From a virus, in IMG/VR virus record IMGVR_UViG_3300032893_000151, positions 1 to 39,441 of that record: DNA of 39,441 bases. One strand, given 5' to 3'. Position numbers and translations under genes: made by a program. How positions within the stretch are numbered: position 1 is the first letter of the stretch; each line of letters begins with the position of its first letter. The notes under the pieces are model-generated. The model was not told where the DNA came from and searched no databases. It saw only the letters and a list, made by a program, of their open reading frames with translations. This document shows, in pieces, positions 1 to 39,441 of this stretch.

Positions 1-2
1 CT

Positions 3-128
3 ACCAGCCGGTCCGCAGCTCCGGCATCACGAGCGCCATGCCCGCCATCACCAGGGCGACGAGGAGCGCGATCATGTGCCGAGCTGCGTCTTGCCGACCG
101 CCGGCGTCTGATTGGTCGAGCCGGCGTA
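3..128. repeat. Left copy of the terminal overlap (circular closure)
   Basis: Bases 3-128 match 39316-39441 exactly by eye. This is either the k-mer overlap left when a circular genome is assembled or a short physical terminal repeat. Base 2 is T while its counterpart 39315 is C, so identity stops there. The overlap contains the end of the small gene at 72-314 and the start of the membrane peptide completed at 39254-39388, so the two contig ends are contiguous in the genome. Confidence 0.9.
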
Positions 129-314
129 GATGTTGGCCAGCATCCCGCGACGCAGGCGCATCTCATCGCTCTGCGCCCGCGCGGCGTTGGCCGCGTCGTT
201 CGGATTTGGCGGAGCTGGTGGTTCGGGAGTTTTTGGCTGGATCACTCCAGTCTGCCGGCCGACCCACGGTCCTGCGAGGCCGGTCGCCCACTTTGACGCG
301 AACAGCGCGCTCAT
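72..314 (-). CDS. Small conserved-type virion-associated protein (80 aa), between TerL and portal
   Basis: An 80-residue protein with a proline-rich segment near residues 28-37 (PKTPEPPAPPNPND) followed by an alanine/arginine helix and a NIYAGSTNQ-like C-terminal stretch. Small proteins of this look are common next to terminase and portal genes in podoviruses; I know of no defined function. It starts with ATG 38 bp after the large terminase stop. Its stop overlaps the start of the next gene, a membrane peptide, by ATGA (75-72; equivalent to 39388 in the right copy). Its C-terminal part is duplicated in the right-hand overlap. Confidence 0.75.
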   Translation of the reverse strand: MSALFASKWATGLAGPWVGRQTGVIQPKTPEPPAPPNPNDAANAARAQSDEMRLRRGMLANIYAGSTNQTPAVGKTQLGT

Positions 315-334
315 GCGCGGAGCGTGCCCGAAGC

Positions 335-355
335 GCCCGGCACAATCTAGGCTTA
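335..355. repeat. Short intergenic element, copy 1
   Basis: The plus strand reads gcccggcacaatctag followed by gcttac. A near-identical element lies at 27643-27666, with one substitution and a 4-nt insertion. Read on the minus strand, both begin at the TAA stop of an upstream gene (here the large terminase) and precede the start of the next gene. It could be a late promoter, RNA-processing or translational element; the function is unknown. Confidence 0.5.
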
Positions 356-1828
356 CATCTCCGAGTACGCGGGGCGGATCCGCCGACTTCCGAGGTCGCC
401 GCGCACGACGACGCGGCCCTCGCCGGCGCCCAGCATGCGGTATTGGTCGGCCTCACAGACGTGGCTAACCTCGTTCTTCTCCGGGGACGCCTGGTAGATG
501 TCTGCGCCTGCCGCAGTCGCGAGCTTCTTGTAGCGGTACTCGCCCGCGAGGCCGCGGCGCAGCACCGGGCAGGCGTAGCGGTGGACCTGGTAGCCGGGCT
601 CCCCGTCAATCAGCCGCGTCATCGCCTGGCTGTGCGCCTCGCGGCGGATCGTGAAGTCGTTCGTGTGTGCGCCCTTGGCCATCGGGAGGCCGTTCCGCCG
701 CAGGATCAGCATGCAGGTCTCGGTCACATCGGTCTGGCTGCCGGCATCCCCAGACGGGTCGCCCGTGACCGACTCGATCGTGAAGTTCGCGCACGTGCTG
801 TTCAGGAAGCCGCGGAGCGTGTCCGCCATCTGCTTCGCGCCCGCTCGAGCTGTCACGATTTCCCAGCGCACGCGCTGGATGCCGCGGTAGCTGCGCTGCC
901 CAATGGTCGCCGCCGGGGTCAGTCCGAAGTCGATCCCGACGGAGAGCGGCAGGCGTGGGTCGAGCTCGAACTCGCGGACATGCAGGCCCTCCCGGAACTC
1001 GGGATAGACCGGCCGCCCCTCCTGGATGAAGCCATATTCGTTGCGGACATAGACCTTGATCCACTCCTCGGTCTTGCCGGCCATCAGGCGCGGGTAGTAA
1101 TCGGGCGGCAGGTTCTGAAGGTTCTCGGCATCGGGTGAGAGCGCGGAGGGTTGCGATAGGAACTCGTAGAGCGGCTGGTGCGGCTTGAGAAGTCCCTTGG
1201 CGCGCAGCGCCTTCTCGGCCTCGCGCGTGCTTTCGAGCATTTGCGCGCCCGCCTCCGTGCTCGAGTCCTGCTCGGCGAGGATCTGCCACCAGTGCCCGAC
1301 GTTCGGGCTGTTGGTGTCCATCCAGATTTGCGGCTGCACACAGCCGCCATCACGGACGGGCGGGTAGCGGCCGACGCGGGCGGTGAGTCCGTCGATCAGC
1401 GCCTTCGGCACCTCCCGCGCCTCGTTGATGAACGCGCCCGTAAGATCCATGCCGAGGACCTTGCGCACGTCCGCCTCGCGGTCGAGCGAGACGAAGATCA
1501 CCTCCATGTCGAGCTTGCTGTCGCGGATGTGGTGCGTGGGCGGCCCGCGGCTCGTCCAGTGCCCCACCGTCGGCGGGATCCAGGAATGCCAGGTCTTGAT
1601 CGTCGTGGTCTGGAGCTCGGGATAGGTGTTGCGGATGATGGCGTAGCGCGAATGCTTGCGTTTGTCCTTCTGCACGACCTGCTTGTTGGCGTGCATCAGG
1701 ACCTTGACCGAGCCGCCCGAGGTCTTGCCTGAGCCGAAGGGCCCGCGGATGCCAACGACGAACGCCTCGCTTTTGAGGAATGCGTCGACGGTGCGCCCCG
1801 GGCTCACGTACTCGTAGGCGACCGGCAT
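353..1828 (-). CDS. terL: Terminase large subunit (packaging ATPase-nuclease)
   Basis: A 491-residue DNA-packaging motor. The N-terminal ATPase has a Walker A motif GPFGSGKT (residues 29-36), a Walker B-like GAFINEA (131-137) and a coupling-type MDTNSP (170-175). The C-terminal RNase H-fold nuclease shows VGIDFG (297-302, Asp300), GDPSGD (356-361) and a late acidic residue near Asp461 in an EADQYRML context. Length and motif order fit the family. It would dock on the portal, cut concatemers and drive DNA into the procapsid. It starts with ATG 3 nt after the preceding zinc-ribbon gene and follows the small terminase in the same operon. Confidence 0.95.
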   Translation of the reverse strand: MPVAYEYVSPGRTVDAFLKSEAFVVGIRGPFGSGKTSGGSVKVLMHANKQVVQKDKRKHSRYAIIRNTYPELQTTTIKTWHSWIPPTVGHWTSRGPPTHHIRDSKLDMEVIFVSLDREADVRKVLGMDLTGAFINEAREVPKALIDGLTARVGRYPPVRDGGCVQPQIWMDTNSPNVGHWWQILAEQDSSTEAGAQMLESTREAEKALRAKGLLKPHQPLYEFLSQPSALSPDAENLQNLPPDYYPRLMAGKTEEWIKVYVRNEYGFIQEGRPVYPEFREGLHVREFELDPRLPLSVGIDFGLTPAATIGQRSYRGIQRVRWEIVTARAGAKQMADTLRGFLNSTCANFTIESVTGDPSGDAGSQTDVTETCMLILRRNGLPMAKGAHTNDFTIRREAHSQAMTRLIDGEPGYQVHRYACPVLRRGLAGEYRYKKLATAAGADIYQASPEKNEVSHVCEADQYRMLGAGEGRVVVRGDLGSRRIRPAYSEM

Positions 1829-1831
1829 CGA

Positions 1832-2149
1832 CTAAGGGGGCCTGCGGCCAGGCAGACCGATGAGCGGGTTACGGCGCTCACGCGCGCGCCAGCGGTCCTG
1901 CTGTTCTTTCAGCTCGGCGACCGTCTGCGGCGGGAGCGCCTCGACCATCTCGGCCGTCACCGGGTGCAGCCGCAACTCAGCGTCGAAGAACAGCAACGTT
2001 CCGCAGTTGACGCACATGGTGAGATCGTGCGGCCGCGGCATTCCCCGGTTCTTGGGGTCCGATGTCGAGTTGAGGAGGTGCGCGCAGCCTGGGCAGATTC
2101 CCGGCCGGTGCTGGTAGCTCCTCGCCTTCGGGGGGTAGCGGAACGTCAT
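1832..2149 (-). CDS. Zinc-ribbon-like small protein between the terminase subunits
   Basis: A 105-residue protein with two Cys pairs: CPGC (residues 19-22) and CVNC (46-49). This spacing suits a zinc ribbon, and a charged helical tail (about 70-95) follows. It lies between the small and large terminase genes and overlaps the small terminase stop by ATGA (2149-2146). The position suggests a packaging accessory or DNA-binding role, but that is inference; I do not recognise a named family. Confidence 0.85.
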   Translation of the reverse strand: MTFRYPPKARSYQHRPGICPGCAHLLNSTSDPKNRGMPRPHDLTMCVNCGTLLFFDAELRLHPVTAEMVEALPPQTVAELKEQQDRWRARERRNPLIGLPGRRPP

Positions 2150-2682
2150 TTGCCCGACAGCCGGATCGAGAGGTGCAGCACGTCATCCTCGCCCGGCGTT
2201 TTCGTCGCGGTCTTGTGCATGCCGAGGATGCTCATGCACTGCTCGAGCGCCCTGCCCTTGTCCCAGGTCTTCACCTTGCGCACGAGCCCCACGGCGACGC
2301 GCTCCTCACCCTTGCCGGCGTAGACCTCCTCCGTCTCGAGGCTCGAGAGGAGCGCCGCCGCGTCGTCGTCGAGCTCGTGCGGCAGCTTCAGCGATCCGTC
2401 CTCGTTGTAGAGCCGCCGCCGGTCGCCGTAGGCGATCCGCGCGATCTCCTGCTGCGTGCGCTCGACGGTGATACCCAGGCGACGCGAGGTCGCGGCCATC
2501 AGCTCGGCCACCCGGGCCTGGATGTCAGCCTTAGACAACAATCGTGACCCCTGCTGTTTCGCTGTGTGCTTGGAATAGCCGGAACGCACCGCCGCCTGCG
2601 TCGCGTTGAAGTCCACCACGTACTCCTCGGCGAAGCGGGCCCGCCGGTCCGCATCCGGCTTCGGGGGCTTACGCTTCCTCAC
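2146..2682 (-). CDS. terS: Terminase small subunit
   Basis: A 178-residue DNA-recognition subunit of the packaging machine. The N-terminal region (about 12-60) carries the ARFAEEYVVDFNATQAA..SGYS helix-turn-helix pattern typical of Terminase_2-type small subunits. Next come a helical middle that would mediate oligomerisation and a C-terminal tail likely to contact the large subunit. The start is GTG, overlapping the upstream stop as GTGA (2682-2679). It sits two genes before the large subunit in the same operon. Confidence 0.9.
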   Translation of the reverse strand: MRKRKPPKPDADRRARFAEEYVVDFNATQAAVRSGYSKHTAKQQGSRLLSKADIQARVAELMAATSRRLGITVERTQQEIARIAYGDRRRLYNEDGSLKLPHELDDDAAALLSSLETEEVYAGKGEERVAVGLVRKVKTWDKGRALEQCMSILGMHKTATKTPGEDDVLHLSIRLSGK

Positions 2683-2855
2683 AGCTTCGCCCGGCGGGCG
2701 TGTCGCCGCGCGACGTAGTGCGGGAGTGCGCTGACGCGCTGGCCCTGACTGTGCGCGACGAAGCGCTTCGCTACTCTCTTTGGGATCCCGAGTGTCGAGC
2801 GACCCTCAGCGGCCGCGTGCATGGCGGCGTTCTGCGCTTGCGACAGCATCGGCAT
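2679..2855 (-). CDS. Small basic hypothetical protein (58 aa)
   Basis: A 58-residue, Arg/Lys/Ala-rich protein that starts MPMLSQAQNAAMHAAAEGRS and ends RRHARRAKL. The start overlaps the previous stop (TGATG, 1-nt overlap) and the stop overlaps the small terminase start (GTGA). Both couplings support real translation although the frame is short. The C-terminus has strong positive charge, so nucleic-acid binding is possible but unproven. Confidence 0.7.
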   Translation of the reverse strand: MPMLSQAQNAAMHAAAEGRSTLGIPKRVAKRFVAHSQGQRVSALPHYVARRHARRAKL

Positions 2856-3007
2856 CAGCGCACGCCCTTGGGGGCGGCGGGAGTCGGGCTGGCCTCGCCC
2901 TTCTCCCCCATGGTCACACCACCAGGACCTGCCCCAGGCCCATCACCGTCCGGGCATACGGGGTTCCCTGCCTCAAGGCCCCGAGCAGCCAACCTTGGCG
3001 GATTCAT
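2855..3007 (-). CDS. Small Gly/Pro-rich hypothetical protein (50 aa)
   Basis: A 50-residue protein beginning MNPPRLAARGLEAGNP, with a Gly/Pro-rich centre likely to be disordered. A purine-rich stretch (GAGAGGGTGGGG) precedes the ATG, and the stop shares one base with the next start (TGATG). It lies between two coupled small genes upstream of the small terminase. No family recognised; low complexity makes it the least certain of this run. Confidence 0.55.
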   Translation of the reverse strand: MNPPRLAARGLEAGNPVCPDGDGPGAGPGGVTMGEKGEASPTPAAPKGVR

Positions 3008-3042
3008 AACCCCACCCTCTCCGTGTATCCCGTCACACGTAC

Positions 3043-3210
3043 TCAGGACCCGCGGTGCTCCGCGGCCCTGTGACGGCCCGCGGCCGCCATGTGCGCCATG
3101 CCCTTCGCGCCGTACTTCCGCCTGCCCAGGTACGCTGCGAGCGCTGGCGACTTCCCCGACGCGACCATTGCGGCGAAGCGACCGCCGCCACCAGGTGCCA
3201 TTCGACTCAT
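3043..3210 (-). CDS. Small Ala/Gly-rich basic protein (55 aa)
   Basis: A 55-residue protein starting MSRMAPGGGGRFAAMVASGK and containing LAAYLGRRKYGAKGMAHMA. Short proteins with an RxxYGxKGM-type segment are common in phage genomes and have no known role. A strong Shine-Dalgarno (AGGAGG, minus strand, about 3220-3226) lies 8 nt before the ATG, at the 3' end of the preceding gene (stop 3215). The good ribosome site and operon position support expression. Confidence 0.7.
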   Translation of the reverse strand: MSRMAPGGGGRFAAMVASGKSPALAAYLGRRKYGAKGMAHMAAAGRHRAAEHRGS

Positions 3211-3214
3211 CGAT

Positions 3215-3826
3215 TCACTCCTCCTGCGGCATACTCATCTGGCTCTCATGGACCGGCGCGTTGCCCACGCCGCCCGCGAGCGTTGGGCCTGTCAGCCGGT
3301 GCCGCCGCCAGCTCTGGCCCGTGATCCCGCTATACGCATCCAGCGCCTCGACCGCAAGTTTTCGCAGGTCATCGACCGAGACCGGCCGCTTGTACCGGTG
3401 ATCCCACTCAGCGACCGTAATCACCTCAAGGCCCGCGCGCAGTGCTTCCACCGCGAGCCCGAGCTTGCGGTTGCCCTCCTTCATGTGAAGCGCCTCTTCG
3501 CGCGCCGCCTCGAGCGGATCCGGCAGCCCGAGCCGCGGCTTCTCGCCCTTTGCCAGCGGCTTGCCGCCCTTGCGCAGCGAATAGGGGCGCGGCTTCCCGG
3601 GTGCGTCGTCCTCCTCCACCTCCTCGGCTGGCGGAGGGCCAAATCGCTCGAAGGGGCTTTCCGGCGGCACGGGCGCGCGCGGTCTCACGTCTGGGGCGCT
3701 CCGTGTCGCCACGGGTGCCGGTCGTCTCGCGATGCGACGCTTTCGTTTCACCGCCGGCGCCTTTCGTCTCGGCCCGGGCTCCTGCTCGGTCATGCCGAAA
3801 TCCCCGGCTGTCGCCTTGGTGGCCAT
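3215..3826 (-). CDS. Hypothetical protein with disordered basic N-terminus (203 aa)
   Basis: A 203-residue protein. Residues 1-70 are rich in Lys, Arg, Pro and Ala and probably disordered; residues 105-185 look helical (LEAAREEALHMKEGNRKLGL...). The start overlaps the upstream stop by one base (TGATG). It belongs to the operon that leads to the terminase genes. The long positive tail suggests a nucleic-acid or scaffold-like contact, but I recognise no family. Confidence 0.8.
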   Translation of the reverse strand: MATKATAGDFGMTEQEPGPRRKAPAVKRKRRIARRPAPVATRSAPDVRPRAPVPPESPFERFGPPPAEEVEEDDAPGKPRPYSLRKGGKPLAKGEKPRLGLPDPLEAAREEALHMKEGNRKLGLAVEALRAGLEVITVAEWDHRYKRPVSVDDLRKLAVEALDAYSGITGQSWRRHRLTGPTLAGGVGNAPVHESQMSMPQEE

Positions 3827-4131
3827 CAGGATCCGGCCCCCGCGAGGAAGTCCTTACGCGGCACGCCGCGTGGGCCCTTGGTCCGCTTCGCGAGCGCACG
3901 GCGCGTCTTGTCGAATCGCGGGTCCTTCGGCGGCTTCGCCTGGTGGCCGAGGAGTTCCATGCAGCGCTCCGTGAGCGCCATCGCGAGGTCGTAGCTCTGG
4001 CCGCGGTTCGCGAGGCGCCCGAGGATCTCGAGGTCGTCTGGCCAGCGCATCGAGGCCTGGATCCGCAGCCGCTCACAAGCCTGCATGAGGCCGAACATCA
4101 CCTGCTCGCGCACGGACTCCGGGTGCTTCAC
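3826..4131 (-). CDS. Helical hypothetical protein (101 aa)
   Basis: A 101-residue protein starting VKHPESVREQVMFGLMQACE. It is helical up to about residue 65 with a basic C-terminus (RRALAKRTKGPRG). The GTG start at 4131 is preferred to the longer reading from 4338 because it makes a GTGA overlap with the upstream stop (4130-4128), and the extra N-terminal sequence is an arginine/alanine frame shadow of that gene. Function unknown. Confidence 0.75.
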   Translation of the reverse strand: MKHPESVREQVMFGLMQACERLRIQASMRWPDDLEILGRLANRGQSYDLAMALTERCMELLGHQAKPPKDPRFDKTRRALAKRTKGPRGVPRKDFLAGAGS

Positions 4132-4355
4132 TGCCGCACACCGGGATCGGTATCGAGCTCCCCGCAGGTCCACGTGGGCTCGATCGAGGGGAACATGCTG
4201 GTGAACTGCACGCTCGGCATCTCTCCTGGTGCCTTCGGCGGGCGCGGGAGCGGCAGCACCACCGGGGGGTTTCGCCGGCAGACGAGCTGGAGCGTCCCGA
4301 ACTGCTCGACCAGCGCGGAGTGGCGGCACTCCCGGCACAGCCCTCGCTCACTCAT
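4128..4355 (-). CDS. Cys-containing small protein (75 aa)
   Basis: A 75-residue protein with CREC at residues 7-10, another Cys near 26 and one near 64 (WTCGE), so a small four-Cys zinc site is possible. It overlaps the upstream nuclease stop by ATGA (4355-4352) and the next start by GTGA. Similar small Cys4 proteins occur in phage early and packaging operons without assigned roles. Confidence 0.8.
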   Translation of the reverse strand: MSERGLCRECRHSALVEQFGTLQLVCRRNPPVVLPLPRPPKAPGEMPSVQFTSMFPSIEPTWTCGELDTDPGVRQ

Positions 4356-4840
4356 GACCGCATCCGTTTCACGTCCTCGCGACGCAAGAGTTTCACGCGC
4401 ACCCCGTAGAGCTCCTCGACGAGCCGCAGCTTAACTCGCGCGGTTTCGGTTAGGAAGCCCTTGGTGTCCTCGAACACGAGCGGCGCGCCTTCGGCGAAGG
4501 CCTTGTAGGCAACCGCGAAGTCGCAGCGGTAGGTCACGCCGCCCGCAAGCTCGAACGGTACCTGGCGCAGGAAGTACGCCACCGCGCCGCTCGCACGCAG
4601 TGCCTTGAGTTCGAGGTACCGGTCCGCCTCGAGCCGCGAGGCGAAGCGCCTGCCGTCCTCCCGGACTGCCCGGTTGCCCATCTTCGACCGTCGCTCAGCC
4701 GCGCACGCTTCGCCGAGGGTGCGCGCCTCGGCCGGTGTGACGACCAAGCGCGTCTCGCCGTCAACCGTGCGCATAACTTTCGCGCCCGGCATTCGGTTCG
4801 TCAGCACCTCCGTCCAGGCCTTGCGCTCGCGCGGCTTCAT
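4352..4840 (-). CDS. DUF1064-like nuclease (PD-(D/E)xK fold)
   Basis: A 162-residue protein whose second half matches the DUF1064 phage pattern: EDGRRFASRLEADRYLELKALRASG (residues 61-85), then CDFAV (Asp107) and FEDTKG (Glu124, Lys127). That D...ExK arrangement is the PD-(D/E)xK nuclease core, related to junction-resolving endonucleases. It is the first gene of the long minus-strand operon. A good Shine-Dalgarno (GGGGAGG) sits 8 nt before the ATG. A likely role is resolving branched replication DNA before packaging; that is inferred from position and fold. Confidence 0.85.
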   Translation of the reverse strand: MKPRERKAWTEVLTNRMPGAKVMRTVDGETRLVVTPAEARTLGEACAAERRSKMGNRAVREDGRRFASRLEADRYLELKALRASGAVAYFLRQVPFELAGGVTYRCDFAVAYKAFAEGAPLVFEDTKGFLTETARVKLRLVEELYGVRVKLLRREDVKRMRS

Positions 4841-4931
4841 CCGGTCCGCCTCCCCTCAAAACGCTTTGTTGTTGTTGTAGGAATCTTAAGACTGGCTCTT
4901 ATCCTCAGGCTGCTACCAGCATTCGCACACC

Positions 4932-4963
4932 CTGTCCACATGATATCCACAGACTTACCCACA
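4932..4963 (+). other. Cluster of three DnaA-box-like 9-mers
   Basis: Three sites in the same orientation: ctgtccaca (4932-4940), atatccaca (4943-4951) and ttacccaca (4955-4963). Against the consensus TTATCCACA they match at about 7, 8 and 8 of 9 positions. Start-to-start spacing is 11-12 bp, so all three face one side of the helix. In a genome without its own replication proteins this is the best candidate for a host-initiated origin. Confidence 0.5.
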
Positions 4964-4972
4964 GCCCAAACG

Positions 4973-4992
4973 CGACAGGGCGGTCGCTGTCG
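4973..4992. promoter_or_regulatory. Inverted repeat, candidate operator
   Basis: Arms cgacag (4973-4978) and ctgtcg (4987-4992) surround an 8-base centre. The repeat lies between the DnaA-box-like cluster and the rightward promoter, a usual place for a regulator-binding dyad. Confidence 0.35.
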
Positions 4993-5016
4993 GTCAATGC
5001 CTACAGACGACATGGC

Positions 5017-5046
5017 TTGTCCGATAGCGTCCGATTAAGGTATGAT
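5017..5046 (+). promoter_or_regulatory. Sigma70-like rightward promoter
   Basis: The -35 is TTGTCC (5017-5022), the spacer 18 bp and the -10 TATGAT (5041-5046; five of six consensus bases). It points toward the plus-strand gene block. A transcript from here would first run antisense through the whole regulator gene (5109-5336). A direct repeat gtccgat (5019-5025 and 5029-5035, 10-bp period) overlaps the -35 and spacer and could be an operator. Confidence 0.5.
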
Positions 5047-5108
5047 CTGGCGACAAGTCCCGCAAACTCTCGCGGAGTCAATGCGGGCATCCTGGGGCGC
5101 CCGGCCGG

Positions 5109-5336
5109 TCAGATCACCGAGCCGGGCGCTCTCTCAACTTTCGGTCTGTGGTAGGTCTCGCGCGCCTCGAGCCCGAGGTAGCCTAGCACCTTGGGGCCTG
5201 GTCGCTTGCGGCCGGACAGGACCATCCCGAGGAACTGTCCCGAGACGCCGATCTCCCGCCCGAGCGCCGCGAGCGCGCCGCGGCGGATGCCGCGCTCTTT
5301 GAGCGTCCGCCGCAGTTTCCGCTGTACGATGTTCAC
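5109..5336 (-). CDS. Small helix-turn-helix regulator (Cro/cI-like)
   Basis: A 75-residue protein with a single helix-turn-helix: basic N-terminus (VQRKLRRTLKERG), then GALAALGREIGVSGQFLGMV, the A-x3-G-x5-V spacing of XRE/Cro-type domains, and LSGRKRPGPKVLGYLGLE. It lacks an oligomerisation or cleavage domain, so it is closer in size to Cro than to a full cI repressor. I chose GTG at 5336; a longer frame to 5627 only shadows the opposite-strand gene. No Shine-Dalgarno precedes it, and a candidate promoter would start transcription almost on the GTG, suggesting a leaderless message. It lies alone on the minus strand between the two gene blocks. Confidence 0.8.
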   Translation of the reverse strand: MNIVQRKLRRTLKERGIRRGALAALGREIGVSGQFLGMVLSGRKRPGPKVLGYLGLEARETYHRPKVERAPGSVI

Positions 5337-5342
5337 GGCGTG

Positions 5343-5371
5343 AGAATATGCTCGGGAACCGCTGCGGTCCA
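5343..5371 (-). promoter_or_regulatory. Candidate regulator promoter with embedded palindrome
   Basis: On the minus strand, TGGACC (5371-5366), a 17-bp spacer and TATTCT (5348-5343) each match consensus at four of six positions. The palindrome ACCGC-T-GCGGT (5358-5368) overlaps the -35 and spacer and would suit autoregulation. The expected start site is near 5336, the first base of the regulator gene. Confidence 0.4.
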
Positions 5372-5373
5372 CT

Positions 5374-5382
5374 ATTGACAAT
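5374..5382. promoter_or_regulatory. Small dyad ATTG-A-CAAT
   Basis: A 9-bp dyad upstream of the regulator that contains a perfect TTGACA on the plus strand (5375-5380). No good -10 lies 16-18 bp downstream, so I list it as a possible operator half-site pair, not as a second rightward promoter. Confidence 0.25.
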
Positions 5383-5441
5383 CGTAACCCCACAGGTTCA
5401 GAGTTTCGGCCGTCCGATCCACACACACCGAGGGGAATCCG

Positions 5442-5672
5442 ATGCCACGCCGATACGACGAGAAAGGTAATCTGCTTGCACGCTCGAGCCGCGCGCCGCG
5501 TCAGGCCGCCCGAGCGCCTGCGCCAGCACCCGTTGCCACGATGAAGCCCAAGACCATCGACGAGATCAACGAGCTCTTCCGCGCGGCCGCTCGCGGCGCG
5601 CGCATCCGGGCGCTCGCCTACCTGCACGAGGAGGAGATGGCGGCCTTGCGCGTGCGCAGGCGCGTCAGGTGA
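5442..5672 (+). CDS. Small basic protein, first gene of the plus-strand block (76 aa)
   Basis: A 76-residue protein with a basic Ala/Arg/Pro-rich N-terminal half and a helical C-terminal half (TIDEINELFRAAARGARIRAL). GAGGGGA lies 5 nt before the ATG. It is the first gene after the control region, and its stop is overlapped by the next start (GTGA at 5669-5672). No family recognised; as the first early gene it could be regulatory or anti-host. Confidence 0.75.
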   Translation: MPRRYDEKGNLLARSSRAPRQAARAPAPAPVATMKPKTIDEINELFRAAARGARIRALAYLHEEEMAALRVRRRVR

Positions 5673-5989
5673 GGCGCTGCGTGCATGGGCACGACCTCGA
5701 CGCGGTGCGCTGTCTGGCGTGCCGCGTCGAGGCCCTGCGGGGCTTTCGCCTCGGTACCATCACGATCGCGGACGATGAGTTGCCGCGGTCGCTGGAGGCG
5801 GTGCGCCACATTCAGGCGAGCATCGCCCGCGCGTTCCAAGTGCCCGCACACCTTCTGCGCGCCGAGGTGCCGGCGACTCAGCGCTGCTGGCAGTGCGCGG
5901 CGCTCGGCGTCGTCACCCAGTGTGTGCCGGGCGAGATTTACTGCGAGCCGCATCGGCTCGCCGTCGAGCGCGCGGTGGCCGAGTCATGA
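5669..5989 (+). CDS. Double zinc-ribbon-like protein (106 aa)
   Basis: A 106-residue protein with two metal-site patterns: C-x10-CLAC near residues 4-18 (with nearby His6/His8), and CWQC...C...C..H at 73-95. The middle segment (35-65) is helical. The GTG start overlaps the upstream stop and its own stop overlaps the next start (ATGA). Small zinc proteins in early phage operons often bind nucleic acid or host RNA polymerase; the role here is unknown. Confidence 0.8.
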   Translation: MRRCVHGHDLDAVRCLACRVEALRGFRLGTITIADDELPRSLEAVRHIQASIARAFQVPAHLLRAEVPATQRCWQCAALGVVTQCVPGEIYCEPHRLAVERAVAES

Positions 5990-6492
5990 GCCGCCAGCGC
6001 ACACCACCGCTCATCCAGCGCGCCGAGCTCGCGTGGGAGTGGCCGGAGATCGTCTGCGTGCTCCTCTGGAAGCTGAAGCCCCTGGGCTGCACCGTTACCC
6101 ACCGCGACCTCAATCGCCTCCCGCGCGACCGTGTGCTGATCGAGAAGCGGACCTGGGAGCGCATCACCTACCGCTGGGGAACGTGGGCCGAGGCTGAGGC
6201 CGCCGCTCGCGCCGAGCGCGCCGAGTCTGGTCAGAAGGCTGGGCTCGAGGAGGCGCAGGGACGCTGGCAGAAACTCGCCGGCGTGATCCTCTGGAAGTGG
6301 TGCAAGACCGGGACGACAGCGCTCTCCGGGCTCGACCAGGACGCGGTGCCGCCGCACCTGGTGCTGCTGCAGCGCGGCTACCGCAACGGCATCGAGTTTC
6401 TGTGGGTGACGCGCGCGGAGGCCGCGCGCCTCGAGCGCATCGCCCGCGAGCATGACAACCGACGGATCGTCGAGGCAGTGCGGAGGCACTGA
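5986..6492 (+). CDS. Hypothetical early protein (168 aa) with internal two-fold similarity
   Basis: A 168-residue, Trp-rich protein. Two segments look related: WEWPEIVCVLLWKLKPLGCT (near 17-36) and WQKLAGVILWKWCKTGTTAL (near 93-112). Each is followed by a charged region and an ERITYRWGTWAEAEA- or GIEFLWVTRAEAARL-type segment, so the protein looks like two copies of one small domain. I chose ATG at 5986 for its ATGA overlap with the upstream stop; the longer frame from 5893 only extends into that gene. Function unknown. Confidence 0.8.
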   Translation: MSRQRTPPLIQRAELAWEWPEIVCVLLWKLKPLGCTVTHRDLNRLPRDRVLIEKRTWERITYRWGTWAEAEAAARAERAESGQKAGLEEAQGRWQKLAGVILWKWCKTGTTALSGLDQDAVPPHLVLLQRGYRNGIEFLWVTRAEAARLERIAREHDNRRIVEAVRRH

Positions 6493-6719
6493 TGGGCGAG
6501 CACTTCAGGACCACCCGGCGCAAGGAGATCGTGGGGCGCGCCCTCATGCAGGGACAGCAGGGTCACTGGTGGGACTTCACACTCGTGTGCGGGCACCACG
6601 TGCGCCGGCTTTCGACCCCCAGTTCCGACAAACAGCGCTGGGCGATGTGCTGGAATTGTCCGCCTACCGTAAGCGGCGGAAGCCCGCTCGCCGCGGCGCG
6701 CGTCCTCGGAGGAAGCTAA
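6492..6719 (+). CDS. Small Cys/His protein (75 aa)
   Basis: A 75-residue protein with CGHH at residues 33-36 and CWNC at 53-56, consistent with one zinc site of the C-x2-H...C-x2-C kind. The start shares a base with the upstream stop (TGATG). Short LVCGH...CWNC proteins recur in phage early regions; no function is assigned. Confidence 0.75.
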   Translation: MGEHFRTTRRKEIVGRALMQGQQGHWWDFTLVCGHHVRRLSTPSSDKQRWAMCWNCPPTVSGGSPLAAARVLGGS

Positions 6720-6740
6720 CATGCCTATCGATCCGGTGGC

Positions 6741-7235
6741 ATGAGACCGTATGGACAGCGTGGAAAAATCAAGATGCCGGGCTACCGCCGCGATCCGGCC
6801 GGTAAGCCTCTCTGCCGTTGGTGCGATGCTCCGGTGCCGAAGGGACGGCGCACCTGGTGCAGCCAGAAGTGCGTTGATGAGTGGCGCGAGCGCGGCGACT
6901 GGAACTACATTCGCCGTCGCATCGAGGAGCGGGACAAGGTTTGCCGCGAGTGCGGAGGCTGCCGTCCCAAGCGCCAGCGTTCACACCACGCCGAGCACCC
7001 GACGCTCTACCGGATGGCGATGTTCCCGCACCGCCTGCGCGACGAGCTGTGGGGACCGTTCTGTCCGGTCAAGTTCGGCTTCGAGGTCGATCACATTGTG
7101 GCGTGCGAGGACGGCGGCACCGATGACCCGGCGAACCTTCGGCTGCTTTGCATCCCGTGCCATCAGGCCAACACCGCGCGGCAGCGGCGAGAGAAAGCCG
7201 AGCGCCGCCGTGGGCAGCAGAGGCTAATCGCATGA
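6741..7235 (+). CDS. HNH endonuclease with zinc ribbon
   Basis: A 164-residue HNH nuclease. An N-terminal zinc-binding segment (CRWC 25-28 and C-x3-C 40-44) precedes the HNH core: CREC (68-71), FEVDHIVACEDGG (114-126, catalytic DH pair), N132 in DDPANLRLLC, and CIPCH (137-141). HNH proteins near phage control or packaging genes may act in packaging or as free-standing homing nucleases. An internal ATG at 6774 (MPGYRRD...), preceded by a weak purine run, is a plausible alternative start. The stop overlaps the methyltransferase start (ATGA). Confidence 0.9.
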   Translation: MRPYGQRGKIKMPGYRRDPAGKPLCRWCDAPVPKGRRTWCSQKCVDEWRERGDWNYIRRRIEERDKVCRECGGCRPKRQRSHHAEHPTLYRMAMFPHRLRDELWGPFCPVKFGFEVDHIVACEDGGTDDPANLRLLCIPCHQANTARQRREKAERRRGQQRLIA

Positions 7236-7753
7236 GCAATGCTCACCACACATCGGAACAGCGCCTCTTGCCTGGGGTGCTCGACGCTTGCTGCGGGCCA
7301 CGCATGATGTGGTTCGACAGCAAGGACCGGCGCGCCCTGTTCATGGACAAGCGGCAGGAGACGCACCCGATGGCCGGCTGTGGTGTTCCAGGCAGAGCGG
7401 ATGTGGTGATCGCGCCGGATGTGGTAGCCGACTTCACCGACATGCCGTTCCCCAACGAGTCGTTCTACCTGGTGGTGTTCGACCCGCCGCACATCAAGGC
7501 GAGCCGAGCCGGCAAGCGCGGCCGCTTCAAAAAGATTTACGGCGTGCTGCCGAATGACTGGAAGGCGCTCCTGCGAGAAGGGTTCGCGGAGTGTTTCCGC
7601 GTGCTGAGGCCTCACGGCATGCTAGTGTTCAAGTGGTCGGAGCACTGTTACCCGCTGGCTGATGTGCTCGAGCTGACTCCAGAAAAGCCCCTGTTCGGCC
7701 ATCGCACGACGCGCTCGACACACTGGTACGTGTTCATGAAGGAGGCAGCATGA
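7232..7753 (+). CDS. Phage class I SAM-dependent methyltransferase
   Basis: A 173-residue protein with a SAM-binding motif region DACCGPRMMWFD (18-29), the catalytic-type FDPPH (83-87; a DPPY-like motif) and the C-terminal FKWSE...PLFGHRTT...THWYVFMK pattern of a common phage methyltransferase family. The DPPH motif suggests amino-group methylation, perhaps of DNA adenine or cytosine, to protect phage DNA; the substrate is not proven. It is coupled to the HNH gene upstream and to the next gene (ATGA overlaps), making a nuclease-methylase neighbour pair. Confidence 0.9.
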   Translation: MSNAHHTSEQRLLPGVLDACCGPRMMWFDSKDRRALFMDKRQETHPMAGCGVPGRADVVIAPDVVADFTDMPFPNESFYLVVFDPPHIKASRAGKRGRFKKIYGVLPNDWKALLREGFAECFRVLRPHGMLVFKWSEHCYPLADVLELTPEKPLFGHRTTRSTHWYVFMKEAA

Positions 7754-8052
7754 GCGCAGACGTGGTCACCTCAAATCCGGTGGTGCAAGCTGCGTTGGTG
7801 CGCGAATTAGGTGTGATGGCCCACGGCCTTGAGTCGGTGGCCGACGACGGCAACGAGCATTCTGAGGTCAAGCTGCTGAAGGCCGCTGCCACGTTGTTGA
7901 ATGCACAGCAGGATGAGATCGATCGATTAAAGCAATTACGAGATTGGGCTGTTCAGGAGCTTCAGCGCTGTGATACCGCTGGTTATGCGAAGCATATCGC
8001 GGAAGTCCTCAGCGAAGCCGCACCACGGGACGAGACGAAAGGGAGTCCATGA
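7750..8052 (+). CDS. Helical hypothetical protein (100 aa)
   Basis: A 100-residue acidic, helix-rich protein with a coiled-coil-like middle (LLNAQQDEIDRLKQLRDWAVQEL split across residues 48-71). A strong GGAGG lies just before the ATG, and both ends overlap neighbours by ATGA. From here to about 9570 the DNA is visibly more A+T-rich than the structural genes, suggesting separate origin. No function recognised. Confidence 0.75.
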   Translation: MSADVVTSNPVVQAALVRELGVMAHGLESVADDGNEHSEVKLLKAAATLLNAQQDEIDRLKQLRDWAVQELQRCDTAGYAKHIAEVLSEAAPRDETKGSP

Positions 8053-8312
8053 AGATCGAATACGGCTCCGGCGTCACCGAGTACGGCCCCGGAGTGGACA
8101 TCGAGCTAACTGGCGATGAAGTCGCCGTAGCGATTGACGCCTATCTGGTCGCCCACGGTGTTCACGTCAGCGGGCCACGCACCGTGACGGTGAATAGCGA
8201 GCTTTGCGTCTCAGGGCGTGTGTACGTCGATCCTGAGGGCTTCGTCATCAGCCCGGACGGCCAGAAATATAACGGCAGAGGCGCTGAGAACGGGTCCGAG
8301 GAGCATCGCTGA
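8049..8312 (+). CDS. Small hypothetical protein (87 aa)
   Basis: An 87-residue acidic protein with a DIELTGDEVAVAIDAYLVAHG segment (about 17-37), alternating strands (TVTVNSELCVSGRVYVD) and a polar tail. It overlaps the gene before by ATGA and shares one base with the next start (TGATG). Size, acidity and position fit a moron or anti-defence type of early gene, but nothing specific is recognised. Confidence 0.7.
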   Translation: MKIEYGSGVTEYGPGVDIELTGDEVAVAIDAYLVAHGVHVSGPRTVTVNSELCVSGRVYVDPEGFVISPDGQKYNGRGAENGSEEHR

Positions 8313-8524
8313 TGGCGAAAGTGAACGAGCCAATCGAGGAGTTCTTTATCGTCGCTTCCAAGGACGTGAGCGGCGATATAGACGACCTCAAGGATACCTG
8401 CGGGTGGTACGCATCATCGGACGATGCGCTGTCTGAGGCTGCGGTAACTGCCAATCCTGGCGATGACGGCGAAGGCTTCCCCCAAGTCGTCTATCGGGTC
8501 CAGAAGTTCGTAGAGGTCCTGTGA
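8312..8524 (+). CDS. Small acidic hypothetical protein (70 aa)
   Basis: A 70-residue strongly acidic protein (IEEFFIVASKDVSGDIDDLK, then GDDGEGFPQVVYRVQKFVEV). The pattern of two short strands flanking an acidic loop and helix suggests a compact alpha/beta fold. It is coupled to the gene upstream by a shared base. Very acidic small early proteins can act as DNA mimics or host-enzyme inhibitors; that is a guess from charge alone. Confidence 0.65.
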   Translation: MAKVNEPIEEFFIVASKDVSGDIDDLKDTCGWYASSDDALSEAAVTANPGDDGEGFPQVVYRVQKFVEVL

Positions 8525-8543
8525 GCGAGTCCGAGGGTACGAC

Positions 8544-8771
8544 ATGAGAATCAAACTGACACGCGCCCAGGTGCGTCAGCTCAAGCCTTACATGGAGTGG
8601 TTGCGCGCACAGCCGCGGCAGGAATACGGGCCGATGCTCGTCGCTCAGATAGCCCACGAGTACCCGGACGAAATGCGGGTAGGCGTCATCCCCGCCAAGA
8701 AAGCGAGAGCTTTCGTCAATACCGCCAACGACAAGGTGTTAGCTGCTGTGGGCAAGGATGGTGGTACGTGA
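8544..8771 (+). CDS. Small hypothetical protein (75 aa)
   Basis: A 75-residue protein starting MRIKLTRAQVRQLKPYMEWL, with a second helical segment (PAKKARAFVNTANDKVLAAV). A 19-nt gap with a purine-rich stretch (gcgagtccgaggg) precedes the ATG. Its stop overlaps the GTG of the next gene. No family recognised. Confidence 0.65.
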   Translation: MRIKLTRAQVRQLKPYMEWLRAQPRQEYGPMLVAQIAHEYPDEMRVGVIPAKKARAFVNTANDKVLAAVGKDGGT

Positions 8772-8938
8772 AAACCGCAGCCGTGAATTTGTATCTGTCC
8801 GGCGTGTTCACTGCTTTCGCGGCTATCCATTCAAGGATGGGAGACGGCTGGATTGCTGATGTGGCGTTCGCCTTTCTCACCGGTGCAGTGGGACTTCTTG
8901 TGATGTCGCAGGGTTACGGCAAGAGTGCAGGCACATGA
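8768..8938 (+). CDS. Small membrane protein (56 aa)
   Basis: A 56-residue protein with two hydrophobic stretches, about residues 5-20 (AVNLYLSGVFTAFAAI) and 30-46 (ADVAFAFLTGAVGLLVM), joined by a short polar loop. It should be a two-helix membrane hairpin. The GTG start overlaps the upstream stop (GTGA) and its stop overlaps the next ATG (ATGA). Far from the lysis cassette, it could be a superinfection-exclusion or membrane-active early product. Confidence 0.65.
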   Translation: MKTAAVNLYLSGVFTAFAAIHSRMGDGWIADVAFAFLTGAVGLLVMSQGYGKSAGT

Positions 8939-9177
8939 CCGATGAGAAACTATTCGCCGCCGGAGACCGGGCGCTCTACGACATGGGGCCTGGGAAACTG
9001 CGGCCATGTGAGATCGTCTACGTCGGCAGGCGCTGGAGCAAGTACGGAGCCGGGTACGGTAATCACTACTACTGCATCGTGCCTGAGCTTGAGGACGGCA
9101 AAAAGCTAAAGCAGCGCACAGTGAGCGCTAGGTTTCTCAGACGCGCTGATAAATCCACAGCGGAGCATGGCAAGTGA
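8935..9177 (+). CDS. Small hypothetical protein (80 aa)
   Basis: An 80-residue protein rich in aromatic residues (RRWSKYGAGYGNHYYCIVPE, about 32-51), with strand-like flanks (DRALYDMGPGKLRPCEIVYV) that suggest an SH3-like small barrel. It is coupled at both ends by 4-nt overlaps. Function unknown. Confidence 0.65.
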   Translation: MTDEKLFAAGDRALYDMGPGKLRPCEIVYVGRRWSKYGAGYGNHYYCIVPELEDGKKLKQRTVSARFLRRADKSTAEHGK

Positions 9178-9368
9178 ACACGCCGAAGGAGTTCGAGGAC
9201 TGGTTCTCTAACAATCACCCGTGGGACTGGTTCAAAGACGAGCTTGGCGATCCGGTCCCCACGTCCATGCGCATTCGGCTATGGGAATGGGCTCGCGCCG
9301 CTTGGACTCAGACAGAGTCTCGCATCAACGAGAGACGCGGTCATAGTGCGAGCGGTGAGCATGGCTAA
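9174..9368 (+). CDS. Small Trp-rich hypothetical protein (64 aa)
   Basis: A 64-residue protein with many Trp residues (FEDWFSNNHPWDWFKDELGD, then RLWEWARAAW). A GTG start overlaps the upstream stop (GTGA), and the 3' end overlaps the next gene by 8 nt. Short FExW...-type proteins with this helical, Trp-rich layout occur in many phage genomes as unknowns. Confidence 0.65.
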   Translation: MNTPKEFEDWFSNNHPWDWFKDELGDPVPTSMRIRLWEWARAAWTQTESRINERRGHSASGEHG

Positions 9369-9570
9369 AGACACGGTGCGACACCTATTGGATGAGGTCG
9401 AGGAGCTGAAGCGGCGTGTGCGCGATCTGGAGCAGCGCCCTGTTACCTACCAACCGGTCTACGGCCCTCATGGTATACCGACGGGGCCGCCACAGCAGGA
9501 CGGAAAGTGCGTTGTATGCGGAGGCGCGCACGGAGGATTGGCTTGCCCTCACTTAGAGCCGAGGTGCTGA
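9361..9570 (+). CDS. Coiled-coil plus Cys-cluster small protein (69 aa)
   Basis: A 69-residue protein with an N-terminal coiled coil (HLLDEVEELKRRVRDLEQR, residues 8-26), a Pro/Gly linker and a C-terminal cluster of CVVC (50-53), CPH (62-64) and a terminal Cys, consistent with a zinc knuckle. The ATG is used in a different frame from the longer overlapping reading that starts at 9244. It is the last gene of the compact early block, followed by a strong hairpin. Confidence 0.65.
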   Translation: MAKDTVRHLLDEVEELKRRVRDLEQRPVTYQPVYGPHGIPTGPPQQDGKCVVCGGAHGGLACPHLEPRC

Positions 9571-9601
9571 CAATGGAACAGCACGCCCGCACTCCACAAA
9601 C

Positions 9602-9630
9602 GAAGACGCCACCCATTACGGTGGCGCTTC
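9602..9630 (+). terminator. Strong hairpin, likely end of the early transcript
   Basis: gaag-a-cgccacc / cattac / ggtggcg-cttc forms an 11-bp stem with one bulged A and a 6-base loop. There is no run of T after it, so intrinsic termination is uncertain; it may stabilise or process the transcript instead. Confidence 0.5.
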
Positions 9631-9659
9631 TGAGCTAGAACGGTAGTACCAGTTGCTCT

Positions 9660-9678
9660 CCTCGATGATCAGTCGAGG
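9660..9678. other. Second hairpin in the same gap
   Basis: cctcga / tgatcag / tcgagg gives a 6-bp stem with a 7-base loop, 30 bp downstream of the larger hairpin. It is too weak alone to call a terminator. Confidence 0.3.
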
Positions 9679-9837
9679 CTCAGGACTGAATCTAAGCTAA
9701 CTTCTAGCCTGCGAGGATTTTACCCGTGACGACGACATACAGCAACGCTCACCTGATAGGGCTGGTTTCGCTGACAGGTGGCATACGTTGTAAACGCTGT
9801 TGCGAGCAGCGACGCGCTGACAGCGCAGACGGTTAGC

Positions 9838-10131
9838 ATGGTGGGTGCCAAGCAGAAGCCGCTATCGGCCGAGATGCACGCGGCGATCGACCTCATGATG
9901 CGCACGGATGGGTCGCTCTACCGCTACCCTGGCGGGATGTGGGCTACCGAGCGCGGCAAGAACTGGGGCGGGGATGCCTTCGGCACCCCAACGGTCAAGG
10001 CGCTGATCGCGCGCGGCATCTGCTCCTGGTCAGACTGGAAAGTCGGTCCCCTCGGGCGCTTCCCGGTGCGCGCCACGCTCGCCTCGAAGCTGGACGCGAC
10101 GGTCGCGCCCATCTTCCATCAGCGGCAGTAG
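9838..10131 (+). CDS. Small hypothetical protein (97 aa), isolated plus-strand gene
   Basis: A 97-residue protein with an N-terminal helix (SAEMHAAIDLMMRTDG), then LYRYPGGMWATE, TPTVKALIARGI and FPVRATLASKL. Helix-strand-helix pieces of this order, with RYPGG..W and TPT..AL..RG, recur in phage small proteins and look like a winged helix. A GTG at 9778 in frame would add 20 residues; neither start has a clear Shine-Dalgarno. The stop (10129-10131) lies one base from the lipase stop of the opposing operon. Confidence 0.65.
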   Translation: MVGAKQKPLSAEMHAAIDLMMRTDGSLYRYPGGMWATERGKNWGGDAFGTPTVKALIARGICSWSDWKVGPLGRFPVRATLASKLDATVAPIFHQRQ

Positions 10132-10132
10132 G

Positions 10133-10882
10133 TCACACCGGATCGGGCACTGAGTCCGGGTCGAGGAGCCAGGCGTAGTTCTGCGCGTGGTGCCAGCTAC
10201 CCGGGTTGTCGGGGATCGCTGGATTGGCCGGGATCTCGACCAGGTTGCTGAGGGGCGCGTAGCCGCCTCCGAAGGGCACTTTGGGCACCAGGTCCTTTTC
10301 GTAGGCGTATCCCGCGAGGTCGCGGATCGCCGCACTGGCGGCCCCTGAGAAAGCCGTATCGCCTGGGCGAGGCGATGCAAGGAGCCGCGCCGCGACCTGC
10401 TCCGGGTGCATCGAGGCGAGATCATAGGCTGCATAGGTGGCGAGCGGCGCCCCGAGGGAGTGACCGGCGACGGTGATGTGGCGCCCGGCCGCCACCTCGA
10501 GCACGCCAGCGGCGAGCGGCTCTTCGGTCCCCGCTGCGGTCAGAAGGCGCGCCGAGTCGTAGATGTTCCAGAAACCGGCGTGCACGTGGCCCGTGATCGG
10601 GTGCGCAACAAGCGCCGCCTCGGCGTCCTTCGCCCACTCGATCGCGCGCTCCGTGCCGCGGAACACCAGCGCACACTCGGCGTCATTCGCCGCCAGGAAG
10701 CCATAGAACACCCGCTGGCGCCCGAAGGAGGCGAGCTGGTCGACGGCCGTGATGTGCGCGAGGAGGGTGTAGCCCAAGGCCCCGAGGCGCGGATCCGCCC
10801 CGGGGCTCAGGTCGGTGGGATCGCGCTCGAACGTGTCCTCCGCCGCCCAGGCGAGGACCGCGTAGCGCGCATCGGCCTTCAC
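10133..10882 (-). CDS. Class 3 (alpha/beta hydrolase) lipase
   Basis: A 249-residue lipase. The family features are VFRGT (73-77, oxyanion region), the nucleophile elbow GHSLG (140-144, Ser142), ASPRPGD (169-175), Asp197 in EKDLVPKVPF and a C-terminal His pair (231-232), giving a complete Ser-Asp-His triad. There is no obvious signal peptide. It is the last gene of the lysis cassette, started by GTG 9 nt after the previous stop. It probably hydrolyses host lipid esters, for example to help open the outer membrane where a spanin would normally act; that role is inferred. Confidence 0.88.
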   Translation of the reverse strand: MKADARYAVLAWAAEDTFERDPTDLSPGADPRLGALGYTLLAHITAVDQLASFGRQRVFYGFLAANDAECALVFRGTERAIEWAKDAEAALVAHPITGHVHAGFWNIYDSARLLTAAGTEEPLAAGVLEVAAGRHITVAGHSLGAPLATYAAYDLASMHPEQVAARLLASPRPGDTAFSGAASAAIRDLAGYAYEKDLVPKVPFGGGYAPLSNLVEIPANPAIPDNPGSWHHAQNYAWLLDPDSVPDPV

Positions 10883-10891
10883 CGGCGCGAC

Positions 10892-11326
10892 TCAGTCGCC
10901 GCCGGGCTGCACCACGGCCGGCGTCGCACCCGCGGTCGCGGTCGGCGTCGGGTAGAGCGCGCAGACGGCCAGCACGGCGTTGCCGACGTTGTTGAGCGCG
11001 GCGGTGGCCGCCTGCCCGAGCAGCGTCGAGTTGAGGCCCTGCGCCACGACCGCCGGGAGACCCCCGAGGATGGCGAGCGACTGACTGATCGCGAGCGCCT
11101 CGGCGGGGTCGGTGATCTTGGTCGCGAGCGCCGTGTTGAGGTCGGCGAGCGCTGCCGCGCCGCCGCCGGCGTTGTACTTCTGGGCGGCGGTTACGATCGC
11201 CGCGAGCTCCGCGGCGCGCGCGGCCTGCTTGGCGGGATCGCCGCCCGCGCCGGAGCGGATGAAGCTACCGGCCAGGATGGTGACGAGGGGCTGCTCGAGG
11301 AACGCGGTTACTGCTGCGGAAGCCAT
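10892..11326 (-). CDS. Ala-rich hypothetical protein in the lysis cassette (144 aa)
   Basis: A 144-residue Ala-rich, mostly helical protein. Hydrophobic runs appear near the start (FLEQPLVTILAGSFI, 9-23) and at AISQSLAILGGLPAVVAQGL and NAVLAVCALYP, so membrane association is possible. The start shares one base with the holin-like stop (TAATG). Lying between holin-like and lipase genes, it may be a lysis accessory, but no family is recognised. Confidence 0.7.
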   Translation of the reverse strand: MASAAVTAFLEQPLVTILAGSFIRSGAGGDPAKQAARAAELAAIVTAAQKYNAGGGAAALADLNTALATKITDPAEALAISQSLAILGGLPAVVAQGLNSTLLGQAATAALNNVGNAVLAVCALYPTPTATAGATPAVVQPGGD

Positions 11327-11610
11327 TAGGGCACCTTCGCCGGCGGTGCCGGCTGCGTAGGAGGGACCGGCGGTTGCGCCGGAGGGTTGTCCGACCCGTC
11401 CGGACGATGCCGGGCGAACCAGAAGTTAGCCATCAGCACGAGGATCGTGCCGAGGATATTCGTGAGTCCGATGATGAGGTCGTGGTGCGCACTCACCTGG
11501 GGCGCCACGGGCTTGAAGAGGAGGGCGAAGATCAGGCCAACGAAGGCGACCAGCGTCGTCAGCGTGAGGACGTACTGCGCGCAGGCCGTGAGACGCTCGG
11601 TGCTCATCAT
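11326..11610 (-). CDS. Holin-like membrane protein (94 aa)
   Basis: A 94-residue protein with two transmembrane stretches, about residues 11-33 (YVLTLTTLVAFVGLIFALLF core) and 46-64 (IGLTNILGTILVLMANFWF), followed by a charged, proline-rich tail. This matches a class II holin, which would permeabilise the inner membrane to release the muramidase encoded just upstream. Its ATG overlaps the muramidase stop (ATGA, 11610-11607). Confidence 0.8.
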   Translation of the reverse strand: MMSTERLTACAQYVLTLTTLVAFVGLIFALLFKPVAPQVSAHHDLIIGLTNILGTILVLMANFWFARHRPDGSDNPPAQPPVPPTQPAPPAKVP

Positions 11611-12116
11611 GGGAGGATCGCTCGCGTATATACGGTGAGAAGCCGGTCCATCCAGGTGTACTCGAACACGTCCTCTTTGGCGTCGAGCTGAGCATAAGCA
11701 ACGCCGCGGTAGGCTGCAAATTTCTTAACCTGCAGGGTTCCGGCGGCCTGCGCGGCGCGCAGCGTCCCGGGTCCGATGAGCCCGTCGGCCGGCACGCCGA
11801 GCGCCTGCTGGAGCGTGATCGCCGCCCGGTGCTGGCCCTCGTTCACCGCCGTATCGAAAGCACAGAGCGCCAGCGGCCAGGGGAGTGAGTCACCTTGGAC
11901 TTCGGTCCACTCGTTGAGCCGGTAGAGCGTCGCCGCCTGGGATTGCGTAAGGTCTGCGACGCTCGCCGGAAGGGTGAGTTCCGGGTGGGCGGCGCGGTTC
12001 GCCTCGAGGTAGTGCTGGGTGACCCCGAAGTTGGTCGCGCCGCCTGGATCGGCGGGGTTATCGACGTAGCCTCCCTCGAGGGTGATGACGAAGGAGATGA
12101 TGTCGTCGCGGGTCAT
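11607..12116 (-). CDS. Endolysin, GH108-type muramidase
   Basis: A 169-residue cell-wall hydrolase. The N-terminus MTRDDIISFVITLEGGYVDN carries the family catalytic Glu (14) in LEGGYV, followed by PADPGGATNFGVTQ, the hallmark of glycosyl hydrolase 108. The C-terminal half (GVPADGLIGPGTLRA) matches the small peptidoglycan-binding domain usually fused to it. It lacks a signal peptide, so it needs the neighbouring holin. ATG at 12116 is preferred to 12152 because of the family N-terminus and the ATGA overlap with the upstream peptide stop. Confidence 0.92.
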   Translation of the reverse strand: MTRDDIISFVITLEGGYVDNPADPGGATNFGVTQHYLEANRAAHPELTLPASVADLTQSQAATLYRLNEWTEVQGDSLPWPLALCAFDTAVNEGQHRAAITLQQALGVPADGLIGPGTLRAAQAAGTLQVKKFAAYRGVAYAQLDAKEDVFEYTWMDRLLTVYTRAILP

Positions 12117-12238
12117 CGTTTTCCCTTGCGCGGCGGGAGGAGCCTGCGGCACTTAGCCCAGTCGAGAAGCGTGTGCACGCCGAGCGCTACGAGCGCGCCG
12201 ATCGACACGATGCGCGCGTAGATGTCCTCGTACCGCAC
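12113..12238 (-). CDS. Membrane-anchored peptide upstream of the endolysin (41 aa)
   Basis: A 41-residue peptide with a hydrophobic helix (ARIVSIGALVALGVHTLLDW, residues 8-27) and a basic tail (KCRRLLPPRKGKR). It begins at GTG 22 nt after the tail-fibre stop and its stop overlaps the endolysin start (ATGA). Size and position fit a small lysis-accessory membrane protein; it is too short and lacks a periplasmic coil for a normal i-spanin. Confidence 0.6.
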   Translation of the reverse strand: MRYEDIYARIVSIGALVALGVHTLLDWAKCRRLLPPRKGKR

Positions 12239-12259
12239 GGGCCTAGCAGAAGCAGCCCA

Positions 12260-14485
12260 TCAGAAGCCTCCCTCGTTCCAGATGGTCACGGTGCGAAGGC
12301 TGATGGTGTCGGCGGCCCCGTTGATCGTTTCCTGCACCGTAATCGTGCCAGCGCTCACGGTGACGGACCTCGAGCCCTGCGCGACCAATGGGTTCTGCCC
12401 ATTCTGCGTGAGGGATGCCTCGTAGCTCTGAGTGTTGGTGCCCGTCGCGTAGCACTCACACTCGAAAACGAAGTCGCCCGCCACCGCGCCCGTGGTGAAC
12501 CCGGCGACGGCCGAGCCGTCGAGGTTCACGGTGATGTTCTTGGTGCCGGCCGTGCCAGTCATCGTGCCCACGATGCGGATGCGGAAGTTCTTGACGGAGG
12601 TGTTGAAGTCCGCGCCGATCGCGCCCGTGTAGGTCTTGACCGTCGTCGCGCCGAGCACGCCGGTATTCGTGATGAAGGTGGCATCCACCGGCTGGCGCAG
12701 CGGCGCCGTCCAAGTGCCCTGGCGCGTGAACTCGCTCGTGCCACCGTAGAGCAGCACATTGGTCCCGTTGCCCGAGAAGTTAGCGCTGGTCCCGTTGTCG
12801 TTCCAATTGGAAGCGGAGCGCAGGCGCAAGCCCGCGGTCGCGTTGCTGGTGAGGGCGCTGAAATTACAGTTGGCCCGCGAGGCACAGATGATATCGATGC
12901 CCACGGCGCAGTTATTGATGCCCGTATAGTCCACGTGGCCGGTGGCGTTCTCCTGGAGCAGGATGCCCGCCTGCGAGCAGCCCGTGATGTAGGGGCCAAC
13001 GTTCGCCTGGCCGGCGTTGCCGCTCGTCGCCGTGGTCGTGCAGTTGTAGCCGATCGTGTGCGTCTCGCCCGAGATGCAGGTGATGCCGACGACGCCGCCC
13101 GTGATCTTGCCCGCCTGGCCGTAATAGATCCGGCCCTGCTGCTCCTTCACCGCGTTATCGACGTTGTTGAACTGCACGTTGCTTGAGAGGTAGACCTCGC
13201 TGAACTCCTGCGCGACGACGCCATAGCAGCTGCCGGCATTCGCGAAGTTCTGAACGAGGAGGTCCTGCAGAAGCAGCGTGTTATTGCCGTTGCAGTTGAT
13301 GGCGAACGCACCGGCGGCGGCGCCAGTGCCGTCGAGGATCGTCTGGGGCGTGAAGGGCAGCGTCCCGGGCTTGCCCTTGAACTGGATATAATTCTGCGAC
13401 TGCAATCCTGCTGGGATCGTGATGGCCGGCAGGGTGAAAGTGCCGCCACCTGGGTTGCTGATCGTCCAGGTGCCCGCAAGGACCGGGCCATAGAAGGCCA
13501 GCATCGAGAAGGCGTGCGCCAGCGTGAGCATCGGCTGCGAATCGCTGAGGCCGTCGTTTGCATCACTCCCGGTCGTCTCCACGAAGAGCGTGTTGGTCTG
13601 CGAGGCGCTCGGGCTCAAGTAGAAGGACACGCCTCCTCGCGTGATGATCGCCTGACTCACCGCCTTGCGTGCCTGGTGCAGGTTCGGCACGCTCGAGGAG
13701 GTGAGATAGGTGCCCGCGCCCCACACCGGCGAGCCGCCCGCCTGGAGCGACTGAGCGCACGCGGCGCTGACGGCGACCGTCATGTCGGTCACGCCGGGAG
13801 CGGTATTGGTTCCGTAGCGGTCGATGACGCCGGGCAGGAAGATCCCGTTGACGATGGTCAGCGATGCTGCGCTCTCCGCTGGCGTGATCGGGTAGGGCGT
13901 CGAGGCGAGCAGGAAGGCGTTGAACGCCGCCTGCGTCAGTGCGGTCGTCGGGAGGAGACCGATCTGGAGGTTCCCGCTTGCATCGAAGTAGGGCGTCCCG
14001 CCGCCCGTGCCGTTGAGGGAGCGCGCGACGGCGGTAGGCAGGTTGACGAGCGGGTTCGAGTCGCTGTCGGGCGCGACCATGGCGCGGTTGAGCTGGTCCT
14101 CCAGCCGCTGCACCATCTGCGTGAGGCGGTCGAGGTTCTGCTGGAGCGCGGCGCTCGGGAACTGCTGGTTCTGGACGTACTGGGTTTGCTGGGTCTGCAC
14201 CGGGTTCACGAACACCTGGAGGGTGTAGCCCGCCGGGAACGGCGAGGTGAGACCTCCGCCCGTCTGCGTCGCGAGCTGCCATTTGGGCGGGGAGTCCGAA
14301 CTCGCGGGCGCCAGCGTGTAGTTGCTGTTGAGCGTGAGCGTTACCGGCGGCAGGCCGCTCGAGACCGGGGGCGTCAGGATCGCCTCGAAGTCCGTCGCGA
14401 GGTAGGCCTGGACGGGTACCTGGAAGAGCGTGGTTACGCCGTCGCACAGTGCCGTGACGCGCGGCTGCGTTGTCCCGATGGTCAT
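12260..14485 (-). CDS. Tail fibre / tailspike with beta-helix
   Basis: A 741-residue receptor-binding protein. The N-terminal ~140 residues resemble the T7 gp17 anchoring domain and include a coiled segment (LQQNLDRLTQMVQRLEDQLN, about 114-133). From about 250 to 560 the chain is rich in short strands, Gly, Asn and Thr (for example YYGQAGKITGGVVGI) as in a right-handed beta-helix. The last ~150 residues form a separate beta domain. The start overlaps the polyvalent protein stop by 4 nt (ATGA). An enzymatic tailspike activity cannot be judged from sequence alone. Confidence 0.85.
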   Translation of the reverse strand: MTIGTTQPRVTALCDGVTTLFQVPVQAYLATDFEAILTPPVSSGLPPVTLTLNSNYTLAPASSDSPPKWQLATQTGGGLTSPFPAGYTLQVFVNPVQTQQTQYVQNQQFPSAALQQNLDRLTQMVQRLEDQLNRAMVAPDSDSNPLVNLPTAVARSLNGTGGGTPYFDASGNLQIGLLPTTALTQAAFNAFLLASTPYPITPAESAASLTIVNGIFLPGVIDRYGTNTAPGVTDMTVAVSAACAQSLQAGGSPVWGAGTYLTSSSVPNLHQARKAVSQAIITRGGVSFYLSPSASQTNTLFVETTGSDANDGLSDSQPMLTLAHAFSMLAFYGPVLAGTWTISNPGGGTFTLPAITIPAGLQSQNYIQFKGKPGTLPFTPQTILDGTGAAAGAFAINCNGNNTLLLQDLLVQNFANAGSCYGVVAQEFSEVYLSSNVQFNNVDNAVKEQQGRIYYGQAGKITGGVVGITCISGETHTIGYNCTTTATSGNAGQANVGPYITGCSQAGILLQENATGHVDYTGINNCAVGIDIICASRANCNFSALTSNATAGLRLRSASNWNDNGTSANFSGNGTNVLLYGGTSEFTRQGTWTAPLRQPVDATFITNTGVLGATTVKTYTGAIGADFNTSVKNFRIRIVGTMTGTAGTKNITVNLDGSAVAGFTTGAVAGDFVFECECYATGTNTQSYEASLTQNGQNPLVAQGSRSVTVSAGTITVQETINGAADTISLRTVTIWNEGGF

Positions 14486-17400
14486 TCGGTGCTCGCTTTC
14501 ACCTTCTCCGGTGGCAGGCCCATCCAGTCCCCGACCTTCTGCTCGAGCATGTTGGTGGCCCGGCGAAGGTACCAGATTTGATTCGCAGGCATGAGCCGGC
14601 GCAGGCGATGGAGGTCGCTGCGGCTGAACTGGGGGAGCGGCCGCCCGCCCGCCTGCGCCGCCGGCCCCTGGATCGCGCCGCGCACCTTGGCCGGCAGGCG
14701 CAGGTCCCAGAGGTCCACCGCGGCGCCTAGCACGGGGCCGCCGAGCGTCTCCCAGGTCTGCCGGTCGCCCCAGCGCGAGAACGACGGCTCCCCGAGCGCC
14801 CAGAGCGACGGGTAGAAATACTCCCCGAACCAGCCGAGGAGGTTCGACTTGTCCAGCACCTCGAGCGCGAAGCGCTGCGGGTCCTTCTCGATCGGCTGGC
14901 CGCTCACGAGCTGCTTGGCGGCATAGACGAGGGCCCCCGAGGCGATGAGGGAGGCGAGACCCTGCACCGCGCGCAGGTCACCGTGCGCGATGCCCTGGGC
15001 GAGCGGCGTGACGACCTTACGTACCGCGACCGCACCAAAGGTCTTGAACTGGAAGAGGGCCTTGCCCCACTCCTGGCTCGTCCAGAGCGGTGTGTCACCC
15101 TTGGAGGGCGTGAGCGTCGCGGCCTCGGCGTGCTTGTCGACCGCCGCGATGAAGGCGCGCGCGGCCTCCTGGTCCTTCCACTGGTCGGGCATGCCGAACC
15201 GCAGGCCATTCACGTCGACGCCGTGCTCGCGCGTCTCGGCGCCGATGCGGCGCAGGAGGTCCTCCCCGAGGCCCGCCTGGTTCAGACGGGTGAGCTCCAT
15301 GTCGGAGAGACGCTCGCCGGCAGCGACGCGCTCCGCCGACCGGACGAACTCGTGCTGCGCGACGGCGCCGCCGAGTGCCTTGATGGTCGAGATCCATGGC
15401 GTCTCGAGGGTCGCGATTGTGAAGGCGCGCGTCCCGCGGTTGAGGAGGCGCTGCGTGGGATAGGCGCTCTCGGCGCCGAATTCCCCGAGCTGGGCCGCCG
15501 TCGTGTTGTGGATCATGTCGAGCGCGTTACCGAAGGCCTGCTGCTGGTCCCGGTTGAGCTTCAGCGCCTCGAAATCGGTCGCGAGCTTCGCGGCGGCGGC
15601 GAACGTGTTACCGAGGCCGTGTCGCATGATGACGTTGGCGACGTCCGGGAAGTGTGAGAGCGTCGCGGTGCCGAGGAGCCGGAACACGTTGACACTGCGC
15701 CCGATGCGCATAGCCCGCCAGATCCAGGACGAGGGGTCGCCAGGCGCGCCGTAGATGCCATACATGCGGTCCCGCATCGCCCCGAGGTCCCGTATATCGG
15801 CCTTTAAACGGTCGTTGAGCTTATTCGCCCCGTCGTTGTCGCCGGAGGCGAGCTTGCGCTGGATCAGCACGTTGTACTCATCGCCAATGCGCTCGAAGGC
15901 CTGCTGCATGCTCCGATCGCCGAAGCGTTTCGTGACCTCGACCTGCGGGGCGAGCGTGTGCAGGTAGGCGTGGCTCAGGCGGTCGATGTCGTTGACCAGG
16001 TACTTCTCGAGGTCCACGTCGGGGAGCAGGAGCTGCCGGGCCTGCAGGCGGCCGGACTGCGGAACGATGTCCTTGAACACCGTGTCGTTGAGGTCGAGGA
16101 GGCCGAGCTCCGAGCCCATGAGGTTGCGCGTCACCTTGTGGGCGATGTCGTCGGCCTCGGCGTAATCGACGCCCTGGTTGTGGAAGGCGTCGCGGAGCAT
16201 CTGGTGGAAGTTCACGCGATCGGCCCGGATCGCCGCCCGGTCGTATTGGCGCATGAGGTAACTCTCGGCCGTGCCCTGGAGGAGATCCCCTTGCGTGGGC
16301 ATCAACCCGAGACGCTGCGCCTCGACCTTCAGCGGATCAAACACGAGGCGGCGGGTCTCACGCGCGGCCTCAGCGACCTCGGGCACCTGGTGCTTGTCGC
16401 CGCGGCGCATCGCGGCCGAGACCTCCTCGTTCCATGTGCGCTTATCGAGGCGCGCGGGCTCGCCCGGCTTCACGTCCCGGGCGTTGTAGTCCCGGAAGGC
16501 ACTCTCGCGCGCGCGGAAACCCTCGAGCCAGCGGCCCTCCCAGCGCTTTAGCAGCAACTCGACGGACGTCGGCGTCGGAAGTCCCGCCGGCCGCTCGGCA
16601 CTCGGGACGTTCATTTCCAGCATCTCGGGCGTCTCGGCGAGCTCGATCGCGACGCGGCGCGCCTCTATCGAAGGCGAGAACAGGAGCCGCGAGCCCGGCG
16701 CGAACCAGCCGAGCGCCCGCCCAAGCACGCGACCGCCGCGGGCGAGCGAGAGGTCCTTGAGCGTGAGGTCGGCGGCCTGCTTCGCGCCGGCGGTCGACTC
16801 CCCGGGAGCCGCGGTGACAGGAGGTGACGGCTGCGCACCAACGGGAGCGGGAGGTGCCTCCGAGAGCGCCCGGAGACGCGCCTCGAAGGGCGCGCGCTTT
16901 TCTTCCGGGAGCTGTCGCAGCAGATCCTCGAGGTCGGCTTGCCGCCGGGACTGCGAAAAAAGGTCATCGGGACGTCCGGTCTCGAGCGGGACTTCGCGCT
17001 GCTGCGCCGCCTCGCGGCGCGCGCGCTCGTCCGCTACGGCTTGGCCTGGGGGCTTGGCGCCGAAGAGGTCGCCCTGGCGAGCTGCGCTTGCTCCTCCTGC
17101 GCGAGGTCCTGCTGGCGGCTGGCCTCCAGCTTCGAGAGAAAATCCGGGTCCGCCGCCGCCTTTGCCCCCGGCAGGTTCTGCGAGAGCGCCTGTCTCCCCG
17201 TGCTCTCCACTGGCGGGGATCCCGTCGCGGTCTGGCCCAGGCGTCTCGCGATGCGCCGGCCCGCGACGAGCAAGGCTTGCGTCCGCGTCATGCCCATCGA
17301 GGAACCTCTTGATCGCCGCCATGAACGCGGCCGGGTCATCCTCGTGCATCCGCGCCAGGGTTTCAACTGCCGCCTCGTCGATCACGCTCGCGCGCGCCAC

Positions 17401-20400
17401 CATGGCCGTCTCGTGCGCGTCCGCCGTGTTCGCGGCCTTGAGATGCTCATCCAGGCCCGCGAGGTCCTCAGGCTCGGGCAGGAACGGCTGGGAGGCGCGC
17501 CGCTGGTCGGCGACCTCCTGCATGTACTCGACCAGCATCTGTTGCTTGGGTCCGAGCTTCTCGCCCGCAAGCGCCTTATCGACGATGCGCGAGACCTCCT
17601 CCTCCGAATAGCCGCCGGGACGGCCCGGCCACCACTCCGCGTTCGGAATCCACGAGGTGCGCCCAGTGACGCGCCCCTCCTCGTTCATGAGGACGCGGCC
17701 ACCCTTCTGCGCCCAGCCGCTCTCCGTCTCGGCCATGGTGCGAAGGTCGGCGCGCAGCACGTCGTCCGTGGCGAGCCGGCGCCCGAGCGAGGTCGTGGCG
17801 CGCTCGGCCTGCGCGGCGCGCGCTGCGGCGGTCTCCTGCTGAGACGCCAGCATGCGATCCATGACGCCGCGGATTTCGTCGGGTACCCGCTGGCCGGCCG
17901 CTGCGAAGTTGCTGTAGACCTTGAGGAGCCAGTCCCGGAACTTCTGGAAGATCACCTCCAGGCGCCCGGACGGCGCGCGCCCGTCGCGCAAGTACGACTC
18001 GAACCCACGCGCGAACTGCTCCTGGTGCTCGCGCTGGCCCTCCGGGCCGAGCTCCCGCCACTGCTTGAGGTCATCGACGCCGAACCAGTCGAGGAGGGTC
18101 TTGGCATCCTCGCGCAGCTCCTGCGGCGCTTCCGCGTGACTCGCGATCTCCATGGTCACGTCGAGGAAGTGATGGCCGCTTTCATGCAGGAACGTGGACG
18201 GGTCCGCTTTCTCGAAGAGCGAAAGGGTCCGCGTCTGCGGGTTGTAGGCGCCGCGGCCCTCCTGCATGAACTCCATGGAGCGCAAGGGATCCGGGTGCGT
18301 CTCGCTCAGTGCCTCGCCGGTCTTGAGGTTGATGGCGTCCATCACCTCCGTGCTGGCGTTACGCAGGAACCCCGCCAGGTTGCGAATGCCCACGGTTCCA
18401 AAGTCGCCGGCGTCCGCAATGATGACCCGGCTCGCGTTGCTGATCGATAGCGCCCGGTAGAGCGCGTCCATGCCGCCCGTGCCGCGCAAGCGCACCGCCT
18501 CGCGCCCGGTCATGGGCAAGAAGCCGACGGGGATGCCGCGGTTGTCGAGCAGCACGAGGCCCGAGTGTCCCTCGGCGATCCGCGGCACGGCCTCCATCGC
18601 CTCTTTCGGCCCCGTGATGGGGAAGCCGAGGCTGCCGTGCTCGACGAACACGCGCTCGGCGACCGGCACGTGCATCTCGGCGGTGAGCGGGCCCGTGATG
18701 CCGATGCGCTCCTGCGCTTTGCCGTCCGCGAAGGTCCATGAGCGCCCGTGCTCCTCGGCGCCTCCAGCGATCGCGAAGATACCGTGGGGTTCGATGCCTG
18801 AACCCTCGAACACCCTGGCGAGCCGCTGGTTAATCATGTGGTCGGCGGTCGAGAGCGCCGGCTGGCCACTCGGGTGGTTGTGGCCGAACCAGATGTGGCG
18901 CGCACCCGGGATGCGGAACGCCTCGGCGGCGACGATCTGCGGGAACACGGACGCCTGGTTGTGCGAGCCAACAGACGACCCGACGACCGCGAGCGGCTTA
19001 CCCGCCGCGTCCGTCACCAGCGCATCGAAACGTTCCTTGCTGCCGCGCGCCAGCGTCGCAAAGGCCTGCGCCGCCTCGTCGATCGAGACGACGTGATCGG
19101 TGCCTAGGCGCCGCGTGGCTTCCTGGATGATTTCCGTGCGGGTGGCGTAGCGGGCCGGCGGCAGGAGCGGTAGCTCGCCGGCGGCTGGTACGTGCCCGCC
19201 CTCTCCGGGCGGCGGGGCGGCCCGAGGCGTTCGGGAGGCTGGCGGTAGCGGTTCGACGGCATTGCCGAAAAGGTCCTTGCTATAGGGCCCGATTGTACGC
19301 TCTTTAACCCCTCCGGTTTCGACTTCGGCGCGCACCCCTTCGATGACGCGCAACGGATACCGCTCGAAGAAGGCCTCGCCCGTCATGCCGAGGCGCTTGC
19401 CCTGGGTGTCGGCGAACGCCTGGATGAGGTCGGCATAGGCGCCGTTCTGGTCCTTGTCGCGCCGGCCCGTCGCCTCGAGGTCGGCGATCACCTGGTCGCG
19501 CACCGTCGCCCCGACGGCGCGGGCCCGCAGTTGCCCCGGGGTGAGGAGCTTCTCGCGCTCGCCCTCGATCGCGGCGAGTTCCTGCTGGGCAGACTCCCGC
19601 TCCGCCTGGGCGCGCTGCTGCTCGCCCTCCGCGCGCTGCCTCAGGACCTCCATGTACTCCGGCCCATAGGCTGCCTCGAGACGCGCCCGGACGGGTTCCG
19701 GCGTTGCCATGCGCTCCGCCTCGGCGCGAGCGGCCTCATCCGCTGCCTCGGGAGCCACCGGCTGTCCGGCCGCTCTCAGACGTTCCTGCGCAGCCTGGGA
19801 GCGTGCCTCAAGTTCCTCGGGGCGGGCGGCGGCGGCGAGCTGCTCCTGCTGGTGCTGCTCGACCGCGGCGCGCAGGTCCCGCGCCAGGGCGGCAGCGGTG
19901 TCGCCGGCGGGAGCGATCGGTTCGCCCCGCTGAGGCATCACGGGCGGGGGGCGGCTCAAATCCTCCTGGAGCCGCGCTCGCAGTTTCGCGAACTCGGGCG
20001 CCGGAACGTGCGGCCGGATGGCCGCCCCCATGAGTCCCGAGAGGAGGGTCCCCGCCGTGACGCTGGTCAAGCTGAAATCGTGCGTCGGGTCCATGAGGTG
20101 CATCAGCGCCTCATCCGTCGCCGCCGTCGCACCGCCGATGAGGGCGAGGCGCGCGGCGTTGGCGAGGCGCACCTCGCCCGCGATGGGGATTGCCATGGAG
20201 GCGAGCGTCACGGGGTCCGCGAGGCCCCACGCGAACGCCGCAGCGCCGCTCCAGCGGTGCTGCGCCATGGCCTGCGCGTCCCGGAAGTTGCCCATGATCT
20301 GCTGCGTGCGGTAGTCGATCTCGCGCTGCGTGTAGAGCCCGACATAGCGGTCCTTGAAGGGCAGCATCTCGTCCGGGATGCGCCCGGGCGGGCCCTCGTC

Positions 20401-20811
20401 CTGCTGGAGACCGAACTGGGGGAGCCCAGAGGCCATCACGTCGGTGAGAGTCTGGTAGGCCCGTCCCGGGATGGTGGTGCGCGCCGCGGCAGCCCAGGCG
20501 TCCAGCGCCGAGTACTTCGGCCCGCTCGCCCCCGTCCCGCCCATGCTCTCCGGCGGCAGAATCACGGGACCCGGCACCTGGAGCTCGCGCATGTCCTCCG
20601 CGGACTCGCGCGCCGGCGGTGCGGCGGCTGGCGCTGCTCGCTGGGTCTCCCCGGGCTCGAGCGCCGGCTCGTAGTCCTCTGGGCGCGTGGTGTGCGGAGG
20701 CCGCCCGGCGGCTCCCATGGGGTTGTCCGGGGTCGCGCTACCACCGGGAGGCCCCTCGGCCACGGGCGGCGGCAGGCGCGTCTCAATCGGCTGTGGGAGC
20801 ACGAGCGGCAT
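14482..20811 (-). CDS. Giant internal virion polyvalent protein (gp16 position; JAB and zincin domains)
   Basis: A 2109-residue protein, far longer than T7 gp16 (about 1318). It has a Pro/Ala-rich N-terminus, hydrophobic segments near 190-265 and a long Ala/Glu coiled region (310-430). A RadC-type JAB domain (about 560-690) carries HNHPSG (644-649) and a downstream STAD. An HESGH zincin motif follows (876-880), then coiled and Pro-rich linkers (about 1100-1400), and a helical C-terminal third with a membrane-like stretch near 1951-1970. The C-terminal SQEWGKALFQFKTF-type segment resembles large polyvalent protein-associated domains of podoviruses. It is probably ejected with the DNA; the two enzyme domains may cut host proteins. 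No transglycosylase motif was recognised. Confidence 0.85.
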   Translation of the reverse strand: MPLVLPQPIETRLPPPVAEGPPGGSATPDNPMGAAGRPPHTTRPEDYEPALEPGETQRAAPAAAPPARESAEDMRELQVPGPVILPPESMGGTGASGPKYSALDAWAAAARTTIPGRAYQTLTDVMASGLPQFGLQQDEGPPGRIPDEMLPFKDRYVGLYTQREIDYRTQQIMGNFRDAQAMAQHRWSGAAAFAWGLADPVTLASMAIPIAGEVRLANAARLALIGGATAATDEALMHLMDPTHDFSLTSVTAGTLLSGLMGAAIRPHVPAPEFAKLRARLQEDLSRPPPVMPQRGEPIAPAGDTAAALARDLRAAVEQHQQEQLAAAARPEELEARSQAAQERLRAAGQPVAPEAADEAARAEAERMATPEPVRARLEAAYGPEYMEVLRQRAEGEQQRAQAERESAQQELAAIEGEREKLLTPGQLRARAVGATVRDQVIADLEATGRRDKDQNGAYADLIQAFADTQGKRLGMTGEAFFERYPLRVIEGVRAEVETGGVKERTIGPYSKDLFGNAVEPLPPASRTPRAAPPPGEGGHVPAAGELPLLPPARYATRTEIIQEATRRLGTDHVVSIDEAAQAFATLARGSKERFDALVTDAAGKPLAVVGSSVGSHNQASVFPQIVAAEAFRIPGARHIWFGHNHPSGQPALSTADHMINQRLARVFEGSGIEPHGIFAIAGGAEEHGRSWTFADGKAQERIGITGPLTAEMHVPVAERVFVEHGSLGFPITGPKEAMEAVPRIAEGHSGLVLLDNRGIPVGFLPMTGREAVRLRGTGGMDALYRALSISNASRVIIADAGDFGTVGIRNLAGFLRNASTEVMDAINLKTGEALSETHPDPLRSMEFMQEGRGAYNPQTRTLSLFEKADPSTFLHESGHHFLDVTMEIASHAEAPQELREDAKTLLDWFGVDDLKQWRELGPEGQREHQEQFARGFESYLRDGRAPSGRLEVIFQKFRDWLLKVYSNFAAAGQRVPDEIRGVMDRMLASQQETAAARAAQAERATTSLGRRLATDDVLRADLRTMAETESGWAQKGGRVLMNEEGRVTGRTSWIPNAEWWPGRPGGYSEEEVSRIVDKALAGEKLGPKQQMLVEYMQEVADQRRASQPFLPEPEDLAGLDEHLKAANTADAHETAMVARASVIDEAAVETLARMHEDDPAAFMAAIKRFLDGHDADASLARRGPAHRETPGPDRDGIPASGEHGETGALAEPAGGKGGGGPGFSLEAGGQPPAGPRAGGASAARQGDLFGAKPPGQAVADERARREAAQQREVPLETGRPDDLFSQSRRQADLEDLLRQLPEEKRAPFEARLRALSEAPPAPVGAQPSPPVTAAPGESTAGAKQAADLTLKDLSLARGGRVLGRALGWFAPGSRLLFSPSIEARRVAIELAETPEMLEMNVPSAERPAGLPTPTSVELLLKRWEGRWLEGFRARESAFRDYNARDVKPGEPARLDKRTWNEEVSAAMRRGDKHQVPEVAEAARETRRLVFDPLKVEAQRLGLMPTQGDLLQGTAESYLMRQYDRAAIRADRVNFHQMLRDAFHNQGVDYAEADDIAHKVTRNLMGSELGLLDLNDTVFKDIVPQSGRLQARQLLLPDVDLEKYLVNDIDRLSHAYLHTLAPQVEVTKRFGDRSMQQAFERIGDEYNVLIQRKLASGDNDGANKLNDRLKADIRDLGAMRDRMYGIYGAPGDPSSWIWRAMRIGRSVNVFRLLGTATLSHFPDVANVIMRHGLGNTFAAAAKLATDFEALKLNRDQQQAFGNALDMIHNTTAAQLGEFGAESAYPTQRLLNRGTRAFTIATLETPWISTIKALGGAVAQHEFVRSAERVAAGERLSDMELTRLNQAGLGEDLLRRIGAETREHGVDVNGLRFGMPDQWKDQEAARAFIAAVDKHAEAATLTPSKGDTPLWTSQEWGKALFQFKTFGAVAVRKVVTPLAQGIAHGDLRAVQGLASLIASGALVYAAKQLVSGQPIEKDPQRFALEVLDKSNLLGWFGEYFYPSLWALGEPSFSRWGDRQTWETLGGPVLGAAVDLWDLRLPAKVRGAIQGPAAQAGGRPLPQFSRSDLHRLRRLMPANQIWYLRRATNMLEQKVGDWMGLPPEKVKASTE
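18172..18186 (-). other. HESGH zincin metallopeptidase motif
   Basis: Codons 876-880 of the polyvalent protein encode H-E-S-G-H in the context STFLHESGHHFLD. The HExxH pattern supplies two zinc ligands and the catalytic Glu. The third ligand would lie downstream and is not certain. Confidence 0.75.
18865..18882 (-). other. JAB (RadC-type) metal-binding motif HNHPSG
   Basis: Codons 644-649 of the polyvalent protein encode HNHPSG, followed by PALSTAD. The HxHPSG...S..D signature is that of RadC-like JAB/MPN metalloproteins, which include deubiquitinase-like isopeptidases. Confidence 0.75.
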
Positions 20812-23090
20812 CAGCGGAGCGACATGTTCGGATACTGGGCGTCGAGCTTCAGGGCATCGTAGGCGGCCTTATCGGCCGCCGTGATCCGCTCATATTCGGC
20901 CTGCGCCTTCTTCACCTGGGCGTCGTATTGGCGCTTACGTGTCGCCTCGTAGTCCTCCTTGCCGACGGGGAGGGTGTAGGTGAGCGGCCGCCCATCCGCC
21001 CGGAAGATGACCTCCGGGGCGCCAAACTCCTGCTCGCTCTCGTACATGAGACCCCATTCGCGGCCTCCGGTCGTGTCCGTAAGTCCCGGAATCGGCACAA
21101 GGTGTACCTTGTCCGGTTCCACGTGGAACGTCTCGAGCTTGTGGTCGGCGTCGCTCCAGCGCTGGAAGGCCTCCGCGTGCTCCTTGACCTGCTGGGTGAT
21201 GTCGCCGCGGATGTCCTCGACCGTCAGGCCTGGGAACACCCGCTCGGGTGGGTAGCGCATGAGCTCGGGCTGGCCGTTCACGTTGGTGATGCCCCAGGCC
21301 TTGCCGATGCGCTCGTTGGCCGAGTCCTCGGCCTGCTGGAGGTTGCCGCCGTTGTACTGGAAGAACCCCCGCACGAGGCGCGAGTAGTCGGCCTCCATCT
21401 CGGGCGGGATGGTGCCCGGGAGGTTGCGACCGTAGAGGAGCCCCGGGCTCGTCAGGCGCGGATCGTCGGCGAGCTGCTGGCGGATCACGCCCTCGATGGC
21501 CCGCTGGCCGCTCGCGAACGGGGCCTGCTGTTTCCACATCTCATCGAGGCGCTGGCGGTCCTCGTCCCCCTGGGAGGCCAGCTCGCGAGCCATCTTGACG
21601 GCCTCGACCGCGGGCACGCCGTTCTTCGTGAGGCGCGCGACCTGGTCGGCCATGGCGCCGAGCTTCTTGTCGTCATCGAAGTACGGGAAGCCGCGCGGCG
21701 CGGCGGCGCGCATCCGCTCGACCGCATCGCTCGCGGCGATAATTTGCTTCGGGTCCTGGCTCCCGACGAGCACCTGGCGGGCCCATTCGCCGACGTTGTC
21801 CGGGATGACGCCCGTGCGGCGCGCGAACTCGGCGCCGAGGTTCACCCACGACTGGCTGCCGGTCGGCGCGTCGTTCGCCTTGGTGAAGGCCTCGAACCAC
21901 TCGTAGAGGTCATCCTTGACTTGCTTGCTCTTGGGGTCGAGGAGGGTCTTGCCGTCCCATGCGTCCTGAATGGCGGAGATACCCGCCTCAGCCTCCGTGC
22001 GGCCACGCTCCGCAGCGTCGAGCGCACCCAGTGCGGCGCCCGTCGAGTGCGGGTCGAGCGCGTTGTTGTGGTAGAGCGACCAGATTTCCCCGCGGGTGCG
22101 CGGGTCCGGGTCTTTCGAGCGCAACTGCTCCTCGACGTCGATGATGCGGTCGGCGAACTTCTGCTTCTGCTCGGCGATGAGGCCCGCGCGCTGCTTCTCG
22201 ACCTCCGAGCGGATCGCTTCGCGCATCACGTCCTGCTCGCCCTGGGGACCAGGGAGCTTGAGGTCGTTCAACTCCTCAAGCGCCCGGCTACCGGCTTCCG
22301 GGCCGCCGGCGCGGTACTGCGCGATGGCGTTGGCCGCGTAGTCGGTCACGACGCCGCGCCGCGCGCTGTCGAGCACCTCAGCGCGCGACACTGGGTCGAG
22401 CTCCTGCAGGTGCGGGTCCGCCTGGTCGGACTCGCCGAGGAGCTGCTCATAGACCGCGTGCGGGTTCTGATCAACCATGCCGAGCGCTGCCGAGCGTGTG
22501 AGAGCCGAGTGCATCCGGTTCATGTAGGCGAGTTTCTCGGCGGGTTCGAGGCGCGACAGGTTCGCCTGCTCGACGAGGGACTGGCCGATCTGGTCGGCGG
22601 TCTCCGGGTGCTGGCGCACGAGCGGGAGCTGCCGCTCTAGGTTCTTCTGGAGCGAGTCGGTCTGGTAGGCGACGCGCTGATGTGCTTCCCACTCCAGCGC
22701 GTGCTCGAACACGCTCGCCCGCAGCTGTGAGGCACCGCGGTCGAGCATCGAGCTTGCGATGGGGTTGTCCGCGGCCTTCCCGACCGTGGCCTTCGCTTGG
22801 CTGTCGTACTGCGCCATGAAGTTCTCGGCGAAGTTGCCGGGATCTCCCGCGGGCACGGCGGCCTTGGCGTCCTGGAGCGCTTTCAGCGTGTTGACCCGCA
22901 GGTTCGCGAGCTGGTCGCCGGCGTAGGTGGCCGAGTCGGCGGCGTACTTCTGGCCGAGGGCCCCTGCGACCGCCTCCACGCCGCCGACGAGCGGCGCTTG
23001 GCGCTCCTCGGGAATGACCTTGCGCGGTTCACTCTCCGGGGTGACTTCCGGCCGGTAGACCTCCTCGCCGATGGGCTGGCCGCGCGGCAT
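20811..23090 (-). CDS. Internal virion protein (gp15-like)
   Basis: A 759-residue, largely alpha-helical protein. Length (T7 gp15 is about 747) and position immediately before the giant gp16-like gene fit the internal core / ejection protein that builds the channel for DNA entry. It has long amphipathic helices (QKQKFADRIIDVEEQLRSKD, near 310) and a coiled C-terminus (YEATRKRQYDAQVKKAQAEY). The start is 4 nt after the preceding gene, and the stop shares one base with the next start (TGATG). Assignment rests mainly on length, order and helical content. Confidence 0.8.
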   Translation of the reverse strand: MPRGQPIGEEVYRPEVTPESEPRKVIPEERQAPLVGGVEAVAGALGQKYAADSATYAGDQLANLRVNTLKALQDAKAAVPAGDPGNFAENFMAQYDSQAKATVGKAADNPIASSMLDRGASQLRASVFEHALEWEAHQRVAYQTDSLQKNLERQLPLVRQHPETADQIGQSLVEQANLSRLEPAEKLAYMNRMHSALTRSAALGMVDQNPHAVYEQLLGESDQADPHLQELDPVSRAEVLDSARRGVVTDYAANAIAQYRAGGPEAGSRALEELNDLKLPGPQGEQDVMREAIRSEVEKQRAGLIAEQKQKFADRIIDVEEQLRSKDPDPRTRGEIWSLYHNNALDPHSTGAALGALDAAERGRTEAEAGISAIQDAWDGKTLLDPKSKQVKDDLYEWFEAFTKANDAPTGSQSWVNLGAEFARRTGVIPDNVGEWARQVLVGSQDPKQIIAASDAVERMRAAAPRGFPYFDDDKKLGAMADQVARLTKNGVPAVEAVKMARELASQGDEDRQRLDEMWKQQAPFASGQRAIEGVIRQQLADDPRLTSPGLLYGRNLPGTIPPEMEADYSRLVRGFFQYNGGNLQQAEDSANERIGKAWGITNVNGQPELMRYPPERVFPGLTVEDIRGDITQQVKEHAEAFQRWSDADHKLETFHVEPDKVHLVPIPGLTDTTGGREWGLMYESEQEFGAPEVIFRADGRPLTYTLPVGKEDYEATRKRQYDAQVKKAQAEYERITAADKAAYDALKLDAQYPNMSLR

Positions 23091-23094
23091 GGGC

Positions 23095-23538
23095 TCAGGT
23101 CATGCCGCTCGGCGGGTAGGTGGTATAGCTCCCCGAGAGGGCCTGCAGCGCCTTCGCGCCGGCGAGAAGGCCGCCGCCGGCGAGCGCCTCATCGGCCTGG
23201 CGGCGCAGAATTTGCGACTCGACGCCGTAGCCGTAGCCGGTGAACTGCGCCTTGTAGCGGGTGTTGAGGGCGTCGAGCTCCTGGTTCACCGCTGACTGGT
23301 TGAGCGCGAGGCCGCTCGAGACCCCACCGCCGACGCCCGCGCCCGCGAACGCGGCCGACTCCTTGCCGAGGGCCTGACGCGAGGCGCGGCGGACGAGGTT
23401 CTCCTGCGCGGCGCCCTGGTTGATCGCGGTGCGCTGCTCGTTCTGCATGACGCCCGCGTTGAACTTGTCGGCGCTGCTCTGGCGCAGGCCCGCATAGAGA
23501 CCGGCGCCGGCGCTCAGGAACGGGATCACGGTCGCCAT
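23095..23538 (-). CDS. Internal virion protein (gp14-like)
   Basis: A 147-residue protein starting MATVIPFLSAGAGLYAGLRQ, with Gly/Ala-rich helical sequence, an AAFAGAGVGGGVSSG stretch and an NQELDALNTRYKAQ helix. T7 gp14-type proteins share this style: a hydrophobic N-terminus, then Ala/Gln-rich helices and QARQ-like repeats. ATG 23538 shares one base with the upstream stop (TGATG); longer readings are shadows of the gp13-like gene. It probably forms the outer-membrane part of the ejection conduit. Confidence 0.8.
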   Translation of the reverse strand: MATVIPFLSAGAGLYAGLRQSSADKFNAGVMQNEQRTAINQGAAQENLVRRASRQALGKESAAFAGAGVGGGVSSGLALNQSAVNQELDALNTRYKAQFTGYGYGVESQILRRQADEALAGGGLLAGAKALQALSGSYTTYPPSGMT

Positions 23539-23972
23539 CAGCCCCTCCGCACGCGCGCGTAGCGCAAATGGTCCTCGCCGTCCTCGCCGTAGGCTTCGGA
23601 GACGCCCTCCGGGGTGAAGTGCAGCAGCTCGAGGAAGCGGCAACCCGCCGGGAAGCACCGGGGCGCCGAGGCCTCGAGGCGCCGGTACGGGAGCGAGGCA
23701 AGGAAGCGCCGGCTCGCCTTGTGGAGCGGCACCATGTGGCGGCCGGCGTCCTTCGAGAGGATCGCCCAGAGCGTGCCGAGCCAGGGCGCGAAGGGCACGA
23801 CGCCGCCGCACATGATGACGCGGCCGTCCGCCCACGCGGTGAGCGCGTAGCCGGGAAGCCCCGCGAGCGAGATGCCGCTCGAGGGAGCGAGGGAAATCTG
23901 CGACGCCTGCACGCCGCCAGCGAAGAGCAGGTCGACGTGCACGGCGCGGAAGGCTTCGATCTTCAGGGTCAT
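23538..23972 (-). CDS. gp13-like virion protein (acetyltransferase-like fold)
   Basis: A 144-residue protein matching the T7 gp13 style (about 138 aa): ALTAWADGRVIMCGGVVP (near 41-58), then WAILSKDAGRHMVPLHKASRRFL and ELLHFTPEG near the end, a GNAT-like pattern without obvious retained catalysis. T7 gp13 is needed for proper virion morphogenesis. The ATG overlaps the nozzle stop (ATGA). Confidence 0.8.
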   Translation of the reverse strand: MTLKIEAFRAVHVDLLFAGGVQASQISLAPSSGISLAGLPGYALTAWADGRVIMCGGVVPFAPWLGTLWAILSKDAGRHMVPLHKASRRFLASLPYRRLEASAPRCFPAGCRFLELLHFTPEGVSEAYGEDGEDHLRYARVRRG

Positions 23973-26900
23973 GAGCCGCTCGCAGGTTCAGAGACGACGT
24001 AGCGCGGGAACACGCCCACCACCGTCATCGGGCAGGGGTCATTCTGCTGGATCACGGTGTAGAGGTCCCGGTCATCCGAATCGGACACGCCGCCCTGCTT
24101 GAAGTCAACGAGGAAGTCGCCCGAGCGGATCGGTGGCGGGTTGTCGAGGCCCGTGGCGGGATTGTTCTCCATGATGGGCTCGGACGCCTGCAGCGTGATG
24201 GTCGTCTGGCCGAGCGGGTTCGTGTAGACGCCGGTCGAGGCGCTCGTGTCGGAGAGCTGCCCCACGACGCCACCGAGCGTGTCGACGAGGCGCAGCACCA
24301 GGTCCGCCATGCGCTTCGATTTGCCCTGGGTCGTGCCGACGATGCCGACCGCCTGGCTCTCGAAGCGCATCGGCACGAGGTTGCCCTGGTAGGGGAAGCC
24401 GAAGGTCACGACGCTGAAGGTGCCGGGGATCGTGAGCGTCCCGGTTCCGCTCACCACCTGCTGCGGCTGCTTGCCGCCGTCGGCGAAGATCGCGACCGTC
24501 TGATTCCAGAGCGCCGAGGGAATGCCGCTGATGACCGTCGAGCCGGTGTCGGGGGCGTTCGCGGTGACGGTGCCGCCTGAGACGTAGGCGAAGGATCCGA
24601 TGGGGCCGGGGGTGATGGTGAAACTTGAGGCGTTCGCGCTCGCGATCGGCCACGCCCCGTTCACGTTGAACGTGCCCGTCGAGACCACCCCGGCGATATA
24701 GGCGGTCTGGCCCGCGGTGAACGAGTTGGCCGCGTACACCGTCACGGTTGAGGTGATGTGCCCGGGCGCCCCGGTGCGCTGGATGCTGACACCCGTGACC
24801 GCGGTGCCGGCAGCCGCTACGGCCTGCAGTCCGCAGTCCACGTACCAGCAGGAGTTCTGCTGGTCGCCGGCGTAGCCACCCTGCGGGCCCTCATAGGGCT
24901 TGGTCAGGTACTCGACCGTGCGCACCACCGCGCCATTGACAGTGCGATTCACGACGAGCCAGAGCTCATCGCGCAGCCCGTCCGGGGAGGGGATCACGGT
25001 GATCGACTCGACGATGCCGTTACCGCCCAGGTTGTGGCGGCACCAGGCCGTCACGTTGTCCTCGCGGTTGAACGTGTAGGAGAGCAGCGTCCCATCGGCG
25101 CGCAGCCCCCACAGCATCGAGTAGGGCTCCTGCTGGAGCGCGATCGCGGTGAGCCCGCCGATGGTCGCGTGGAAGGCGTACTTCTGCTGATCGGTCGAGT
25201 CGTAGCGGTTGAGCCAGAGGGTGTAGTCCATCGCGAAGGTCTTGCGACCCGAACGCTGGACGTAGAGCACCGTGGTTCCGCAGAGCTCAGGACGCACCGC
25301 GCGACAGCGCCACTGCGACTGCCGCAGGATCTCGACGTTATCGGGGCCGAGCGGGCCTGTCGCGTAGTTGGCCGCGTCGAGCCCGTACTCACCGCCGCGC
25401 GTGCCGATGAGGAGGATGATCGCGGAAGAGAGCCATGTGATGCCCGACGCATCGAGCCCGGAGATCGGCTCGTTGATCGCGGAGTCGGTTGTCTGCTGGC
25501 CGAAGAAGTCCTGCGTGTGGCTCGTGTACTGGCCCGGCACCGAGCCCCAGACATTGATGTCACCACCCCAGAAGAGCCGGTCCTTGAAGAAGGCGACCGC
25601 GTGCGGCCATTCCGTCGTGGCGGACCACGCGCCGAGCTGCCACTCGCAGGACACGTTCCCCGTGATCGTGCCGCCCGAGGTCCAGGCGCCGTAGGTCGTC
25701 GAGTCGACGCCGGCGAGCGTCGCGCTCGCCCCGTTCACCGCGCCGTTGCAGTACGCCGGCACTGCCTGATTCACCTGCGTCATGCCGTTGACGCCGGTGA
25801 TGAAGAGCGCCTCGCCGAGGGTGAAGGAGTTGGCGCAGGAGACGACCGCGGGGTTGGCCCTCGTAATGCCCGTGATCGTGGCGCTCGCCCCCACAACGTT
25901 CGCGGGAAAACGCTTCAGCACATTGGCGGTGACGTGCTGCGCGTCCGTGTATCCCGTGACCTGCGCGATGCCATAGCCTGAATCGGTGTAGAGCCACCAG
26001 ACGCCCGTCGGGCCGTCCTGCACCGCGCCCGAGGTGTGCACCGGCGGCGAGGCGCCGGTGGTCGCGCTGTTGAGTGCGGTGTAGTTGTTGCCGTTGTTGC
26101 TGTACTGCTGGCCGGCGGTGACGGCGACCTGCGTCGCCCAGGGCGCCACGTTGAAAATCTGCGAGTCGATGCGCACGAGGCGCCCGACGTCGGTGGCGGC
26201 GAACACAGGTCCACCGTAGGCCGTGATCGTGATGCCCTGGCCCTGGACGGCCGAGACGCCGAGCGCGATCGCGGCGCCCGAGCCCGGCATGAGATTCGCG
26301 ACCGGGGTGTCGCTGAAAGGTCCATCCACGGGCGCGTACTGCGCGAACTGCCAGTTGGGCGGGTTCGTCCCGTAGCGCGTCAGCGTGTAGGGCGGATAGC
26401 CTCCCTGGCCGACGCCGACGTTGCCGTTGGCGAGGCCTGCGGCGATGTAGAGCACGTCCGCGCTCTGCTCGAACTGGAGGGTGAATTCCCCCAGGTTGTC
26501 GGTGAGCTGCGCGGCGGCATACGGGCTCGGGATCTCATAGATCGCGCCACCGCCCGGGCCCGTGTAGCTCGTGAGCGGATACCAGTAGGTGCTGTTGGGC
26601 GGAGCATTCCCCGTGGTCGGCGCGAGGCAGTAGTAGGTGATGCCGCCCTGCACGACGAGGTTGCCGAGCACGTAGGCCGTGGCACCGTTGTAGGCCGCGG
26701 TGCCCTGCGCGAGCAGCGGCCCGTGGTTCGTGTAAAAGCGGACGTAGAAGTCGCCGAACTCGAGGACATAGGCTTCGGTCTGGCTGTACTCGAAGCGCCG
26801 CACCCACGTGCGGTTCGCGGAGTTTTTTACCTGCTGCGCGTAGGCGCTGCCCGAGCGGAACTGCGCCGGGCCCTGCTTGAGGGCCCAGAAGTTCTGCATG

Positions 26901-27004
26901 ACGTGGGCGGCAACCGGATACTTCGCCTCATCGAGGCGCGCCTCCATCCAGGGCGCGAACTCGCCCGCGGAGAATCCGACGAGGGCCGGAGAGGCTTTGC
27001 CCAT
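23969..27004 (-). CDS. Tail nozzle protein (tail tubular protein B-like) with inserted domains
   Basis: A 1011-residue protein. The N-terminus (FSAGEFAPWMEARLDEAKYP, 11-30; then NFWALKQGPAQFRSGSAY) is the conserved opening of podoviral nozzles. Core segments such as WPHAVAFFKDRLFWGG (466-481) and GTRGGEYGLD (534-543) also match. It is longer than T7 gp12 (about 794). The extra length fits insertions: carbohydrate-binding-like AYN...YYC..PTTGN..P (about 104-143), a related piece at 296-340, and two similar beta domains (about 374-448 and 745-815) with ANSFT.G...I.GV motifs. It ends the tail channel. Confidence 0.9.
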   Translation of the reverse strand: MGKASPALVGFSAGEFAPWMEARLDEAKYPVAAHVMQNFWALKQGPAQFRSGSAYAQQVKNSANRTWVRRFEYSQTEAYVLEFGDFYVRFYTNHGPLLAQGTAAYNGATAYVLGNLVVQGGITYYCLAPTTGNAPPNSTYWYPLTSYTGPGGGAIYEIPSPYAAAQLTDNLGEFTLQFEQSADVLYIAAGLANGNVGVGQGGYPPYTLTRYGTNPPNWQFAQYAPVDGPFSDTPVANLMPGSGAAIALGVSAVQGQGITITAYGGPVFAATDVGRLVRIDSQIFNVAPWATQVAVTAGQQYSNNGNNYTALNSATTGASPPVHTSGAVQDGPTGVWWLYTDSGYGIAQVTGYTDAQHVTANVLKRFPANVVGASATITGITRANPAVVSCANSFTLGEALFITGVNGMTQVNQAVPAYCNGAVNGASATLAGVDSTTYGAWTSGGTITGNVSCEWQLGAWSATTEWPHAVAFFKDRLFWGGDINVWGSVPGQYTSHTQDFFGQQTTDSAINEPISGLDASGITWLSSAIILLIGTRGGEYGLDAANYATGPLGPDNVEILRQSQWRCRAVRPELCGTTVLYVQRSGRKTFAMDYTLWLNRYDSTDQQKYAFHATIGGLTAIALQQEPYSMLWGLRADGTLLSYTFNREDNVTAWCRHNLGGNGIVESITVIPSPDGLRDELWLVVNRTVNGAVVRTVEYLTKPYEGPQGGYAGDQQNSCWYVDCGLQAVAAAGTAVTGVSIQRTGAPGHITSTVTVYAANSFTAGQTAYIAGVVSTGTFNVNGAWPIASANASSFTITPGPIGSFAYVSGGTVTANAPDTGSTVISGIPSALWNQTVAIFADGGKQPQQVVSGTGTLTIPGTFSVVTFGFPYQGNLVPMRFESQAVGIVGTTQGKSKRMADLVLRLVDTLGGVVGQLSDTSASTGVYTNPLGQTTITLQASEPIMENNPATGLDNPPPIRSGDFLVDFKQGGVSDSDDRDLYTVIQQNDPCPMTVVGVFPRYVVSEPASGS

Positions 27005-27010
27005 GGCGCG

Positions 27011-27622
27011 CTACTGAAGCCGCGCCAGAATCCAGGTGTCATCCGCCGGATGCTCGGGCGCGCGCACCAGCGCGTTCGAGGCGGCCGCGTCCGAGAGAGC
27101 CTGCTTTTTCCGGTCGTTGGCGGCGGTCTGGCGATCAAGCGACTCCGTGATCGCCTCGCAGCACCACCAGGCGAGCTCGGCGGCGAAGTAGACGACAAAC
27201 TGCGGGTCGAACTGCGCGGTGTTCGTCACGTCGTAGACGTACTGGAGCGAGAGCGGGGAGCCGTAGTCGCAGAGAATCTGGCCGCCCTCGATCTGATAGT
27301 CGGCGTCGATCGGCCCCATGCGGTAATCGGAGAGGTCGAGGCCGGCGTAGGTGTCGCCCACCTGGAGCGCCCGGATGTAGTCGGACGGGAGATTGTAAGT
27401 CGCGGTGTAGGGACCTGAGGCAGGCGCGACGCCCGTCTGTGCGAGCGTGGTGCGCTTCACTGAGAAGCGCCACACGGGCCGCCCCATGAGGAGCTTGCGG
27501 CGGATCAGGTCATAGTTTGCCTGCAGGACGCTTGCGCGTTTGGAGCCTTCCGAGAGGCTCGAGATGGGCGGCTTCCCAAGGATCGTGCACGTGAGGTTAC
27601 CGATGTCGGTCTGGCTCGCCAC
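27011..27622 (-). CDS. Tail tubular protein A-like adaptor
   Basis: A 203-residue protein beginning MASQTDIGNLTCTILGKPPI (GTG start), with RRKLLMGRPVWRFSVKRTTL and YNLPSDYIRALQVGD. Length (T7 gp11 is about 196) and pattern fit the ring between portal and nozzle. It lies directly before the nozzle gene with a 6-nt gap. The 42-bp gap before it holds copy 2 of a short intergenic element. Confidence 0.88.
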   Translation of the reverse strand: MASQTDIGNLTCTILGKPPISSLSEGSKRASVLQANYDLIRRKLLMGRPVWRFSVKRTTLAQTGVAPASGPYTATYNLPSDYIRALQVGDTYAGLDLSDYRMGPIDADYQIEGGQILCDYGSPLSLQYVYDVTNTAQFDPQFVVYFAAELAWWCCEAITESLDRQTAANDRKKQALSDAAASNALVRAPEHPADDTWILARLQ

Positions 27623-27642
27623 GGGGCGAGCCTAGCCGCAGA

Positions 27643-27666
27643 GCCCGGCACAAGCTAGAGAGGCTT
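27643..27666. repeat. Short intergenic element, copy 2
   Basis: The plus strand reads gcccggcacaagctag, then agag, then gcttac. It matches 335-355 except for T/G and the 4-nt insertion. As there, its minus-strand reading begins at the TAA stop of the upstream gene and leads into a gap before the next start. Confidence 0.5.
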
Positions 27667-27967
27667 ACGCGAGGACGCGCGCGATCGAGGCGAAGATGGC
27701 GTTGCCGGCACCGCCCGTGATGACGAGCTGCAACTGGCAGGGCGCGAGCTCGACGATCGCGACGCCCGCGCTCGTCACCGCAGCGCCCACGGGCAGCCAC
27801 GTCGTGCCGTCGGGTCCGAGCTGATTCAGCTGCACCGAGCAGCCGCCGAAGGTGCCGCAGACCGCATAGGACATGCGGCCGCCCGGACAGTCGAAGGGAC
27901 CCGTGGTGCCGTTGCCGGCGCCCGTGACACCGGACCCAGCGAGCTGCTGACCCCAGGAAGCGGACAT
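27665..27967 (-). CDS. Small head/tail completion-type protein (100 aa)
   Basis: A 100-residue beta-rich protein (MSASWGQQLAGSGVTGAGNG start, then CSVQLNQLGPDGTTWLPVGA and ITGGAGNAIFASIARVLA). The pattern of a sample-versus-value beta sandwich is common in small phage head decoration or fibre-like proteins. It starts with ATG 4 nt after the preceding gene and lies between capsid and tail genes. Role inferred from position only. Confidence 0.75.
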   Translation of the reverse strand: MSASWGQQLAGSGVTGAGNGTTGPFDCPGGRMSYAVCGTFGGCSVQLNQLGPDGTTWLPVGAAVTSAGVAIVELAPCQLQLVITGGAGNAIFASIARVLA

Positions 27968-27971
27968 GCGC

Positions 27972-28223
27972 CTACTGGTTGAGGCTCGTGTCGCGGAGGA
28001 TCGCCTGGATCAGGTACTCCAGGTGCTGGATCACCTCGCCGCGCTTCAGCGCCCGCGTGCCCGTGCCCGAGAGCCCATCCGTGATGGCGGTCGCGGTCTG
28101 GTCGATGCGGACCTCCACCGCACCCGCACCGCCCGTGGGCGCGGCGGCGCCGATGGTGACCGCCTCGAGGCCCTGCCCCGTGGCGGACTCCTGCAGGATG
28201 ACCTGGTAGCTGACGCTGGCCAC
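27972..28223 (-). CDS. Small structural hypothetical protein (83 aa)
   Basis: An 83-residue protein with N-terminal strands (VSYQVILQESATGQGLEAVT) and a C-terminal helix (RGEVIQHLEYLIQAILRDTS). It starts at GTG 3 nt after the stop of the gene before. It sits between capsid-associated and tail-tube genes; a head-completion role is plausible but unproven. Confidence 0.72.
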   Translation of the reverse strand: MASVSYQVILQESATGQGLEAVTIGAAAPTGGAGAVEVRIDQTATAITDGLSGTGTRALKRGEVIQHLEYLIQAILRDTSLNQ

Positions 28224-28226
28224 GGC

Positions 28227-28787
28227 TTACCGGACGAAGCTGTACTGGAGCGTGATGTTGCCGTTCGCCGTCGGCGCCGTGGTCGCGGTGAGCACCAGGT
28301 GGAACACGTACTCGGGATCCGAGTCGAGGTTCAGGAGCTCCCACACGCGCTTGTTGGCGTTGATCGCCGCATTGGCACCGTTCAGGACGGTGGGCGCGTA
28401 GATGCTCTTGTAGACCGTGTTCGCCACGGCCGTCGAGATGCCGGTCCCGAAGATCACGTTGGCGTTGGTGACGCTGACCGCGCCGGCAGCGGTCGTGGTC
28501 GAGACGCCAGCGGTGACGGTCGTGCAGGCCTGCTGGTCGTTGTTGTAGACGCCGCACTGCCAGACGCCCGCCGTGGTGGCGTCGTTCATCAGCTGAATGT
28601 CCTGCACGCGCACGCCCGAGGACAGGAAGCCGAAGCGGTAGGTCGAGCCGATCGAGTCGGTCGAGACCGCGGCGACGGTGCCGACCGTGATCGTGTCGCT
28701 ACCGCCGGAGACGTAGCCGGAGCTCAGGACGCGCGGCTGCGCGTCGAAGTTGCTGATGAGGGTCGAGAGGGTATTGACGACGGCCAT
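28227..28787 (-). CDS. Capsid-associated beta-rich protein, possible decoration protein (186 aa)
   Basis: A 186-residue Ser/Thr/Val-rich protein starting MAVVNTLSTLISNFDAQPRV. Alternating strands (GYVSGGSDTITVGTVAAVST, VWQCGVYNNDQQACTT, YVFHLVLTATTAPTANGNI) suggest an all-beta fold. It directly follows the major capsid gene, with GGAG 7 nt before its ATG. That place is typical for capsid decoration or stabilising proteins. Confidence 0.78.
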   Translation of the reverse strand: MAVVNTLSTLISNFDAQPRVLSSGYVSGGSDTITVGTVAAVSTDSIGSTYRFGFLSSGVRVQDIQLMNDATTAGVWQCGVYNNDQQACTTVTAGVSTTTAAGAVSVTNANVIFGTGISTAVANTVYKSIYAPTVLNGANAAINANKRVWELLNLDSDPEYVFHLVLTATTAPTANGNITLQYSFVR

Positions 28788-28820
28788 GGTTGACTCCGGG
28801 TAGCGGTGGCTGCGGCGCTC

Positions 28821-29738
28821 TTAGCGCGTCCAGACCTGGGTGACGCGCGCCTCCTCGAGGCGGGTCGCACCGGCGGTCATGTACACGTAGGCCTGCCAGG
28901 GCTCCGACTGCAGGTCGTGCCGCTGGCTGATGTTGGTCGAGATGTCGTTCCAGAGGCCGAGATGCAGCCCCTCCTTCTGCCAGATGTGCGTCTTGAACGA
29001 CACGCCGGCCTGGTCGTCCGTGCCGGTGAGCAGGCGCTGCGACCGGACCATGCTGATGCCGAGGAAACGCTTGACGCGCCCCTCTTCCAGCACCGGCTGG
29101 TCGTTGAAATCGCGGCTCACGACCTGGACCTCGGCCATGAGGTTGTCGAGCCCCTTGGCGTTCGTCACGCAGACGAGCCCGCTGTTGGGATCGCCCGGGT
29201 CACCCTCCTCGTCCGAGTAGGCCTCGTTCTGCTCGAGGATGAGCTTCGCCTGGCGCATCTTGGCGACCGTGAAGCCCGTGGGCGCGGTCGCACCCTGCTG
29301 GACGCTCACGATCTCGGCCGCCGGAAGGGTGGTCGCGTTCTGCCCCGAGACGCCCGTCTGCGCCGTGCCCGAGAGGGCGGCAATCAGGAGATCATCGAAC
29401 TGGCGGTTCGCGGCGAAGTGCGCGTTGCGCACGAATTTGCCCTTCGGGTCGATGAGGAGACGCAGCTTGTCGAAGTTGTCGAAGAGCTGCGGCAGATCGT
29501 AGTCCGAGGGGTAGACCCAGCGCCGGTTGGTCGTCGCGTCCACGCGCTGCATCGGGCCGTAGCGCTGCGTGACCGGCTGCATGGCGACCGGGCCGACCTG
29601 CTCGATCGGGGAGCCGGCCTGGCCGACGTACCGCTCTTCGGTTGCCCAGGGGCGCAGACGCGAGGTTTTCTGCTGGACGAGCTCGTTCAGGTTCTTGGCG
29701 TACTGCTGAACGTAGAACGTGACGATGTTGGTTGACAT
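28821..29738 (-). CDS. Major capsid protein
   Basis: A 305-residue protein of the HK97-fold podoviral capsid type. It starts MSTNIVTFYVQQYAKNLNEL and contains RRWVYPSDYDLPQLFDNFDK, AHFAANRQFDDLLIAALSGT and a helical KMRQAKLILEQNEA spine. Length and pattern fit the Phage_capsid_2-like group; no separate prohead protease is seen, and T7-like capsids assemble without one. It follows the scaffold region with a structured 5' leader of about 190 bp. GAGG lies 9 nt before the ATG. Confidence 0.9.
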   Translation of the reverse strand: MSTNIVTFYVQQYAKNLNELVQQKTSRLRPWATEERYVGQAGSPIEQVGPVAMQPVTQRYGPMQRVDATTNRRWVYPSDYDLPQLFDNFDKLRLLIDPKGKFVRNAHFAANRQFDDLLIAALSGTAQTGVSGQNATTLPAAEIVSVQQGATAPTGFTVAKMRQAKLILEQNEAYSDEEGDPGDPNSGLVCVTNAKGLDNLMAEVQVVSRDFNDQPVLEEGRVKRFLGISMVRSQRLLTGTDDQAGVSFKTHIWQKEGLHLGLWNDISTNISQRHDLQSEPWQAYVYMTAGATRLEEARVTQVWTR

Positions 29739-29930
29739 GGAGCACAGCCTCGCGAATGGCGCTTAAAACACGCTGGTCTTGGATCGCGAGGGCCGTGTCC
29801 TTGCGGGGGCGCCTCTAGGCTCGGGAGCCCGACCTGGGCGGTGCTTTGCACCCGTCAGCGGGGGGAAGGTCCTTCCCGTGTCCGCATCCGTGAGCGGACC
29901 CTAGCGGGGTCCGCTGGCACATTCAAGGGG
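29739..29930. other. Structured leader upstream of the major capsid gene
   Basis: About 190 bp without a gene, unusual in an otherwise overlapping operon. It holds consecutive hairpins: agcggaccc/tagcg/gggtccgct (29893-29915, 9-bp stem), gggaag/gtc/cttccc (29863-29877) and ggtgc/ttt/gcacc (29840-29852), plus a weaker ggct...agcc near 29818-29829. None ends in a T-tract. It may tune capsid expression, RNA stability or processing. Confidence 0.55.
29893..29915. terminator. Hairpin with 9-bp perfect stem
   Basis: agcggaccc and gggtccgct flank the 5-base loop tagcg. It follows the end of the small zinc-type gene (stop 29931) in the direction of late transcription. No U-tract follows on either strand, so it may be a partial terminator or an RNA processing/stability element. 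Confidence 0.4.
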
Positions 29931-30161
29931 TCAGGCGGCGCGGGCCGCGCGGCGCTGTAGGGAAGCTGAAAAGCATCTTATGCGCCGCCGCCCGCAGTCG
30001 CGGTTGCTTTCCGATGCGGCGTGACTCACGACTAAAACGCCGTCCGCCTCGGTGGCGGCTACCACGCGAACACGGGGATATTCCTGGCACTCCTCGCCAC
30101 ACCGCTCGCAGCGCTCTCCGTCGAGCGGACAGAGGATGCGCCGCGGCGGTGTCTCGCTCAC
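29931..30161 (-). CDS. Cys-rich small protein (76 aa)
   Basis: A 76-residue protein with CPLDGERCERCGEEC (residues 11-25), four Cys suited to a zinc site, then strands (RVRVVAATEADGVLVVSHAA) and a basic tail. The GTG at 30161 overlaps the previous stop (GTGA) and is preferred over long readings that run through earlier genes in another frame. It precedes the structured capsid leader. Unknown function. Confidence 0.65.
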   Translation of the reverse strand: MSETPPRRILCPLDGERCERCGEECQEYPRVRVVAATEADGVLVVSHAASESNRDCGRRRIRCFSASLQRRAARAA

Positions 30162-30457
30162 GTGGCGCGCGCCGCGCGCTCGAGCTGCTCGGTGCGCGCG
30201 GCCTGACCCTTCTGGTAGGGCATCCACTCGGCGAACGCGCCTTGGTAGCCCTGCCGCCAGGTGTCGAACTCCGGGTCGTCCTGCTTGAGCGGTACCTCGT
30301 GCAGGTTGAAGGGGTGGCCGTTCGCGTTCCAGCCGACCACGTTGATGTAGCTCGGGCCGCGCACGAAGGTGATGAGCGCCACCTCCGGCTGCGCGCGCGA
30401 GATGGCGCCGGGGCGGTCCCGGATCCACACGACGCGCCCCACGGTCGGCTCGATCAC
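30158..30457 (-). CDS. Hypothetical protein between scaffold and capsid (99 aa)
   Basis: A 99-residue protein with an N-terminal beta part (TVGRVVWIRDRPGAISRAQP, then VALITFVRGPSYINVVGWNA) and a helical C-terminus (DTWRQGYQGAFAEWMPYQ). The GTG start overlaps the preceding stop (GTGA). Small proteins with VGRVVWYRD..... and NVV..D patterns are frequent in phage genomes, often near structural genes, without assigned roles. Confidence 0.78.
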   Translation of the reverse strand: MIEPTVGRVVWIRDRPGAISRAQPEVALITFVRGPSYINVVGWNANGHPFNLHEVPLKQDDPEFDTWRQGYQGAFAEWMPYQKGQAARTEQLERAARAT

Positions 30458-30771
30458 GCGGTGCCGTCCGTCGGAAGCGCGCCCTGCGGAAGCTCGGCCC
30501 CGGCCGTTGCCGGCTCCGCACTCTCGGGGGGCGAAGGCGCGGCTGTGAGCGGCACGGCAGCGGCCGGGGGCGGAGCGACAGGAGTCGGTCTCGCGACCGA
30601 TGGGACGGCCGCCACGTCATACCATTGGCCGGGCCTGAAGTTGGCCGCCGCGATATCGTTGCCGAGTAGCAGACGGAGGAGGTGCTGCCCGAACGGACCA
30701 CCCGCGGCCAGATCGACTTGGGTGTGGCCCTCCACGCGCGTCAGGCCGTTGCAGTAGAGGCGGACTATCAT
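30454..30771 (-). CDS. Hypothetical protein with Pro/Ala-rich tail (105 aa)
   Basis: A 105-residue protein. The first ~55 residues look folded (MIVRLYCNGLTRVEGHTQVD); the rest is Pro/Ala/Glu-rich and likely disordered (PTPVAPPPAAAVPLTAAPSP). It follows the scaffold gene with a GGGAG site before its ATG. It may be a scaffold or capsid accessory, by position. Confidence 0.75.
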   Translation of the reverse strand: MIVRLYCNGLTRVEGHTQVDLAAGGPFGQHLLRLLLGNDIAAANFRPGQWYDVAAVPSVARPTPVAPPPAAAVPLTAAPSPPESAEPATAGAELPQGALPTDGTA

Positions 30772-30786
30772 GGTGGCTCCCGTCGG

Positions 30787-31788
30787 TTAGTTGAGGCCTG
30801 GCGGCGGCGCCATGCCCTTCGCGATGATCTCGCCGAGCTGCTGGACCTCCTTCGAGAAGGTCTCGTTCCAGTCCCGGTCGCTGATCTGGTTCGAGGCGCG
30901 CATGGCCATGATCTCATTCACGCGCGCCTGCGCCTGCGCGGCGCCGCCCTCGAAGCCCCCGCGGGGGTTGCCGCCGTCGTTCCCGTGGCTGCGCGCCTCG
31001 GTGTTGCCGGCGCCGATCTTCCACATGGCGGTGAGGAAGTTGCCGGTCCCCATCATGCCCTCGAGGAGCCGGCGCTGCGTCTCGGGGAAGTCGCCCTGGA
31101 CGCCGGCCTGCTGCGCGAGCCACTTCATGCCGCGGTCGGCGAGCGCCATGCGCTCCTGGTAGTTCGATCCCCACTCACGCTCGAGCTCGCGCAGCGCGAG
31201 CGTGCTCTGCTGGTCCTCCTGCGCGCGGTTCTCGGCCTCGAGGCGCTGCAGCGCTCGCTCGTAGCCCGCAGCGAGCCGCGGCGCCATGGCGGCCGGCACA
31301 TCGGCCGCCAGCATCTCCTCCGCCATGTACTGACGGAAGTTCGGGTAAGGGTTGTTCGGGATGTCCGGGAGCTCGTACTTGTCGGGCGTCTCGGGCACAC
31401 CGGTCAGCGTGCGCCACGCGGTGCGCGCCTGCTCGTCGATCACCGGCTGATTGGTTTTCGGGTCGAGGACCGGCTGCTGCGTCTTGGGGTCGAGCTTTGG
31501 GCCCGGGTAGCCCTTGCCCTGGCGCAGCGTGGCTGCTTCGCGCTCGAGGTCACGCGCCGTGCGCGCAAGGGTGAAGGTGTCGGGGTAGTTCTTGTTCGCC
31601 GCCCAGTCCCGGATCTCCTTCTGCTCGGGCTTGTCCCACGCGCTGAAGAACGGCTGATTGGCGGCGCCGGCACCCGGCGGGGTGCCGACGGCTGCACCAG
31701 GTGGAGTGCCAGCCGCGCCACCCGGCGACGGAGGCGTGCCAGCCGTACCTGCGGCATCTGCCATGGCCTTACCGGCGGGTGTTGACAT
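30787..31788 (-). CDS. Scaffolding / capsid assembly protein
   Basis: A 333-residue protein with a Pro/Gly/Ala-rich disordered N-terminus (to about 42). Then follow DWAANKNYPDTFTLARTARD and LEREAATLRQGKG, the TGVPETPDKYELPD motif (about 129-142), a long helical body and an acidic-basic C-terminal helix (SKEVQQLGEIIAKGM). The TG.P..P..Y.... segment recurs in podoviral scaffold proteins. It lies upstream of the capsid gene, as expected. GGAGAGAGAG precedes the ATG. It would guide procapsid assembly and leave before or during packaging. Confidence 0.85.
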   Translation of the reverse strand: MSTPAGKAMADAAGTAGTPPSPGGAAGTPPGAAVGTPPGAGAANQPFFSAWDKPEQKEIRDWAANKNYPDTFTLARTARDLEREAATLRQGKGYPGPKLDPKTQQPVLDPKTNQPVIDEQARTAWRTLTGVPETPDKYELPDIPNNPYPNFRQYMAEEMLAADVPAAMAPRLAAGYERALQRLEAENRAQEDQQSTLALRELEREWGSNYQERMALADRGMKWLAQQAGVQGDFPETQRRLLEGMMGTGNFLTAMWKIGAGNTEARSHGNDGGNPRGGFEGGAAQAQARVNEIMAMRASNQISDRDWNETFSKEVQQLGEIIAKGMAPPPGLN

Positions 31789-32089
31789 CGCTCTCTCTCC
31801 ATTCGATGGCGTCGTGGATCGCCTGCATCATCTCGCGCCGGCCCTCGGCGATGCCGGTGCGGTAGATGTCCGTGTGTCCGTTCGAGTCGAGCGCGAGGAC
31901 GGGCTTGCCCCAGTGCGCGAACTTCTCGAGGTGCTCCAGCATAACGCTCCCCATCGGCGTGCGCTTATCCGGCGGCCCAAAAGTCGCGAGGAAGTAGTCG
32001 CGCAGCGTGCGCCGCTGGTTGAGGCGTGCCGCATCATCGACGGCGTTTAACTCCTCGTCGGTGAGGCCCGGTCGGCGAAGATCAGCCAC
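31769..32089 (-). CDS. Bbp19-like virion-region protein (106 aa)
   Basis: A 106-residue protein (RRTLRDYFLATFGPPDKRTP, VMLEHLEKFAHWGKPVLALD, TDIYRTGIAEGRREMMQAI). The order LF.T..G..VL..L......F......D......EG.R resembles the Bbp19 family near podoviral scaffold and capsid genes. The start is GTG with only a weak ribosome site; the end overlaps the scaffold start by about 20 nt. Its exact role is unknown. Confidence 0.78.
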   Translation of the reverse strand: MADLRRPGLTDEELNAVDDAARLNQRRTLRDYFLATFGPPDKRTPMGSVMLEHLEKFAHWGKPVLALDSNGHTDIYRTGIAEGRREMMQAIHDAIEWRESDVNTRR

Positions 32090-32277
32090 AAGGATCGCCC
32101 ACGGCTACCGCTAGCAGGCAGCGACTCGTGCCGGCCATGGAGCTCGCGCCTCTGGTTGGCATGGGTCACGGACGGGGCGAATTTCTTGCATACGTTGAAC
32201 CCGGAGCCGGCGACAGTCCCTAGCCGGAGGAGCACTCGTTTTGCCACACCGAACGCCGCCGGCCCCAGGAGCGGGAG

Positions 32278-32307
32278 AGCCTAACCGTAAACCGCAGCGG
32301 TTGGCAA
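32278..32307 (-). promoter_or_regulatory. Candidate secondary late promoter with palindrome
   Basis: On the minus strand, TTGCCA (32307-32302, five of six) is followed 18 bp later by TAGGCT (32283-32278, three of six). The spacer holds AACCGC-A-GCGGTT (32290-32302). The -10 is weak, so the promoter call depends on the position and on the shared palindrome. Confidence 0.3.
32290..32302. promoter_or_regulatory. Palindrome AACCGC-A-GCGGTT (second copy of 11-bp core)
   Basis: The core ACCGCWGCGGT (32291-32301) is the reverse complement of the core at 5358-5368 in front of the helix-turn-helix regulator gene. I found no third exact copy by eye. A shared binding site for that regulator is a reasonable hypothesis. 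Confidence 0.45.
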
Positions 32308-32310
32308 CCT

Positions 32311-35244
32311 TCAGAGGAGCCCGAGCATCAGGAGGATGGCGGTGAGCTCCTCCTCGCGCGTGTCGGGCTGCGACGTGAGCGTCACCTTCACCGTCGGCGT
32401 GCGGCGGAGATTCGGCGGCGCACCGGGATAGTCCTGGTGATCCGGTGGCAGGGAGGTCATGAACGGGCTGGGCACCGGCGGCCCCTGGGGCATCGGACCC
32501 GTCAGGCGCTCGTGGCCCAGCCCCTCGCCCATGCGGCGCTCGGGGATGTAACCAGGCACGCCGCCAGACGGCGCGCTCGGCACCGGCGCAGGCGGTGCCG
32601 GGTTTACCGCGGCGAGCGTGCCCGCGGTGAACGTGGCGGCGGCGCCCGTCAGCGCCACGGTGACGGTGCCACCGCCCGCGTTGTAGGTGACCGTTCCGCT
32701 CGTGAAGGTCGCGCTCTGCCCCGTGACCGGCACGCGCGAGCTGGGCGCCAGGAGCCCGGTGGTAAGACCTGCGCGCGTGCCGAGGAGGGCGAGCGAGAGA
32801 CCGGGGACGACCTGCCCCGTCGCGTAGGTGGCGCGCACGCCGGTCAGCGGGAGCTTGAGGGACGCGAGGAGAGAGCCCGGCGTGAAGGTCGCGCGCTGGC
32901 CGGTGAGCGCAACGGTGGAGCTCGTCGTCGCGGTCATCGTGCCGGCGGTGAAGGTGGCGCGCTGGCCGGTGAGCTGCTCGAAGTCCTTCTCGGCAAAGAC
33001 GCCCGCGGTGCTCGTGATCGAGGCACCCGTGAGCGCATCCGCGTGCTTCGCGCCGAGCGTCCCAGCGTGAGAGGTGACTGCGGAGCCTGCGAGCGCCGCG
33101 GTGTTCTTGGGCACCAGCGTGCCGGCGCTGAACGTCGCGCGCTGCCCGGTGAGCGCTGCGGTGACCGTGGTGCTGACCGGCGCGCCCGCCCAGCGGCGCG
33201 AGGCGAACGTGCGGCGCGGCCCACGGCGCCCGGGAGGAGGCGACGGCGGCGACCATCCCACCGCGCTCGCCGCGCGGAACAGGATCGCGCCGCCGCTGGT
33301 CGAGGTGCTGTTGGTGATCGTGAACTGCGCCGTGATCGTGCCGGCGGTGATGTTGTGGAAGATTCCGCCGAGGTCGGCGTTCTCCATCGTGTCGAAGTCG
33401 GTTTCGCCGGCGTAAGTGAACAGCGTAAATACGCCGCCCGTCGGCAGCGTCATCGCGGTTCCGGGTCCCTGGCCTAAGCCGACGTTCCAGACACAGAGGC
33501 CGCTCGTGTTGAGCGTCGAGGCCACGGGCGGCGGGGACATCACGAAGCTGGGCGCCGTGACCGACTGGTTGCTGACGACGAAGGAATCGTAGGGGGTGGC
33601 GAGCGCACCCACGATGTCCATGTAGCGCCAGGAGAGTTGCGAACTGCCGCCGTTCGCCGAGATGTAGACGATCAGGTTGCTGTTCGCCTGCGCGCCGCTC
33701 GTCTGATCGAGGAACCAGAATCCCGCTGCGTGCGCGGTGTTATTCCAGGTGTGGCCCTCGCTGTCCGTCACCGTGACGGTCGCTCCGTCGATGTTCGGGT
33801 CGTCCGACATCAAGAGCCGCAGATTCCCCGAGGACGGAACCTGCAGCGCGTAGGTGGCGTTGGTCGGGAATCCGCCGGTCGAGAAGTGCAGGTGCGTCCG
33901 GACCTGCGGGTGCGCCTGAATCTGCGCTGACGGTGTCGTGCCAGCGCCCGGGCTCAGCGTCAGAGCGAGCGCGAGCGTGTTCCACTGGTCCGTGTCCCCG
34001 ACCGCCGTGCAGCTGGGGTTGATCGCCGCACTCGTCGTCTGCACGAACATCGCGGTCGCCTTCGGCGTGGCGTCGGTAGCGAGGTCCGAAATATCCGACT
34101 CGAGCAGCGTGAACGTGCTCGGAACGAAAATGTTCGCCTGCGGCGCCGAGGCACCCCCGGCGTTGTTGGCCTTCGCAGCGTGCAGCAGGATGATGTTGCC
34201 GCCGTTCGCGTTGTTGTTCCCGGGCGTGAAGCTGCCGGCCGCGAGGTTCGGCCCGTTCGCGAAAGCGCTGCTCGAGCTGCCGTTCGTCGGGCTCGAGGTC
34301 GAGATCCCGTAGAACTCGTAGAGTTCGATGTAGATGCCGGCGATCGCCGAGCTCGTCGCAATGGTGAGCTTGTTCGGTTGCGCGCTTCCTTTCGCGTTGC
34401 CGAGCACGAAGTAGTAGGTGTCGCAGTTTCCGGCGCCGGCGTTCGCATGCACCGCCGGGGTCGCTGACCAGACGTTGCCGTCAGAGTCGGTGCCAATCGT
34501 CGGCGTCGTGCCGTTCGGCAGCGTCATGGCAACGACGTAGCAGTTGCCAGGTCCGCTCGGATACAGGTATGGCGCGTTGAAGCTATTGCTCGTCAGGCCG
34601 CTCGATGGCTTGAGAACGTGGCCGACCTGCGCCTGGTAGAGGTTCGACTGGCTCCCAAGCGGCGCGAGCATGACCTCGACGACGCAGGAGACGCTGTTCC
34701 CAGCGGTCCCCGTGGTCGTCGCGTTGGTCGAAGCCCAAGTGGTGACGCCGCCGTTGGTGTCGTGGCCGGCCGCCGCCGCAGCAGCGCCCGTGATCGAGGA
34801 CTCGTTCGTCATCCCCGAGGGCGCGGTGGCGATCGTCTCCGTGGTGTTATTGACGCCGCCGAAGCCGACCACCCAGGAGTTGCCGCTGGTATCCGCCAGC
34901 GTGATCGCCGGGTAGTTGACCGTGTTGGTCGTGGAGGCCGAGGAAGCGAACGCTGCCGGGAGCGGCGTCCCTACGCTTGCGCGGTAGACGTGGCATACCA
35001 TCTCGGTCGCGTTCGTCCACGTACCGCTCGCGTCCGAGGTGCTGGTCGCGATCTTGTAACCGACGCGGGCGCTGCAGCTCGTGCCCGCCTTGGTCAGAAT
35101 CGACTTGTAGCCGTTCGGCAGCGTCGGCGCGGTAGTCGAGCCGCTGCGATACGCGAAGATGAGGATGAGGTCGCCGGCCAGGTGCGCCGGCGGCGTGACG
35201 GTCGTGGCACTGGCGGTGGCTACGCCAACGCGCGAGAGTGCCAA
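32311..35244 (-). CDS. Large repeat-rich virion protein (977 aa)
   Basis: A 977-residue, Ser/Thr/Gly/Ala-rich protein. It seems to start with three related beta-sandwich-like domains (about 1-205, 206-430 and 430-660), each with ..GN..V.......P..... and DS.GN.W-type motifs (DTSGNSWVVGFGG; DSDGNVWSATPA; DSEGHTWNNTAH). A basic/Pro linker follows, then nine ~20-residue repeats (693-881) and a proline-rich C-terminus. The start is TTG at 35244, with a strong AAGGAGG 4 nt upstream. Among head genes, it may be a capsid fibre or other surface-display protein; that is inferred. Confidence 0.82.
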   Translation of the reverse strand: MALSRVGVATASATTVTPPAHLAGDLILIFAYRSGSTTAPTLPNGYKSILTKAGTSCSARVGYKIATSTSDASGTWTNATEMVCHVYRASVGTPLPAAFASSASTTNTVNYPAITLADTSGNSWVVGFGGVNNTTETIATAPSGMTNESSITGAAAAAAGHDTNGGVTTWASTNATTTGTAGNSVSCVVEVMLAPLGSQSNLYQAQVGHVLKPSSGLTSNSFNAPYLYPSGPGNCYVVAMTLPNGTTPTIGTDSDGNVWSATPAVHANAGAGNCDTYYFVLGNAKGSAQPNKLTIATSSAIAGIYIELYEFYGISTSSPTNGSSSSAFANGPNLAAGSFTPGNNNANGGNIILLHAAKANNAGGASAPQANIFVPSTFTLLESDISDLATDATPKATAMFVQTTSAAINPSCTAVGDTDQWNTLALALTLSPGAGTTPSAQIQAHPQVRTHLHFSTGGFPTNATYALQVPSSGNLRLLMSDDPNIDGATVTVTDSEGHTWNNTAHAAGFWFLDQTSGAQANSNLIVYISANGGSSQLSWRYMDIVGALATPYDSFVVSNQSVTAPSFVMSPPPVASTLNTSGLCVWNVGLGQGPGTAMTLPTGGVFTLFTYAGETDFDTMENADLGGIFHNITAGTITAQFTITNSTSTSGGAILFRAASAVGWSPPSPPPGRRGPRRTFASRRWAGAPVSTTVTAALTGQRATFSAGTLVPKNTAALAGSAVTSHAGTLGAKHADALTGASITSTAGVFAEKDFEQLTGQRATFTAGTMTATTSSTVALTGQRATFTPGSLLASLKLPLTGVRATYATGQVVPGLSLALLGTRAGLTTGLLAPSSRVPVTGQSATFTSGTVTYNAGGGTVTVALTGAAATFTAGTLAAVNPAPPAPVPSAPSGGVPGYIPERRMGEGLGHERLTGPMPQGPPVPSPFMTSLPPDHQDYPGAPPNLRRTPTVKVTLTSQPDTREEELTAILLMLGLL
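32602..33168 (-). repeat. Nine tandem ~20-codon repeats (LTGxxATFTAGT type)
   Basis: Within the 977-residue protein, nine units of 20-23 residues follow the pattern -ALTGQxATFTAGTLxxx-. Examples are VALTGQRATFTPGSL, LPLTGVRATYATGQV and VALTGAAATFTAGTL. Units have diverged, so the DNA repeat is imperfect (about 60-nt period). Similar LTGQ..T...GT repeats recur in other phage virion proteins. Confidence 0.85.
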
Positions 35245-35253
35245 GGGCCCTCC

Positions 35254-35856
35254 TTACGGCGCGACGTTACCCCAGCTCGCGACGCGGTAACGGCGCAACT
35301 GGATCGTGTTCGAGGCGCTGGACGTGCCGGAGGTCACCTGGAAATCGAGGGTCTGCGCGACAGTCGAGTCGAAGCCCGTCCCGGCCGCCGGCGTCGCCTC
35401 GCTCCACATCGACTGGCCCATGCCGGCCGCATAGTTCGCCGCGGCGGTCGCGCCCGGAGGGCACACACCCCGCCCGACGACGATGCCCTCGCCCTCGAGC
35501 GTTGCGAGCGTGCCGTTGCCCACAGAGACGCAGCGGACGCCGAGGCGGATATTCCAGGGCTCCGTGGTGCCACCGCTCGTCGTCGTCTTGATGGTGCCGG
35601 AGACCACGGCGTTCACCGAGCCGACGCGCACCGTGAAGATCCACGTCTGACCGGAGGCCCAGCCGACGGCAAGACCGATATCGAAGTCGAGTTCCGCGCC
35701 GACGCGGAAGAACCCGGGCGGGAGCGTGATGAAGCCGGTGGAGGCGCCCGTCGCGGTCGCGGTGGTGAGGAGCGACTGCTGCGTCGTGAAGGAGGCGTAG
35801 GAGGTGCCGACTGCCGCGAGATCCGCGAGCAGACCACCGTATGAGCCTAAGTTCAT
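35254..35856 (-). CDS. Beta-rich structural protein (200 aa)
   Basis: A 200-residue protein starting MNLGSYGGLLADLAAVGTSY, then STGFITLPPGFFRVGAELDF, WIFTVRVGSVNAVVSGTIKT and TLDFQVTSGTSSASNTIQLR, the last typical of a jelly-roll C-terminal strand (W/F..S.S..I.L..Y). Probably a capsid-surface or head fibre protein, from fold style and its place before the 977-residue protein. A GGGGA site precedes its ATG. Confidence 0.8.
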   Translation of the reverse strand: MNLGSYGGLLADLAAVGTSYASFTTQQSLLTTATATGASTGFITLPPGFFRVGAELDFDIGLAVGWASGQTWIFTVRVGSVNAVVSGTIKTTTSGGTTEPWNIRLGVRCVSVGNGTLATLEGEGIVVGRGVCPPGATAAANYAAGMGQSMWSEATPAAGTGFDSTVAQTLDFQVTSGTSSASNTIQLRRYRVASWGNVAP

Positions 35857-35865
35857 GGCGTCCCC

Positions 35866-36339
35866 TTACGCGAGCTGGATCAGCGCGTGCGTCGCGTCGT
35901 TGGTCGGCATCGTGAGCGTGAAGGTGCCGGCGGTGATCGTCTGGCTGCCGAAGGTGTAGACGCCGATCGCGCGGTTGCTCTGCGTGCTGTTGTAGATCAG
36001 GCAGGTGTCGAACGCCGTGGTGAGGGTGACCGGCGGGCCCCACACGAGGGACGCCGAGGGCGTCCAGATACCCGTGGTGCCGCTGGTCGAGGGCGCCGTG
36101 GCGTTCGTGACTGACTGGCCGCCCGCGGTGTAGCCCGTGCCCGAGACCTCGCTCGTCGCGCTATAGGCCGTCGTGCCGGCGCCGAGCGACCCCGAGGCGA
36201 GGTAGAGTGCGGCAAAGAGCGTGTCCGTGGTCGGGGACGTGAGGCTGCCGCGAGAGACGATGGTGGTGCTCCCAAGCTGGTGCAGCCCCAGCATCACCTC
36301 GGACTTGAAGCTGCCGCAAATCGCCTGGCTGTTAGCCAT
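35866..36339 (-). CDS. Hypothetical structural protein (157 aa)
   Basis: A 157-residue protein beginning MANSQAICGSFKSEVMLGLH, followed by beta-rich Ser/Thr/Gly segments (TLFAALYLASGSLGAGTTAY, SASLVWGPPVTLTTAFDTCL, GSQTITAGTFTLTMP). Proteins with QAIC.SFK.E...G.H N-termini and LY.A.A.LG..TT.Y are widespread next to podoviral portal and capsid genes and are likely virion components. It overlaps the preceding gene by 8 nt. Confidence 0.82.
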   Translation of the reverse strand: MANSQAICGSFKSEVMLGLHQLGSTTIVSRGSLTSPTTDTLFAALYLASGSLGAGTTAYSATSEVSGTGYTAGGQSVTNATAPSTSGTTGIWTPSASLVWGPPVTLTTAFDTCLIYNSTQSNRAIGVYTFGSQTITAGTFTLTMPTNDATHALIQLA

Positions 36340-36541
36340 GGAATCTCCCCATCAGCGCCTCGATGCCGAGGCCCTTCTTGAGCGTGACGTGCGTCGAGCG
36401 ATGGACGGTCTTGCCGTGGAGGCGGTACTCCACCGTGACCGTGCGCTGGTTCTCGTTGTCGTCGACCAGGCGGAACGGGCCCTCGAGGCGCCGCTCGTCC
36501 ATCTCGTGAATCACCCCGTCGCCGAAATCCACGTGGATCAT
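36332..36541 (-). CDS. Small hypothetical protein (69 aa)
   Basis: A 69-residue protein starting MIHVDFGDGVIHEMDERRLE, with strand-rich RTVTVEYRLHGKTVHRST. It should form a small mostly beta fold. It lies 2 nt after the previous gene and overlaps the next by 8 nt. Unknown role in the portal-proximal cluster. Confidence 0.72.
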   Translation of the reverse strand: MIHVDFGDGVIHEMDERRLEGPFRLVDDNENQRTVTVEYRLHGKTVHRSTHVTLKKGLGIEALMGRFHG

Positions 36542-36543
36542 GC

Positions 36544-36897
36544 CTACCCCTCCCGCACGTTGATGGTGGCAGGTCCCGAGGGCAGTTGCACGGTCGCGGT
36601 GCGCGTCTTGGGACGACTCAGCGCCTCGACGAGCTCCGTGATGCGGTCGGCGAGCGCTTCCAGCTTCTCGATGACCTTGCGGTCCGTGTCGATGTCCTCG
36701 CGCTGCGCGGCAATCAGCCGCTCGAGGTCCACCTGGTGGCGCGCGTGCAGCGCCTCGACGGCGCCCTGGAGCATCGCGGCGAGCGTCTCGGGCTTGACGG
36801 CCTCGAGCTTGCGCTCGTGCTCATCCAGCCGGAAGTGCGCCTCCTCGTCGACGGGGCGGCCCTTACGCGGTTGCTGGAGTGACACCGAGGCCGGCAT
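36544..36897 (-). CDS. Coiled-coil protein (117 aa)
   Basis: A 117-residue charged helical protein with a coiled coil from about 20 to 90 (ARHQVDLERLIAAQREDIDT; RKVIEKLEALADRITELVEA), then a short beta tail (TATVQLPSGPATINVREG). The ATG shares one base with the upstream stop (TGATG). The architecture suits an oligomeric head-neck or assembly factor, but no family is known to me. Confidence 0.75.
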   Translation of the reverse strand: MPASVSLQQPRKGRPVDEEAHFRLDEHERKLEAVKPETLAAMLQGAVEALHARHQVDLERLIAAQREDIDTDRKVIEKLEALADRITELVEALSRPKTRTATVQLPSGPATINVREG

Positions 36898-37316
36898 CAG
36901 TAGCCTCCCGGCGTCGAGGGGAACGGGAACGGCCCGCGGCGCATCGGCGTGGTCAGCGTGTTCGATTGCGGCTGAACCGTGACCGTCCGGTCCATGGAGG
37001 CCGCGACCTCGACGCCGCCCACCACCGCGACGATCTTGATGTCGTAGGTGTGCGCGTCCGTGATGACCCCGACGGGCGGGAGGCTCTCCGGGCGGGCGGA
37101 TCCATTGCCCGCCGGCGCCGCGGCGCTCGCGTTGTAGCTCGCCGGCGAGAGGCCGGTGATGGTCGCCTGGCGCGCGGGCGCGGCGACGTTTTGATTGAGC
37201 ACGCCGTTCACGTAGACGTTATAGCTCGCCGGCGTGATGCCGGGGAAGGCCGGCCACGCGACCAGCACGGAGCCGTTCTGGCCGTCGTAGATGTCGATGG
37301 CACCGCAGGAGGGCAT
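36897..37316 (-). CDS. Fibronectin type III-like virion protein (139 aa)
   Basis: A 139-residue protein with FN3-like features: VLVAWPAFPGITPASYNVYV (about 17-36), a TITGLSPASYN core and an AHTYDIKIVAVVGGVEVA strand pair. Ig/FN3-like modules in phages often decorate the virion surface and may bind host glycans weakly. It starts one base after the portal stop and is preferred to longer readings in other frames. Role inferred. Confidence 0.78.
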   Translation of the reverse strand: MPSCGAIDIYDGQNGSVLVAWPAFPGITPASYNVYVNGVLNQNVAAPARQATITGLSPASYNASAAAPAGNGSARPESLPPVGVITDAHTYDIKIVAVVGGVEVAASMDRTVTVQPQSNTLTTPMRRGPFPFPSTPGGY

Positions 37317-37317
37317 C

Positions 37318-38991
37318 TCATTGTTCCTGCGGCACCGTCACCGCGCCGGGCTGCGCGCCGCCCTGGCTCGCGGCCTGTGCCGCCTGGGCGAGGTCCTTCA
37401 CGCCGCCGGCGAGCGCGGGGAAGGAGGCGGCCTGGCCTGCCTGCTGCTGCTGATCGGTGGCGTGCTGGAGAAGCTGCGTGACCTCCTCCTCCGAGCGCAC
37501 GAGTTTGGCGGGCACGCCCCGGATGTCCGCCATTTCGCGCGCCGCCTCGTGCGCGTCCATGATGTACTTCACCGACGGGTCCAGCTGCGAGAGCTGTGCG
37601 ACGTCACTCGTGTAGTTGAGGATCGCGGTGCCGGCCTCCGCGCGCAGCGCACGCGCGAGCGGCGATGTGTACTCGACGCGGATGCCTTTGCCGTTCGCGA
37701 TGAGCGCCTTCGGCACCTCGGGGATCTGTCCCGCGCGCCAGAGGAGATCGAGCTCCCGGTGCACGATGGGACCTAGGAACTCCGACTGCTGCCGTCCCAT
37801 CGCCGGTGCGATGAGCTCGCCCTTCTCCTGCGCCCGGATGAGCGCCTCGGTCGCCGTCATGTTCGGGTTCTCGACGAGAATCTGGAACAGCGTGTTGAGG
37901 AAGGTGTCCCGGATCGAGGTATTGACCTTCTCCTGGAGCTGCTCGCCAAACTGGAAGTTGCCCTCCACCTTGAACGGGATGGCGAGCGGCTTACCGTCGG
38001 ACGTCACCATCGCGTAGTTGTTGGCACCGGGGCGCTGGTTGAAGTTCGAGAGCACCGAATCCTCGGCGAGGAGGATCGGCGGGTCCGCGACCTTCTGCCC
38101 GATGCGAAGGCCGGTCTTGGTCATCTCGTTCGAGGTGCGGATGTCCGGGAAGCACTCCTGCGCCGGCCCGCGGCCGTAGGACTCGCGCGGCGCGACGCGA
38201 TAGCGCCCGATGCCGCCCGGGAAGGTGCAGTAGCCGCCGCTCTCGATCAGCTTCTTCGACCCAAGCGCGATGTAGTGGCACTCGTACCGCATGCCGTCGG
38301 GCCCGTAGGCGCCCTTGCGCACGTCGCGGTTCGGCCGGATGACCTGCAGGAACTCGAACTCCTGATAGCGCTGCCCGGGTGTGTTGTAGGCACGCTGGAT
38401 GTCGGGCGAGAGTCGCTCGATCGTGAAGTCCTGCACCGCCTGCTTGGCCGTGTACTTGAATTTCCGGTAGACGGTATCGACGCGCCCCTGGTGGTTGAGC
38501 GCCCAGCAGAGCTCCGACAACGGGTAGGCCCGATAACGCAGTGACCGCCCCATGGCCTCGTCCACGAACATGAAGTTGTTGCCGAAAGCGCCGAGGCTCA
38601 TGTAGCACTCGTCGGCCTGGCTCGCGAAGTTGGCCTCGGGGTGGTAGCGCGCGGCGAAGAGGATGCGGTTGACGCGATCGAGCCAGCGCTTCACCTCAGG
38701 CCGGTCGTTCGCCTCCTCATCCTCCGCGTGGAGCTTGTGCCAGATTTGGGTGCGCGGCGTGAGCATCGCCTCCATCGCGGCCGCGAAGCGCGCGTTGGCG
38801 ATCATGCCCGTCGACTCGAAAAGCCGATAGTTGCGGTTGACGCCCTCGGCGAACTCCCCGACGAAGTTGTCCCACGCCGGCATCACGAACTGCGCCGTGT
38901 TGTTCCACAGGATGCGGAAGTTACCCTGCTTCGACCAGAGGTAATCGAAGTCGAGGATGAGGTCGTTGACCTGGGGCTGGTCGAGGTTCAA
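37318..38991 (-). CDS. Portal (head-to-tail connector) protein
   Basis: A 557-residue protein of the podoviral head-tail connector family (T7 gp8 is about 536). Typical pieces are NNTAQFVMPAWDNF near 30, a FESTGMIANARFAAAMEAML stretch, LTPRTQIWHKL, and CYMSLGAFGNNFMFVDEA near 129-146. The C-terminal part is Gln/Ala-rich. It forms the ring through which the terminase packages DNA. The start is TTG at 38991, overlapping the upstream stop as TTGA; the ribosome site is weak, so coupled translation from the preceding gene seems likely. Confidence 0.92.
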   Translation of the reverse strand: MNLDQPQVNDLILDFDYLWSKQGNFRILWNNTAQFVMPAWDNFVGEFAEGVNRNYRLFESTGMIANARFAAAMEAMLTPRTQIWHKLHAEDEEANDRPEVKRWLDRVNRILFAARYHPEANFASQADECYMSLGAFGNNFMFVDEAMGRSLRYRAYPLSELCWALNHQGRVDTVYRKFKYTAKQAVQDFTIERLSPDIQRAYNTPGQRYQEFEFLQVIRPNRDVRKGAYGPDGMRYECHYIALGSKKLIESGGYCTFPGGIGRYRVAPRESYGRGPAQECFPDIRTSNEMTKTGLRIGQKVADPPILLAEDSVLSNFNQRPGANNYAMVTSDGKPLAIPFKVEGNFQFGEQLQEKVNTSIRDTFLNTLFQILVENPNMTATEALIRAQEKGELIAPAMGRQQSEFLGPIVHRELDLLWRAGQIPEVPKALIANGKGIRVEYTSPLARALRAEAGTAILNYTSDVAQLSQLDPSVKYIMDAHEAAREMADIRGVPAKLVRSEEEVTQLLQHATDQQQQAGQAASFPALAGGVKDLAQAAQAASQGGAQPGAVTVPQEQ

Positions 38992-39257
38992 TGGAGCGAC
39001 TCGACGCGCACGACCTCAAACCCATGGAGTTTCCAGTCCTTGAGCACGAGCCACGGGTCGCCCGCGACCTTGGCCTCCTCCACGTCGGCCTTGAGGAGCT
39101 TGCGGTTAGCAACGCCGGACGTGCTCACCAGGTAGTCGAGGAGCTCGTAGCCCTCCCCGAGTGTGAGCGCGACCTGGAACTCCCCGGTGCCGCAGCCGCA
39201 GTGCTTGGCGTGCGCGAGCAGCGAGTCGGCCTTCGCGATCGCGGCGGGGGTTTTCAC
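38988..39257 (-). CDS. Hypothetical protein upstream of portal (89 aa)
   Basis: An 89-residue protein beginning VKTPAAIAKADSLLAHAKHC, with a CGCG segment and helix-turn-strand elements (KLLKADVEEAKVAGDPWLVL; LHGFEVVRVESLH). I chose GTG at 39257 because it overlaps the membrane peptide stop (GTGA, 39257-39254); the longer reading from 39317 is a shadow of that peptide. Its stop overlaps the portal TTG start. Function unknown. Confidence 0.75.
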   Translation of the reverse strand: MKTPAAIAKADSLLAHAKHCGCGTGEFQVALTLGEGYELLDYLVSTSGVANRKLLKADVEEAKVAGDPWLVLKDWKLHGFEVVRVESLH

Positions 39258-39388
39258 TCGTAGATCGCCTGCAGGATGGCGGTGAGGAAGAACGCGCCGA
39301 GCAGGCACAGGAACCACCAGCCGGTCCGCAGCTCCGGCATCACGAGCGCCATGCCCGCCATCACCAGGGCGACGAGGAGCGCGATCAT
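39254..39388 (-). CDS. Two-helix membrane peptide spanning the contig junction (44 aa)
   Basis: A 44-residue protein with two hydrophobic helices, about residues 1-17 (MIALLVALVMAGMALVM) and 24-41 (WWFLCLLGAFFLTAIL). Its ATG overlaps the stop of the gene at 72-314 once the contig is closed (ATGA), and its own stop overlaps the next GTG (GTGA). It lies between the 80-residue protein and the pre-portal gene. In the left copy the frame is cut off at position 2, where T instead of C gives TAG. It could be a second small holin-like or assembly membrane protein. Confidence 0.7.
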   Translation of the reverse strand: MIALLVALVMAGMALVMPELRTGWWFLCLLGAFFLTAILQAIYE

Positions 39389-39441
39389 GTGCCGAGCTGC
39401 GTCTTGCCGACCGCCGGCGTCTGATTGGTCGAGCCGGCGTA
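39316..39441. repeat. Right copy of the terminal overlap (circular closure)
   Basis: These bases repeat 3-128. They contain the start of the membrane peptide and the 3' end of the 80-residue gene (stop at 39387-39385), which is complete only in the left copy. In the closed genome only one copy should be counted, giving about 39,315 bp. Confidence 0.9.

Follow-up and report, generated by a model that had tools for sequence, protein, structure and literature searches.

The window analysed here is the whole 39,441-base virus record, in which tail tube A and B genes, a gp14-like gene, a gp15-like gene, a very long gene and a fibre gene follow one another in T7-like order. The long gene, encoding the gp16-type polyvalent ejection protein P0001, was defined from its open reading frame, translation and match to phrog_342, and runs from an ATG start across positions 14482-20811 on the minus strand to give a product of 2109 aa, exactly as first read from the sequence. 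It is flanked by a 759 aa gp15-position protein (20811-23090, minus), characterised by profile and domain searches, and beyond this by a gp14-like internal virion protein (23095-23544, minus; phrog_418, E 4e-16), whose start we set at an internal ATG. On the other side lies a fibre-like gene in the gp17 position (12260-14485, minus), named from gene order, that is from position and sequence only. Big plus-strand ORFs opposite the 2109-residue gene are read as high-GC antisense frames, and no RNA families or tRNAs were found across the window. The final 126 bases (39316-39441) are an exact repeat of positions 3-128, so the record probably represents a full genome, either terminally redundant or circular. 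Elsewhere in the window there is a class 3 lipase gene (10133-10882, minus; PF01764, E 4e-18), two genes from a GH108 endolysin at 11607-12152, and a low-complexity ORF of 977 aa rich in Thr, Ser and Ala (32311-35244, minus). The 1011 aa tail tube B protein (23969-27004, minus) has a weak E1_FCCH match at residues 384-448, and its homologue in an Oryzomonas prophage has an E1_FCCH match likewise.

Using a profile search, we found that the C-terminal 830 residues of the 2109-residue protein match phrog_342 (E 1.4e-82), the profile that T7 gp16 itself matches with E=0, and both this homology and the gene order back the earlier placement of the protein in the gp16 position. T7 gp16 has 1318 aa, leaving a surplus of 791 aa, in keeping with the ~800 residues first estimated, while the cargo-less gp16-type proteins of TL-2011b, CKB-S2, EC.W1-9 and ctHz2215 have 1004-1129 aa. 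Mapping with hhalign and BLAST against these four relatives divided the protein into three parts. The N-terminal conserved gp16 block (residues 147-272; 19996-20373, minus) is hydrophobic, lies at the position of T7 TMH I, and was placed by hhalign against TL-2011b (window residues 147-265 with 83-203, E 3.6e-13) and by the matches of two close relatives, L014 and L002, to phrog_342. The gp16-C block (residues 1340-2093; 14533-16794, minus) covers phrog_342 positions 398-1224 and aligns over residues 1361-2093 with TL-2011b 267-1003 (E 1e-86). Between them, residues 273-1339 (16795-19995, minus) form a large insertion of >1,000 aa without counterpart in the cargo-less relatives; profile comparison leaves ~1,095 residues between the blocks in the window and ~63 in TL-2011b, and pairwise BLAST tightens this to ~1,070 and ~30, respectively. 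Direct hhalign of the window blocks with T7 gp16 gave a weak alignment that was not significant, and the link to T7 accordingly runs through the PHROG profile and the cargo-less relatives. These alignments identify the protein as an internal virion protein of the T7 gp16 type, with a single large insertion accounting for its surplus length, and we regard this architecture as very nearly certain.

The insertion point can be set on the gp16 backbone, since the N-termini of the close relatives match phrog_342 at positions 317-535 (L014) and 286-447 (L002) while the C-terminal match of the window protein begins at position 398-415, which together put the insertion near profile position 400-450. 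In T7 gp16, TMH I comprises residues 243-410, and gp16-C, placed in the cytoplasm, starts at 411 (PMC8954989). By this alignment the insertion sits at the junction between the first membrane segment of T7 and its cytoplasmic hub, and as the T7 residues after TMH I lie on the cytoplasmic side, homology suggests that the inserted block should face the host cytoplasm.

Within the insertion, residues 562-683 (18763-19128, minus) form a RadC-type JAB domain, as had been proposed from its HNHPSG motif (residues 644-649; 18865-18882, minus; located in the sequence and conserved in the alignment). The match to PF04002 (E 1.7e-11; 44.5 bits) lies above the 22.1-bit cut-off, all JAMM residues are kept, and the fold is that of RadC. 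In an alignment of 46 sequences E593, H644, H646 and D657 were invariant and S654 was 98% conserved, although HNH formed part of the retrieval pattern for many of these rows. An AlphaFold2 model built from 61 sequences had a pLDDT of 91.4 and superposed on RadC (PDB 2qlc) with a Z-score of 14.4 and an rmsd of 2.4 over 121 residues, compared with Z-scores of 7-9 for JAMM deubiquitinases, BubCD and CBASS Cap3. The domain falls far under the cut-offs of the NCBIfam RadC models (36.9 vs 180 and 31.6 vs 133.85 bits), and on these scores it is no RadC orthologue. The JAB is followed, in 53/53 cases, by a segment that we term JAB' (residues 715-827; 18331-18669, minus), the model of which has a strand and helix order resembling that of JAB. 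Comparison of the two using hhalign gave an E-value of 0.0013 and a score of 23.5, where the maximum of 30 shuffles was 14.6. JAB' has no metal motif in the alignment and is likely to be a degenerate copy of JAB.

Immediately beyond JAB' is a CLCA_X-type zincin domain (residues 848-1000; 17812-18270, minus), which is 48% identical to Bbp10 of Bordetella phage BPP-1 over 165 aa (E 1.5e-41); at least 487 viral contigs encode relatives of it. Bbp10 700-1000 is a seed of the CLCA_X zincin family, the consensus of which is HExxHxxxD (PMC3650047). The HESGH motif (residues 876-880; 18172-18186, minus), identified by motif location, alignment and this consensus, extends to HESGHHFLD and thus fits it, with the final position being D in the window and mostly E among relatives. 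The peptidase motif recognised by the sequence-only reading is a genuine member of an HExxH family. Since many sequences were retrieved by the HNHPSG and HESGH patterns themselves, we placed weight on S654 and D657 of the JAB, on E931 and E938 of the zincin, both invariant across 93 zincin sequences, and on the zincin homologues retrieved through JAB patterns with HExxH not used, in 23/23 of which HExxH is intact. Family-level conservation that includes these four residues outside the patterns rules out a chance occurrence of HNHPSG and HESGH. The isolated zincin was modelled with a pLDDT of 88, and the solved structures nearest to it are zincin peptidase domains (VIA Z 5.5 over 96 residues), a weak match below the level that would be trustworthy alone, which leaves a zincin-like arrangement of the metal ligands less certain than the family assignment; Foldseek with the zincin alone gave no significant match, and a PDB sequence search with the whole 2109-residue protein gave no match.

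Comparison with close relatives indicated that residues 508-848 (18268-19290, minus) are an exchangeable cassette holding an intact JAB and a probably degenerate JAB'. Identity between the window protein and the phage relative L014 is 55% over residues 848-2109 and 43% over 77-422; the homology ends at window residue 515, restarts at 848, and the gap is filled in L014 by an ART-PolyVal domain, which at 30.3 bits narrowly misses the 31.2-bit cut-off. In L002, ART, likewise under the cut-off, and JAB-JAB' occur together. On a conjugative plasmid of Pseudomonas sp. KHPS1, a JAB-JAB' matching window residues 508-848 at 37% identity lies in frame with ArdC-N and MPTase-PolyVal, adjoining transfer genes, and the cassette edges given by the phage swap and by the plasmid agree to within 10 residues. 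The annotated start of this plasmid gene (L012), at 9871, is probably too late, as the frame is open from 8845, directly after an upstream stop, and 8845-9870 encodes JAB-JAB'. JAB-JAB' was found in 49 viral contigs. At three chromosomal loci that we checked, two (L149 from Oryzomonas and L154 from Endozoicomonas) lie beside phage tail or nozzle genes and look like prophages, while the third (L147) has no tell-tale neighbour, and a conjugative context for these loci was set aside on this basis. An identical gene layout with JAB-JAB'-zincin, at 49% sequence identity, occurs at 7928-14734 of another 39-kb contig (L146), which is binned as a beta-proteobacterium and so gives a hint at the host group. 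An apparent remnant of an ART cassette is visible at residues 462-561 of the protein encoded at L094 8060-14857, upstream of an intact JAB-JAB', and a viral protein of 2629 aa (L006, 8600-16489) unites InPase, GGDEF, RadC JAB-JAB' and an HExxH-like motif. The cassette is preceded by a linker segment (residues 393-515; 19267-19635, minus) held in common with BPP-1 Bbp10 505-624 (BLASTP, 34%), and the zincin is followed by a conserved domain (residues 1008-1205; 17197-17790, minus) with a TSWIPNAEWWPGRP motif and no Pfam name. This domain is present in other architectures, including other phage proteins in which it is placed elsewhere (L006 residues 497-608; L136 515-623), and is thus mobile itself.

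The contrast between the two sides of the zincin extends across its relatives. Across 60 complete zincin proteins, the sequence preceding the zincin ranged from 588 to 2356 aa, while the distance from the zincin start to the protein end was 1278 +/- 129 aa. Likewise, among 90 distinct zincin proteins the 150 aa upstream fell into 23 sequence clusters at the BLAST level, the 150 aa downstream into 4 (of 85, 3, 1 and 1 members) and the last 300 aa also into 4. Retrieval by zincin and JAB patterns means that motif conservation was partly selected for, although this upstream/downstream contrast is unaffected. Examination of the upstream region in 50 relatives revealed ART (11/50), PBECR3 (6), PBECR1 (4), LPD3 (4), GNAT (3) and RadC (2), and InPase, Pol-beta and others also occur there. 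In 22 of 26 cases the end of JAB' and the start of the zincin are 25-30 residues apart; ART ends within 50 residues of the zincin in 14 of 31 and lies further upstream in the remainder, so cargo is also carried elsewhere in the N-terminal part.

With unrelated JAB and zincin domains joined to a gp16 backbone in one chain, the 2109-residue product is rightly described as polyvalent and as occupying the gp16 position. Its gene is encoded among late virion genes, one of the marks used by Iyer and colleagues; a Pfam search detected no named LPD or MPTase-PolyVal domain in it, these being frequent in polyvalent proteins and not required, while LPD22 is found in the N-terminal parts of 44 of the 50 relatives. 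We also confirmed that it contains no recognisable transglycosylase, as Pfam, PHROG and NCBIfam profile searches gave no SLT match. The suggestion that it carries JAB and zincin enzymes instead of a transglycosylase was right in that none is present, but the two domains lie in an internal insertion and are no simple replacement. The N-terminal transglycosylase of gp16 is phage-specific, being confined to the T7 subset, and does not define the family (PMC8954989). In relatives of the window type a transglycosylase or lysozyme resides in the gp15-position protein, as SLT in TL-2011b and BPP-1 (bbp11) and as GH108 in ctHz2215. In the window, no recognisable peptidoglycan hydrolase is present in the gp15- or the gp16-position protein, and a hidden transglycosylase in either was dismissed, none having been found. 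Alignment of the window gp15-position protein with TL-2011b gp15 is limited to 369-719, and the SLT domain of the latter is absent from the former.

From what the computation shows, namely the architecture with its insertion, the exchange of the cassette, the conservation of the metal-ligand residues and the JAB fold, we propose that this gp16-type ejection protein serves as a delivery vehicle, a mechanism in which we infer packaging, ejection, the cytoplasmic side, the cleavage and the JAB substrate. The >1,000-residue block between the N-terminal membrane block and gp16-C would reach the host cytoplasm during ejectosome assembly. The zincin, starting ~25 residues after JAB', would most likely cleave the polypeptide close by, acting in cis or across subunits, and thereby release the cargo, either inside the virion or once entry has taken place. 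The JAB, once free, would act early in infection, probably on a nucleic acid or nucleotide rather than a ubiquitin-like conjugate. A role for zincins in processing polyvalent proteins has been proposed previously, with the counterpoint that the virion RNA polymerase of N4 is packaged without being processed and retains its zincin region (Iyer et al., PMC5512222). Taken as a whole, we consider this mechanism evenly balanced between being right and wrong.

It had been suggested that the domains, if ejected with the DNA, could deconjugate or cleave host defence proteins at entry, a view in which the JAB would act like a deubiquitinase on host defence proteins of ubiquitin-like pathways and the zincin would cut host proteins. 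The complete JAMM site, the structural matches to JAMM deubiquitinases, BubCD and CBASS Cap3, and the effector-like nature of other upstream cargo, such as ART and the PBECR RNases, are consistent with this. However, RadC is by far the better structural match, and RadC-type JABs are predicted to lack the groove for a ubiquitin tail and probably process nucleic acids or nucleotides (Iyer et al., PMC5512222), which argues against deconjugation. For the zincin, there is better support for self-cutting that releases the cargo than for the cutting of host proteins, because the zincin stays constant while the neighbouring cargo changes. We therefore find both halves of the earlier proposal poorly supported and the explanation unlikely. 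It is similarly improbable that the zincin is a maturation protease which trims the protein before or during packaging, such that part of the insertion is never injected. Phage P1 DdrB, which has a C-terminal zincin and is processed before packaging, provides a precedent, but ArdC and TraC1 travel full-length and N4 vRNAP is packaged uncut (PMC5512222); furthermore, the strict conservation of the JAB catalytic site suggests that it is used.

The conservation of JAB and zincin catalytic residues across divergent sequences, together with the ability of relatives to manage without the insertion, makes it very unlikely that the insertion chiefly adds structural mass to the internal core and that its enzymes matter little, even though very long internal proteins are common in such phages and JAB' has no metal motif. 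Finally, the missing virion peptidoglycan hydrolase could suggest that JAB and zincin serve passage through the cell wall in its place. However, BPP-1 has the same zincin in addition to its SLT domain in bbp11, and neither the occurrence of the JAB cassette on a conjugative plasmid nor its exchange for ART fits wall lysis, so we consider such a role scarcely probable. Delivery of the cargo by the ejection protein, with cleavage by the zincin, remains the explanation we prefer.

More tentatively, and at somewhat less than even confidence, this could be generalised to a standard cargo bay just upstream of a conserved zincin, shared by gp16- and BPP-1-type ejection proteins and loaded in short-tailed phages with different effectors or enzymes by cassette exchange, both mutually and with conjugative plasmids; here, within minutes of entry, JAB-JAB' might disarm a host defence or condition the DNA that is coming in. 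Polyvalent proteins as a general idea are already established. Within the open-access literature, and as far as we checked, three elements are new: where exactly the insertion enters the gp16 backbone, the occurrence of the JAB-JAB' tandem as cargo in phages, and the contrast in counts between regions upstream and downstream of the zincin. Together these tie the T7-type ejectosome, which has been studied by experiment, to the idea, still little tested, that polyvalent proteins are injected. They also give exact edges for cargo exchange, at residues 508-848 and at the TMH I/gp16-C junction, provide a rule for finding candidate injected effectors in phage genomes (variable upstream, constant downstream of the zincin), and make RadC-type JAB function approachable through a phage system.

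Compared with known systems, T7 gp16 and the cargo-less proteins of TL-2011b, CKB-S2, EC.W1-9 and ctHz2215 resemble the window protein in where their gene lies and in having both the N-terminal membrane block and gp16-C. However, they have 1004-1318 aa and no insertion, whereas the window protein has >1,000 residues with JAB, JAB' and zincin between the blocks and lacks the N-terminal transglycosylase of T7 gp16. The JAB shares its fold and metal motif with RadC of C. tepidum (PDB 2qlc) but is fused, paired with JAB' and not orthologous. The polyvalent proteins surveyed by Iyer et al. in 2017 (PMC5512222) are likewise large and multidomain, combining a zincin with unrelated enzymes and adjoining virion genes, although in that survey RadC occurred in polyvalent proteins of conjugative elements only. 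With a RadC-type JAB, accompanied by JAB', now seen in a phage ejection protein, and with JAB-JAB' in viral contigs and at two prophage-like loci, this restriction no longer holds. BPP-1 Bbp10 has the gene position, linker segment, CLCA_X zincin and a variable domain just before the zincin in common with the window protein, but differs in carrying PBECR1 as cargo, in its N-terminal LPD22, and in having no gp16-C similarity by BLAST. The ArdC/MPTase polyvalent protein of KHPS1 shares the JAB-JAB' cassette, yet there it is fused to ArdC-N and MPTase-PolyVal, while in the window it is carried on a gp16 backbone.
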